Notes under the pieces: model-generated
The model's database searches: none
Told to the model about the DNA's origin: nothing
The model's input: only the letters and a program-made list of their open reading frames with translations
Part shown: one piece after another, positions 1-64,000 of the stretch
Layout: each line of letters opens with the position of its first letter
How positions within the stretch are numbered: the first letter of the stretch is position 1
Program-made: the position numbers and the translations under genes
Assembly (NCBI GenBank): GCA_009829735.1
Contig: CM020619.1
Location: forward strand, 29,910,063 to 29,974,062
From: Pyropia yezoensis
Lineage: Eukaryota; Rhodophyta; Bangiophyceae; Bangiales; Bangiaceae
Length of the DNA: 64,000 bases
Reading direction: 5' to 3'

Positions 1-425
1 GGCGAGGAAGTCTGCGGAGTCAGCCACAGCAGTGGTGGCACAAGCAGCAGCGTCCGCGTGAGCGACTAACCGTCGCGCAGCGCCAGTCCTGCTGTGGCTT
101 TTCCGTGGCGTAGCGGCAATAATGATATAAGGAACAGAACAAGGGGCAGTGAGGAGAATTGGGGGGGGGGGGGGGGCTCACCCAGCATTTAGTTAAAAAC
201 ATATATATATATAACGGGAAAGCGCCAACTGATTAATATGTATTATCAGTCAGGAATTGGGCTGCCGGGTTGCCGGCAAGGTCAAGGCTGCTGTGGCCAA
301 AGCGTTTGGGACCGTTGTTTTGAAAGGTTCTTCGACTTGTGTGGGGTCTTAGGGAGACAGGGAGAGAGTGAGTCGTCTTGGACTTATTCACGCATGAAGG
401 TCACGTTTTTGCATATGTCTATGAT
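1..425. other. flank of foldback repeat, no gene seen
   Basis: I see no supportable gene. The stretch contains a 16-base G run at 161-176 and a short AT dinucleotide run at about 201-213. Short reading frames here have no recognisable domain. Confidence 0.5.
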
Positions 426-2263
426 TGAGGCACGTGCATCGAATCGCAGATCTGAGCTTCGAATCGCATGCGAGATTACCGCCTGTACTCCCCCCCGTCT
501 TGTCCTGTGACGCCACTGTCCAGCACACAGTGCGCCCCACGCCACGAGCGGCACACGGTTGTGCTCCCTGCAGCTTGGGCTCCATGCCCATGTGTTTTTT
601 GTGGAAAAAGATTGAAAATCGGCCACCTGCTGCCGTCATCCGTACAGTACCGAAGCATGCCCACCCGTTCGTCACTCACCCCATGATGCCAACACCACCA
701 GGCACCGAAGAGCAACACCACGCACCAAAGTAGCTTCCTCTACCCGTCCTGCTTCTAGTACGCCAAAAAACGCGGTGTGTACCTTTGCATGTTGGCCAGG
801 ATAGGGCTTGGTCAAAAAAGAAAGCAGGAAAAAACAGCTGTCTTTGAGCCCCTCCTCCCATCGCCAAGATAAGTATAGCAACCGGGCACCACCGTGGCCC
901 TAACTATACCTCTGAGTCCCTGTGAGCTTGCTGGCACATGAAAATCCCACTGCCGGTACTCAAACATGCTCCAAGGAACAGCTGTTTGCACACACTCAGA
1001 CCCTCCGTTCCCAGCGTATGGTTGCAGAAAAGAAGCGGATTTGTACAGAAAGGAACCACTCTGGCTAGCTCAGCGTCTCGCTGGAAGTCCTGAAGATGCT
1101 TTGGGACGCAGATGTTCATGTGTGGTGCGATTCATTGTCCCACAGCGCGTGCTGTTCCGTTTGTTTCATCGTGTGGCGTTGAAAGTAGCTCTTCATCTGG
1201 TCCTTGGCGTCACTGTTGCCGGTGAGAGGGCTGTTACTGGGTGCCAGTCTCTCTTCTTGTTGTTCTTTGGCAGTACGCAGGTGAGACACAGTTTAGCAGT
1301 GTCCCAGCAGGCAGCGCGTTCTACTGTATGTTCCTTTCCGGAGCACATTGGTGCACAGCGCTACTGGTCGACACGATTCCACTTCCTGGAGGGTGGAAGG
1401 GGGCATAGAGTTCCTTTGTACGCTAGCAAGCGTGTGTGAGCACAAAAAACGGCTCCTAAAGCTTTAAGTGCACGAGGAGCACATGTCTACACGTCTTGCT
1501 TTTCGGAAACGCGGTACAATGTCACTTGGACGATCCGAACATTGAAGCAGAGTACTCCACGACACCACACCTCTTCTTTTAGACGCACATACTCGCAGGG
1601 ACTTCCAGCGAGACGCTGAGCTAGCCAGAGTGGTTCCTTTCTGTACAAATCCGCTTCTTTTCTGCAACCATACGCTGGGAACGGAGGGTCTGAGTGTGTG
1701 CAAACAGCTGTTCCTTGGAGCATGTTTGAGTACCGGCAGTGGGATTTTCATGTGCCAGCAAGCTCACAGGGACTCAGAGGTATAGTTAGGGCCACGGTGG
1801 TGCCCGGTTGCTATACTTATCTTGGCGATGGGAGGAGGGGCTCAAAGACAGCTGTTTTTTCCTGCTTTCTTTTTTGACCAAGCCCTATCCTGGCCAACAT
1901 GCAAAGGTACACACCGCGTTTTTTGGCGTACTAGAAGCAGGACGGGTAGAGGAAGCTACTTTGGTGCGTGGTGTTGCTCTTCGGTGCCTGGTGGTGTTGG
2001 CATCATGGGGTGAGTGACGAACGGGTGGGCATGCTTTGGTACTGTACGGATGACGGCAGCAGGTGGCCGATTTTCAATCTTTTTCCACAAAAAACACATG
2101 GGCATGGAGCCCAAGCTGCAGGGAGCACAACCGTGTGCCGCTCGTGGCGTGGGGCGCACTGTGTGCTGGACAGTGGCGTCACAGGACAAGACGGGGGGGA
2201 GTACAGGCGGTAATCTCGCATGCGATTCGAAGCTCAGATCTGCGATTCGATGCACGTGCCTCA
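426..2263. repeat. long foldback (inverted repeat) element
   Basis: Two arms of about 665 bp, 426-1090 and 1599-2263, are near-perfect reverse complements around a 508-bp spacer (1091-1598). The one difference I found is G at 652 against the base pairing with 2037. The outer ends begin TGAGGCACGTGCATC and end with its complement. Identical short frames appear on opposite strands in the two arms, as expected of an inverted duplication, and look non-coding. I found no transposase and no clear target duplication at the ends. It could be a foldback-type mobile element or a recent inverted duplication. A diverged arm copy near 62.8-63.1 kb favours a dispersed repeat. Confidence 0.9.
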
Positions 2264-2632
2264 TACCAGCTGCGCTGCAGAAAGCGAACCGAAGAGAGCG
2301 TCCACAGGTCGATATCTAATTAGGGTGTCGGAAAGTGAAGCGTCGGTCTGTAGACACTTCGAATACAACAGCGTGCACTTCCTTCTGTAGAGCTCTCTCC
2401 GCTCACACACGGGGGTGAGCGGACACTGTTTCTTATCTTTCTCATCTCATAGCCGCGGCGCACTTGGTACGACCGTGGCCAGACTTCCAGCGTGAAGCTG
2501 CAAGCGTGCCGCCGTGGAATTCTACATCCCGTCTGCCTTACTACACGAGATAGGCGTTCGTGGGCCTGCTACCACACCGACCACAGCACCTGCCCCAGGG
2601 AGACGGCCAACCAAACGGGCAAGTGCGTGTTT
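2264..2632. other. 3' flank, small hairpin
   Basis: No gene. A short hairpin (CCGCTCAC paired with GTGAGCGG, about 2399-2423) lies beyond the stop codon of the minus-strand gene that ends at 2633. It could be a transcript-end structure, but nothing else supports that. Confidence 0.4.
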
Positions 2633-4852
2633 TCAGCCCTCCCGCTTGAGGTTATCACCGGCTGCCTCGACCACGACCGTCTCTTCAGCCGGCGCCCGGA
2701 CCCACCCCCACCAGGGTATGAGGCGAAGGCGCACACCGCAAGCGACCGCAACCAGCAAGTACAAACCGAGCAGCCCAGCGGCGAGGCCAACCAGGAGGCG
2801 CGGCCTGTAGCCCACCGGCGCCAACACCATTAGCGTCTCGGTGTGGTACAGGACGGCACCATCAAAGCCGCTGCGGCGGGTTGCCCGAAGTGCACCCACG
2901 TCTTCGTGCATGGCGGCCACCCGCCACGAGCCGCCGGCTCGCTCTGCCAGCGCCATCACTCCGATACCCGTCAAAGAGACGAGGCCGGTCAGAAACATCA
3001 GCACCGCGGCCTGCCTGTCGCGGCGAAGGCCCCGGTCACGGCGGGGGGCCAGCGCGAGCGCCAGCAGCGCGGCGAGTTCGGGAAAAACCACAATCACAGA
3101 GAGGATTACCTCGTTGTTGGAGGCGGGCGCCAGGGGTAGCTCCTTCCGGAAATGGCGACGGTCGTAGCTGTCAATGTCCCGGGTGGCCCGATTTAAGCTC
3201 TGGTCGGCCGCGATCCGCAGCGCCTTGGCCCAGTGGCGTGCCTCAGTGGTTGCGTTGAGGTCGTGGCCGCCGCTGTCGCTGGTGTGCGCAGGGGAGGGCG
3301 GCGGGACGCAGGAGCCCACGCCCATCATCGAGGAGGGAGGGTCGGGCGCCGCGGTCTGGCGATGCAGGTAGTCCTTCCCGTACATCCCCGTCGGCGCAAC
3401 CTCCCCCGCGTCCCACCCGCCTGGCCGGAGCTGCTGCTCTGGGGGCCGGCCGACGTCAGCGCCGCGGCTCCCACTCGCAACGGCCACGCCTGGGGCACAC
3501 AGAGGCAGCCCGTGGCCGCCGCCGTCGGCGCTCCCCCCCGCTCGACCGGGGGGCGGCGGCTCCACTGCCCACTGTATCAGCAGGTGCAGCCGCTGGTCGT
3601 CTTCGAGGAGGTCGCCGCGTCCCCCCTCGTCTCCGGGCCGCACACCCGCACACGCCCGCGCGTCCGTCACGAAGGACGACGGCCAGTGGGTGCACAGCAG
3701 AGCCGCAAGGGAGGCCATCCACGCAGCTGACCGGGCGGGGGCCGCCGGCGACCGGTCGCCGAGGTGCCAATTGGCGGACCGCGACAGTGGCGGCGGCGGC
3801 TCCCACCCGAGGCGGAGGGACAGCCGTGCGGCGGGTGCCCGCGGGTCGTCGACGGCCAGCCACCGCGCGTCGGCCATGACGGCGCGGCCGAGGGAGAGAT
3901 GGATCGCCTCGTCCAGGCGCACCAACCGGGTGGTGCGTGTGGGGGGGGCGCCGGCCGGTCCCCCGGGGGTGGTGACGGTCAGCCATGGGGCGGGCCCACC
4001 CTCCCCCCCCGCCGGCGGCCACGCATGAACCCCCCTCACCGTGTCCACCGCCCCGGGAATGGCACACGCAGTGTCCGCCTCCCCACACCGCCCTGCCACG
4101 GTGCGGGAGACGACAAGGACGTCAAACGCGTTGCCGCGCACCCGCCGCACGTGGCCGCCCAGGCTGTTGAGCTGTAGGCTGAGCAGCCGCGCCACCGTCG
4201 CGCCATACGCAAGGCCCGACGAGTCGCCGCCGTCGACAGCAGGCAGCGGCCACCCGTCCGACAAGCTGTCCTCCACAAACGGCGTGCCGTCTTGGGTCCG
4301 GACCATATCCGCCACCATCGGCCCCGCCTCACCGTGCATTCGCACGGCGCTGTCGCCACCGCTGCTGCCGCCGCCATTGCCGGGTTGGCCGCTGTCGCCG
4401 TCGCCGCCGACACTAGCGCGGCCGCTGCCGCTGCTGCCATTGCTGCAGCCGCCGCCGCGGCCGCCTCCGCGGCCGCCCCCACCCACGGGTGGCGCACACT
4501 CGCCCGGTGGCACGTACAGTGGGGCTCCCGGAGCACCCAGCGGTGTCTCCCACGCAATGGCGCGGCCCGCTTCCCCACCCACGCTTTCGTCAGCATCTGC
4601 CGTGCCATCACAGGTCAGGGTGCACTGCAAGGCGGTGAGGGTGTGGAGGTGGCCAAGGCCCGCTCCAGAGGGGGGAGACGGGAAGGGGATGACCACCCCG
4701 AGGCCTCCACCGCCACGCCGACGGGCGGGGGCGGCCGATACGGCCGCAGCGGTGAACAGGGCGATGGCACCAGCCGCGGCGGCGAGGGAACGTAACGCAA
4801 AGTCGTGGCCAAGGCGGACGCGCCACCGGTGGAGAGGATTGTAGGATGCCAT
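2633..4852 (-). CDS. large membrane protein, unknown function
   Basis: A 739-residue frame without interruption. I place the start at 4850-4852 (MASYNPLHRWR) because the in-frame upstream extension reads through a G run as poly-proline. An N-terminal hydrophobic stretch at about residues 22-40 (signal peptide or anchor) is followed by about 500 mostly hydrophilic residues with scattered cysteines. Three strong hydrophobic segments lie in the last 160 residues, near SVIVVFPELAALLALALA, LMFLTGLVSLTGIGVMALA and LLVGLAAGLLGLYLLVAVA. The layout suggests a large lumenal or extracellular domain anchored by C-terminal membrane spans. I do not recognise a family; it may be lineage-specific. Gly/Ala/Pro-rich patches match neighbouring genes. 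Confidence 0.75.
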   Translation of the reverse strand: MASYNPLHRWRVRLGHDFALRSLAAAAGAIALFTAAAVSAAPARRRGGGGLGVVIPFPSPPSGAGLGHLHTLTALQCTLTCDGTADADESVGGEAGRAIAWETPLGAPGAPLYVPPGECAPPVGGGGRGGGRGGGCSNGSSGSGRASVGGDGDSGQPGNGGGSSGGDSAVRMHGEAGPMVADMVRTQDGTPFVEDSLSDGWPLPAVDGGDSSGLAYGATVARLLSLQLNSLGGHVRRVRGNAFDVLVVSRTVAGRCGEADTACAIPGAVDTVRGVHAWPPAGGEGGPAPWLTVTTPGGPAGAPPTRTTRLVRLDEAIHLSLGRAVMADARWLAVDDPRAPAARLSLRLGWEPPPPLSRSANWHLGDRSPAAPARSAAWMASLAALLCTHWPSSFVTDARACAGVRPGDEGGRGDLLEDDQRLHLLIQWAVEPPPPGRAGGSADGGGHGLPLCAPGVAVASGSRGADVGRPPEQQLRPGGWDAGEVAPTGMYGKDYLHRQTAAPDPPSSMMGVGSCVPPPSPAHTSDSGGHDLNATTEARHWAKALRIAADQSLNRATRDIDSYDRRHFRKELPLAPASNNEVILSVIVVFPELAALLALALAPRRDRGLRRDRQAAVLMFLTGLVSLTGIGVMALAERAGGSWRVAAMHEDVGALRATRRSGFDGAVLYHTETLMVLAPVGYRPRLLVGLAAGLLGLYLLVAVACGVRLRLIPWWGWVRAPAEETVVVEAAGDNLKREG

Positions 4853-6364
4853 ATGCAGCGAGAGGGGCAGTGGCCAAGCCAAACGAAATGGGGGGGGGGG
4901 GGGGGGTGGCCACGAGGAGGAGACATGTAAGCGGGCGTCCCCCACTTGAGAGGACTAGCGGTCGACGTGGAGAGCGCCGCCGTCCCTCCTGGTTGATCCA
5001 AAGTATCGCAAGCCGCCATGTCCCTGCAGAAGGAACACACACGCGCGGTCTTCACCCAACGAACGCGGAGCAGGTGCGAGAAGGGCCACACGCACATCCC
5101 AGGGTGCACTCGGTTCTGGGGAGGGTCTCTCCGCCACAGTCAAACGTCTTGAACTGAAGTTCCAGCCTTACTGCCGTGGTGATGTCGAGCCTCGGACGGC
5201 GTACAGTACAGTCCTGAGGAGCGCTGTCGGGCGACGTATGCATGTGTGCCTAGAGTGTACACACATCCGCACGATGTGAAGCCGGGGCGCTCCTCTTGTA
5301 CATCCAAATGGAAGCATGCTGCCACGCACGATGGCCATGGTTCTACTAGCAACACCTCTGATCCGCTTCAGCTGACGCTGGCACATACAGATCCGCTATG
5401 TACAGTACAAAACGCGGTCGGAAGAACGATCCCTCCGACGGCGGACAACCCTCCGACGGAGATGGGTAAGGACCCAGGGGATCCCCGGCCTGAATCCCAG
5501 CGGTGCGGCGGCGAGTGCTGGCCGCAGACGACTCGCGCCGCGCTTACGAGTTTTGGCACGCATCCACGCTCAGCAATGACAAGGTTGCTGGATTTCCAGC
5601 GCACATCTCAAAAGGAGTGTTGGCCCTTCAGCAACCTACAGTATGTACCTATGATACGTATGAATTGATGACCAGTAGACTGGTTCCCAGCCAATGAGAG
5701 AACCGAGTCTCAAAGTCGAATGGCATCCATCGGTTCCCACGGCGAGGAGTGAACCAGGGGTTGTCAAGCGTATCTGGCTCAAGCGTATGCGCGCGTATTG
5801 TTCAAGCGTAGTGACGGTACTCGTGCCGTTTTCGCTCAGCATCCCGAATACCCACTTGCTTCATGAGCGTGCATCCACCATACGCTTGCATGGAAGTCCA
5901 CGATTATTGGCGGCCAGTACTCATGGGATCTTTTCTCGGCACGTGATACTCGGAGTTCGAAAACTCAAGGGTAGCGCGACCCTGTCGACTCGGATTCTGA
6001 TGAATTTTCGCTCCTCGAACCGATCCCTTCCAGGCGCACCCGCCACAACAGCCCTGGATGCGTCGCCGAGGTCCCGTGGGCCCTCGGAGCGGTCCCAAGG
6101 GTGGGGCGGATGAGGGGCTGACAAACTTCGTTGCAGCCTGCTGATGCGATGGAAGGTCAGGCGGTGCTCTCGGGCAAGCCGAAGCCGATGACATCCACTC
6201 TTGCCAGCGCCCGTGCACCACCTGGCTCTGGAATGTCCCCAGAAGTCGTGACAATAGACAGGCCCAGCGCGGGATCCCGTGCTCCCTTCGCTTGTCAAGC
6301 AAAGTGCGGTACATTTTCGTGAACTGACATTGTTTTCATGCTCTGGATACTCTTGCAGTACTCA
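4853..6364. other. intergenic, no gene seen
   Basis: Upstream region of the minus-strand membrane protein gene, including a G run at about 4891-4906. GC content falls to the right. GTACAGTAC-like strings occur near 5202 and 5400, and the octamer CTCCGACGG is repeated near 5440, but no element could be delimited and no reading frame looks real. Confidence 0.4.
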
Positions 6365-6674
6365 ATGAGTGTGGCGGACGACGATAGAAACCTCATTATT
6401 CTTGAGTCGGTCGAACGGTGATAGCGGGCTTTGAAGATTAAGCAAGTTCTACAGTCACCCCATAGTCGGCCTGTACGGGCCCTGGGAGGGCGATTTCTAA
6501 AGTCATCGCAATGTTAAATATTTTTTTCTCCTCCTTAAGTCTGCGGCATCAGGTTGGATCAGATCGATTCCAACGGCATTGGAGAGATCTCGTTCTGCTC
6601 GTCACGACGGTGTGTCTAACTCAAAAAGTGAAAAGCCATATAAAATGAGGTTTCTATCGTCGTCCGCCACTCAT
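6365..6674. mobile_element. MITE-like element with ~31-bp TIRs
   Basis: The segments 6365-6397 and 6644-6674 are inverted repeats matching over about 31 bp apart from a 2-base indel. They share ATGAGT followed by GGCGGACGACGATAGAAACC. The 250-bp interior is richer in A+T than its surroundings, has no coding potential and is internally unrelated to the TIRs. I could not find a clear target-site duplication, so the exact outer limits are uncertain by a few bases. The structure fits a miniature inverted-repeat transposable element. Confidence 0.75.
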
Positions 6675-7818
6675 ACTGTTTGCCGAAATATACTACTGGC
6701 TAGTACGCTTGTGAATACTCATGACTCCGGTCACAGGCGTCACTACGCTTGCCGAGAAGTCGGCTGGCTGATAGTAGATAATCGTGCCCCAGCCACGAAC
6801 CCCAATACCATACGCTGGACCAATAGTGGTATGCTTGACAACCCCGGGTGTGAATCTCATTCGCCGCGCTGTCAAGCTCTCCTTCCGCCTCGGGCGGGCC
6901 TCAGGATGGACGGGTTTCTGCCTCTGGTGACGGTTGGTCCCAGCTCGTGCCATCCAGTTGATGGCTATGCGTCACATCATGGATCCTGGTCATATGAGGA
7001 TGCACCACGGATCCGGGTCAGATGCTGGCACGTCACAGCAACGACGCTCACCCCAGTTGGGCGCGTCAGGGAGAGTTCAGGGGACGTGGAGGGTGGCGGC
7101 AGCGAGCCCCGGGGAAAGCGCATGCAAAGGGAAGGTGGCCGTCGGATCGGGCTGTGGTGGGCGCCGCACGCGCACGCGCCAATTCATTGGCTCCTCCTAC
7201 GACACATTCATCGACGATATGGGCATGCGCGCGCGAGACGCTCCGTGGGCTCTGTCGCTGATGACGCGGTGTCGGTTCGGGTGTGGTGCCGGTGCGGGCG
7301 CGGTGTCGGTGCAGGCGCGCACGCTCCCAGCCACCTGTGGGTACCCCATGACAGGTTTGGAAGGGAGCGACGCAGTGGGCCCCACGCTCCACCTCAACCC
7401 TGTCACAGAATGCATGGTGAGCCGTGGCGCCCAAAAGGGCATTGACACGGATGGGCTGGCACCCCAGCGATGCGCGCACCCGCCGCACGCCGCGGGGCTT
7501 TGCCACGCCGCGCACACTCGACGAGAACGGGGAAGGAAGCGCGGAGAGCCCGTCTGCTTGCTGGGGTGGCCATTTCCAGCGTCGTGGCCGCACGACGGTT
7601 CCTCCCCTCTCCCCACCCCCGGGTGGCGCCGCGCCTCTTGTTGCGGGCGAGCACCTCTGTGGTGGCACCTCTGTTGTGCACCCGCGGGGTGGAGGCCTCT
7701 TGGCACACCGCCGGCCTAAAGTTTAGGCGCCTCATCGTGCCCTCGTCGCAGGCCTTGCCCCAACCACCCGCCCGTCGGCGCTCTGGGTTCGAACGCGAGC
7801 CCCACAAGAGGGCACGGC
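6675..7818. other. intergenic / promoter side of knottin-like gene
   Basis: No gene I can support. GC-rich reading frames on both strands lack domains. A GGTTCGAAC string near 7785 resembles a tRNA B box but has no matching acceptor stem. Confidence 0.4.
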
Positions 7819-7826
7819 TATAAAAG
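7819..7826 (+). promoter_or_regulatory. TATA box of small secreted protein gene
   Basis: TATAAAAG lies 184 bases upstream of the ATG at 8010 in otherwise very GC-rich DNA, which makes a chance match less likely. The leader between them is C-rich. Confidence 0.6.
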
Positions 7827-8009
7827 CTGTGGTGGAGGCGTCGGCACGGTGGCCAGAGACGGAGCACACAACCAGACATCCCCCCGAACCCCCGCCACAC
7901 ATCCCTCCCCCCGCCACACACCCCTCCCGCAGCCGCTCAAGCCCAACTCGGGTTCGTACGCTCTCTGCAGCTGCCTTTGCTCCCCTTTTTCCACAGTTGC
8001 TTGCCCCTG

Positions 8010-8312
8010 ATGGCGCCTCGTCGGCGTTCACCGGTGCTGCTCTCCCTGCTTCCCGCCATCGCGCTCGTCGGAGCGGCTGCTCTGTGGGGCGCCCCCGCGG
8101 CGGCTGCGCCGCCGCCGGGGGCCGTGGCACCGTCGCCACCGACGGCGGCGGTCGGCGGCGGCGGTATCGCCGCGGCGGCGGTGGTACGCAAGCAGCCCCC
8201 GCCCTCGTGCTTGCAGAGGGGTGAGAAGTATTGCGACCCTGCGCGCGGTTACTACTGCTGTGTTGGCCTTCGGTGCGTGTGGTCCAAGGGTCGGCCGTCA
8301 CAATGCAAGTGA
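8010..8312 (+). CDS. secreted knottin-like cysteine-rich peptide
   Basis: A 100-residue protein. I chose the ATG at 8010 because it opens with a textbook secretion signal: basic MAPRRR, then hydrophobic VLLSLLPAIALVGAAALW, then an Ala-rich region. An in-frame upstream ATG at 7977 would add 11 residues. After an Ala/Pro/Gly linker, the last 35 residues hold six cysteines spaced C-x7-C-x7-CC-x4-C-x9-C. That is the C-C-CC-C-C arrangement of inhibitor cystine knot (knottin) peptides. Such folds serve as protease inhibitors, antimicrobial peptides or channel ligands; which applies here cannot be told. A TATA box at 7819 supports expression. The fold is inferred from spacing alone. Confidence 0.75.
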   Translation: MAPRRRSPVLLSLLPAIALVGAAALWGAPAAAAPPPGAVAPSPPTAAVGGGGIAAAAVVRKQPPPSCLQRGEKYCDPARGYYCCVGLRCVWSKGRPSQCK

Positions 8313-10720
8313 CGGGCATCACCGAGGCCACCGGCTCCGCCGGGGCCGTCGACCCGGGGGCGCATTGACAGGACGTCGTGGGCAATTGCGTGAGCTTGAC
8401 CCCACGGGCGTGCCACGTCGCCGTGTTTTACCGGGCCGGGATAGCCCTGCGGTGCGAGGCCTGCTGCTCCAGCTGACCGTTGTGTGGGAGCGGGGGCTGC
8501 CGCGAGGGGGGAGAGGGGCGGGATGGAAGGGTTAGTAAACAGAGGCGGCATGTTTGCGCCGCACCACCCCGCGACTGGACCGCCGCGCTTCTCCTCTCGG
8601 CTCTCTGTGACGTATATGACATGAATCAAAACCTTAGTGAAAGCCACATCTGGCGGTAGCCGATGGTGGTGCACGTCGGTGGCACTGGCGGGAGGCACAC
8701 CCCCCGCTCCCGTCCATGGACTTTCTCCCAGCGGATGCACGAAGGGCGCAACTATGTCGGCCCACCTGTCCTTCCCAGCCACCCGCCCCTTGCACGGCAC
8801 GCTCCACGCCACCCACGCAGACGCCAACAAAAAGGTTTTTAGAAGGGATGCTCTGCGGTGGCCTTAACGTTCATTCAAGGCTCTATCGCCAGCAGCGTGT
8901 CCGTGGGGCGTATCAGCGCAGCGTTGCTCGAATGCACATGAGAGATTCTCGTCAGCTAAACATACATCAGAAGATTCACCGTGACCTTAATTATCATCTA
9001 CCTAGACTGATAGATAGATATCTACGTAGATAGGCTCTTCTGTGGTACAATTCATTATAAATTTCGCATCGAAATATTAAAGAGACGGAAAGAATGAAAA
9101 TTCCACCACGAGCGGTCGGTTACCGGTGCGGGGGCCGCGGTTTGCCTATGACGATACGGTTTAATCTTGGGCTGCGCTAAAACGATAAAAGAGAAGAGTC
9201 AGAGAAAAAATGGGCATTCGCCGAGGGCGGGTGCCGTCAAGAAAAATGAGGACGTGCAAGCAAGGCCTACACCAGGGACCCTCGCGGGATGGCGGGTGGG
9301 AAGCGAAAAACGACGGACGTGCCAGCCTGGACGGCCGGTTCAGGCGCGGCCGCGCGCCGCCTTATATGTCGATGGATGTTCCCCCCGGCCGTCGACCGCC
9401 CTTTCGATCACGGATCGGAGTGACGGTGGCATCGCCCTCCCCCCGCCCCGCCTCCGCCCCTCGCCCACCTCATTCCGCCGCAGACTCCGCGCAAGTCCTC
9501 CCCACGGCTGGGGTCGGTGGCGCAGGGGATACTGCTTCGGGTGGGGGGGGGGGGGGGGGGGGAGGGGGGGGAGCGGCGGCGCGTCCCCCAGAAGAGTTAC
9601 CGTCAAAGTGAGGGCATACGGAGGGGTTTGTGTGGCGCTTGCGCGGACTGGCTGTGGCAATGGCTGGGGGGGGGGTGGCGAAGGGATGGTCGACAGTGGC
9701 GGCGGTGGGCGCGGCTATGGCGGCGGAAAGGCTGGCAGCGGTAGTAGCACTCGTGCCGACGGGGGAAACAAGGAGTTATTTACCCATCTACTCCTCCACA
9801 CGTGTTGCAGGGAACGAGCTATAGCGCTTGCAAAAGCCTGTGATGTCCGAGCTACAAGGCGGGGGTAAAAGCGCCTCCCACAGGTACTCCGGACGAAGCT
9901 ATGACGGGCCCCAAGTCGATTATCGCTCCGGGTTATCAATGTTCAAAACTTCTTAGGCAAGGAAGGCCATCCCCACTCTATCGGGCGGCCTCACGAGACG
10001 CATGACGCTTGCCCTGGCAGTGAAAAGGCACGGGTGCTGCTTGAAGAGCACAGGGGCTGCCCGCTCACAATTGCCTCGAAGTCGATTGAAATGGACTCCC
10101 CGGTCCAGTCGGTGGTCGGTGCTACGGCCCTGCTCGGCGCACGAGAGCAAGCTGTGAGAGGCACACTGTGCAAGCCATGGTCAAGCTGCCCACCGCTTTA
10201 GTGTAATAATCAACGAATACACTGCTGTGGCCCGTTGTAGCTGCCAAGGACTCTGTTCCAAGGTGCTTTAAGAATGGGAGCGAGAGAAGCGGGATCGCAC
10301 CGCCCAGAGCACGCCCGCATCAATCACATATCTCACTGCCAAGTCAACAACACAAGACGTCACGGGCAATAAGAGATCCAAAAAGAGAGGCACAGGATAT
10401 ATGCATTGGCGTGAGCGTCGCCCCCCCCGAACGAGCGGCACCTGCTACGTAGCCGCTTGTCCTGCTGCAAGCCATCACCGGGGAGAGTCACCGCCGCCAG
10501 TGGTATCAAGGCCCCATCACCTCTGCTCCTCCACTGCCGGCACCGTTGGGAGCACCGTTGGATGCACCTCGGGCAAGAGCCAATCGCCATTCACCTTGTT
10601 CACGTACAACAAGGCCACCGTCATGACTGCATCTTCCTCCGCCCCGGCGTTCGACGGACGCACTTCTGGGATGAGATTCTGGCCAACCCCCGCCAAACTT
10701 AAAAGCATAGCGGATGCTGA
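8313..10720. other. intergenic, no gene supported
   Basis: This stretch contains a locally AT-rich patch (about 8990-9090, with GATA repeats), a compound G run near 9541-9570 and another at 9666-9675. Several frames of 60-230 codons occur on both strands but are Gly/Arg or Pro rich with no motif. The last 350 bp is probably the 3' flank of the SANT gene. Confidence 0.4.
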
Positions 10721-11974
10721 CTACGGTACGATAGCCCCAGCAGTCGCTGCGGTTCCCGCAGCGGGGGCCGTCGGCGGCACTGCTGGGGACGCCGCGGCGG
10801 CGATCGCGGCGGCGGCCGCGGCAGCAGCCGCGGGCGCCGCCGCCATCGCCGTTGCTGCTGCGGCGCTCGCTGCGCCGGGCCACCCTGTCGGTGGCACTGC
10901 AACCGGTCCGGCCGCCACCGGCACTGCCGCTGGCCCGGCCGGCACAACCGAGCCGTTGGCGCCCATGACCAGCGCGCCGCTTCCGCCGGGCGTCGGTGCC
11001 ACGGCCGCGCCAGCTGCCGTGCCCTGCGCCGCCGCTGCCTCACCCGTAGATGCGCCCGTGGCGCTAGAAGCAGCGGCCGGCCCCGCCGGCGGCGGCGGCG
11101 GCATGATCCCCTCCACTGGAATGATCACAGATGGAATGAGCGTGCCCGCCTTCTCCGCCGCTGCAATGTACGTGGCCGTCGCTTCCTTGCGCTTGCCCGC
11201 GCCCAGCGGCTTGAAGCCTTCGGGGAGGTAGTCAAAGGCGGGCGCCCCGTCATTCTCCATGTTCCGCATCCGCTTGCCGTGAGAGTCGTGCCAAGTGGCC
11301 GCTAGAGACGACTCGGGCTGCTGCTTCTTGACTCGGTACGCGTAGCGCTCAATGCTGGCGGCAAGGCGGGAGGTCAGGCCAAACTCGGTGCGAATGACCC
11401 CAAACTTGCCCCATCCATACTTTCGCAGACCCGCCTCAAGCTTGTTGTGGTCCTCGTCAGACCAGTGGCTGCGCTTTGGCGCGCCCGAACGGCTGCCCCG
11501 ACCCTTGCGCTTGGGTGCCGTCGACCCTCCCGACGTTCCGGTACCGCCCGTGGCGGGCGTCGCCGGCGTGCCGGCTCCCGACGCAGAGCCACCACCAGAC
11601 GATGCCAACGCTCCGGCCGGCGTACGCCCGCCAGAGTCGTCGTCAGAGCTGGGTAGGTAGGCCGCTGCCGCAGCTGCCGCCTCGCGCTCCCGCTCCGCGG
11701 CCGCCGCGGGCAGGCCCGCACCGCCGGCGCCCCCCGCAGCCCATTCCACTCCCCGCACACGCTTGTGGCTTGGCGTCACATCGCCCGCGGCGGCGGCGCC
11801 ACCAGGCGGCAAGGCCGGGCGGATGCACAGCGTTGGCTTGGGCGCCAAAGGGTCGACGCCCTCGACCACTACCACCCGCTGCAAAGTGTAGCCAGAGGCA
11901 ATGGCCGCCTTTCGCCAGTCACCCACCATCATGGCAAATGCGCGGGTGCGCTGTGCAGTAGTAGGTTCCGCCAT
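10721..11974 (-). CDS. SANT/Myb-like domain protein
   Basis: A 417-residue intact frame starting at ATG 11972-11974. A basic, nuclear-localisation-like stretch (PKRKGRGSRSGAPKR, about residues 154-168) leads into one Myb/SANT repeat at about 168-218. The repeat starts SHWSDEDHNKLEAGLRKYG, with the usual spaced Trp and aromatic positions, and continues through WGKFGVIRTEFGLTSRL. The rest is low complexity: an acidic/Ser patch near 108-114 and a long Ala/Pro/Gly tail. A single repeat suggests a DNA- or chromatin-binding regulator rather than a classical R2R3 Myb. The target is unknown. Confidence 0.8.
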   Translation of the reverse strand: MAEPTTAQRTRAFAMMVGDWRKAAIASGYTLQRVVVVEGVDPLAPKPTLCIRPALPPGGAAAAGDVTPSHKRVRGVEWAAGGAGGAGLPAAAAEREREAAAAAAAYLPSSDDDSGGRTPAGALASSGGGSASGAGTPATPATGGTGTSGGSTAPKRKGRGSRSGAPKRSHWSDEDHNKLEAGLRKYGWGKFGVIRTEFGLTSRLAASIERYAYRVKKQQPESSLAATWHDSHGKRMRNMENDGAPAFDYLPEGFKPLGAGKRKEATATYIAAAEKAGTLIPSVIIPVEGIMPPPPPAGPAAASSATGASTGEAAAAQGTAAGAAVAPTPGGSGALVMGANGSVVPAGPAAVPVAAGPVAVPPTGWPGAASAAAATAMAAAPAAAAAAAAAIAAAASPAVPPTAPAAGTAATAGAIVP

Positions 11975-13411
11975 GGCCGTGTCTTCTTGAGGGGGCAGCG
12001 TCTCTGACGGCGGTGACCGGCTCTTGCCGTTTTCTCAAAGAAAGGGCGACGCCCAGGGCGCGTCCGCCACCTGCCCCCGCCCGGACGTATCGGCCAGCGT
12101 ACTCCCCACCGTTATCGATGCCCCCTCCTCTGGTCAGTCACCGCAACGACGACGAAAACCAATGAAGTTGCCCGCCCACCCCACGACCACGCCACCGCAG
12201 TACCCCCCCCAGCTCCCCCCGCCCGCCCGACGCACGCGCCCCCCCTTCGTATGGCCCAGACCCGCCGGCCGCCCCCGCCGCACCACGGACCCGGACACCA
12301 CCCCCCCTACCCGTGCGGTCGCGGGGTTGTATGAAGCCGGACGGGTCCCCGACGGCCGCGCCCTCCCAGACCGACGACCCCGACGCCGTCTGGGTCGGCG
12401 GCGGCGGTGGTGCGGCGATTGCGGTTCGGGGCCGCCGCGTCGACAGCGCGGGCCGTCGGAGGTGTCCGGACGTGGGGCGCCACGCTGGTGGCGGAGCGCC
12501 GGGGCGTAGGCGGTGTGGAAACGGGGTGGGGGGGGGGGGGGGGGGGGGGGGGAGGAGCGCGCTGGGTAAATAGGCGCCCGGTCGTTGTCCGGCTGCTGTC
12601 GGGCAGCAAGGAGGGGCGGCAGAGCAACCAAATAGTGGAGGCGGCGGCGCGCGCCGCTGTCGGGCGTGTCCGGCGGGTGATTCGGGCACGCCACTCGTCG
12701 CCCCTTGCCAGCACCACCCGTGGCGGACAGTCTGGTCGGCCCAGCGACGCGCGCGCGCGCGCGTGCGTGACTCCTTTCCTTCTAGATTGACCTCCAAGCG
12801 CAGTCTCGAGATCTGTGGGAGGTGTGGCTTGCGCCCCTCCCCCCCCCTCACCCCTCGCCGTGATGCACAAAACTGTGTGGTGGGACCCCGCGTGCAGGCG
12901 CTGTCGCTGATGAAACCAAGCACCCACCCCTCCCACCCCAACCACGGGGGGGGGGGGGCTCACCGCCACCGCAATCTATGATGCTTGCGAAGCGGTGAAA
13001 TTCACCCGCGTGCCGCGTGGGACCCCCCAAAACGTGCTTGCGGCGAGGGGGTGACCCGCGCCATTGCGCGCTTGGTGGGAGGGCCGCTCCTGTCGTCGGC
13101 CTCTGACTCGGAGGAGGCTGGAAGCAGTCAAGTACCTATCCGGCCAGTGTAAGTCAACAGTACGTCTAAAATTGATGTATCGTCATGTAATGAATTTACC
13201 GGATCCGATTGCAGCTAAATATACAAATGTCGCAGCCCCGGTCTTCCAGCACCCGGAGCTTTTGAAAGCTCCGACCATCTTCTGCCCTGCCTCGACCGTG
13301 CGCATCGTGGCCGCGTCCCATCCCGTCCCGCTGCCGTTGCCCGCCAGTGCCCGCTGGCCACATCGCCGGCACTCCTCCTGCTCCGCTCCCCTACCCCTGT
13401 CACCGTGTTTC
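11975..13411. other. divergent intergenic region with G and CG runs
   Basis: This lies between the minus-strand SANT gene and the plus-strand Fe-S/TPR gene, so it should hold both promoters. It has a G tract of about 27 bases near 12524-12552, an alternating CG run near 12748-12763 (a possible Z-DNA former), a G run near 12947-12957 and a more AT-rich patch at 13130-13240. No TATA box is clear, and the overlapping long frames look like GC-driven artefacts. Confidence 0.4.
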
Positions 13412-14722
13412 ATGGCGGCCGGCGTCCCGCGCGGCCACGCCGCGGGCGGCACCGCCTTCCTCCTATCGCCCACCACCCTGTGGCGGGCACCCTCGCCTGG
13501 TGGCAGCCGCCGCAGCCACGGACCGCCCCGGCCCGCCCGGCCAGGCGGGCGATGCGCCCGCGCTCCCACCCGCCCGCGCGCCGCCGCCGCAGCTGCCAGC
13601 GGCCGCGTCGACGGCGACACCCCTCACCCGTCTCCACCGCCGTCGCCGCCACCACCTCCGCCGCCGCGGACCGCCCGAGCTTCACCCCCAGCCGCCCCTT
13701 CCACCGGGATAGTAACGCTGGCCGTGTGTGGGGGTCCCACCTGCGCTGCCGCCGGTGGCCGAACCACGCGTGACGTGCTGACCGCCCTGGCGGATGGCGC
13801 CGGCGGCGGTGACGGCTGCGGGGGCGGCGGTGACGTCAGCGGCGGGTGGTCACTGGCCGTGGAACGCACCGGCTGCCTGGGCGGGTGCGGCAAGGGGCCA
13901 AACGCGGTGCTAATCCCGGCGGGGGTGCTGCTGACGGGGCTGAGCAGCACGCGCACGGCCGTGGCGGCGGTGGGCGCCGCCGCAGCCGCCGCCGCCACGG
14001 CCGCCTCCGCCGCCGCCGCCAGCACCAAGGCGAGCAGCGACGGTGACGACGCCCCCCGGGCGCCCGCCACCGTCGCGGCGGGCGGTGGGACCTCTGGCGA
14101 TGCGCCCCCCCTGCCGCCCGGCGTCAACCCAGTTGTTGCGGCGGCCTTGGCGGCCAAGGACGCGGGCAACCGGGCGCTCGTCCGCGGCCGCCCGGCGGAA
14201 GCGCTGCCCCACTATGCTACCGCCGCGGCGGGGCTCCGCGCCGCCGCCGCCGCCGCAGCTCCAGTTGCCGTTGCCACCACTGTTGACGCTGCCGCCGCTG
14301 CCACTTCATCACCTACCACCGTCAACCCGTCGGCGACGTTGGCCGACGCAGTCACCGACGGCAGCGCGTCCCCAACCCCCTTTCCCCCCGACGGCGCCAA
14401 CGGGCGCGCGCCCCCCCACCTGCGGCGCCTCCTCGGGGGCGTCCTCGCCAACGCGTCGCGGGCGGCACTCGAGGCCGGCGACGAGGCCGCCGCGGCCGCT
14501 GCCGCCGCCGACGCCACGGCCGTGGCGCCGCGGCTGGCGGCGGGGTGGGTGCGGCTGGGCGACGCGGCCGTCGCGGGCGGCACCAGCGGCGATGGCGGGA
14601 GGGTGGCCGCGGAAGCAGCGGCGCGGGAGGCGTGGACGGTGGCAGCCGAGCTGGACCCGGCGGACGATCGGGTACGCAAGCGCCTGCGCGGACTGGGCGG
14701 GGGGAGGTGGCGGCCTTGGTGA
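13412..14722 (+). CDS. plastid-type thioredoxin-like 2Fe-2S / TPR protein
   Basis: 436 residues from the ATG at 13412. That start opens an Arg/Ser/Ala/Pro-rich, acid-poor leader of about 95 residues typical of a plastid transit peptide; the frame stays open further upstream but reads as unrelated sequence. Residues about 99-190 look like a thioredoxin-like ferredoxin: a beta strand (VTLAVC), then four cysteines C106-x4-C111 and C155-x3-C159, the usual 2Fe-2S ligand spacing, with GCGKGPNAVL after the last. Residues about 240-275 and 345-385 are Ala-rich helical repeats of TPR type (DAGNRALVRGRPAEALPHY; NASRAALEAGDEAA). It is probably an electron-transfer or scaffold protein in the plastid. It ends 119 bp from the next gene, which is convergent. 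Confidence 0.75.
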   Translation: MAAGVPRGHAAGGTAFLLSPTTLWRAPSPGGSRRSHGPPRPARPGGRCARAPTRPRAAAAAASGRVDGDTPHPSPPPSPPPPPPPRTARASPPAAPSTGIVTLAVCGGPTCAAAGGRTTRDVLTALADGAGGGDGCGGGGDVSGGWSLAVERTGCLGGCGKGPNAVLIPAGVLLTGLSSTRTAVAAVGAAAAAAATAASAAAASTKASSDGDDAPRAPATVAAGGGTSGDAPPLPPGVNPVVAAALAAKDAGNRALVRGRPAEALPHYATAAAGLRAAAAAAAPVAVATTVDAAAAATSSPTTVNPSATLADAVTDGSASPTPFPPDGANGRAPPHLRRLLGGVLANASRAALEAGDEAAAAAAAADATAVAPRLAAGWVRLGDAAVAGGTSGDGGRVAAEAAAREAWTVAAELDPADDRVRKRLRGLGGGRWRPW

Positions 14723-14841
14723 CTGGGGTGGGAGGGGATATGGGAGGGGAGAGGTAGGGGGGGGGGGCGGGTGTGCCACCCGTGCGTTACGGGCGCTGCA
14801 GTGTTGGGGACGCATTTTTTTTATGGCGCGCGCTATTGCCC

Positions 14842-16320
14842 CTACCCCTCCCCGCCCCCCGCGCCAGTGGTGGAGGGGGCCCCCCCATGAGTGTGGGGCA
14901 CCCCGCCCCCCGCCGCAGGCGTGTTGCCAGTCCCCTCCGTGGGGGTGTCTGCGGCAGTCGTGTCGTCGCCGTCGCTGCCCGCGTCGACCGCGTCGACCGT
15001 GGCAGCACCCTCATCGGCCGCGTTGGCTGCGTCGCCGTCGCCGTCACCACCGCCACCGCCGCCGCTGCTGTCACCGTCGATGTCGTCGGTCGCGCCGTCA
15101 TCTGTCGACGACTGTTCGTTCTCTTCCTGGTCGTGGCTGCCGCTGCCGCCGCTGCCGCCGCTGCCGCCGCTGCCACCGCCGCCGCCCACGTCTCCGTCTG
15201 CGGGGGGCGTGGCGTCGTTGGCGGAAGAGTCCGCGCCGCCGTCGGCGTCGCTGTCTGCGTCGCTGTCGGGGGCGTCCTTGCCGCCGTTGGGGGTTGGGGA
15301 TGGGGAGGCGACGGCGTGGCCGCCGCCGGCGGCAACCCGCGCGCCGCCCCCCTTGGCTCCCCTGCCGGCCCCTGGGCCAGTCCCCTTGCCGGTCTTTCCC
15401 TGTTCCCGCTTGGCGCTGCCTGCTGCCGGCCGCCGCTTGGCCCCCGTCCCCCCCCGCGGCGCCGCCTCAGAGGCGCCCTTGAGCCCCCCCCCCCCAGTCG
15501 CCGCCGCCGGGCCACCCTCCTCCACGTCCTCAAACGCTTCTGCCTCCCGCGCGGCGGTGCGCGCGGCGGCCGCCGCCGCGCCCCGCGCCTTGGCGTCGGC
15601 CCGCACCGCAGCGTCATCCACCGCTGCCGCCGCCTCGACGCCCCCCACCGTGGTGGCAGCGGCAGCGGCGGTGGCGGCGGCAGCGGGCGGCGTGACGGCG
15701 GCACCAGCGGACGTGGCGGGGGGATCACCGTCATCGGCGGCCAGCAGCGACGACGGCAACACCACGGGGGCGGCGGGCGGGGGGGGGGGCTTCAGCCCGC
15801 CACCACCTCCCCCGTCCGCAGCGGCGGGTGCTGCTGCCACCGCTGCCGCGGCCACGGCGGGTGCAGCGGCGACGGCGGCGGCGGCGGCGGCGGCTCCCGC
15901 GGCGCCCCCCCCCGGTGGCGCCACGGACACGGGGCTCCCGGCGGGCGGTCCTGCCCCCCGGCCGGCCTGCCGCGTGGCCGACGCGGCTGCCCAGCGGCCG
16001 AGCCCCCGCCAGCGCCAGCGGGTGGTGGCTCCCCCCGCGACGGCCGCCTGGGCGGTGAGGAGGATGCCGCCCAGAGCAGCGAGGCCCAGCACCAGCGCCA
16101 CGACGCGACCCCGGGGCGTTCCGAGGGGGCCCCCCACCTGGGGGCTCCCGCCATCAGCGGCAGCCTCCCGCCGGTCCCCGCCGCCCATGGGGAGGGGGGG
16201 TGCGTTGGCGGCGTGGCGGTTGGCGTGGCGGTCCCGGCGGCCCCGGCGGGCGTCTGCGGGGTCGGCGGGCGGCCGGGGGGGGCGGCCGCCGCCCCCCGTC
16301 TCGCGGCTCCCGCGGGGCAT
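14842..16320 (-). CDS. low-complexity single-pass membrane protein, tentative
   Basis: A 492-residue frame beginning MPRGSRETGG. An Arg/Pro-rich N-terminus is followed by one good hydrophobic segment at about residues 72-97 (VVALVLGLAALGGILLTAQA). A long Ala/Gly/Pro region follows, then an acidic Asp/Ser/Gly tail containing GGSGGSGGSGGSG and QEENEQSSTDDGATDD. The composition resembles a type II membrane protein with a disordered acidic tail. No family is recognised. Frames of similar length lie on the opposite strand because GC is extreme. I prefer this strand for its membrane segment and balanced acidic tail, but the choice is not secure. Confidence 0.45.
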   Translation of the reverse strand: MPRGSRETGGGGRPPRPPADPADARRGRRDRHANRHAANAPPLPMGGGDRREAAADGGSPQVGGPLGTPRGRVVALVLGLAALGGILLTAQAAVAGGATTRWRWRGLGRWAAASATRQAGRGAGPPAGSPVSVAPPGGGAAGAAAAAAAVAAAPAVAAAAVAAAPAAADGGGGGGLKPPPPPAAPVVLPSSLLAADDGDPPATSAGAAVTPPAAAATAAAAATTVGGVEAAAAVDDAAVRADAKARGAAAAAARTAAREAEAFEDVEEGGPAAATGGGGLKGASEAAPRGGTGAKRRPAAGSAKREQGKTGKGTGPGAGRGAKGGGARVAAGGGHAVASPSPTPNGGKDAPDSDADSDADGGADSSANDATPPADGDVGGGGGSGGSGGSGGSGSHDQEENEQSSTDDGATDDIDGDSSGGGGGGDGDGDAANAADEGAATVDAVDAGSDGDDTTAADTPTEGTGNTPAAGGGVPHTHGGAPSTTGAGGGEG

Positions 16321-17242
16321 GACCGATGCGGGGTGGGGGCGGCCGCGGCGGCGGCAGCGTCGGGTGCAGCCGGCAGTCGAGTGTGGTGGTCCTCACGTCA
16401 GCGGCAGCACTTGGGGGTTGGCGGCGGGCTCACGGGCGGGGGACGACGCAGCCACGGCGGTCGGCTTGGGGGGGGGGGGGGGGGGGAAGGGTATGATGGT
16501 GGGACTGCTGGCGGCGGGTGTGCTCCCTGGCGCCCACCAGCCCGCCCCTTCTCGTGGGAGGGACGAGGCTTTCCGTGTTGACGGCCTGGCCTCGTGTGGT
16601 GGCCGCGCGTGGTGGGTTGGAGCTTGACCTGGGCGGGGGGGGGGGGGGGGGGGGGGCGGCGCGCCTGCCGCGCCCGCGGCGGGCGGGGGCCTCCCCCCGC
16701 CGCCTGCCGGCCGTCACACCCGCTGCCGCCGCCGCCACGTGCCGCTGGCGGCTCTGACGTGGCGATGTCGCCGCCACGCCTGGAGGCGGGTGGGGACGGG
16801 ACTGGCGGGCGACGGGGCGGGTGACAGGGTCCCCATTGCTGGGCGCGCCGCCGACGTTGGCATCGCTACTGCTGCTACCTACCACTGCTCCTGCCGCCGC
16901 CGCGGTTGCCGCCGCCACCGCTGCCGCCGCCGCCACCGCCGCCACCGTGCGGTCGGCGCGGCCAGCCGCCGCCGTGCCGGCGGGCACACGGCCGGCGGGC
17001 GCGCGGGCAACGGAGAGCGGCAGAGGGGGGGGACGGGAGCGTTTGCGTGCGTATGCGTCCCGCGGCGCTGACCGCCGGCGACACGGGGTGGGCCAGGGCC
17101 GCTGCACTTGGCGGGCTCTGCCGTGTGGTGTGGGGCCTGTGCATTTTTGGGGCCACGCCGATCGGCGCTGGCACATCACCGCGCAGGGGGGGGGGGGTGG
17201 CGAGGAGGATGAAGGCTCGTTCGGCTTCCCAAGACAAAATGT
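16321..17242. other. intergenic with long G runs, no gene supported
   Basis: G runs occur at about 16468-16487, 16636-16656 and 17187-17197. A minus-strand frame of 281 codons (to 17275) is Arg/Pro/Ala-rich and without domains, and I do not accept it as a gene. Confidence 0.4.
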
Positions 17243-18330
17243 AGAGAGCTTCGGCAACCGCGACGTGGGTACCACACGTGGGTAAAATGTGGGTCGGCGA
17301 CCCGCGTGGAGGTACCCACATTTGTACCCACGTCGAGCTTCGGCACCTCCGCAAATATGGGTCGGGCCCTTGCCTCAATCTTACTGACTGGGAAATACCC
17401 ACGTAATGGGGCCCGCCCTTGTGCCCCCTGGTAATTGGCGAATGCGACTGACAGAGTGGCCTAGGGCGCAGTTCACGTGACCTGTGCCTGTAGAGGAGGC
17501 TTGAAGCGTCAGCGGGAAGCGCCGTGCCAGGGGATGTTTGGGAACGGCCGAGTGGTGCCGCTCTTGCACGCCCCGCGTGACCCTCGGGTGTTCGTGACGT
17601 ACAGGGGATGTGCCAGTCGCCCCAGGTGGCGACGCCCCGCCCTGCGGCGGCGTGGGCATGGCCGCTGCCAAAGCAGGAGGCGCTGGGAGAGAGAGGCCCG
17701 AGTCGGCAGGCGGGCGAAGGACGGGAGGCGGGGGAACGACGGGAGGCGGGGAAAAGACGGGAGGGGGGAGTGGGAATGCAGGAGGACGTGGGAAAGCAGG
17801 GGCAGGCGCAGGGGGAGGGGAAGTAGGCATGGTGTCGAAGCCGAGGGTATAGAACAGAACGGACGATCCGGTCTGTTCTACACCCATGCGTGGCAGCCGA
17901 AGTCGGCGGCAGAAGCAAGAGCGAACGGGACACACGCTGCGTGTCGGCCCGCAGCCGGTCACTACGCGAGTTGGCTTGCAGGAGTGCAGACATGCCGTAC
18001 GTCAGCAAGCAGCCCGCCGTGCGTGGGCAGGCAGCCCGCTGGGCTTCTGCGGACCGGCGCACACGCCGTGCGTTGGCAAGCGACGTAACCGCCGCTGTTT
18101 GTCGCTGTCGGCTCGCAAGTATCGGCGTGTCAGCGCGAGCCCTTAAAATAATTGCGTCACATTGTGGCGCGAAGCGCTCGCGGGAAGCGCCCTCGGACCG
18201 GTATCTGACGTGGGTAGGGAGGAGAGGATAGCCATTTATGGGTCGTCAAATGTGGGGCGGGGCCCTAACGTGGCAGAAACGTGTCCCCGACCCACGCCAC
18301 CGACCCACATTTGACATGCCGAAGCGCTCT
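17243..18330. mobile_element. non-autonomous DNA transposon, 14-bp TIR, 5-bp TSD
   Basis: The left end AGAGAGCTTCGGCA (17243-17256) and the reverse complement of the right end (18317-18330), AGAGCGCTTCGGCA, match at 13 of 14 positions. Both ends are flanked by AATGT (17238-17242 and 18331-18335), a 5-bp target duplication. Subterminal regions on both sides repeat GTGGGT and AAATGTGGGTCGG motifs in both orientations, and the end motif recurs internally at about 17330. The interior has a hairpin at about 17848-17880 and no transposase. TIR length and TSD size do not point to a superfamily I can name with confidence. Confidence 0.85.
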
Positions 18331-18657
18331 AATGTTGTCGTCCTCCATACGAGCATTTATCGGTCCTGAAGTAGGAAAATACTACACGTGTCAATAAATC
18401 CGTTGTCTGTTCGGTTCGTTGTATGAAGCAATATAGTTGTGGCAGCAGGTGGCCCAAGTGTTGGGCAGATCAGGATCAAGTACAGTACGGATCGGCCGGC
18501 GGGCCGGCGGCACCGCGGGCGGTGCAGCGCCCAGTCCAGCGCCCTCACCGGGCACACACGCGCAGGGGAAGCCACCCGCGTCGTTTGGCGACCACGTTCC
18601 TCGCCGCCCCGTTCCCGCGGGCAAACGGACGTTGGCCACCCCCCCGCCTCCCTGGCC

Positions 18658-19032
18658 ATGGAGCGTGGAGGGAGGGGCGGTGGTGGAGGCCGTGGCCACA
18701 GCCGCGGCCGCGGCGGTCGTGAACGCGGTGGCGGCGGCGGCTGCGGCGGCGGCGGCGGCGTCGGTGGCGGCGGCGATGCTGGCGGCGGAGGCAGCGTGAA
18801 CGGCGGTGGCGGCAGTGGCAGCCGCCACGGCGGCGGCAGTGGCGGCGGCCGCGGTGGGCGGGACCGCGGTGGTCGCGGCGGCGGCGGCGGCGGTGGTGGC
18901 AACGGCGGTGGCAGCGGCAGTGGCGGTGGCGGCCGGGGCTCTGCCCGCCGTGGCGGCCATGATGGCGGGCGTGACCGGGGCGGCAGAGCGGGGGGGGCCG
19001 ACCGTGGCGGCCGCGGCGGCCGTGGAGGTGGG

Positions 19033-19064
<32 letters not shown>

Positions 19065-20692
19065 CGGCGGCGGTGGCGACAGCCGGGACCTGGGCCTCCC
19101 GGCCGCCCCCTTCTCGCCCGGCCCCTTTGCGCCCCTCACCTCCCACCCCGACGGCATTGACGTGACGGCCTACGCCGGGGCGCGGCTCCCCGAGCTCACC
19201 GCCCTCCTCTCCGCAGCGTCCCCCGCGCCTGGAAACCGGCGCACCTACCAGGCGCTCCCCTTCCACGCCCGCCGGCGGACCATGTCCCACTCGACCCGCC
19301 GGATGCCCCGGCGGCTGGCGCCCGCGGCGGACCGGGAGCTCCGCCGCCTCCCCCCGCCGCGGGTGGCCCCCGGGGCGGCGGCGGCGGTGGCGGCGGCGAA
19401 AAAACACCGCGGCCCGGCGGCGGCGGTGGCGGCGGCGGGGGGGGGGCGGACGCCCCGCAAGGGCGGCTGGTCGGAAACGCACGTGTGGCACGCCAAGCGG
19501 TTCCACATGGCGCCCGCCTGGTGGGGGGGGGTGGTGCCGGTGGCGCCCGTCGACCGGGGGGGGCGCAGCATCCACCGCGCCGCACGGCACGGGGTGGTGG
19601 TGCGGGACGCGTCGGAGGGGGGGGTGGTGGAGGTGGCGGTGGCGGTGGCGGTGGCGGCGGGTGCCCAGGGGGGGGCTCCGGAGGGGACGACGGCAGCGAC
19701 GACGGGCACAGCGGGGGGGGGGGGGGGGGTGCTGGCGGCGGTGCTCGCACGCGTCGGCCTCACCGGCCGGCCCCTCGCGGACGATGTGGTTGCGGGCGGC
19801 GCGGTCGCGCGGGGGGTGGCGACCGAGCCGGCAGCAGCGGCGGCGGGGGGGGGGGGCAGGGGGGCTATTGCGCCCGTCGAGGTGCTGTGGCACCCGGGGG
19901 GGGGGCAGGTGTGGCTCCTCGTCCACCGGGGGGCCGAGGCGGACCTCGTCGCCGCCCTCACCGCCGCCGCCGCCGACGCTGCCGACGCGGCGGCACAGGC
20001 GGCGGCCGATGGGCCCCCTGCCTCTGCGGCGCCAGGTGCTGCTGCTGCCGCCGCCGCCGCCGCCGCCGCCGCTGCCAACCCCACCGCCGCCGATGCCGGC
20101 GCCGGCGCCGCCGCGGTTCCCCCCCTCTGTCCCCCTTCCCCCCCACCGCTGCGTGTGACCGTCCGCGTCCTCACCGCCGAGCTCCTCCGCTTTGACCTGA
20201 CCGGCCCGCGGGCGCTGGCCGCGGCGGTCGCCGCCCTCCCCCTGCCGTCCCCCCCCGTTGGCGGCGGGGGCGCGTCGCTGGCGGCGCTCGCCGCGGCGGT
20301 CGGCGGCGAGGCCGGCGGCGAGGCCGGCGGCGGCGGTGGCGGCAGCGGTGGTGCGGACGTGCCGCCCCCCACCGCCGCGCCGGCGGGGGCGGTGTGGGGT
20401 CTGGCGGTGGGGGACCCGCGGGCGGCCTACCCGCCACCCCGCCTTGGGGGGGGGGGGCGGCCGGGGGATGGCGACGCCAGGGGGGGCGGCCGCGGTGGCC
20501 GTGGCGGCGGCGGCGGCGGCGGCGGCCGCCCGCCGGGTGGCGGTCCCCCCTCTGGTCTGCCGCGGGCGCCCGGCGGGACTCCCCCCCCCCCCCCCGGCCG
20601 ACGGCGGCGTCGCCCCTGTGGGACGCCCCCGCCCGTGCGGCGGCGACGGCGGCGGCAACAGCGGTCCGGCGCCCCCCCCCCGGCGGCGGCAC

Positions 20693-20723
<31 letters not shown>

Positions 20724-22382
20724 TGCCGCTCCTCCTCTTTGTGTCCCCCCCCCCCACGGGGGCGGGCGCCACCAGCGGCGGCGGCGGTGCGGCCGTCGCG
20801 TCGGCGGCGCGGCCGCTCGGCACGACGCTCTCCCTCCTCCTCCCCGCCGGGTGGGGCATGGCCGTGTGGGCGTCGATGGTGGCCGCCGCCGGCGGCGGGC
20901 GCGCCGCGATTGGCACCCGCGACGCGGCGGCGCTGGCGCTGGAAGCCGCCGGCGGCAGGTCCCCCCACTACCCGGACGACTGGCCCGACACGCCGGGGGG
21001 GGCCGCCGCCGCCCGCGCGGCGGGCGGGCGGCGCGCCGCAACGTGGGCCGCCCGCCCGCCGGGCAAGCGGGTGGGCGGCCGGGGGGGGGGGGGCGGGGTG
21101 CCCCTCTTTTGGCCAGACTTTGAGGCCGCCGTCTTTGGGGTGGGCGAGCCTGGGGGGGGGGGGGGACCGCCTGTGCCAGCGGGGGGGGGAAGGGGCGGGG
21201 GCAAGCGCAATGTCACACGCCGCGCCGCCGTCGCGGGCGCGCCGCCGGCAGCAGAACCGGCCGGTGCGACCGCCGGGACGGCTGGCGGGGGCACCCCCGC
21301 CGGGGCGGCGGCGGCGGCGACGGCGGCGGCGGCGGCGGCGGCGTCTGCGGGCTCGCTGCCAACAGACGGCACTCCCCCTCCCGCCGGGGAGGCGGCGGGC
21401 ACGGCAACGCCGCCTGCGGGCGGCGCTTGCCCCCCCGCCCCCGCCTCCCCGCCGCTGCCACCGGGCGCCACGGCCGAGGCGGCGGCCGGCCCGCCGGCGG
21501 CGTCGGCAGCGGCCGCCACCCCCGCCGCTGCCGGCGCGGCCCCGCCGCCACGTCGTGGGCGGCGGCGGACCCGACCGGGCGTACCCCCCCCCGGCCCGCC
21601 CCCAAAGCGCCACCGGCCGTGGTCGCCCGCGGCAGGTCACCCCGTCGCTGCCGCTGTGCCCACAACCACCACCACCACCACCCCCACCCCCACCTCTGCC
21701 ACCGCCACGGCCGCTCCCGTCACGGCCGGTGCGCCACGGCCGCGCTTCACCGTCCTCCGGTCGGCGACTGCGGTGGACGCGGCGGCGGGCACCCGCCTGG
21801 CGCCCCGCCGCCGGCCGGCGGCCCCCGCGGGTGGCGCCACGGATGGGCCGCCGGTGGCGGCGACGGCGGCAGCGGGGGCGCCCAGTGAGCCGCCGGTGAC
21901 CGCGACGGCGGCGGCGGCGGTGGTGGCGGCGGCGGCCGCCGCAGCGGCGGCAACGGGGGCGGCGGCGGGGGCGGGGGGAGGGAACCCCCCCCCCCCCCCC
22001 CCCCCCCAAAGTCTCCGCTTGCCCCTGCCTCTCCCCGCACGCTCGTGCGGGTGCTGCTGCGGCTGGGTGGCCGCGGCGTGCCGGCGGTGGCGGACCGCCT
22101 CGTCGTGCCGACGCCGGCACACGTTGCCGCCTGGGCGGCCGCCCGCTCGGCGGGCCGCCGCCCCTGGCCGGGCGTGCCGGCGGGGGCCTCCCGGGGCGGC
22201 GGCCGCGGCGGCACGGCTGGTAACGGGGACAGCGGCAGCGGCGGCGGCGGCGGGGGCGGGGGGGGGTCAGGGGGGGAGCCCCCCCCGCCTGGCCTTGCCG
22301 CCGGCCTCGTTACGTCTGGGGTGGCGTCGCTGGTGCGCGGTGGCGGGTGGGGGGTGGGCTTCCTCACCCCCGCCGCCGTGCG

Positions 22383-22413
<31 letters not shown>

Positions 22414-22641
22414 GCAGCCGGCGCAGGGGACGCGCAAGTGGCCACCCCGCGCAACGCGGTGCTGGTGCTGGTGGGGGGGGGTGCAGGGGGGGGGGTTGGT
22501 ATCGCCCCGCCATGGCCCATATCGTCGCGGATGACTGAGCTGGTGGGAGGGGGGGGTTGGAAGAGCCCGCGTGTTGGGGCAGTGGGGGGTAGAGTGGGGA
22601 GGGAAGGGACTGGCCACGGGTCGGTACAAATACTTGTGTGA
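18658..22641 (+). CDS. POP1: RNase P/MRP subunit POP1, frameshifted at C runs
   Basis: POP1 is the large protein subunit of RNase P and RNase MRP, which process tRNA and rRNA precursors. I start at ATG 18658 (MERGGRGG), where a Gly/Arg-rich domain of about 145 residues begins; an upstream in-frame ATG lies at 18439. The POP1 N-terminal core follows: RRTMSHSTRRMPRRL, then ETHVWHAKRFHMAPAWWG. The motif GLAVGDPRAAYPP is still in this frame. Downstream homology moves between frames at C runs near 20581-20594 (to SPLWDAPARAA), 20694-20722 (to the POPLD domain: LLPAGWGMAVW, YPDDWPDTPGG, RPPGKR) and 21987-22007 (to LVRVLLRLGGRGVPAVADRL and GLVTSGVASLVRGGGWGVGF). All three changes sit on long homopolymers, so sequencing or assembly error is more likely than a broken gene. 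Confidence 0.85.
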
Positions 22642-23255
22642 CGTGGGCGGGAGGGGGGGGGGGAGCGGGGGCGCAGCGCGTGAGGCGCGGTAGAGGAAAC
22701 CGGCCCCGGCCAGACGTGCACGGGAAGAACACGCACACGTCCGTGTGCTACCGCAGCTTCAGACGGGAAGGGCTGCCGTGCGCTACATACACCTCCCTGC
22801 GCAGTGGGGTCTAAAGGGGGACCACCGATTTCTTGCATTCCGGGTGTTTTCCGCTTGCGCAAGAATTTGCAACCCCCTCTCACGGCATGAAGGACGCCGA
22901 TTTTGAGCACTTTCGTTGCTTTACGCTTGCAGTTGCCAGTTGCACAAGCCCGCACGTTGTTCTGCTGGTACCACCAGACAGCTGAAGGTCGTACGCTTCC
23001 GGCGCAGACGGGCACCATCCATGCCCCACATGCCGTGCTGGTCGTGAGGCCTTCGAGGCAGTCGCGCCGGACGTGGCTGTCTGCTTTCTCGCTTTCATGG
23101 CGCAGTGAAGGCCAGAGCAGGCATGTGTGCTCCACGGGCGCCGCCACGAGTGACTGCAGCCAGTGTCCCCGCTTCTGGCAGAAAGAATCCGGCGCGACCC
23201 AAGCAACTACCTGAAGCAACCGTCCATGGTGGCAGAGCTTCTTCATAATTTGCAC
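22642..23255 (-). other. unidentified Cys/Trp-containing reading frame
   Basis: An open minus-strand frame begins at about 23255 (MQIMKKLCHHGRLLQVV) and runs into the 3' end of POP1. Its first 150 residues have a normal amino-acid mix with scattered Cys and Trp, unlike the Gly/Pro artefacts nearby. I recognise no domain. It may be a fragment of a decayed gene or transposon. Confidence 0.25.
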
Positions 23256-23280
23256 TCGTCTGGTAAAATTGTGTTAATTT

Positions 23281-23454
23281 CTTCGGGCGTGCAGGGCGGG
23301 ATGAACTTTTGAGGGCGTGCATAAGGCGTGTTTAGGGCGTGTCACGCCTGCACGCCCCCGAAAGAGGGGCGTGCAGCACAAGCCTACTCAGTGGTGCCGC
23401 CCTGGCGCATTGCAGTCACTTGGGCGCAGCGTTGCGGGGCATGGTGCTATAAAG
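23281..23454 (+). promoter_or_regulatory. inverted GGGCGTGCAGG boxes and TATA box
   Basis: TATAAAG at 23448-23454 sits 49 bases before the ATG of the HTH gene. Upstream, the string GGGCGTGC or GGGCGTGT occurs several times between 23285 and 23378. The outer copies face each other (GCGTGCAGG near 23288 against CCTGCACGC near 23347), and a perfect palindrome GGCGTGTCACGCC lies at about 23335-23347. This could be a promoter protein-binding cluster or a hairpin. Confidence 0.45.
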
Positions 23455-24061
23455 AAGCGCCCATAGCTTCTCTCCCAGCGAAGAAAAAAAAAAAGCAGCA
23501 CCATGGGGGGCAAGGGCAGGACCCCCCTATGCCCCCAGGAAGTCGGCGCCATCAAGACCATGGTCACGAACGAGAAGTCCAATGGGGCCATCGCCACCGC
23601 GCTCGGCATCCCCAAGACGGTGGTCAGCTACCACGCAGCCAACGCGCGGCGGGCGGCGGCCACTGCGCGCCAGGACAACCGAGGTCGGTCGAAGCTCCTC
23701 AGCCCTCGAGAGCTGCGCGGGCTCCGCCAGGTGGTGGACAGCAACCCTTTCGCCTCAACGACGGAAATCGCCGAAAAGGTCAACCAGGGACGAACCAGCA
23801 CCGCAGTCGGGCCCCCCCTCGCCAAGACGAAGGACGAGCTGTTCACTGCCCTGCAGGAAGAGTGTGCGTCGATACCGAGCGCCTATTTCAAGCACCTGAC
23901 CGAGAGCATGTGCCGCCGTGTGCGGGGGGTGGTGGAAGCGAACGGGTCTGGCCCCAAGTATTAGTGCGTTTCTTGCACTGGAAACGGACGGTCGCATCGA
24001 GTCAATATAAATCTCAGGGTCTGACGGTTGGGGTGGGCAAATAATATTGGGTACCAACTGT
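23389..24061 (+). mobile_element. deleted Tc1/mariner-type element (limits tentative)
   Basis: The HTH gene at 23503 derives from a Tc1/mariner transposase. To its right, plus-strand GGGTACCAACTG followed by TA (about 24049-24062) reads from outside as CAGTTGGTACCC, the usual style of Tc1/mariner ends with a TA target. To its left, CAGTGGTGCCGC at about 23389 is a weaker match to the same end. The TIRs are short and diverged, so the limits are uncertain. Confidence 0.4.
23503..23964 (+). CDS. Tc1/mariner transposase remnant: HTH without DDE domain
   Basis: 153 residues, ATG in good context after an A-rich leader and a TATA box. Residues about 1-95 are the paired helix-turn-helix DNA-binding region of a Tc1/mariner transposase (SNGAIATALGIPKTVVSYH; LSPRELRGLRQVVD, TTEIAEKVNQ). 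Residues about 105-153 are the extreme C-terminus of the same family (DELFTALQEE, IPSAYFKHLTESMCRRV, VVEANGSGPKY). The roughly 200 residues between, including the catalytic DDE/D triad and the linker, are missing, yet the frame runs through. The product could bind DNA but not transpose it. It could be a domesticated DNA-binding protein, or a repressor or relic of an internally deleted element. Confidence 0.8.
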   Translation: MGGKGRTPLCPQEVGAIKTMVTNEKSNGAIATALGIPKTVVSYHAANARRAAATARQDNRGRSKLLSPRELRGLRQVVDSNPFASTTEIAEKVNQGRTSTAVGPPLAKTKDELFTALQEECASIPSAYFKHLTESMCRRVRGVVEANGSGPKY

Positions 24062-24072
24062 ACAGTACAGTA

Positions 24073-24199
24073 TGTACGTGCCAGCATGACCGAGGAGCCA
24101 AGCTGGACGGACCACACCATGGATTCACGGAGCAGAGCGGATGCCGTCCACTGGCGCCGCAGCGAAAGGATCACGATCACCATACTTCTGGCACGTACA
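24073..24199. repeat. 12-bp inverted repeat pair
   Basis: TGTACGTGCCAG at 24073-24084 and its complement at 24188-24199 enclose about 100 bp between the Tc1-like gene and fibrillarin. It could be a tiny MITE remnant. The rest of 23965-24668 shows no gene; its right part is the fibrillarin leader. Confidence 0.35.
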
Positions 24200-24668
24200 G
24201 TACTTCTGCAGATGCCCTTGCAAGTCTCACTGCTGGTTGATCTTTCGGAGAAGGACAGGTCGCGCCGCCATGCAGTCCTTTGCGTATTTGTAAGTTCGTA
24301 TTTGATCCTGCTCGTTGTCGCGTATCACAGGGAGATACTGGGATATGTGACGGCTCTGAGCCGTTTTGTGCCCGGTCTGGTGCCCAAATTGTGCACTTTG
24401 ATCGCGGACGCCGGCGGCCACACCCGACGACGGCCTTCGGCGGCCTCTGCGACGCCGTCCGCGGGGCACCGAGACGTGGGCACAACGGGGGCGTCTCTTG
24501 TGCGTCCTCCGCATCCCTTCCATTGCGCGGGGCGCTCACGTTCCGCCCGGCCTCGGCCTCTCCTTTCCCCCCCCAGCATCCACCTCTGCGCCCACTCTCG
24601 TTGGGCGACTTTCCCCCCCTTCTTCTCTCCTCCCCCCACCCTCGACCACGTCCACAAGACCCCCAATC

Positions 24669-25739
24669 ATGGTGTACACCCCCCGTGGCGGCGGCGGCGG
24701 CCGTGGCGGCGGCTTTGGCGACCGCGGCGGCGGGCGCGGCGGCGGCTTTGGCGTTGCCCGTGGCGGCAGCCGCGGCGGTGGCTTTGGCGGACGCGGCGGC
24801 GGGCGCGGCGGTGGCTTTGGCGACCGTGGTGGGCGCGGCGGCGGGCGCGGCGGCTTTGGTGGCCGCGGCGGCGGGCGTGGCGGCTTTGGCGACCGCGGCG
24901 GTGGCCGCGGTGGGCGCGGCGGCGCCCGTGGGGGTGGCCGCGGTGGCCGCGGCGGCGCCGGCCTGCGGGGTGGCAGCAAGGTGATTGTGGAGCAGCATCG
25001 CCACACGGGCATCTACGTGGTGCGTGGCAAGGAGGATGCGCTCGCCACCCGCAACCTGGTGCCGGGGGAGAGCGTGTATGGGGAGAAGCGGGTGTCGGTG
25101 GAGGTGGCGGCGACGGGTGGGGCGGCGGCGGCGGCAGCCGAGGCAACGGGGGTGGCGGCCAAGGAGAAGGTTGAGTACCGGGTGTGGAACCCTTTCCGTT
25201 CCAAGATTGCGTCGGCCATCCTGGGCGGTATTGACAATTGCCACATTGTGCCGGGCGCCAAGGTGCTTTACCTGGGCGCCGCGTCGGGCACCACCGTATC
25301 GCACGTGTCGGACATTGTGGGCCCCACAGGGGTGGTGTACGCGGTCGAGTTTTCCCACCGGTCGGGGCGGGACCTGGTGAACCTGGCCAAGAAGCGCACC
25401 AACATTGTGCCGATCATTGAGGATGCGCGGCACCCGGCCAAGTACCGGATGCTGGTGTCCATGGTCGACGTCATCTTTGCCGACGTGGCGCAGCCCGACC
25501 AGTCGCGGATTGTGGCGCTTAACGCACACTCGTACCTTAAGGTGGGCGGCCACTTTATGATCTCCATCAAGGCCAACTGCATTGACTCGACCGCCGAGCC
25601 GGCGGTCGTGTTTGCCAAGGAGGTGAAGAAGCTGCAAGAAGAAAAGTTCCGGCCGGCCGAGCAGATTTCCCTCGAGCCGTACGAGCGCGACCACGCGGTC
25701 GTTGTGGGCTCGTACCGGACAGTGAAGAAGAAGGCTTAG
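24669..25739 (+). CDS. FBL: fibrillarin, snoRNP 2'-O-methyltransferase
   Basis: 356 residues, intronless. Fibrillarin is the catalytic subunit of box C/D snoRNPs, methylating ribose 2'-OH in rRNA in the nucleolus with S-adenosylmethionine. The ATG at 24669 (MVYTPRGG) opens a Gly/Arg/Phe GAR domain, residues 1-102. A conserved N-terminal subdomain follows ([20 protein letters not shown]), then the methyltransferase fold. The SAM loop is [15 protein letters not shown] (about 201-215). The K-D-K-H tetrad reads as K179 (PFRSK), D272 (FADVAQPDQ), K301 (ISIKANCID) and H342 (ERDHAVV). An Ala/Gly-rich insert near residues 147-165 is slightly unusual. It lies about 2 kb downstream of POP1 on the same strand. 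Confidence 0.98.
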
Positions 25740-26974
25740 GCGTGACGCGCGGCGAAGGGAGGGGAGAGGCGGAGTGTGGGGGGGGTGGAGGGGGAGGAGG
25801 CTAGCGGCCGGCGAGAGACAGGGACCGGCTTGGGGACGGTCGGCCTCGTGATGTTGCATATGTGTCGTGGCCGTGACTGCTGTGTCTGTCGATTGCCTTT
25901 TTGCGGCTCCGACTGCGCTATCATGTGCATGTGGCCGCGCGACCTTCGAGAGCAAGAAGAAAGCAAGATAAGTGCCGCCACTTCGCCACCGCCGCCACGC
26001 GTACCCCCGATCGCGCGACGGCCACAGGTCTTTCGGCAGGGCCCTGTCCCGTAGTGAAACGCGAGCCCACGCCGGTGCCGAGGGCGGCGGTGGTGGCCAT
26101 GCTCCGTGGTTTCAACTCGACAGCGCGCGGGGTGGGAGGCCACGCCGACCATGCCCTGCGATCCGGCCCCCAAACCCATCCCCACCGCGTAGCGCGTCAG
26201 CGGGTGGGCCCAACAGGGCGGGCGGGCGGGGCTGGAAGTAGACAGAAGAAAAACACGGAGCCGCCGCACGGCGTGCGCCGTGACGCGCGGATTGCACAAC
26301 AACACACCCACGGGGGCGCCCCCGACGCAACGCAATGATATCCACCCACCCGCCCCGCCCCCATTCCCCCCCACCTCACCCATCCCCTGTCCCCTCCCCG
26401 CCAACAGCCCCCCCTCGACCATCCGCACACACAAACGCGGCGACAACGAGACAGACAAAAAGACACGAAAAGAGACTCAAAAACAGACAAAGCGGTCCCT
26501 GCCACCCCCCCGACGACTGGCCAAGGTGAGCCATGGTAGATGGCGCTCTGGCGGCAGCAGGCGCCACCTGAACGGCACGGCGGGCGCAACCGAGCATACC
26601 GAGGTGCCACGATCCGGTCGCCAGGTCGTTCGCTGCCGAGTAGCCGCCGCCAGTGCGCGGCCGGTAGGCAGCTGGCTCCGACGGGGATGGGCACCCACCG
26701 CCGACACGGGCGGCGTCGCGCCCGAGCTCATTCCCCGGCCGCGCGCCGCCGGTGCCCATGGCGGTCCGCGCCATCCCATCACCGTCGCAGCCACGACCGC
26801 CTCCCTGCCGTCAGCGCCGAGGAACACAGCACCGGCATCCATAGCAGCACCCACCAACCCACGCGCAGCTCCACCGCACGATCATCAACCACGGCCCAAT
26901 CTACAGCCCCCTGCAGCACGGGCGGGCACCAACGCGGCCGCCCACCCCCCAAGCCCTACCCCCGCGGCCAGCGC
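25740..26974. other. convergent intergenic region, no gene seen
   Basis: 3' flanks of fibrillarin (plus) and the copine-like gene (minus). It includes an A-rich stretch at about 26425-26490. No reading frame with recognisable features was found. Confidence 0.4.
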
Positions 26975-28540
26975 TCAGAACTTGGTGCTCTTGAACTTTT
27001 GGAGCAGCCCCCCCCCCGAGGTGGTGCCCTTTCTTGTCCACGACAGCTTGCTGACGCGGAACACCACCTCCGAGGCGCCCCCTCCTTCGCGGGATGACCG
27101 GGGGCGCCCCCCACCCCCGCCCAGCCAGCTGGCCGGGTGGGTGCGCCCTTCCCCGCCGCCGCCGCCTCCCGTGCCCTCCCGGCGCACAATGTGGGTGTTG
27201 GCCACAATCTCGCCGCCCGCCACCCACCCGGCTTCGGTGGCGAGGAGGACCAGCCGGCCGACGCCCGTAGGGGTGCCCGCCGCGCCCCGCCCGCCGCCGG
27301 CGCCGCCCTCAAGGGCGGCCAGGGAAAATGGCGCCGTCGCCGCCACCCGCACGTGGTCCCCCTTGTGGCGGTGCACGTACACCTCGAGGCGCAGCGGCCG
27401 CCGCCGGTCGCCCGCACACAGCTGCTCCTCGGTCAGAGCAACGTCTTGGAAGCGAAACTCGTCCCGCACTGTCGGCGGCGCGATCATCGGGCCCGACCGG
27501 TGGACGCGCGTCCACGACGCGCCCTCCCCCTCGTGCGTCGCCGAGGCGGTGGTACTGGCGGGCACGCCCCGCAGCCGCCGGCTGAGCACAAAAAAGATCG
27601 ACTCGTTTGGGGGGAACTCGCAACCGGAGGTGAAGACGAGGCCCAACTCCAGTCGATGCACGGGGATGGTCACGTTCAGCGGCTGGGCGGCGAGGAAGAG
27701 GGCGCCCAGCTTTTTGGACACCCGCTGCTTCTTGTCCGCCAGCGTCAGCCGGGCGGCGCCCGCAGCAGAGGAGCGGAGGAGACCCGCGAGCTCGACCTCG
27801 GCCATGCCGATAAAGTCTTGGCGCTTGAACGAGCCCGACTCGTCGTCCTGGTCGTACACCACCAGGCGGAGGCGGACCATGGTGTCCGCCTGGGAGGCGT
27901 AGGGGAGGTAAAACTTGGTGATAAAAATCGGGTCCAGGTCGTTCCACACCGTCTCGGTGCGGCCAGCGTAGCGCCACAGCTCGCCCGACGGGGTGGTGTA
28001 GTCGACCAGGTCGGGGGGGAGGAGGGAAGAGGACGCCATCGGCCCGCCAGTGGGGCCGCTGCCACCGCCCCCGCCGCGGCCGCCCAGCAGCCCCGACGTG
28101 GCACTGGACATCCGGTGGGAGGCCGACTTGACTCGCCCCCCCGACGACGACGCAGTGGACCGCGACAGGGATGACGCGGGCGGGAGGGACTCGGAAAAGC
28201 CCCGCGCGCCGCCACCCGGCGAGTCCCACCCGTCAGCAGGGGATCCCCCCGCACCCTCGGCGGTTGCACCCACCAGCCCCCCGGCGGCACCATCATCCCC
28301 CGGCCGCCGCACGTAGAGGACCACGAACGGGTCGCTCTTGGAAAAAAGGTCCATGTCGCGCAGCTTTTCACCCGCCACCGACACCTCCACACACTCCCCG
28401 CGGGGCTCCCGCGAGCCGTATGGGCCGGCGGGGGGGAGCGCGTCAGAGGAGCGGCGGCCGGTGCTGTCGGGGTCGGAGCGAAGGGAGGAGGAGCGGAAGG
28501 GGTCCCCGCCGGCGCCCCCATTGTTGCCGGCCCAGCTCAT
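26975..28540 (-). CDS. copine-like protein with two C2 domains
   Basis: 521 residues from ATG 28538-28540 (MSWAGNNGG). A first C2 domain starts near ECVEVSVAGEKLRDMDLFSKSDP, with the acidic calcium-loop residues. It is interrupted by a Ser/Gly-rich insert of about 110 residues and resumes at TETVWNDLDPIFITKFYL, VRLRLVVYDQDDESG and DFIGMAEVELAGLL. A second, weaker C2-like region begins near LELGLVFTSGCEFP. Copines bind phospholipid in response to calcium and normally end in a vWA domain; none is visible here, and the frame ends SKLSWTRKGTT...KFKSTKF. It is either a truncated copine relative or a separate double-C2 family. The role is probably calcium-dependent membrane binding. Confidence 0.75.
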   Translation of the reverse strand: MSWAGNNGGAGGDPFRSSSLRSDPDSTGRRSSDALPPAGPYGSREPRGECVEVSVAGEKLRDMDLFSKSDPFVVLYVRRPGDDGAAGGLVGATAEGAGGSPADGWDSPGGGARGFSESLPPASSLSRSTASSSGGRVKSASHRMSSATSGLLGGRGGGGGSGPTGGPMASSSLLPPDLVDYTTPSGELWRYAGRTETVWNDLDPIFITKFYLPYASQADTMVRLRLVVYDQDDESGSFKRQDFIGMAEVELAGLLRSSAAGAARLTLADKKQRVSKKLGALFLAAQPLNVTIPVHRLELGLVFTSGCEFPPNESIFFVLSRRLRGVPASTTASATHEGEGASWTRVHRSGPMIAPPTVRDEFRFQDVALTEEQLCAGDRRRPLRLEVYVHRHKGDHVRVAATAPFSLAALEGGAGGGRGAAGTPTGVGRLVLLATEAGWVAGGEIVANTHIVRREGTGGGGGGEGRTHPASWLGGGGGRPRSSREGGGASEVVFRVSKLSWTRKGTTSGGGLLQKFKSTKF

Positions 28541-29963
28541 GGCAAAAGGAAGGGGGGGGCGAGAGAGTGGGGGGGGGGGAAGGCCAGCCACTGGCCCCCG
28601 GCCAGCGACCCAACCGTCAGCAAGAGGGCAGGAGGGGAAGGGGGGGGGGGAAGAGCAGGCAAAGGCCCCCGCGACGCAACGGTGCCGCGCACCAGCGACT
28701 AAGCCAACCACCGAGCTGCCCTCGACTGCGATCCGCTGCCGCCGCGTGTCCCCCCCCCCCACCCCCCAGCCCCCGCCCGCCCCACCCCGCCCGCCTCGCC
28801 CTCCCGCGCGACGCCGCTAGTACCGGGATCCCGGCCGCGTTCCCGACAGCCACCGGTCGAGACTTTCCGCGGGGGCGCCACACAAAACGGGACTCGACAC
28901 AAAAAATGGCGCACGACGGCAAGGGGGAGTCTTCGAAGAGCGTGCGGAGGGGGGGGGACGGCGGGGGAGCCACGCCCGCCCGCGCAGAGGCCGCCACCCA
29001 CCACCGGCCGTCGTCGACGCCGACCGCCGCGCTGGTCGTCCACGGGCTGATGCAGCCGACAGCCGACTGGTGCGCGTGCCCGCCCCGCTGGCCGTCGCAG
29101 CCAACGACCGCGCCAAAACTCGCAGCTGCGGGGACGCCGCACGAGCCCACACCCCGCGCACCCACCCACGCACGACAACGGAACCCGCAGGCCCCAACTC
29201 GTGGGAGGACCTCTACGTATGCTACCCACATGCGTGGCCGCCGTTGGGTGGGGGATTCGGGCCGGCACCGGCGTCGGCCACGGCACGACACCCCGCACGA
29301 GCGGCCGGTCAGCGCCGAAGGCGGCGAGCGACGAAGCACGGTCGGGGTGTTAGGGTGGGGGGGGTGGGTGTGGGCGGGGCCAGGTGGCGGAGGCCGCGGT
29401 GGTGCTGGCTGCTACACAACACACCCCACGCGCTCGAGGCTGTTGACCGCCGCGCCACGCCCCTGGCCGCCCCCTCCTCACCCCTCCAGACAGACCCCTG
29501 AAGCCCACCGACGCATGCACGGCGGGCGGGCGCGGCCACGGCCTTGTGCGCGTGGACGCAACAGCAGGCCAACCATTTCTCTCGAGGCAGCTGTGCCAAG
29601 CTGTAAGCGGGAGAGGCGACGAAGCTCGGGCCTCACCGCTGCAAAAGCTGTGATCCCAACAAGGCCAATGCCCAAATTGTCCGAAGCAGAAACGGCCACG
29701 CCTGATCGCAGGCGCTGCTTGTATGTACAAATGGGAGTCCCGTGTAGTGGGGCCCGGACAGAAACAATACTTTGCTACAGATACACTGGGGAGGGAGGGG
29801 AAGAGCCACAGCCCCCAACCACAGAGGTGGCCACCTGGGCAGGGGGTTGCGCAGCGGGAGGCCTCGAAGCACGAGAAGACGGGAGTATGCGTACAGGCGG
29901 CCGGTAACAGACCACAGACGTACAGCTGAGAGGAAAACAAAAAGCACCCACCACTGCACATCC
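28541..29963. other. intergenic between copine-like gene and Miro
   Basis: The promoter side of the copine-like gene and 3' side of Miro. A plus-strand frame starting near 28906 (MAHDGKGESSK) is open for about 330 codons but lacks domains and is Arg/Pro-rich. I do not call it. G runs are common. Confidence 0.35.
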
Positions 29964-32540
29964 CTATACCGCAGCAACCTGCACGTCCGCCGAATTGCTG
30001 GCCGTGTACCACTCGTACGCCTTCTTGGCGCCATAGAACACGGCAACCACGGCGGCCGACCCGAGGAGCACCTTACCCACCTTAGCCGCCGTCGACCCCG
30101 ACCCAGAGCCCTCAACCTTGAAAACCCCCGGGCACACCTTGCCCGGCGTAATCACCGCGGCGAGCAGGGTGTCAAACAGGGCATTGGAGCCGCTGTCGGG
30201 CGAGAGTCCTCCCTGCTCGTTGAGCTGCAGAGTCAGCGGCGGCGGCAGCCCCTCCTTGACACAGTATGCCCGAGTGGATTCCTCAACCGCCGCATCGGGT
30301 GCAACACCCGCGTGGCGAATGCTCACAAAGAGAACCGGCAGCATTGCTCTGGTATTCAGGCGGAGGCGGTCAAAGATTTGGGTTGCCTCAGACGCAGACG
30401 TCGGGCTCGCTGCGTCGTAGGCCAGTACGGCGCCATCCACCAGGTCGAGGCCGCGCTTGGACGCGGCAATGGACTTGGCTGCCACTTGCGGAACGCTGCG
30501 CAGGACCAGCAGCCGTTTGCTGGGTTCCGCACTATCGTCCTCAGTGTACGCGACGTAGGCGGCAGCGCTCGACTTGTCCGGCTGTTCATCATCGGGCGCC
30601 GCCCCGGCCGAAGCACGGCCGGGCGCAGTGGAGAAGCCGCTTGAGTTGCCCACAAGGGAGCGCATCAGCGACGACACACCCTGCATAGGGGTGCCCAGCA
30701 CAAACACGGTCAGCGTCTCACGCGTCACAGACCGTGGTGACGAGCGGTCGCGAGGCCGCGGCGGCGTCACCGTCACAGCCGAAGCGACGGGCTTGTTGTA
30801 GCCCAGCGCAGTGACCAGCACCAGGAATTCGGTAAGGTCGTCCAGCAGTAGCAGCCCGCAGCGAGCCAAGAACGCCTCCTTTGTGTACATTCCGTCGCCA
30901 GGAAGGTACGCCGGAGAGCGCCCACGCGGGTCAAACGGCTCGGCATCTGCGTTCATGCTCTCGAGTGCTTGCCGGATGGTCGCCGCCGGCACGCGGGGTG
31001 CTGCCGGCAAATGATCAAAGTACTTGGAGAGGAAGTCCTTCACATCGGCACTCAGCTCGACGCCCTGCTCGGGCTTAACGGGCACCGTCGCCGCCAGAAG
31101 CTCCTTGTCCAGCTCCAGGGAGCCCGACGAAGACACCTCGTACCCAAACTTCCGCAGCACCGTCCAAGTCGTCTCCAGCCGCCCCTTCTGAATAAACAGG
31201 TGGTGAAGGAACACAAACCCGTCAACGGTCAAATGGTCCGACGCGTTGAGACCCGACCCATTTGGACAACCATCACGCACCACCTGCTTCACCCCCAGCA
31301 GCTCTTCCTCATGCAACGGCACGCCAAAGCACTTCTGCTGGAAGGCATTGAGCTCCTTGTCGTCCATGTAGCCGTCGCTATCCAGGTCGCAGACGTGGAA
31401 GATGCGGGCGAGTGCACTCCGGGCGGCGGGCTTCAGATCGTGAGAGGACACATTGTACAGGGGCCCCGTCGGGTGCAAGACAGCTCGCAGAGCAAAAAGG
31501 AACACCTCCCACACGTTGAACACCTTCTTCGCCGAGCACTCAATGCACACGTCCACCTCGGGGAAGGCGTCCATAATGGGCTTGATCGCCTCCTCCATCC
31601 CCGACGACACGCCAGACGCGGGCGACCCGTCCCGGTTGTCCATCTTGTTGCCAACCAGCACGACAGGGGTGGACACCTTCAGCCCCCGAAGGTGCGGCAG
31701 CCAGTACGTTTGCACCCGTTCCAACGTTTCAAGCCGGGTCACGTCGTACACCACAATGACCGCATCAGCAGCGAGCAGCTCATCGTTGCGCTGCGAAAGC
31801 AGCGGCTCCGTGTCCGCTGACGGGGTGTCCACAATCGATATCTGAGCCTTTTCCTGCACCACTGCACTCCAGTCCAGTCATTGCACAGGGATGAATGAGA
31901 GCAAACAAGGAAATGATACAAGCCAGCGCAAGTCGCAGGCAGCAGCAGGTGAGCAGCGCGAACAGGAAGACCCACATGAGGCCCGTCTGAGGACCCCATC
32001 GCCGCCAGGCGCCCCCGCGGCGGCAGCGGCGTGTACAGGGACGCGGGGTACGGCCAGCGGCACGACGCGAGCCCCCGCACCGCCGGCTATGTGAAAATGG
32101 ATAAATACGTACCTTCTGGGGGCAACACGACAATGGGCAGCACGGCCTGAACCGTCGGCTGGAAGCCCTCGTGGATGAGGTCCGAGATGAGGCTGCTCTT
32201 GCCCACACCAGCTGCTCCGTGGCCACAACAAGCCAGGGGGAGGAAGAGCCCACCGCATGGTCACAAAAAAGGAACAATGAACACCCACAAGAAGGGCAGA
32301 GCACGCGAGGAAGACCGCGTCAATACAGATCCCGGACACTTACGGACGCTGCCCACAACGGCTGCGCAACACCACCCACTCGGGCCATCATCGCCAGCCA
32401 GCGTCGCCTGCAAGATGGGTCACAACGGACATATTGAACGCCCTCTCTCCCCTCCTTCCTTCCCTTCACACCAGCACCCACACCCGGTCGACACCCAACA
32501 TACGGTCACCGACAAGGACCAGGCGCACGCGGTCCTTCAT
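29964..32540 (-). CDS. MIRO1: mitochondrial Rho GTPase Miro, three exons
   Basis: Miro is a tail-anchored outer mitochondrial membrane GTPase that controls mitochondrial movement and ER contacts. I infer three exons: 32504-32540, 32113-32211 and 29964-31861. The introns begin GTATGT and GTACGT and both end CAG, giving 677 residues. Exon 1 ends MKDRVRLVLVGD; exon 2 completes the P-loop GDPGVGKSSLI. GTPase 1 continues with IVDTPSAD and VGNKMD (117-120). A canonical EF-hand loop DLDSDGYMDDKE follows, then a second degenerate EF/linker. The C-terminal GTPase domain has GTPMQGVSSL where a P-loop should be, without its Lys. The tail is a membrane segment (VLLGSAAVVAVFYGAKKAYE). Domain order and length fit the family. 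Confidence 0.95.
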
Positions 32541-34867
32541 GACGAATCACAAGGCGTCTGCTGCGGCAGCGTCGCGTCTCGAAAAGCAGCGGCGCGGCTC
32601 AGCCAGCTGTCACAAAAAGTACCAGCCGCAACAGCGCGGGAACGGGCTCGCAACTGCAGGCAACAGGGACGGGCGGGACGTGGTGGTGCTGCTAGTCGTG
32701 GTACGGCGGCGCGGGCGGCACAAACGCGCCGTCGATGCCCCGCCCGACTGGTGCTTCTCCAGCGCGGGGTGCCGCGGCACCACGTCTCCCAGGCCAGCGC
32801 CCACCCCCCCCGTGGCCGCTGGCTGCTTGCCGTGCTGCCGCCGGCGGACGCAGTGGGGACGGCCAGCCAATTGGGTGCGGCCAACATCGCCACGTGGCTG
32901 ATTGGTTCTGTTGTATCAAGCCCGTCGGCGCACGGCGATTGGTTGAGCCGAAATGTGCGCGACGGCGGGCCACCTTTTGACAGACTGGTGGCCCAGAGCT
33001 GGGAGAGCGGCGTCCCATCCATGCATCGTGTCGCGTACCCAATGCAAAAACACTGGCGGGAGACAACGGTCTGATTTGCCCCTCTACGTCGTCGTCGTGG
33101 TTAGTGACCTCGCAACCCCCTCCCGCTCTCTATCTCCGCGATTATGTACCGTCGAGGTCTGCATTCATGACCAGGGGTGGTAATCATGAACGCTCCTTAC
33201 AGCACCGATTTTGACCTTCGTTGGGCAAGACTACTGCAACTGCACCGTTTCCAGGCCGTCCTTCCCTGGACACATCGTGCAAGCTACACCACTCTATGGG
33301 ACGAAGGAGAGACCGCTCCAGAACAGCAAGACGCTCAAAAGGTAGATAGTGGCACCCTCCTACCGCTCCTGCACTCGCGGTCCCCAAACAGGAGTAAACG
33401 GCGTGCCCAGAATCCTGTGGCGCGCACGGGGGGAAGGAGAACTGCCTGAAAAAACAGTACAGAGGCACCCGTGCATCCCAACGCCGCCGTCGACGTCCCG
33501 CTTGCGCTTCCAAAGCCTTCCCCGACGACCGCCATCAGCCCACGCCCTAACAGGTGCAGCAAAGCCCTCCCTCTGGTTCGCAACCTCCATGCTCCCCTCT
33601 CCCCTTGGCGTCAATCGCGTTCCTCCACCGCGGCCGCCCTCCCTCTCCACATTTCCCCGACTCCACTTCACCCTCAGCGATACTTTTCATTCTCCCCAAT
33701 GCGCTCCGCCTGCCCCCCCCCTCTTACGGCCCCTTCTCCCCCACGTGCGGCTTCCATCGTTGCCCCCCTTCCCCCTCGCCCCACCTTTCTGATGGCGACC
33801 CCCCAAGCCCTCCCGGGGCTGCTATCTGCACCATCTGCCCCCGCGTTCTCAGCAGTGTCATGGTATAGGTGGGGAAGATGTACCGCAAGGGACGGTGGGA
33901 GCAAGTTGAGCGGAGAAGAGGCTGGGGAAGGGTGGCATCACCATCGGTTGCTCGGGGAGACATCGAGTCTTTTCACTCGCCTGGGTACCTGACATGGGGC
34001 CCCAGGGCCTGGAAACGAGGTTCTGACAGTGCCCATGATTACCACCCTATTTGTGCCCTGGACTGGACAGTCCGAAGGACAAATGTCCGTAGCGGCTACA
34101 AGGTCACATCGTGCTCTTTTTCTCTGTGTCTCTACCAGAAGAACAAGCAGCTCACGGACATCATTCTAGTACATCATAACCCGGGATGGGATAAAGGACA
34201 GCTCTACCAGCGAGCCAATGTCAATGTTGGTTAAAAAACTACATGTTCCCGTACACCTCCAGTGTGTACAATGTCAGTACTGTACGAACGTGCTGTTCCT
34301 TGTAGGCGCTGCAGAGCGGACGCGGTCTGATCTCTGTGCCCATGGACCCGTGCCTTGAATGATCTGTTGCATCCGAGGCCTTTAGGAAGGCTGCAGGGGG
34401 GAGAACGGCCGCGCCACCGATGCAATCGTCCTCTTATCCTTATGTTGTTTTAGGCGCCGCATGCCTGAGGGGGTGCCCTCTGTCCGCGCGTCCCCGCATA
34501 CACCGCAGTGGGGCGGGCACCAGTGGGCAGCCTGGCCGATCCTATGCGCCGCTAGGAGGACGGGAGAAGCGAGCGGTGGCCACCGCCCCCTCACGCTGGA
34601 GAGAGCGGGAGACCCCTCTCCTGCTACAGGTGCACTTTCTGGACTGCACCCTGAGCCCGCAGGCGTGTTGAGGGAGACGCGGCGAGCCCACTGTGGACGG
34701 TGGTCGGAGGGCTCCACCGAGAAGTTGCAGGGTGGGGAGACCACGGCCGTTGCCATTACCACCGTCTGCTCGTCTTGTCGTAGCGGGGAGGGCGGGGGGG
34801 AGGGGCCGGCGTGCGAGGGGGCTCGCGACAGGAGCGGCGGCGGCGGGCGGCAGATGCAGCTCGCCTG
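32541..34867. other. intergenic, no gene supported
   Basis: The upstream region of Miro, then 2 kb of mixed composition. A possible short first-exon-like frame at 33792-33861 (MATPQALPGLL, ending before GTATAG) could be part of an unrecognised gene, but nothing downstream confirms it. Confidence 0.35.
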
Positions 34868-34951
34868 TCAGCACCCAAGCGCTTCAACGTGGCGATAACG
34901 CGCACCAAGGCGGGGCTGGTCGTCGTCGGGAGTCCCCACCTGGCCGGTGAC
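34868..34951 (+). pseudogene. relic of SF1 RNA/DNA helicase motif VI region
   Basis: The short frame encodes SAPKRFNVAITRTKAGLVVV followed by GSPHLAGD. This is the motif VI region of UPF1/Dna2-type SF1 helicases, where RRxNVAxTRAK is followed by a hydrophobic strand and VG(N/S)P. No other helicase motif could be read nearby in any frame. The frame runs into Arg/Pro-rich sequence and stops at 35017. It is either a gene fragment or the last exon of a gene whose other exons I cannot see. Confidence 0.5.
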
Positions 34952-36707
34952 GCCCGACGGCAGCAACGTCACCCGCCGCGGCGGCGACGGCCGGCACGGC
35001 GGCGGCCGTGGCTGTGAAATTGGTAGCGTGTGCCCGTAACCTGAGGCGGGCGCACACGCGAGCGGCCAAGGGTCACGACCGGGGTATGCCCCCTGGTCGG
35101 GACAGCGTGGCCGCAGTCGCATCAGGGGAAGGGTCTTGAGGTGGATTCCATAGCTGGAGCCCTCCATCACAGGTACCGGCTGAGTAGATACAAGACTGCC
35201 AGGACCAGGGTTGATTTTTTTGCGAAAGCATCCATCGTTAGTAAAATCATGCGAAAATGATTGAAAACGTTTCTGATAGTTATCGCCCAGGAGCCACGTG
35301 TTAGGATGACAGCAATGAATTAACCACGTCGTGCCCGACACGACCCGCCTGACGAGCTGCGGACACGGCTTTCGGAAAGGGCGTAGAGCCTAAATTGGGC
35401 CGCGCAGTACGCAGGCGGCGGAGAACGTGCCGCGTGGGGCGGCCGCACCCGCCGTGTACAGTACGCCGCGGAGGATGTGAAGTCCTAGTCGGCGTACGTA
35501 GCTCCTATCGTCCTCGTGGTGTGGGTCTGGATCTTGGCTGGGCACGCTGCCGTACTGTACCGCGGCTACGTACACAGTTCCGAAAACGACGACAGGGTGC
35601 GGCACTGCCGCGTGATCAGGCGGTCCGGTCTGGTCTGATGGGCCTCCGACCCGACACGTGGTGGAACACGTGGACATCTGAGAATCACTATCGTTCCGGT
35701 TCTCCTGACCGTTATTCTTTTCTGATAATTTACTCGATAATTTTGACTCAATAACTGTCGCCTCTCAACCCTGGCCAGGACTGACGGGCCTCCGGTGGGT
35801 GGCCCAACTACAGTCTTTAGGCAGTAAGAGCAGACCCTTCAACAGTGAGACCAAGACCAAGCGAACTTCATTTAAGGCTGAAATGGGAGCACGTGGCGGC
35901 TTGTGACTGGACGACCAAACAGAACCGTGCTTCCCCAACCGGGGAGGCAGGACTTGTGTAGAACGACGTCAGAGGGCGGCAAAATCGGGCGTAAAATTCC
36001 GGAGCCATTGCTGCACCGTGCCGGACCAAAGCCCGTTCCCATTAGAATACTTCATATTGACCACGGAAGCGCGGTATCTTGGCGGGCGAGATACTGTCCG
36101 AGCCTCCCGGATCGCCTGCGATCGTATCCTTCCGAAGCGTTTTTTGGGCGATTAAACGTGACACGTAGAGCGCAACTCCGCCGTCGATCGCAATCATGGC
36201 CCCCAAATGGCCCCCAAACCGTACAAATTTCTCGACGATCGGCGCACGCGGCGCAATCTGGCTCGGACCTCCCCCTCTGTGCTCGTCTGCGCGACGTGGG
36301 GGGGGAGAAAAGGGTGGAACACTCGCTTTGACCCGCCGCATTGGCCGTAGTCTCCCCGTATACAGGGGGTTTTGGTGGGGGGGTGCTAGTGAGGGTGTCG
36401 CGGTGTCTCCTATGGCAACCATGTCGCCTGTGTTCCCTTCCCGCGTGACTCCACGGGTCGCCAACGATGTACAAGGATCAGCCGCCGATTTTTCGGGTGG
36501 CACCAGCGTGGACCCCGCAGCCGTCCGTTTGCGGTCAGCAACACCCGCGTCTCTCTTTTCTCTCTCTCTCGCGTCAGCCTCTCTTGCAGACACCACATCG
36601 TCCTTCCCTCGAGCCCTGAACGCTCAGCACGTCCGCGCCCCCCCCTCGCCCGCAAGCCTCGGTTTTGATTGGCGGGAGGACCGTTCTGATGGCTTTCAAG
36701 CCATTAT
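34952..36707. other. intergenic, left flank of retroelement cluster
   Basis: No gene supported. A locally AT-rich patch lies at 35200-35330. CGTACAGTAC-type strings in both orientations near 35451 and 35550 could mark small element ends. GC content is lower than in the first 33 kb. Confidence 0.35.
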
Positions 36708-37245
36708 TGTAGCAGTACTCCCAACCACGAACCCCGAGTCAGGGAAGGAAGAGGAGTATTGCCGATATCCCAACTTGGGACACCGGAAGCAAGCACCTCC
36801 TCACAGCCGAACACAGAACTTGCGTGTGGTGAGCGGGTCAGCTCACCAAGGCACGAACAAGATGTGTCGGAGCCAGACGGTGTTTACTTGCTTGGCCAGC
36901 CAAGGTGGGCCCTCCCCACCTTGCTGTCCCTCCTTATCAACCCTCCTGACACGCTCACGCAACCCCTCAAAACACTCAGAAAATGAACACTCAACAAACC
37001 AATCATATCACTCCACATGCAAAGCACTCAAAGCGTAGAAATCCGTCTGGCTCCCGTGCAAAAATCCCAAGAAACAAATACCAGCAGCATTGCCCTGCTC
37101 TAGTATGTCGGAAGTCCTAGTCGAATTTCCGTCCAGAAGTCAGAAGTTTCACCATCGTGGGTCGGGTGAATTTCGACTTCCGGTCAGGTCCACTTGACCC
37201 GAATCTCCAAAGTATGGGTACCGAATTCCGGCCCAATCTCCCACA
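36708..37245 (-). repeat. probable 3' LTR of left truncated retroelement
   Basis: On the plus strand this begins TGTAGCAGTACTCCC and ends TCTCCCACA, so the ends are TG...CA with loosely matching inverted termini (TGTAGCAG against TGTGGGAG). It shares recognisable blocks with the 470-bp LTRs further right, for example CTTGCTGTCCCTCCTTATC against CCGCTGTCCCTCCCCTTATC. It contains the palindrome TCCCAACTTGGGA at 36768. Without a partner LTR the limits are provisional. Confidence 0.5.
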
Positions 37246-37829
37246 TTTGCCCCTTCTCAAAAGTCCAGCCGTCCCGGTGGACGTCCAATCAGCTGCCAGT
37301 CGCAGTGACCGGGAGAGGGGGATGCAATTCCCGAGTCGGGATGCAAAGTACGGTGCATCGCTGGCGTCTAGCGTGCACCAGGGTTACGCCGGGGTTGCAC
37401 TCGCGTCCGGCGGGGCCCTCCGGGAGAGGCAGTCCCTCTCCGTGGGGTGCGCTCTTTGCCCTGACACTGGGTAGAGGAGCCCCCTCCACGCGAAACAGGT
37501 GTGGGGGAAAGTCGTCCCTCACCTGGTCAGGGTGCTCCACGGGTGGACTCCCGTGTGGGTGAGCCCCCTAACCTGGGTGTCGGCGTTCCTCCGCCACACC
37601 CCCTGACCCTCAACTGGAGGAGTAGGGCGTCGACGTTCTCACTCGGAACGTCGACCTGCACCTGCCCCTTCAGTTGGGGTACGGTTGCTCTCGGGGGGTC
37701 GGGTTGTGTCCCCCCCTTAGAGCTCGATCCACCCCCAGCTGGCTCTCTGCGGGGTGTTTCTCACTCTTTTCCCCCCCCCCTTCTAGTCAGGGTTGAGGGG
37801 TGTGCGCACCCCGAGTTGGGGGTGTTGCA

Positions 37830-38345
37830 CTCGGTCGCCGGCGGTGGTACTCGGCCGCCGGTGCGGGGTCTTCTCTCCCCTTCGTGTGTGCGGGCGGGTG
37901 TGTGTCTTCCCGCCGCTGCTCCCTCGCGTCGGCGGGTCTGTCTCTTCCCGCCGTGCGGTTTGTGTCGCCGCTTGGGGTGGTGTCTCCCCCCTCCCCGCCC
38001 CTGTGTCGGGCGTCTTCGTTGTTGGTGGGGGCGTGGGTTGTGTCCCCCCCCTGTGTCCTCGTTGGCGGGGTTGTGTCGTCCCCGTTTGTCTTTGTTGGGG
38101 GGCGTGGGTCGTGTCCCCCCCCCCTTGTCGTCTCCGTCGGCGGGGTTGTGTCTTCCCCGCCCTGCCCTCGTGTTGGGCGTCGTCGCTGTCGGTGGGGGCG
38201 TGGGTCGTGTCCCCCCCCCTTTTGCTCTTCGTCGGCGGGGTTGTGTTTTCTCCGCGCTGCCCCTTGTGTCGGGCTTCTTTGTTGTCGTTGGGGGGTGTGG
38301 GTCGTGTCCCCCCCCTGTTGTTCAAGGCCCAGGTTGAGTTGACCT
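37830..38345. repeat. degenerate tandem repeats between LTR and antisense ORF
   Basis: The anchor GTGGGT(T/C)GTGTCCCCCC recurs at about 38033, 38104, 38200 and 38297, giving periods of 71, 96 and 97 bp. Each unit also carries a (C/T)GTCGGCGGGGTTGTGT block. The plus strand is strongly G/T/C-biased. In the element's sense this is the 3' untranslated zone just before the LTR. Confidence 0.75.
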
Positions 38346-38423
38346 GGTGGCGGTCAAGGAGGGGGAGCGGGTCGTATCCCCCCCCCGTGCTCAACCTCAC
38401 CGAGTTGGTCAAGGTTATTCAAA

Positions 38424-40340
38424 ATGGCGGGTGAACCGAGTCGGCCTTTGTCCCCGTCTCCGACGTCCCTGTCGGACAAGCGACGGGCGGGAGAGGAGGT
38501 CCTCGGGACTGAGGAGTCTCTCAGCCGGGGGTCGGCCATGGAGACGACTCGTACCGGGCGAGGGTCGGAGGCGGCCGCCTCAGCCGTCCCCGCCCCATCA
38601 CCTCCTACTGCCCCCTCGGCTGTGGTCGCACCGGGGGATGGGTCTTCCAACCCGGTGGCGGAAGGGGATGTGACTCCCATCCCCCGCCTTCCTGAGTCGC
38701 GGCTGCTACTCCCGCGGCGGCCCCGTCCTCCTATGGGGCCCCGAGCCTGGGCGCCTCCCAAGTCAGTCGGGGAGCTTCCCGACTGTAAGCTCAAGGATGT
38801 CTACTTGATCATCCCCGAGCCACAGCGGACCGACGTATGGTACCGCCGGACTCGTCAATACCCCAACCAGGTGACTCTACCTGATGGGGTGGTCTGCGAC
38901 CTACCAGCGCTACTCTGCCTGGCGGACGCGCCTGAAGTCCAGGCGTTGTCAACCTCCCTCGCCATGGGGTCGGGCGACGTGGAGATCGACGACACCCACG
39001 CGGTGGTGTCTACCGAGTGGTGTGCCCTTCCTCGTCCCTACCTGGGCGGAGAGGACGCCCACGCCCAACACGGTGTGGTGCGAGAGGAGTTCCGACTCCG
39101 GGGCTCCTCGGGCTTCCTCATCCACGGGTCGCGGGTGGAGTTCACCCACGTACCTCTGGAGGAGCGTGAGCACCAGTACCCTCTTCTCCCAGGGTGGTGG
39201 GAGACAGTGGAGGTACCTTGTGGGTTTCCGGCTCGGATCCCCCTCCTCGTTGCCTACTTTGGCTCCGTGCTACGCTCCAGCTCGGAGGGCAACCGGGTCT
39301 TCGCCTACCTCGCCACGCACTGGGTGGTCGTGGTGGCTCGGGGCTGGTACTCCGATTTAGTCCATCGGGGTTACCTGTGGCACCTCCCACCGGCTCTGGT
39401 GGAGGGTATGGAAACCCTTGGCTTCCACTGGTTAGCCTTGGGCGCGGGGGACCTGGCTCCGTTCCTCCTCAAGGGTATGGTCACCCTGCACAATCAACTC
39501 GATTGGGCGCAGCTGAACCCCTTCCTCCGCCGCAACAAGCGTTCAGAGCCGGGGTTGGAGAGTGAGCCACCTCGGGAGTTCGTCCATGTCACCCATACTC
39601 TGGTGCAGGGGCAGCTGCTCCTGCGTGAGGGGTTGGGGGACCCTTCCCTTCCCTACGCGGAGGGGGTTACTCCCTCTACGTCGCCCCCTGGCTCTGGGTG
39701 GGCGACGTCATCGGCGACGACTCGTCGCGGTGCTCATCGAGGAGCCCCTCGAAGCCGCGGGCGAGCTGTGCCGACGTCTTCCCCGCGGGTCGCGACTCCG
39801 ACCTCGGGGGGTGTGGAGCCGACTCAGGCTCCACCCTTCCAGTTCCTCGAGCCCTTCCCCGACGTGGCGTTGGGTTCGCTACGGGTCCGAACTCCGGTCC
39901 CGATGCCGATTGCGCGTGGCGTCGGCGAGATGCTTCCCAACTTGGGAGCCATCATGTATGACGCCACGGTGGAGGCCTCTCTCGTGGCCTCCCTTGACAC
40001 GTTGGCTTGGGTCACCCGGCGTGTCAGTCACTTCCTCGCGTCGGGCGACTCAGCCACGGCGCGACAGTCATTGGCAGCTGAGGTCACTCGCCTCGCGGTT
40101 GGACACGAGTTTGTCCAACGGCTGCTGTCGACTCAGCAGCAGCTTCCGCGTCACGGAGGGAGTACCTCCGGACATCTTTCTTACGACGGGGATGGGTCCG
40201 CGAGCCGGCAAGCCCCTCCCAGTGCTTCCACTCCGGGGCCCTCCCGAGTGGGTTACGCCCCTCCGCTACCGGCCTACGACCCTGGGGGTTCGTGGTCGGG
40301 CGGTCCCTATAGTGGTGGGGGTGGGCATATGGAACGCTAG
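38424..40340 (+). CDS. antisense ORF of left chromovirus element
   Basis: An intact 638-residue frame (MAGEPSRPLSPSPTSL) on the strand opposite to pol, ending 128 bp from the pol stop, so the two are convergent. The first 110 residues are Ser/Pro/Arg-rich and disordered. The core (about 125-410) is hydrophobic and globular, with VWYRRTRQYPNQVTLP, ETVEVPCGFPARIPLLVAYF, FAYLATHWVVVVARGWYSDL and LLLREGLGDPSLPYAEGV. A second conserved block, LPNLGAIMYD, follows near residue 510. The core is homologous to the antisense protein of the complete element (47786-49644). I recognise no known family. Conservation of a long antisense frame in two elements argues for function. Confidence 0.8.
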   Translation: MAGEPSRPLSPSPTSLSDKRRAGEEVLGTEESLSRGSAMETTRTGRGSEAAASAVPAPSPPTAPSAVVAPGDGSSNPVAEGDVTPIPRLPESRLLLPRRPRPPMGPRAWAPPKSVGELPDCKLKDVYLIIPEPQRTDVWYRRTRQYPNQVTLPDGVVCDLPALLCLADAPEVQALSTSLAMGSGDVEIDDTHAVVSTEWCALPRPYLGGEDAHAQHGVVREEFRLRGSSGFLIHGSRVEFTHVPLEEREHQYPLLPGWWETVEVPCGFPARIPLLVAYFGSVLRSSSEGNRVFAYLATHWVVVVARGWYSDLVHRGYLWHLPPALVEGMETLGFHWLALGAGDLAPFLLKGMVTLHNQLDWAQLNPFLRRNKRSEPGLESEPPREFVHVTHTLVQGQLLLREGLGDPSLPYAEGVTPSTSPPGSGWATSSATTRRGAHRGAPRSRGRAVPTSSPRVATPTSGGVEPTQAPPFQFLEPFPDVALGSLRVRTPVPMPIARGVGEMLPNLGAIMYDATVEASLVASLDTLAWVTRRVSHFLASGDSATARQSLAAEVTRLAVGHEFVQRLLSTQQQLPRHGGSTSGHLSYDGDGSASRQAPPSASTPGPSRVGYAPPLPAYDPGGSWSGGPYSGGGGHMER

Positions 40341-40468
40341 AGTCAGTGGTCGAACGACTTGTTCTTTTCTTGGCGAGAAGAGTGGTGTGTGTTCGTCTCG
40401 TTTTGTATTGTGCCATAGTCGGCTTTGTTAGTAGAAAATCTTTGAAGAACCATGGTATGTGTTTGTAC

Positions 40469-43400
40469 TTATGGTTGGCTTGCCGCTCTGCTCTGACTTG
40501 GAGCAGGGACTTCATCCCCCGACGTACGAGTGCTACGTCGGCGTATAGATATGCCCGCAGCCTGGCAGTATCTACGGACCTTCTCTACTGGTAGGTCCTC
40601 TACAAACTCCCATGTGTCGGAAGTTGGTCCATACCCGAACCACCTGACTCGGAGCATGAGTCGCCCCGACTCATCGTATCCGTGTCCGACAAACTTGTCG
40701 AACACCGCCTCCAATGGATTATTGGAAGAGGTCGGCAAGGATGGGACTTTCCATGCTTGCAAAGCCCTTTCCCAAGCGGGATCTCCCTCTGGGGGTTCGG
40801 GTGCGCGAGTCGCGTGATTCCCATTTATTGTCCGGATACCATCATCACTCTCGATGGTTAACCGACGTCCGTCCGTTTTAAGGATGTGATATGGTCCCAG
40901 AGTTTTGAAGACCAATTTCCCTCCCTTATTGTCGTGGGAGTTGACATAAATCCAATCTCCAACTCGGAGCGGATCGCGACGATGTCTGACTCGGACATCG
41001 AAGTACCTCTTATAACGAGCTTGGGCCTTCTCCATAGTAGCCCGGACAAGGGGTATCATCTCCTCCAGTCTCTGGAGTAGGGAGGCTTTCGCCTGACTCG
41101 GTGTTTGAGTCGAAGGCTCACCCTCTGTCTGGGTGAGACGCTCCACAGCTACTGACGGAAGTCGTCGGGGACAGACAAAGGCAAACGGTGCCTCTCCCGT
41201 ACTACTGTGTACCTGGGAGTTGTATGCTGTCACGAGTAGTGTCGCATAACGAGCCCATGTGACTACATGGTCATGGACATAGTGACGCAACTGGCGCACT
41301 AAAGTCCTGTTGAATCGTTCCACCTGCCCATTGGTCTGGGGATGGTAAGGGGTGGCGAAGTTCGTCTGTACCCCCAACATCTTCATGACTCCCTGATACA
41401 GGACGGACGCAAACTGTGGTCCATTATCCGAAAGGATAGAGTCGGGGATGCCATAACTGGCAATCCAGACGTCGAGTAACTCACTCAGAACGTCCACGGC
41501 TGTGATTTTTTTGAGTGGGGATACCCGTGTGAGCTTAGTAAAGCGATCACACATCACCAGAAGGTACTCATATCCCTCTGGCGTTCGTGGTAGTGGACCG
41601 AGTAGGTCCACTGCTATCGCTGCAAACGGCTCTGTTGCAGGAAAGAGTCTCATGGAAGAAGTCTGCCGGGACTCCATGAGTCTATTCTTTGCGCAAGTCG
41701 CGCATGCGGCGACATACCCGTACACATCAGCCACGAGTGATGGCCAATAGTACTTCTTGCGTAGGGTCTGATACATCCTCGTAGACCCTGGGTGTCCACC
41801 CAACGGTGAGGAGTGCTCCCGTTGGAGGATACTCTTGCGTAACTCCTTGGGGACGACGACTTGCTTGTCCCCCTGGGTATATCCCATACGGCAGAGTATG
41901 CCGTTGTCATTCAGGAAGAACCGAGTCGGTTGAGCTTGGTCGAGCTCCTTCCTGAGTCGTCGACAAAGTTTGTCGGTCTCCTGTGCCTGGATAAACTCAT
42001 CCAAAGACACGGGTAATAGCTTGGCCATGCCAGGCATCCTCGGGTCGAGGACAGTTCCGGAGCGAGTGGTCACTGCCACATGAGGGAGTTCCTCAGGGAT
42101 GGGGGAAGAGTCTTTCCCATCCGTCGGTATGCGAGACAACGCGTCCGCAACCGCATGCTTCGGGCCTGGCCGATATTCAACGTCATAATCGAACTCAGCG
42201 AGGCAGAGTCGCCATCGATTGAGTCGGTTATTCGTACAGGCTGTAGTGGTGAGTATCCACTTCAAAGCCTTGTGGTCACATCGAATGAGGAACTTCCTTC
42301 CTTCGATGTACGGCCGTAGCATGGAGACTGCCCATACTACGCACAGGCCCTCTACCTCCGTCACAGAATAGTTCTTCTGGGCGGGTGAGAGTCCCTTACT
42401 GAAATAGCCAACGGGTAAATACTCCCCCGAAGGCTGTTGTTGGAGTAAGCAACAACCGAGTTGGTCGTAACTTGCCTCCACATCAACGATGTAGTGAGCC
42501 CCCGGTCTGGGGATCGCTAACACCGGTGGGTTGCAGAGGAGTTCTCGCAACCTATCAAACGCTTCTTTCTCCGGGGGTTTGGGAGCATCCAAGCGCTTGG
42601 GCATCTTGGAACTTACCAAGTGGTTCAACGGTGCAGACACTTTGGCATAGTTCGCCACAAAGCGTCTGTATACGATCCACATACCCAGGAAGCTCCTGAG
42701 TTGTGTGCGTCTGGGGGAACTTCGCCAGACGGATGGCCATGAGGTTCTTCTCATTGACCAGAATGCGACCTGGCCGGACTATATGGCCGAGGTACTCCAC
42801 CTCATTACTAAAGAGGTGACACTTCGTAGGTTTGAGTGTTACTCCTGCATCACCCAACAGGGTAAACACTCTGTCCAAGTGGGACAGGTGTTCTTCGGCA
42901 GTCCCGGAGAACACAATGATATCGTCTAGATACACTAGGGCGATCTGCCACTTGACTCCGGCAAGTATCAAGTCAATAGCACGCTGGAAAGTCGCAGGTG
43001 CATTGCAAAGCCCGAAAGGGAGCCGTGTACACTGATAAACTCCACAGTGACACGTGAAGGTGGTCAAGTGTCTGTCCTCCTTGCGGATGGGTATCTGCCA
43101 GTACCCCGCGTTGCAGTCCAACGTGGAAAAGTACTGTGCCTCACCGAGTGAGTCGAGGCAATCGTCCATACGGGGTAAGGGGTAACTATCCCTTACCGTG
43201 CGCTCGTTTAGCTTACGATAATCGATGCAGAGCCGCATCGTGCCGTCTGACTTGGGCACCAAGACTATGGGACTGGCCCACTCAGCAAGGCTCAATGACA
43301 CCCATGTCTTGCATCCGCTGGACCTGCTCTCGGGTGAGTTCCCGTGAGTCTGGTCCCATACGGTAGGGACTCAGGCGAACTGGCTTAGCCCCTGGCTTCA

Positions 43401-43475
43401 GGGTTTATACCCCGGGTTCCGCACCATTCTCCTTCAGGAGGATAAGGTACCCCGTTGGTGTGGGCTTACGCCCAG
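40469..43475 (-). pseudogene. pol: pol of left chromovirus: RT-RNaseH-IN-chromodomain
   Basis: Reading leftward: a pre-RT linker (LKPGAKPVRLSPYRMGP), then reverse transcriptase (FCIDYRKLN-type CIDYRKLNERT, SYPLPRMDDC, LVYLDDIIVFS), RNase H (DHKALKWIL, RLNRWRLCL, ADALSRIP), and integrase. The integrase has an H2C2 finger (REHSSPLGGH ... CATCAKNR) and core (VDLLGPLPRTPEG, ILSDNGPQF, YHPQTNGQVERFNRTL). A chromodomain ends it (VFDKFVGHGYDESG, RVRWFGYGPTSDTWEFVEDL). It is damaged: an in-frame TAA near 43424 before the RT, a frameshift near 43295 and another near 42720. Its 5' part (gag, protease) is absent; it abuts another element's RT at about 43475. Confidence 0.9.
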
Positions 43476-46400
43476 ATCACCACCACACCCAGCTTACCTG
43501 AGGTGATCTGGTGACCCAGATACTCGAAAGTCCGTTGAAATAAGGCGCTCTTCTTGGAACGCAGGGTTACCCCGGCGCTCCGCGAGAGGGTCAGTACCTC
43601 GTCGACATGTTGCACATGGTCATCCATGTTACGCGAGAAGACGATGACATCGTCCATGTACACCAGGCAGTTACGCCACTTCACTCCCGACAGTATAATG
43701 TCGATGGCCCGCTGGAATGTGGCAGGGGCGTTGGACAATCCAAAAGGCATCCGTAGGAACTCGTACACTCCACTGTGACAGACGAATGCCGTCTTGGGGA
43801 TATCCTCGTCCGCTACCGGGATCTGCCAGTATCCGGCATTGCAGTCGACGGTGGTAAACACCGTAGCTTCCCCCAGGGAGTCGATGCACTCATCCACCCT
43901 TGGCAAAGGGTAGGAGTCCTTCTTGGTGACCAAGTTGAGGCGTTGATAATCGATGCAGAACCAAGGGGTTTGATCCTTCTTCGGTACGATGACGACCGCG
44001 GCGCCCCACTCCGACATAAAGGTTCGGATCACTTTAGCGTCACTCCTCCTCTTCACTTCTCCGTCGACGATCTCTCGTTGCATGGGTCCCGCTCGGTGCG
44101 GTTGCGACCGGGCGGGTCGTGCGCCTGGTACAAGGTCAATACGATGTTGGGATGCCGCAATGGTACCCAAGGCTCCGCCTGTCCACATGACGTCGTGTAT
44201 CTTCAGCATCTGTCGTACCCCTTCGGCTCTCAAAGGGGGCCGATGGTCGAGGTCAGCCTCGGCCAAAGCCTTGAGGGCTTCTTCGTCCTTTGGCGGAATA
44301 TCCGCCGGTGACGGCGGTCGGCTGGACTTCCCGATGTCGGGCTCCTCCCGCTCGGGCGTCTCGGAGATTGCCAGTACTTCGAGTTGTTCCACTTGACCTT
44401 CCTCGTTAGGGGTAAGGCTGTCTGTATCGTAGAGCTCGGCGATCCCGAGGATAGTCCCGTTCGGAAGGGTGACGGCCTTGCGGCGATAGTTCGCCATCAC
44501 GAGCAGTGATGACCCCCCTGCTGGGAGGTCTACGGTACCGTTGTCCATTGTCAACCCATGGCGCTTGTAGGTTCGTAGGTTGTACTGGACTCAGCATATG
44601 CCTGCGACGTCGCAGTTAACCGGGAGGACTGTCTCCGATAACGGCTCCAAGCGAGTACGCTTGGCCAGCCGGTGTGTCTTCGGCTCTACGCTTGCGTATA
44701 CCTCAGCCACGTTAACGTGGCTCCCTTGTAGCGTCACTTCCCTGACAGCCGCTGTCTGTCCTGTCTTCGTCCCGTCGGCCTCTTGTAGCTCAACGGTCCT
44801 CCGTCCTGGCCGGATCGCATCCACGTGAACTTTGATGAATGTACACCCCAACATGCAGGGCACAAATAGGGTCTCAAAAACCAGGAAGTCGACCTCCGAT
44901 GTGAGTTCCCCGGCCGTCACCCGCAGCGACATCGCTGCTGTAGTTCGAATGAGACGACCGGTCGCGTCCTTCATGGTGGGTCCTCAGGTCACTCTAACTC
45001 GTGGGTGCCACTTGTCCGCGAGGGTACTCTTCCGGAAAAGGTTCGGTACGGCCCCCGTGTCCAGCACAGGATAGTATGATCTTGTCGACTGGGGGTCAGC
45101 CCTCAGGCTAACTAATACCTTGAAGTTCTCCAAGGTGAACAGCACGTGGCCTACTTCGATATTTGATGTACCTCGGGCACATTGGACAGTGCCCCTGGCT
45201 GATTCCAAGTTTCGGGGCTTCCCGTCCTTACCTCCCCTTCTTGGAGGCTGGTCATCATTCCCCTGACTCTGTGCCGTCGGGGTAGGAAGGTGTACCCGGG
45301 GACTGATGCGGCGCCGGCTCAACCGCGCTCTCCGTGGAGCTCTCCCCGCGGCCGTACGGCGTGGTTTGCTCGGGTTACCCAAGCGACCCCGTGTCACCAT
45401 TCCTCTTACTCGTTTCCCGCACCTGGCTGAGCAGCGTCTTCCGGTGTGTCCGGGTAAGAAGTTGCCTCCTCGACTGCCAGTACTCCTCCTGGAGCCTGCT
45501 GCTGTGCTGGTCCCGGCGATCTGGCGGGATAATCCCCAGTGGCTGCCTTGCGTTGCGCCGCTGCCCGTCGAGACTCCTCCGGGATGAGCGGGCACGAAGA
45601 CACCCAGTGCTGGGGATCCCCGCACAACATGCATCCGGATGTACCGGCCGAGCCGGATGTCCGCGTCAGGGTCGCTCCATAGCCTCGTGTGGCTGCATCG
45701 GAGGCCCGAGTGTCCGCTCCTTGGTAGGAAGTGGGTCCTCGAGTCAACCGAAACATGCACTCCCCCAACCGGTTAGGCCGGCCCGCAACCTGCTGAGCTG
45801 CGTCCGTGCGTACCGGCCACGTTGGCATGGGTTGATGGCGGCTCCCCGTAGTCGGGGAGTACCCCGCGGTCCGCACATACGGGGCGCGACGTCCCGCGCC
45901 CTCGCTGACCTCGCACTGGGTCCCCGCAGGGGACATTTACGCCACCGAACCTTGCTCATTAATCACCGGCGTACCTGGTAGCAACACGTGGCCCTGTTCG
46001 TGGACCAGGGGTTCCTGCTCAACCGTGGGTGCGCACTCGGTCGCCACCATTACTGGTGCGCCCTTACGTTCCACCTTCTTTTGCCTTGATACCGGGGTGG
46101 GACTGAGCTTGCTCCTCTCCCCCTCGGGCTTCGGGGCCGGGGCGCACTCTGGGAGAAGCACCTGGTAGGCGTCCCGAAGCGACTTGCACACGTGCATCAG
46201 TCCTAGCTTCCACAGCTCGTAGTCGAGCTCTTGGATCCGGTGACAGAACATCTCCTCATCCTCCTTGGACTGGGCGGTGACGGTGCGAAGGGCCCGGTAG
46301 TGGTCTTCGCACTTGTCCTCACTGAGGTAGCTGCTCAGCAGCTCCTTGAGAATACCACGGTAATCCATTGGGGTAGCTGCGACCCTCATTCCCGGCATCG

Positions 46401-46886
46401 GGGCTGACTGGCGGAGCATGCATCGTACCCGTTCATTAACAAAGAACGGGAGGATCTCCAGGGCTAGCCCCTCGTTAACAAGTGCCTTGTCTGCGGCTGC
46501 CTTGACGCCGGTCAAAAAGCCGATGACTGCGAACGAACGTCCGTTCGGGCCTCCGAGCATCGAAATCCCCTTCATCAAGGTCTGGATGGAGCGGATCGCC
46601 CGATGCAAGGTGTTACGCATCGATTCCGATACTATAGTAGAACGGTCTTCCAAGCGGTACCGTTCCGGCGTCAGTATCGACCAGAAGCCTTCGTTGACGA
46701 TCTTTTTGTCAGCGTCCTAAGTATCCAGTCGCTTGGCCAGTTGGTGAGTGAACCCGTCGGACGCCATCCGCTTCAGTCAGCTCGTAGTAACCTGCGCAGT
46801 CATGGCCTGGACAAGTGAGGCTGGTACTTCTATCGTCGGTACCTCGGCTTGCCGAGTCGCTTGGCTTCCTCCGTCGCGAGGGTCCT
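43476..46886 (-). pseudogene. gag-pol: gag-protease-RT of host (interrupted) retroelement
   Basis: Reading leftward: gag capsid-like region (45937-46653, helical, e.g. LALEILPFFVNERVRCML), then a CCHC zinc knuckle in another frame (CMLCGDPQHWVSSC, near 45600-45640). A retroviral-type protease with intact DTG (VLDTGAVPNLF, near 45040-45066) follows, then a protease tail (44591-44974). Reverse transcriptase (43466-44554) has FCIDYQRLN, SYPLPRVDEC, LVYMDDVIVFS and FEYLGHQITS. The sequence stops just after the RT palm, where the left element begins. RNase H is missing. Several frame changes show it is inactive. The 5' part of gag lies beyond the nested insertion at 56923-57519. Confidence 0.85.
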
Positions 46887-46891
46887 GAAAC

Positions 46892-47361
46892 TGTGGCAAA
46901 AACCTCTCGCACTCGCGACACCCAAGTTGGGGCGGTGTACAAGGGCTGCCTCCCGTGTCTGGGAAACCGGAAGAAGTGCAAGTCGCACACACTCTATCCC
47001 TGTTGTGAGGCAATCCCCCCACTGACAAACAAGAAGATGGTGTGTGGTCCAACAGTTTCTTGGTCGGGACGGGGAAGCAGGGCCAAGCCCCGCTGTCCCT
47101 CCCCTTATCCCCCCAGGGTCCCCTCAGAATCTCGCCACTCAGAATCTCCCACCCCAGCACCTGCCCACCGGGCCACACGAAAATTCAAGACGATAAATGC
47201 AGGAAACCCTCAAATCCAAGTTGGATTTACTACTAAGCTAACTATCCCAAACTTAGGCAATACGGACCCAAATGCAGGGGAAGGAACGGGTCAGGCTAGT
47301 GGCCTGCGGCCCCTTGCTTGGCACGTGTTGCCCCCCTACCTGGGGGTTCAAAACTGCCACA
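46892..47361 (-). repeat. 3' LTR of complete element
   Basis: 470 bp, TGTGGCAAAAACC at the left and CTGCCACA at the right on the plus strand. Nearly identical to 56448-56917: mismatches cluster in the outer 80-90 bp at each end and the central ~280 bp looks identical. Contains the 17-bp palindrome AAATCCAAGTTGGATTT (47212-47228). Confidence 0.93.
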
Positions 47362-47376
47362 CTCCCTTCTCTTCAG
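47362..47376 (-). promoter_or_regulatory. polypurine tract of complete element
   Basis: Minus-strand CTGAAGAGAAGGGAG sits directly against the start of the 3' LTR. This is the expected position and composition for the plus-strand primer. Confidence 0.8.
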
Positions 47377-47785
47377 TTCCGACCGACCCGGTCGGCCCTG
47401 CGAGGGGGCGTGTAAACGCTCGTCTCGGCGTTGGGGGCGCGACTTGCTGTCCCCCCTCGAGTACGTAACGTGGACATGGAGGCGGTCACGTTGACCGCCC
47501 CTCTCCTCAAGCTTGCCCACTCGGCAGCTTGCTCTCCCCGGTTCTCACTTCACCAACACTAACACATCCCCTTTACCTTCCCCTGGGACGCCCCACGCTG
47601 GGGAGGCCACCCATTTACCCACGATCCGAGCCCCCCTCAACTCGAGGCGGGTCTCGTACCGCTGCAGCCAGGGCGTCTCTCCTTAAGTTGGGGAGAGCCA
47701 TGGTGACCCCGGGCGTGGAGACTGACTCTCTTGATGAACGTATGGGGGACACCTCCTACGCTGCAGCGCCCGCCGGGCTTCCGGC

Positions 47786-49644
47786 GTGGGCTCTGCAGTT
47801 GCTCCGGGGGATGGAACTCCTGCGTCACCCGGCTTTGGGTTGACGGTGGGATCTCTCCCGGAGGCGGGCCGCGTTGTCCCACGTGAAGCATTGGGGCGGT
47901 GGTTTTACCCCGCTTGGCCTCTATATGAGGAGGGATTGACTGTGCTTCGCTGTGGCCGACCTGGCCCAGCGATAGGTCGGGTATGGGACCGCCTACGGGA
48001 GAAGTATCCCCGTAGGTTCGGGTTCCCTGCCGGCCTCAGGACGGACCAGTTTGCCTTCCTGGACGATGAGGAAGTCGAAGACGTACAGCGGGCCAAGGCC
48101 ATGGTGGACCGCGGGGGAACTATCCCGGGTCCCGGCGACTTGCCGACCTTTACCTGGGACGCGGTGGCAACTCGCCCCCCGTACCTTCACGAGGCCGATC
48201 CGCACACTCATCACTTTGATGTGCGGATGGAGAAGGACTTCCGGCGAGGTCCCTACTTGGTGACCTCGGCTCAACTTGAGTTTCCTCAGCAGTCCGCTGC
48301 TAAAAAAAAGAGCAGTACTACCCCAAGAAGCCCGAGTGGTGGCCTCAAGTTGAGGTCCCCTACGGGTTCCCTGCGTTGCTACCACAGTTGCTCGACCACT
48401 TCGGCTCCGTCATGTTGACGGCTAGCCCGGATCAGCTGGTGTGGGCCATGTTGGCAACCCAGTGGCTCCTCGGGGTCATGTCGACCTGGGTGTCTTGTGT
48501 CCAGCGGCGAAGGATGCTCTGGCATCGTCCCCTTCGGCTTATCCAACGATTGGAGCAGCTCACCCCTCAGCTAGTTGCTGAGAGATGCTCATCAGGACAA
48601 CTCACTCTACTTGAGGAGATGCTCCGCCTCCACAAGTTCATCCAGTGGGAGAGCATCGAGCACAAGTTGCGCCGCCCCGCCCGCGGGCCCAAGGACGATG
48701 GCGCACTTCGCCAGTGCGTATGGGTCGCTCGTGAACTTCACGACGGCCGTGTGGTACTACGAGAGGGGCTGGGCATCGGGGACTACCCGTATGCCCCGGG
48801 GGTGGATCGCCGCACTGCGCCGCCCTCGGACAAGGCCATAGTGATGGCCGTGCCCTCTCACGATGACCATATGACTCAACCCACAGCGGGGGCCCCGAGT
48901 AGGGGTCGCAGTTACACTCGGGCACCGCCACCTCGGCGTGCCCCTCCGCTTCCTCCTGTCCCCTACCAGCCGCACGGGGACATCCCGATAAGCGTGGCCG
49001 TTAAGTCTTCCACCCCGGTGTTCCCCAACTTGGGGGCCACTTTTCTGACGGTTTACCGCAAGTTGGTGTTACCGGCCACGCCTCTGACCACAGAGATGAT
49101 GATCACCACGTTGATGCGCACCATGTCCTGGTTGGCCGCGTCAACCGCATCCCTTCAAGTTTCCGAGACTCCTCAACTAGAGGAGCGCGTCCGTACGGCG
49201 GTGGCGACCGCGAGTTGCGAGTCGGCGGCGAAGCTCATGACGGCTGAGTTGGCTCGCACCAGGGCTATTGTGCCCCAGCCAGCCCCACTTGGGCGTGGCA
49301 AACGTCGGGCGAGCCGGGCATACTCGCCTCCTCGCCGTCGTCGCCGACGCTCGCGGCGTTCTCCCTCCGTATCGGAAGACGAGTTGTCTTATTCCGCCTT
49401 GGAGTCCTCTACTCCGTCAGAGTCGGAGTCGGTCCGGCGTCTGCGTCGCCAACTTGCACGCAAGACCAAGCAGAAGGGTAGCCGCGGTCGTCGCCACTTG
49501 CGCGACCGTGAGGGGCGCGACGGGTCCGACTTGGAGCCGCCGGCCCCGCCGACTGGTGGGGAGCGTTATCGACGTGGGTCTCGCCGCTCGCATCCACGTG
49601 AGGGCGAGGGCCGTGGGGTTGGAGAGTCTAGCATGCATGCCTAG
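47786..49644 (+). CDS. antisense ORF of complete element, split by a frame change
   Basis: The plus-strand protein is convergent with pol, whose stop lies at about 49756. The first part (from ATG 47786, GRWFYPAWPLYEEGL, VWDRLREKYPRRF) continues in the -1 frame after an A8 run at 48302-48309. There EQYYPKKPEWWPQVEVPYGFPALLPQLL matches, with gaps, the intact antisense protein at 38424 (HQYPLLPGWWETVEVPCGFP). Further shared blocks are MLATQWLLGV, VVLREGLG..PYAPGV and FPNLGATF. The C-terminus is Arg/Ser-rich (SPPRRRRRRSRRS). An upstream frame (47700-47843) may be the true N-terminus after another frame change. Function unknown. Confidence 0.7.
48304..48310 (+). promoter_or_regulatory. A AAA AAG heptamer at frame junction
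   Basis: In the zero frame the codons are AAA AAA AAG. A -1 slip here leads exactly into GAG CAG TAC, the frame homologous to the left element's intact antisense ORF. The heptamer has the form of a -1 ribosomal slippery site. A one-base change in an A run is the simpler explanation. Confidence 0.4.
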
Positions 49645-49755
49645 TTGGCAGCTGCCTTTGTTGTGAGAGTGTGAGGGTTAGGGCTGTAGTTCAAAGCCAC
49701 TCTGCGTACCACTTCGACTTCAAGCACTCTCTTGGCCCTGTTACTCGGCCTTCCC

Positions 49756-52700
49756 TCACGCTGAGGGGGGGCTGTTAGGGTCTATATCTTTCCGGGCACA
49801 GTATGCCCGGACCGTCTCAGCGGGAGGGTCCTTCACATATTCCTACGCATCATCTTTGGCCTTATAGCCGAACCAACGCAACCTCAACACGAGGCGGTTA
49901 GTGTCCTCAGCCCAGCCGTGGTCGATGAACTTATCGAACACGTAATCCTGCGGGCCATGTTTGGCCGCAGGCAGCGAGGGCAGGCGCCACGCTTCGAGCG
50001 CACGCGCCCAAGCTGGATCACCTGCAGGCGGTGGTGCAACTTTGACCAGATCCTGTCCGTTTACTGTGCGGACCCCATCGGTACTTTCGATGGTGAAGCG
50101 CCGCCCATCAGTACGAAAGACATGGTATGGTTCCTTCGTCTGAAATACCAACTTACCCCCAGTTGGGGTGTGTGAGTGAACCAGTATCCAGTCACCCTGC
50201 TCGGGGACATGCTTAGCTTTGCGCCCCTTTTTGTCAAAGGTACGCTTGTAGCGCTTTTGCGCTTTGTCCATCTCAGCCCTGACTTCAGAGATGAGTTTTT
50301 CAAGCCTTGCAGCGAACTCAGCCTTACTCTCAGTAGGAGTTGGCGTACTGCCACCATCCTCCCAAGTTGGGAGCGGCAGCCGCACGGCGATAGACCGCAT
50401 GCGACGGGGGTTCACAAACGCGAGGGGTACTTCCCCGGTAGATGAGTGAACCTGCGAGTTGTAGGCAGTAGTAAGAATAGAAATGTATTGGTCCCACGTT
50501 TTCACGTGCTCACTCACATAGTGGCGCAGCTGCCTAACAATAGTTTTGTTGAAGCTCTCTACCTGCCCATTAGTTTGTGGGTGGTAGGGGGTGGCATAGT
50601 TTGCGTTAACCCCCAACATATCCAGCACTCCCTGAAACAGTACGGACGCAAATTGTGGTCCATTGTCCTATAGTGTACTGCCCGGGATGCCATACGCGGC
50701 AACCCAGTGATGTAGGAAGGCTGACACGAGCGACATGGCCGTGATCTCTGCCAGAGGGATCGCTCGCGTAAGTTTCGTGAAGCGGTCGCAGATGACCAGG
50801 AGGTACTGGTTGCCCTCCTCGGTCACTGGCAGTGGCCTAAGGATGTCCATTGCCAACGCGGCAAAGGGCTCCTTGGCCGGGAACAGTAGCATAGCCGTAG
50901 TAGGCCGCCTTTCCATCAGACGGTTCTGCGCACAACTTGTGCAGGCAGCCACCCGACTATAGATGTCGACCACCCTGGACGGCCAGTAGTACCTGGTCCT
51001 CAGGGTCTGGTAGAGTTTACTAGACCTCAGGTGTCCACCTGTGGGAGCGTTATGCTCCCTCTCAAGGATACTGTCCTTGAGAGATGCGGGTGTGGCGTTC
51101 TGAGCTCCTGGGACCGTTGGAACCCGGGAGACTGACTTGGGACCCGGCTGGCAGCGTTACGTGGGACCACGCGCTGGCCGAGGATCCCTGCATCGGTGGC
51201 CCGGGGCAGTGGCGACACGCCCGGTGCCCTGATTGGTCACCCGGAGCGGTGGACTTGCCGGGTTGGGGCATACTGACCTTCGGGTTATTTGTTTGATTTT
51301 TCGCATTTGTTTTCCTTGCGTGATTTCGTGTCTTTCCCCTTTTTCCCACTGGGTTTTTTTCGGGGATTGACATTTGTGTGTGGGGGGATTTTGCTTGCTT
51401 TTCGTGTGTTGGCCCGGTGAGCGGCCGGTGCCTTGCTGGCACTTGGCCCGCTGGGGGCGCCCTCTGGGGGCCTCGCTCAGGGCCCCTGGAGGGGCCAGAG
51501 GGGGAGGTTCTTGAGGGGCGCTCCGGGGTTCTCCCCGGGGCCATCTTGTGAAATCAACAGTACTTTGGGTTCCTTCTCCCTCGGGCTTTCGTCCTATTTA
51601 CCTTTGCCTCGTATCGTGGCGGGCGAGTGGATCAGCAAGGGCTCTTACCTGTTCCTTCCTGGGCTTCGTACTGTGGTCTCTGTGTGTGTGGTTGTGGTTT
51701 CTGGGTCCGGGAATCTGGGTCCCATTACGCTACAGCGGGGACGACTAGTTGTTCGGTCCCCTGGAATACCCCCCTCCTCAAGAGGAGGCCATCGTCTCCG
51801 ATAAAGAACCGCGTCTCCGCCCCCGTATCCAGCGTATCCCTTTGCGACTTGCAAAAGGGGTCCTCGGCCTGGGCCTTCACCACCTCGTCCAGGGACAGGG
51901 GCAAGTTCTTCTTGTTCCCTGGCGCCTCGGGGTCCAACGCCTGACCCGAGCGCGTGACTACCCCCACGATGGGGATGTCCTCATCGACTGAGTTAGTGTC
52001 CAGCCCCTCGGTAGGTACCCGATAAAGGCCGTCGGCACGGGCATGTTGCCTGCCAGGTCGGTACTCAATATCAAAGTTGAAGGGTGCCAGTCGCACCCTC
52101 CACCGGTTGAGACGAGTGTTCGTACAGTCCGTCTTGAAGATGAACTGCAACGCGCGGTGGTCACAGTGGAGGAGGAACTTCTCAGCCTATAGGTAATGAC
52201 GAAGTGACGTCACCGCCCACACCACTGCGAGTCCTTCCAACTCGGTGACTCCGTAGTTCTTCTCAGCCGAGTTCAGCCCCTTGATGAAGTATCCCACCGG
52301 CAAGTACTCCTTGTCCGGCTGCTGCTGAAGCAACACACTACCAAGTTGGTCGCAGCCCGCGTCCACATGCAGGAGTAGTGGCCTCCCAACCTGGGAATAG
52401 CCAAGATAGGGGGCTTCAGCAGAAGGTCCCGAAAGGTCTCAAAGGATTCCTGCTCCCCCCGACTTGGGGGAGGCAGGTTCTTCGGTAGCGTTGAGCGAAC
52501 TAGCTCATTCAATGGCTTCACCACCTTGGCGAAGCCCTTGGTGAAACTTCGGTACACGTTACACATCCCGAGGAAGCTCCTCATCTGGGTCTGGGTCCGG
52601 GGGTACTGAGCCTTACGGATGGCCCTTAAGTTTTTCTCGTTGACACTGAGACGCCCCGGACGGACAACATGTCCCAAGTATTTCACCTTTTGAGTGAAGA

Positions 52701-54387
52701 GGTGGCACTTACTCGCCTTCAGTGACACACCGGCGTCAGCAAGTAGCTTGAACACCTGGCCAAGATGGCCAATTTGTTCCTCCGGACTTCGGGAGAGCAC
52801 CATGATATCGTCTAGGTACACGAGACAGATCTGCCACCGTAATCCGGCCAGAATCTTGTCCATAGCGCGCTGGAAAGTTGCCGGCGCGTTGCACAGTCCA
52901 AACAGTAGTCGCTTGCGCTGGTAGGTACCACAGTTACAGGTAAAGGTAGTTCTATGCCTGTCCTCCGGGGCCATGGGAATTTGCCAGTACCCCGCGTTAC
53001 AGTCCAGGGTAGAAAACACGTTCGCCTCCCCCAGAGAGTCCAGACAGTCGTCCATCCTAGGTAGGGGATAACTGTCCTTCACCGTGCTCTCGTTGAGCTT
53101 ACGGTAGTCGATACAGAACCGGGGGGTCCCATCAACTTTGGGGACGATAACCACCGGACTCGCCCACTCGGCGTTGCTGGCCTCGATCACATCGAGGGCC
53201 TCCATGCGAGCGACTTGCTCCTGAACGAGGGCCCTTGTACGGGGCCCTCCCCTATATGGTTGTTCGCGTATAGGGAAAGCACCGGGTTTCTACTCGATCC
53301 GGTGCTCGGTGGCTCTCATGAGTCCCAATTGACCATCCCACAACTTGTGATATTGGAACATGAGGCGTTCAACTTGAACCCTCAACCTGGGTGGAACACT
53401 CTCCATGTTCACATGGGGCCGAGGAGAGGCGGCCGACTTGGCTTGGTGATTCTCCTTTCCAGACTTCGGGTAGCTACTCGCGCCCGCGTTGAGGGTGACC
53501 GCTACTACTGGTCCCTCATGTTGGTCGATATAGCCAAACTTGGCTCCCGACTTGAAGTACTCGGGCGACGAGCTCAGTTTCATAACCTGGATCCTCCACG
53601 GGACTCCGGCTTTGGAGTCCATCGTGCCAAGGGCAGCATGCACTTGGTGCTTGCGAGCAAGACGGGGGTAAGGGTGCACCAACCCGTTCCCCGAATAGTC
53701 AGTTACAACGTCCACGTGCGCCACCGAGTTGGGGGGCAACGTGACTTTACGAGCTCAACGCAGGGTAGCAGTAAACCCTTCTCTCACAGAGCAAACAGGC
53801 TTCGACTGTGAGACTGTCACAGGAGCCACAGACTTTCCCTTACCAAGGATGGGGATGGTCTCCCCATTCATCGACTTGACCCAATACTCAGGGCCACAAA
53901 TCAAAAGCACTTGTGTTACAACACAAGGGGTACCCAGAAGCAGGGGTACCGATATATTCTCAACTACTCCATAGGTCACGTCGACCTCCTGGGTTCCCAC
54001 GCTAGTTGGTAGGGTCACGGCACCAACGATGGGAAGTACCCCGCCATTGATGTCGATCAGGTGGTCAGCTTGAGACTTCCAGCGTTGGAGCTTCATCTCC
54101 TTTGGTAATAGCGACCTGCGTATCAAGGAGGCTCCTGACCCGGTATGAAGTACGATACGGGCACAACAGGCACGGCCGGGGGCTAGTTGCACCCGTCCAG
54201 CCACCTCGAAGCTCTCACCCGTCAGCACCGCGATGACCCGACGTGGGTTTACGTTCTTGGGGAGTCCTACCCGAGGTGGGCGGACTCCCTTAGGTCGCCG
54301 CAGTATCCGGCAGGGTTGGTTCGTCCTCTTGGCCCACTTGGCCGAGGCTGCCGTTCTGAGCTTAGGACGGGCAGCTTCAACGGTCAT
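49756..54387 (-). pseudogene. pol: protease-RT-RNaseH-IN-chromodomain of complete element
   Basis: Reading leftward: protease (VLHTGSGASLIRRSLL, with His at 54144-54146 where the catalytic Asp is expected) and a linker (53290-53739). Reverse transcriptase follows (53205-52273; CIDYRKLNESTV, SYPLPRMDDC, LVYLDDIMVLS), then RNase H (TNTRLNRWRV, 52150 leftward). Integrase has CTSCAQNR, MDILRPLPVTEEG, YHPQTNGQVESFNKT and is cut by the solo LTR at 51091-51734 just before the H2C2 finger. A chromodomain ends it (VFDKFIDHGWAEDTN, RLRWFGYKAKDDA) with TAG at 49843 where Trp is expected; the frame continues to 49756. Frame changes and these lesions make it inactive. Confidence 0.9.
51091..51734. mobile_element. 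solo LTR nested in pol
   Basis: 644 bp beginning TGTGGCGTTC and ending TTACGCTACA on the plus strand (TG...CA, with TGT(G/A)GCG inverted ends). It is flanked by GCGGG at 51086-51090 and 51735-51739. Removing it rejoins the pol reading at VVPA / SLKDSILEREHN, matching the sister element's VVVPKELRKSILQREH. There is no internal retroelement sequence, so it is a solo LTR of a third family. It is strongly G/T-rich on the plus strand. Confidence 0.9.
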
Positions 54388-56328
54388 TCGTTTCCCGCCG
54401 ACTTGGCGTCTGAATCTGAGGGCGAAGGGGAAGACGACGAGTCCGAGGACGACGTGTCCGCCTCCTCCGCCGAGGGTACGGCGACCGCCACTACCAGTCG
54501 AGGACCACCCTCGCGGCGTAAACGTGCTTCGTTCGTAGCCGACTTCTTACTCGCATTCTTAACAAGTTGCTGAATGCGCTTACTCAACTTGGGGCAATCA
54601 TATGCCCAGTGTCCATCGGAGTTGCAGTTCCAACAACGATTGTCAGTTCCCGGAGGGGTTGTCCGACTGGGAAAGACGAAGAGGTACCCTGGGAAGTTCC
54701 CACGGCAGCTACTACTCTTTCCTTGCGGACTCGGCGTGCCTCTCTCAGCTCTCTGGCCTGGCGCGCCTCCTCGCGTTCCTTGGCCAACTCGGCCTGACGC
54801 TCTTGGCGTTGTTCCTCCCGCAACTTGCGGTAGGCCTCACCTCTGCGGCAGGCGAACCTAGCCAACTCGGCCAGTGTCGCCCGGGCAGTGCTATGCTCCC
54901 GGGTCTCCATGCGGACTGACCAATGGAGTCCCTTCACAAACCGACTCTTCACCACAGCTTGTGGATGAAGAAACCCACAAAGGTTGTTTGGCTTACGGAC
55001 TCGCTCCACAAAGGACAACTCGTCCTCAGCCTCTTCCTGGTGAGCTTGGGTAAACTCCTCAACTTGAGAAGCGAACGCTGCTTCATTCACCATGGCTCGC
55101 AACAACCAGTTGACGAGCTCCAAATAGGACGTCACCTCACCAGTGTCTGCACTTGAGAAACTGGGCATGAAGGACATAAGTTCTGTCCGCAGGTCGCCCT
55201 TCGTAAACTCCTGTAGCATATAGAAAGCCATGCCTTCACTTATGGCATTGTCGTCGCAGGCTTTTGTGAAACGACGTAGAAACTCAAAGACACGGAGGGG
55301 GGGACTTCCTTCCCACTCCGCTTCGTGCCCAAAAGAGTGAAGTGCATTCTTTTTGGCACGGTCCATGGCTCGGGCCTGGACAGGACCATACGCCACCGAC
55401 TTGTTGTGGAGGGCGTAGGTCTCACAGTCAAAGATGCTCTGGTGGACCGGGTTGGCTACCTGGATCTTGGGCGGCACCTCACGTTGAGGGAACAGCCGCT
55501 GAGGCACTCTGGTAAGTTGACCCGCAGTGCCTGTCGTCTGTCGCGGCGAGCTTGGTGGAGCCGCCGGCTTTTCCGAGGGGAACTCCCCCGTGAAGGGCGT
55601 ACGCCCCACCGAAAATGGTGTGGCTCCCTCGTTGGGAGTCACAGGGGTCGCCCCCTGTTCGGGGCGACCCGAGATAGGCGTGAGGAGGGACTCCCCCTGC
55701 GCCTGCGGGCTCGAAAGCCCCAATCCGGTTTGGACATTAAGGCCATCTGGCAAACTCGGCACCATCTGATTCAGAATAGTATTCGTCATCGTGACCACTA
55801 GGTCCGGCAAAGTCTGCCGTAACACATTGGTCGCCTCCCGACGGACAGTTTCCGCGAGGAGTGGATTTTCAACTCCCGTTGAGTCTCGGTCCGCCTCCGG
55901 GAGTCCATCTGAGGGGTAACCACAATCCTCAGGGTCTCCACCGGGGGCATGGGCGCGAGCCCATCGCCGATCAACGGAGGTCCGCCGTCCTTCGAAAGCC
56001 TAGTTGGCGACGGCTCCATGCCAAAGTTGGCTCCCACCCGGGTGGAACCCGCGGGGACAGTCCTCTCACCTTGGGACGTTCCCGTTGAGTGTACCACACG
56101 GTGGCCAGACTTCGGCTCACCCACATCAGAAGTGTCACCCGAATGAACTCCCGACTGAGTCGGGGTGGCCTGTTGCCCGCCCGCACTTCCAGTCCTGCTG
56201 GCTTGAGGGGCCTCCAGTCCCTCTGCGACCCCAGGTAAACCTACCTGTGTCTCACCAGTATTCGAAGGCACTGAAGTACGTGCGTCACCCGTGTACTCCC
56301 ACGACGACGGGGGGTCCGAGCTAGCCAT
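54388..56328 (-). pseudogene. gag: gag of complete element with CCHC zinc knuckle
   Basis: The start is ATG 56326-56328 (MASSDPPSSWEYTG), about 100 bp after the PBS. A Ser/Pro/Gly-rich N-terminus changes frame near 55850 into a capsid-like region (55825-54584; VFEFLRRFTKACDDNAISEG, ELVNWLLRAMVNEAAF) and a charged coil (REEQRQERQAELAKEREEAR). The zinc knuckle CWNCNSDGHWAYDC (near 54605-54650) is in a third frame. It binds element RNA. An acidic Ser-rich tail (54384-54587) leads into the protease. The frame changes suggest decay. Confidence 0.8.
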
Positions 56329-56431
56329 GTTGGCTAACGATCCTTATGACACGGTCCAAGTCCACCGTTCTTCTGAAACAGAGGGCCCCCTACACCCGGG
56401 TGCACCCGGAGGTAAAGTTTACCTCTGTCCC

Positions 56432-56445
56432 CTGCTGCTCCACCA
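56432..56445 (-). promoter_or_regulatory. primer-binding site of complete element
   Basis: Minus-strand TGGTGGAGCAGCAG starts two bases after the 5' LTR end. It begins TGG, as complements of a tRNA CCA end do. It is not the common initiator-Met type site. The same 14 bases serve the host element at 57726-57739. Confidence 0.75.
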
Positions 56446-56447
56446 CA

Positions 56448-56917
56448 TGTGGCAAAAACCTCTCGCACACGCGACACCCAAAATGGGGCGGTGTACAAAG
56501 GCTGCCTCCCGTGTCGGGGGAACCGGAAGAAGTGCAAGTCGCACACACTCTATCCCTGTTGTGAGGCAATCCCCCCACTGACAAACAAGAAGATGGTGTG
56601 TGGTCCAACAGTTTCTTGGTCGGGACGGGGAAGCAGGGCCAAGCCCCGCTGTCCCTCCCCTTATCCCCCCAGGGTCCCCTCAGAATCTCGCCACTCAGAA
56701 TCTCCCACCCCAGCACCTGCCCACCGGGCCACACGAAAATTCAAGACGATAAATGCAGGAAACCCTCAAATCCAAGTTGGATTTACTACTAAGCTAACTA
56801 TCCCAAACTTAGGCAATACGGACCCAAATGCAGGGGGAGGAACGGGTCAGGCTAGTGGCCTGCGGCCCCTTGCATGGCACGTGTTGCCCCCCTACCCGGG
56901 GGGTCAATACTGCCACA
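56448..56917 (-). repeat. 5' LTR of complete element
   Basis: 470 bp, TGTGGCA...TGCCACA, partner of 46892-47361. It should carry the promoter on the minus strand; no clear TATA box was picked out. Carries the same 17-bp palindrome at 56768-56784. Confidence 0.93.
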
Positions 56918-56922
56918 GAAAC

Positions 56923-57519
56923 AGGGTACCCCCCCCTTCAATGGCCGACTCTGCTACGCAGTATGCATCTGCCGGGCCGTATCCGCGGAGTCCACTCCGG
57001 GTACTCCGAGCGTAGCGCTCCGTGTGGCTCCGTTCCATCTTGGCTGACGAATCGGATCCTAAACCCGCCGTGTCCGAAGGTTGTCCGGGAGTCGCTGCGC
57101 CGGCGTCAATCCCGGTAGACTCGTAGAGTAGTCCGGCCGGTTCAAACCGTACCGGTGTGGGAGGAATACGACAAGGTACGGTCGTGTGGCGTGTTGACAT
57201 CAGCACTTTTTGCGTCTTCCGTACGTTCTTGATGGGCGTCGAGTCCGGAAAACCGGGCCTCGATGCGGGCCAATGATGCCATCAGGGAATCCTCTGGTGA
57301 AGGTGGCGGCGAAATGACATTGGCCGAAAATGGTTGAAGCGGTCCCCCGCCCCCTGCCGTCCCAGCCGTACCAAACGTCGATCCGGCACCGGAGAGCATC
57401 GGCGTCTCAGTGTTGTCGATCGGGTTACCGATCCCGGTGCCCGGGTTCAACTCCGGGGTCGGCGTCGACCCCGATCCGTCATCTTGGGCGTTCCCCGTCT
57501 CGTGGGTAGAAAATGTCAC
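56923..57519 (-). pseudogene. gag: 5' part of host element gag
   Basis: The frame from ATG 57517-57519 (MTFSTHETGNAQDDGSG), Gly/Thr/Pro-rich, has a coil-like end (SLMASLARIEARFSGLDAHQE) and decays near 57142. It lies immediately downstream of the host LTR and PBS in the minus direction and is separated from the rest of gag (46886 leftward) by the nested 10-kb element. Confidence 0.7.
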
Positions 57520-57725
57520 AATCAGTCAACCGACGTGACGGTCACCACATGGAATAGAGCGGGGGGGGTAGGTAGTGGGGACAAAAAAATAAATCACAAC
57601 CATTTATAAGAACTCAACACAGTCAACCAGATCGCAACACCACGCGTACAAGAAAAGGACCGCCTCCATATCCGTGTGCCAGGGCCGAAGGCGGCGTCAC
57701 CGCCAGGCTGACGGAAACCCGTCTT

Positions 57726-57739
57726 CTGCTGCTCCACCA
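57726..57739 (-). promoter_or_regulatory. primer-binding site of host element
   Basis: TGGTGGAGCAGCAG on the minus strand, one base after the LTR end at 57741. Identical to the site of the complete element, so both families appear to use the same primer tRNA. Confidence 0.75.
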
Positions 57740-57740
57740 A

Positions 57741-58099
57741 TGAAGCACCATAGGAGACCGTAGCACGTTTACTCTCAGGGAACACTCACCAGGGGGGATC
57801 GGCACCAACGTCACCGGGAGGCCGAGGTTGCTGTCCTGGGCGCGCAGGCCACGAGACTAAGATAGGGGCCCAATGAGGAGGGGTTCGTTGCTCTACCATG
57901 GCCGGCGGATTCGCCGCCGGCACGCTCGTTATAAACCCTCGGAAACACCACTAACTACCCGCCACTCCAAGACGCAAGTCCCTCTGGTCATACGTAACGT
58001 ATAGATACCGTGACCAATATTAACTCCCAACTTGACAGTTAAGGATTAGAAGTAGTCCCCCAAAATGAGGGTCACAATACGGTCATCCATATTGCCACA
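57741..58099 (-). repeat. single LTR shared by both halves of host element
   Basis: 359 bp. Plus strand TGAAGCACCATAGG at the left, ATATTGCCACA at the right; read inwards both ends fit TGNNGCANNAT. The left flank is a PBS leading to gag; the right flank is a polypurine tract leading to a plus-strand ORF region and pol. It is lower in GC than surrounding DNA. Confidence 0.7.
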
Positions 58100-58100
58100 T

Positions 58101-58111
58101 ATCCCTCCCTT
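58101..58111 (-). promoter_or_regulatory. polypurine tract beside shared LTR
   Basis: Minus-strand AAGGGAGGGAT lies one base from the LTR start (TGTGGCAATATGG). This is the position expected of a 3' LTR primer. Confidence 0.6.
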
Positions 58112-58671
58112 AGATTCGACCCGTCCTCGGATCGATCTGCATTAGGCTTTCCGAATGTAAATGCGTCGCGCGACAGTTTACCAGTCGAAAGGGGCTTTGC
58201 GCCCGTTTACGAAAGCCACCCCTAGCCGGGGTCCTTTGATGGGGGTGCCCCTCTCTGTGTGGCGCGTAAGCGATCCGTTTTCCAGACCGTTGAATTTTCC
58301 GATGCGGTGATAAAGACAGGACCCCCCAAGGGGGAGTTTGGTGCATGCGGATCCGCCACCAGGCGTCTGATGGTGGGGGCGGCCGTCTCGTGTGGGCCAG
58401 AGAAGGGGGGGAACGCCCGCGTTGCGCGGGGGTGGTTGCTGGGGTCACCACCCTGATTCACACCGTGTCGGGGATGGTGTGGACCTTGGTGCCTGGGTGG
58501 AGCTCGCTCGTAGCGGTGCGTGGTGCGGGTGACCAGGATTCTTTCCGTCGTGGAGTAGCCTTGAGGGTGGAGGTGGGTCAGGTCCGGTAGGGGCGGGTAT
58601 TCGCGCTGCCTTTATTCATTTCGGATTGTCCCGCCGACAAGGGTGAAGGGATACCCCTCCGACGGTGAGAG

Positions 58672-60530
58672 GTGCCCCTACTGCATGTCAATTTGATTGA
58701 CCCCGTAGCATCCGGGAGTGTGGACGACTTCCTGCGGGAGAAGAACCTAGACGACGACGCGGTCGTCGAGACTCCCTCCCCCACGATATCTTACCTGGCG
58801 GGCGCCAGCTCTTCTGACGAGGACGCGGCTCCCGGGAACGCCTTACGAGGTGTACCCACCCGTGTCCCGACGAGGGTCCCGTCTGGCGTGCTGATGCAGG
58901 TGTGTAGCGTCACCACGGTGCCGACGCTGGGAGGTCAACCTCGCGTGGCTGAGCCGCTTCCTTCTCCGCGGGCTGCCCGGCCGGAAGCGAGGGCCAGTGC
59001 CGGCGCGGGGCTCTCAAGGTGGCCCTGCGGGAGGCGGTGGTGTTGTCGCGCCCGTTGTGGGCGAGGGTAACACCCAATCCGTCATGGCAGGTCCAGGTAG
59101 TCCGGGTCCCCGGCTGGACGGTGTCCCGGCGACAGTGTAGGCGATCGTACCCCCCAGGTCCGTGGCTACCTGACGTTGACCGCTGGCCAGTCTTCCCGTT
59201 ACGGTGGTGCACCCTGCGGTCAAGGTGCTACCCGCGGTACCGCAGGCATTGGGTGGACAAGACGCGCCTTCCCCCATGGCGGTATATGGTGGGAGTTTCT
59301 CCGGGCGGGTACCCGCCTTTTCTTTCTCCTCTGCCCCGTGCGGCGGTGCCGACGTAAGTGCCGTTAGGGCTCCCGCCGGTGCCGGCGGATCTTCCTGGGC
59401 CAGCCCGGGTTGCCCCGTTCAGCGGTGGCGTAGCGGTAACGGTGGGGGCCCCCCCGTTGTCGGTAGTAACGGTGCGCCGGGTATCCGTGCTAATGGTTTC
59501 CCACTCGCGGGGATCGCGGTGGCGTTAACCACCTGTCACGGCTGTGCAGCCGGTCGGCTTTCTCAAGGGCTCCCTGAATAGCTTCCCCAAGAACTCCTCC
59601 GAGGGCTTTCTCAAGGGCTCGTCCAAGGGCTTCCTCAATGGCTCCCTCGTCTGGAGGAGTCCCCGGTGGCGGCGGCTGGTCTTCCCGAGAATCCCCGGGT
59701 GTCCGTTAGAGGTCCTTCCTGATTATCTTCAGGAGTTAGCCCCTTGCTTGGGGTCCCCATCTCCGGCCGGTGCTTCTTGTCGTCACCTTGAGTGGGACGT
59801 CACTAGTGGAGGACGTGAGACGTCCCGTCGACGCGGGGAACCCCGCTGGTGGGATTGCTTTCGTAGGGCCTAGCCCAATCTTCTGGGCTTGCACCAGTGC
59901 CATGCTTGACTTCGGCACCCCCTGGCCTGGGTTGAGTAGGCTCCTCCGGCTCCGGAGGTCGTATCTTCTGCCTCCGTTGTGCCCGGTGGCGGCCAGCGTC
60001 TATACTATGAGGGCGTTGACTCCCTCATTACCCGCGCTTTGCGGGAGGGGCTCCCGGTTAGCTGGGGGGACATCCTCCCTGGTGCTGCGCAGGTTTGTAA
60101 TGCGGGCTGCTTCGGCCGGGTGCTTGACTGCATCCAGTTAGCCCTGGAGTCAGTGGAGGCTGGTCACAGCACTCTACTGGAGCTTTGAACAGAGGTAACT
60201 CAGGCGGTTGATTGTCGTGAGATGACCGACTGGAGGGGTTCGGAAGAACACGCGACGACGCGTGAGGGGCCCTTTCTGCTGGTGGGGACACCCCCTACTG
60301 AGGGTTGTCACCATGATAGCGAGGGACCCGGTGACGCTGATGGGGGCCGGGTAGTAGCGAGCATACCTCATCCCCTGTGGGGGCATTTCTTGACTCTGTT
60401 CGTAGCCATCGGGGAGTACCCATTCTGGCTTAGTCGTGGCTTGCCACATGCTCTCTCGCGCCCCAACCCGTCCTGGTTGGGTAGTACTTGTGGAGGTCAT
60501 CCTCCCTTACCCTGTCACTTGACTCCATGA
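58672..60530 (+). pseudogene. decayed plus-strand ORF region of third element
   Basis: Between the PPT and the pol 3' end of the right half, the plus strand holds several protein-like fragments in different frames: 58672-59070 (DPVASGSVDDFLREKNLDDD), 59544-59873, 59979-60188 (RLYYEGVDSLITRALREGLP) and 60222-60530 (LTLFVAIGEYPFWLSRGLP). The position matches the antisense ORFs of the other two elements. I could not show sequence homology by eye. The stretch 58112-58671 shows only weak frames. Confidence 0.4.
59557..59648 (+). repeat. short tandem repeat encoding GFLKGS-like units
   Basis: Repeats of the type TTTCTCAAGGGCTC(C/G) encode GFLKGSLN, GFLKGSSK and GFLNGSLV in the 59544 frame. They are degenerate, about 3 units. 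Confidence 0.55.
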
Positions 60531-60737
60531 GTGTACGTGTACCCCGATGTAAGCCCCAGGCTTCGTCGATAATATCGGAGTTATTCTTTCCCTTGAAGTC
60601 AAAACTTATTAAGGTTAAGTGCCCTCTTAGCTTGCCTATGCCTGCTTCGACTTAGTAAACGAAAGTCTTGGGGCGTCCATGTCACACACTACTTAGTAGG
60701 TCTAGCCCCACCCCCCAACAGCCGAAGTCGGTGTCGG

Positions 60738-61958
60738 TTGGGTTGTTACAGTAGGCGGCGTCGCCTCATGTATGGCAAGAGCAGTTGGCGGGGTATTTTA
60801 TCCGCCCGCTCCGAGGTGGGTGAGTCGTATCCGATTCACATGACCTTGACGTACCAGGATTCTGGTAGGTCCGGGTCGGTATGTCCGACGATGCTCTCCA
60901 CCAGGTATGGGATTCCCTCCAGGCGCACCGGGTCATCTGACCGGTGTATGGTAAGAGCTTCATAAAGCAACCCAGCCGGAACGAGCTGAAGCTGTTCCGG
61001 CTTCCGCGCCGGTGTGAAATCGTTCATACTGGTGCGTTGTATCTCCTTCTCGGAACGGAAGATGACTGAGTGATCATGTTTTTGTGATTTCTGGTACGGT
61101 CCTATGACCGGTTGCATGAGCTTGTCCCCTCGGAACTTCTGGTGTCCTATGTACACGCAGGCACCTGTTCCCAGGGTCGCGTTGCGCACCCGTAGTCCGG
61201 CGTCGAAGTTTTTTTTGTATCGAAGCTGAGTTCGGTAAAAGGCATCCTTGAGCTTAGGGATGATCCACGATAGCTTGGCCAACCAAGCCCGGTGGATGCG
61301 CTCGGCCAAACGGCCATCCGGTCTGTCATACCGAGTTCACCTGCCCGGTGGCAGCGTTAGGTTACCGACGCCCATAGGCATGCCCCACTCCAGAGGGGCA
61401 ATGTTCGTGCTCAGGTGGGGCCTGGCATTCTATGCCAAGGTGAGTACGGACAGGAGCCTGTCCCTCGTGTTCGTGTGCTCAGACACGTAGCATTGGAGCA
61501 TCTTGACGATGGTGCGGTTGAACCGCTCCACCTGCCCGTTGGTTTGTCGGTGGTAGTCGGAAGCCCGACGTGGCTCGATCCGGAACATGCCCATGACCTC
61601 AGTGCAGAATGCTGATGTCATATTTGCTCCGTTCTCGGAGAGGAGTTGCTTCATCACGCCGCAAGAAGTGATTCAGTGGTCAACCACTGCGTTCATGATG
61701 GTGTATGCCGTGTCATCCGGAATGGCTTCCGCTCGTGACAGCTTTGTGAAGCGGTCCGACATGACCAGCATATACCTGTTGCCTTCTTCCGTTCGCGGAA
61801 GCGGCCCGAGTATGTCGATAGCGACTTGCTCGTTGGGCCCATCTGGTGGAAATAGTCTTATAGGGGATGCCCGCCTATGAAGACTCATACGATTCCGTGC
61901 ACACGGGTGGCACCCCCGCACGTGGTCGACTACGTCGACGGCCATTGCTGGCCAGTCA
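60738..61958 (-). pseudogene. pol: integrase and chromodomain of host element's 3' half
   Basis: Reading leftward from 61958: end of an H2C2 finger (HPCARNRMSLH), integrase core (VAIDILGPLPRTEEGN, LSENGANMTSAF, YHRQTNGQVERFNRT) and integrase C-terminus (RYKKNFDAGLRVRNA). A chromodomain follows (YLVESIVGHTDPDLPESWYV) with TGA at 60836 where Trp is expected; after it the frame continues IGYDSPTSERADKIP. A small frame change lies near 61660. The 5' side is cut by the orphan LTR. Confidence 0.85.
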
Positions 61959-62427
61959 TGTGGCAAAAACCGCTCGCGCACTCACCACCCAAGTTCGGGT
62001 AGTGCACAAGGGCTGCCTCCCGTGTCGGGGGAACCGTAAGAAGTGCTAGTCGAAAACCCACTGTCTCTTTTTTGGGGCCATCCCCCTACCAGTGAACAAG
62101 AAGATCTTGTGTGGGCCAACAGTTTCTTGGTCGGGACGGGGAAGCGAGGCCAAGCCCAGCTGTCCGTTCCCTTTTCCCGCCAGGGTCTTCCCAGAATCTC
62201 GCCACTCAGAATCTTCCACCCAAGCGCCTGCCTACCGGGCCACACGAAAATTCAAAACGATAAAATGCAGAAAACCCTCAAATACATGTTGAATTTACTA
62301 TCAAGCAAAGTATCTCCGACTTAGGGAAATTCGGGATCACAAGCCAAGGGAGGAACGGGTCAGACCGGTTGTCCCCCGTCCGAGTATAGCGCGCTTTGCC
62401 CCGCTGCGAGGCGCCAGTTCTGCCACA
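61959..62427 (-). repeat. orphan LTR, diverged relative of the 470-bp LTRs
   Basis: 469 bp, TGTGGCAAAAACCGC at the left and CTGCCACA at the right, collinear with the LTRs of the complete element but with many substitutions, especially in the last 130 bp. Flanks (AGTCA and GGCCG) do not match. Neither side has a PBS or PPT. It is an old LTR left by deletion or recombination. Confidence 0.85.
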
Positions 62428-62789
62428 GGCCGTTGCACCCCAATTGAATTTATCGTCGGCAGCAGGTCTCTCCGCGCTCGGATCACTGTCCACATCCCAC
62501 ATCCCTCTTCCGTGCTTCCCCCTTGGAGCACCGCCACCGCTGAAAGCCCAATCCACCGTGAGGGAACGCCAACGCCCCCGAACCTTTTTCAGTCTTCCAG
62601 CGCCCTCTGTCGGCGCTGCCGCCCCTCGACGCCCTGACTCATCGTGCCTCGCGAAGGCCGCTGACGACGGATTGGAAGGCACCCATTGTTCACCGCGGCA
62701 CAGCCCCTGCAGTCGGCTTCGAATGCCGCTCGGTCTGACTGTACTCACTGAGGTCTTTGGGCTAAAACAGACAGGCAGGCCAGATTGTG
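62428..62789. other. flank right of orphan LTR, no gene seen
   Basis: No coding or repeat structure recognised. The pol sequence interrupted on the left side of the LTR does not resume here. Confidence 0.4.
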
Positions 62790-63088
62790 GAAGGCACGTT
62801 TGTGTGCGGAGTGTCTCGTTGGAACCTGGAAGTGTTGGCATTACGGGGCAAGCGACGGTAAGGGGGGTGGGTACCTTATTATTCTGTACAGATGACGCCA
62901 TCAGGTGGCCAGTTCTCAACGTGTATCCAGAAAACATAGAATGGCACAGAGCCCAGGCTGTGGGGAGCACAACAGTGCGTCGCTTGTTGCGCGGAGGCGC
63001 TGATTGCTGGTCAGTGGGGTATTAATGGACACGACGGGGGGGCGCGCACGTGGGAAGCCGAGATACGATTTGCGAGTCGGCGCGCACG
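62790..63088 (+). repeat. diverged copy of the foldback arm
   Basis: Collinear with 1965-2263, the right arm of the foldback element. Shared blocks include GTGTTGGCAT, CTGTACAGATGACG against CTGTACGGATGACG, CAGGTGGCC, GGGGAGCACAAC and a closing GACGGGGGG followed by a diverged end. I estimate roughly 70 percent identity by eye. No opposite arm was found nearby. Confidence 0.75.
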
Positions 63089-64000
63089 ACTCCACACAAA
63101 AGCGATTTCTCATCAACGCCTCCTTCTTCCGTGTCCCTGGCAGTACCCGCGACTGAGAGAGACTTGAGACGCAGTTGGAGGCGACAGGTAACGAGAGCGC
63201 CGCGCACGTTGCCTACCCTGCAGGGCGAGCTACGTGTGTAGCTCATGGACGCTGCCAGAGGCGAAAGCAGTGGGGGCAGGCGGCCGGCGCCGGCCACGGG
63301 GGGGGTTGATGTCAGGTCGGCGTCGGCTTGAGCCATTTCCATGGTGGAAGACGCGCGCGCGGTGAGCATTCAACGGTGGCAGATGCTCTCGGGGCCGCCG
63401 GGGGACGGTCAGCTCCCAGCATAACAGGGGCAGAGCAGATGCGGCCAGCCGGCGGCGCTCCTAGTTGCGGAGGGTGCTGCTTCGTGAGCGACGCAGAAAG
63501 AGTGTAGGGGCGCAGCGGAGAGAGGGCTTCTGGCACCTGAAAGCGGGGTACCAAGGTCCCTCCGTGTGCAGCTGGCGGGTGGGAGAAGACTGAGCGCTGC
63601 CGAGGGCGTCACAGCATAGGGGTTGACGGTCGGTCCTTCTCACATGGCACGCCCACTGGCTATCCCAAGTGCCCGCGACCTGTACCCGGGGCACGTGGCG
63701 TACTGCACACGCTGTTTACTGTCAGCCTCACCGGTCCCAACTCCTTCCTCACTCGCTTCGCACGCCAATGAGTTACGCTCTTAGTCCGAATTGTAGGGCT
63801 CCGAACTCAAGCCAGATTGTGCCATGCACACCTATACCGGTTCCTCGGCGCCACGCGTACCCGGGAGAGAGCGAGAGCAAACATTGACCATAAGCACGAA
63901 ATCAGTGACAGGCTCAGCTCTATTGTGCCTCGAGTGCGAATTCTCTCAGTGGGCACAATATTGCGGTTTTCCCAATTCTGTCCCAGGCGAACAAGAGCAA
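63089..64000. other. right edge of window, no gene seen
   Basis: Short frames only, none with a motif. The sequence runs off the window. Confidence 0.4.

What the first reader, a model, noticed from the sequence alone, without database searches (positions are those of the whole stretch)
38424..49644. Convergent antisense ORF conserved in two divergent chromodomain retrotransposons
Two elements with clearly different pol sequences each carry a long plus-strand ORF between the 3' end of minus-strand pol and the 3' LTR. The stops are only about 110-130 bp from the pol stop. The proteins align over roughly 290 residues (VEVPxGFPA, FGSV, LATxW, LREGLG, PYAxGV, PNLGA), with no known family evident to me. 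Antisense ORFs are known in some plant Tat-lineage Ty3/gypsy elements; I make no homology claim to those. A conserved accessory gene in algal chromoviruses would be new.
Basis: partly seen in the sequence, partly recalled or inferred. Interest (0 to 1): 0.88.

Follow-up and report, generated by a model that had tools for sequence, protein, structure and literature searches.

The report
Antisense accessory gene in seaweed retrotransposons
Several families of jumping genes in the nori seaweed carry, on the strand opposite to their usual genes, an extra protein-coding gene that selection has kept intact and that matched no described protein family, which hints that these elements encode their own regulator or helper.

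Summary
The host is most likely Pyropia yezoensis (nori). The plus-strand ORFs (38424-40340; 48304-49644) are antisense to pol, end 128 and 111 bp from the pol stop, and lie between pol and the 3' LTR of two Ty3/gypsy families (A, B). Better-preserved copies encode 638- and 647-aa proteins, 31% identical over 445 aa (E 1e-46). A third family (D) has a more distant homologue, 145 bp from its pol stop. No stop interrupts 59 of 70, 75 of 99 and 63 of 63 genome matches (A, B, D). pN/pS is 0.34 (A) and 0.26 (B). Homologues occur in Pyropia vietnamensis and metagenomes. Family C shows none at the two places seen. So this is a selected accessory gene, not a chance ORF. No Pfam family, PDB sequence or convincing fold match was found. 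It is placed like the antisense ORFs of plant Retand/Grande and fungal Boty elements, but lacks the Retand TRP28 domain by profile search. Most likely role (inferred): a soluble regulator or cofactor of the element. Corrections: the first 'element' is an A-C composite, B's window copy is frameshifted, chromodomain matches are below Pfam's cut-off.

The parts
36708..37245 (-). 3' LTR of the family A copy (538 bp; 539 bp in an intact copy)
   Evidence: 97.2% match to both LTRs' counterpart in an A copy with two identical LTRs
38027..38315 (.). GC-rich tandem-repeat stretch between 3' LTR and aORF; candidate (untested) promoter region
   Evidence: Tandem Repeats Finder rows
38424..40340 (+). Family A antisense accessory ORF (638 aa)
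   Evidence: Open frame; 70 genome matches; pN/pS 0.34; homologous to B and D
40341..40468 (.). 128 bp between the convergent stops of aORF and pol (A)
40469..43404 (-). Family A pol from about residue 367: RT, RNase H, integrase, weak chromodomain-like end
   Evidence: Pfam; tblastn
43405..46891 (-). Fragment of a different family, C (gag/RT region), joined to A; not part of the A element
   Evidence: 40 scored relatives at 82-83% over 2.2 kb; no match in the A copy
46892..47361 (-). 3' LTR of family B (470 bp)
   Evidence: 97.66% identical to 56448-56917; GAAAC target duplication
47700..48367 (+). N-terminal part of the B aORF, out of frame with the rest in this copy
   Evidence: tblastn with the 647-aa B protein of L032, 86-88% identity
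48304..49644 (+). Family B antisense accessory ORF, open part (446 codons); other copies have 647 aa
49645..49755 (.). 111 bp between the convergent stops of aORF and pol (B)
49756..54396 (-). Family B pol (degraded here, internal stops)
   Evidence: tblastn with A pol, 50-61% identity; stop position
54584..55825 (-). Family B gag
   Evidence: 51% identical to A gag over 274 aa
56448..56917 (-). 5' LTR of family B

Best explanation
The ORFs are an accessory gene of a related group of red-algal Ty3/gypsy elements, placed on the antisense strand between pol and the 3' LTR and read towards pol. Shown: the same position and orientation in three families; related proteins in all three; purifying selection in two; homologues in a second Pyropia species and in metagenomes. 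Inferred: it is transcribed on its own from the 3' LTR or the repeat-rich stretch before its ATG, as reported for Grande gene23. The protein is probably soluble, with a mainly helical core, a C-terminal helical module that could mediate self-association, and flexible tails. It most likely acts as a regulator or cofactor of the element's own expression or transposition, perhaps in the nucleus, comparable in role to what has been suggested for gene23/TRP28 proteins or HTLV-1 HBZ.
For: Position in A, B, D. A-B protein similarity E 1e-46, A-D E 3e-9. pN/pS 0.34 over 30 A copies, 0.30 between A subgroups; 0.258 over 16 B copies and 0.228 over 29, with variable B sites 79/68/170 by codon position. 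A-B codon-position identity 0.47/0.56/0.36 over 473 codons, plus frame scoring 454 against 125-292 in the other five frames and at most 73 in 100 shuffles. P. vietnamensis proteins at 50-57% identity; 45 rows from a metagenomic relative, its own row included. Model with 22 of 32 ten-residue blocks of residues 101-420 at pLDDT 85 or more and disordered ends. No strongly hydrophobic segment in A, B or D (largest 19-residue Kyte-Doolittle means 1.38, 1.23, 1.54).
Against: No transcript, protein, localisation or function was seen; all of these are inferred. Loci for pN/pS were the 30 best-scoring matches, which favours low ratios. The aORF is less constrained than pol (0.30 against 0.09 between A subgroups), and its overall divergence is only slightly below that of the upstream non-coding stretch (0.0215 against 0.0246 between subgroups). 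Five fixed differences between A subgroups show no significant codon bias (p 0.25). One antisense frame also has a low ratio (0.44 in A, 0.34 in B), though that frame holds 15 to 24 stops in the copies counted. Family C amplifies without a detected aORF, so the gene is not needed by every Ty3/gypsy element here.
Confidence: 0.6

Rival explanations
1. What matters is the antisense RNA, not the protein: transcription towards pol gives an RNA that overlaps the 3' end of pol and feeds dsRNA silencing or transcriptional interference; the frame is incidental.
For: Convergent stops only 111-145 bp apart make overlapping transcripts likely; PMC7264820 (passages) raises the dsRNA idea for plant elements.
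Against: Selection acts on the encoded protein: pN/pS 0.26-0.34 and frame-specific conservation between families. Both roles could coexist.
Confidence: 0.1
2. The protein is not a regulator but a structural or protective helper: a particle component, an RNA chaperone, or a suppressor of host silencing.
For: Disordered, partly Arg/Ser-rich tails (the B C-terminus) are compatible with RNA binding; fast divergence relative to pol (31% against 61% A-B identity) is compatible with conflict with the host.
Against: No profile relation to gag (hhalign probability 0.1%); no CCHC pattern in the eight aORF proteins tested. Neither excludes it.
Confidence: 0.22
3. An envelope-like gene.
For: It sits at the usual env position, between pol and 3' LTR.
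Against: Opposite orientation to sense env-like ORFs (passages); no strongly hydrophobic segment in A, B or D (the usual threshold of about 1.6 is recalled; P0044, a metagenomic relative, reaches 1.79).
Confidence: 0.03
4. A chance open frame in GC-rich DNA, or a captured host fragment carried as a passenger.
For: GC-rich DNA gives long chance ORFs; B's window frame alone is within the null.
Against: Same place and strand in three families, purifying selection, second species. No host-gene relative appeared among the listed matches, but only the best candidates are scored.
Confidence: 0.03

Closest known systems
Antisense aORF of plant Retand/Grande/RIRE2 (Tat-type) elements, TRP28 domain (PF04195)
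   Same: Antisense, between pol and 3' LTR, kept in most copies and across species; tandem repeats in the same region (about half of Retand groups; A here). Passages of PMC7264820 and PMC11963269.
   Different: PF04195 gives no match in the whole genome at E <= 10 nor in 26 aORF homologues; host is a red alga; Retand is a non-chromovirus lineage reported in flowering plants.
brtn of fungal Boty elements (Botrytis)
   Same: Antisense extra gene in an LTR retrotransposon outside plants (PMC7264820 and PMC8365987, passages).
   Different: No brtn sequence was available here, so homology is untested.
HBZ of HTLV-1
   Same: Antisense gene at the 3' side; an antisense promoter lies inside the HTLV 3' LTR (passages).
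   Different: No Pfam domain in the aORF; HBZ's bZIP nature is recalled, not compared here.
Env-like ORFs of plant LTR retrotransposons
   Same: Same place, between pol and 3' LTR.
   Different: Those are in sense orientation; the aORF is antisense and has no strong hydrophobic segment in A, B or D.

Membership tests
Ty3/gypsy LTR retrotransposon (host element) | RT-RNase H-integrase order of pol | tested here: met
   A: RVT_1, RT_RNaseH, then Integrase_H2C2 and rve, above cut-off
Ty3/gypsy LTR retrotransposon (host element) | LTR pair with TG..CA ends and short target duplication | tested here: met
   A copy: identical 539-bp LTRs, CGCTG; B: 97.66%, GAAAC
Chromovirus | Chromodomain at the integrase C-terminus | tested here: inconclusive
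   Chromo matches below cut-off: A 18.6 and D 23.8 against 25.1 bits; family C end: none
Chromovirus | RT placed in the chromovirus clade | not tested
   No reference RT set at hand; chromodomain-bearing Gypsy elements outside chromoviruses exist (PMC12477816, passages)
Retand/Tat-type antisense aORF | Antisense ORF between pol and 3' LTR | tested here: met
Retand/Tat-type antisense aORF | TRP28 domain (PF04195) | tested here: not met
   0 matches at E <= 10 in the genome; none in 26 homologues; remote fold homology not excluded
Boty brtn | Sequence homology to brtn | not tested
Envelope-like protein | Sense orientation and transmembrane segment | tested here: not met
   Antisense; no strong hydrophobic segment in A, B, D
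Gag-derived protein | Profile similarity to gag of the same elements | tested here: not met
   hhalign probability 0.1% against A and B gag
Known PDB fold | Structural match of core or C-terminal module | tested here: inconclusive

The most novel reading that the evidence does not exclude
The aORF founds a new protein class: an element-encoded regulator that arose in an ancestor of several red-algal Ty3/gypsy families and independently reached the same antisense, pol-to-3'LTR design as flowering-plant Retand/Grande, fungal Boty and HTLV-type retroviruses. LTR elements would then repeatedly need a second gene driven from the opposite end, for instance for feedback control.
Probability: 0.4. Interest if true: 0.8.

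Novelty: new variant of a known kind. Interest (0 to 1): 0.62.

Why it matters
Antisense accessory genes are reported for flowering plants, a fungus and retroviruses, and their role in retrotransposons is unknown. A selected example in red algae, in several families with many intact copies and in two Pyropia species, gives an independent data set, conserved residues and a delimited core domain to test, and shows that the design is not tied to a recognisable TRP28 domain. The P. vietnamensis relatives are named only as hypothetical proteins, so gene counts and repeat libraries in Bangiales may be affected.

Full report
Where it is. The window is G000:C2:29910063-29974062 of a 107.5-Mb assembly in 11 contigs. 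Its three large contigs (43.59, 34.33, 29.39 Mb) match the three scaffolds reported for Pyropia yezoensis (43.6, 34.3, 29.4 Mb; PMC7423979, passages only). That paper says 48% of the genome is repeats, with LTR retrotransposons predominant.

The observation. The two plus-strand ORFs exist at the stated places. Their stops lie 128 bp (A) and 111 bp (B) from the minus-strand pol stop. The window proteins match with E 2e-22. A's open frame (665 codons) is longer than in all 500 Markov-1 resamples (max 453); B's window frame (446) is not (max 493). B's frame is short because this copy carries a frameshift near a poly-A tract at about 48300; the N-terminal part of the protein is found just upstream in other frames. 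Sixteen of 30 fetched B loci have one stop-free 647-aa frame from a shared ATG.

Anatomy. A full-length A copy elsewhere (G000:C3:13705370-13715605, 10,236 bp) has two identical 539-bp LTRs, TG..CA ends and a CGCTG target duplication. Sense is the minus strand: gag with a zinc-knuckle match just below cut-off (20.0 against 20.8 bits), then a pol frame with RT, RNase H and integrase above cut-off; a protease-like stretch is a reading from memory, with no Pfam match. The aORF lies between pol and the 3' LTR, preceded in the window by a tandem-repeat stretch. In the window, A keeps its 3' LTR (36708-37245), the aORF and pol up to about 43404, that is pol residue ~367, some 50 residues before A's RT domain; there it is joined to family C. 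B (46892-56917) is an insertion with 97.66% identical LTRs and a GAAAC duplication; its pol has internal stops. A and B share a PBS-like TGGTGGANCAGC next to the 5' LTR and a purine tract before the 3' LTR.

Third family. The flank of the A copy holds a further element, D, with an aORF of 705 aa from the ATG chosen. Its stop is 145 bp from D's pol stop. A-D protein similarity is E 3e-9; A-B is E 1e-46. Identities of the pol C-terminal part to A are B 61%, D 44% and C 31%, so aORF and pol diverge in the same order, the aORF faster. Family C shows no aORF at the two places seen.

Copies and selection. Genome searches, which score only the best candidates, gave 70 matches for A (69 candidates scored; 59 matches without stops), 99 for B over 422 residues (75 without) and 63 for D (63 without). 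A search with a P. vietnamensis relative also gave 17 of 108 rows at 50% identity or below, suggesting a further subfamily. In 30 A loci pN/pS is 0.34: 0.30 between two subgroups, 0.36 and 0.42 within them. The last 455 codons of pol, in the 25 of 30 loci without stops there, give 0.09 between and 0.17 within. Sixteen full B copies give 0.258; 29 of 30 B loci over the 422-codon part give 0.228, L050 having been dropped because its match began one residue later. Variable sites by codon position are 79, 68, 170 in B and 42, 19, 63 in A. Between A and B codon-position identity is 0.47, 0.56 and 0.36 over 473 codons, and the plus frame scores 454 against 125-292 in the other five frames.

Results against. 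The loci are the best-scoring ones, which favours low ratios. Overall aORF divergence is only slightly below that of the upstream non-coding stretch (0.0215 against 0.0246 between subgroups, 0.0038 against 0.0051 within). Five fixed differences between A subgroups show no significant codon bias. One antisense frame also has a low ratio (0.44 and 0.34), but holds 15 stops in the A copy and 23-24 in the two B copies counted.

Relatives. Three searches of 5.8 billion proteins returned P0001-P0050; the first two scored only 8000 candidates each. Four of the eight are named hypothetical proteins of Pyropia vietnamensis (50-57% identity); the others listed carry no name and come from ena, jgi or lgn sources. 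A tree of 16 proteins (13 of the P proteins plus A, B, D) separates family A with P. vietnamensis relatives, a large group around P0008, the P0044 pair, B and D; B and D are long branches and the deep order is unsure. Of 26 homologues (two window ORFs and 24 of the 49 P proteins then in hand) one matched one Pfam family, at E 0.053; no PDB sequence matches.

Comparison. [quoted passage not shown] They report a nuclear Grande protein transcribed from its own promoter and a TRP28 domain in 97% of Retand clusters, with tandem repeats in about half. Position, orientation, persistence and repeats agree with our elements; TRP28 does not. A 2012 survey lists P. yezoensis among species without retrotransposon chromodomains in the data then available (PMC3350952, passages). 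I found no report of an antisense accessory gene in red-algal retrotransposons in the searches made, which cover open-licence papers only and whose lists were read as listings.

Verdict. A real, selected, antisense accessory gene, new (as far as searched) as a protein family and as a host lineage, of a known structural kind. Transcription, localisation and function are inferred.

Noticed in passing
window 43285-43410: Family A pol is joined to family C with no A 5' LTR at the junction, leaving two RT domains in a row; the event behind it (deletion or recombination) is unexplained.
   Followed up: partly
window 60836-61981 and 61957-62328: A degraded integrase (36% to A pol) that resembles family C, next to a stretch 83% similar to the B LTR (through L064).
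   Followed up: partly
L062 5576-6748 and L064 16-2190: Family B copies nested with A and C elements, B aORF frame still open in L064 (724 codons stop to stop); nesting of these families seems common.
   Followed up: no
families A and B, inner edge of the 5' LTR (window 56428-56447 for B): Shared PBS-like TGGTGGANCAGC; which tRNA primes these elements was not tested.
   Followed up: no
L062 3-2672 and 2660-4444 (minus): Family A gag and pol are in separate, slightly overlapping stop-to-stop frames, which may mean frameshifting; not tested.
   Followed up: no
window 12000-24000: G+C of 68-85% with many long overlapping ORFs on both strands; not examined.
   Followed up: no
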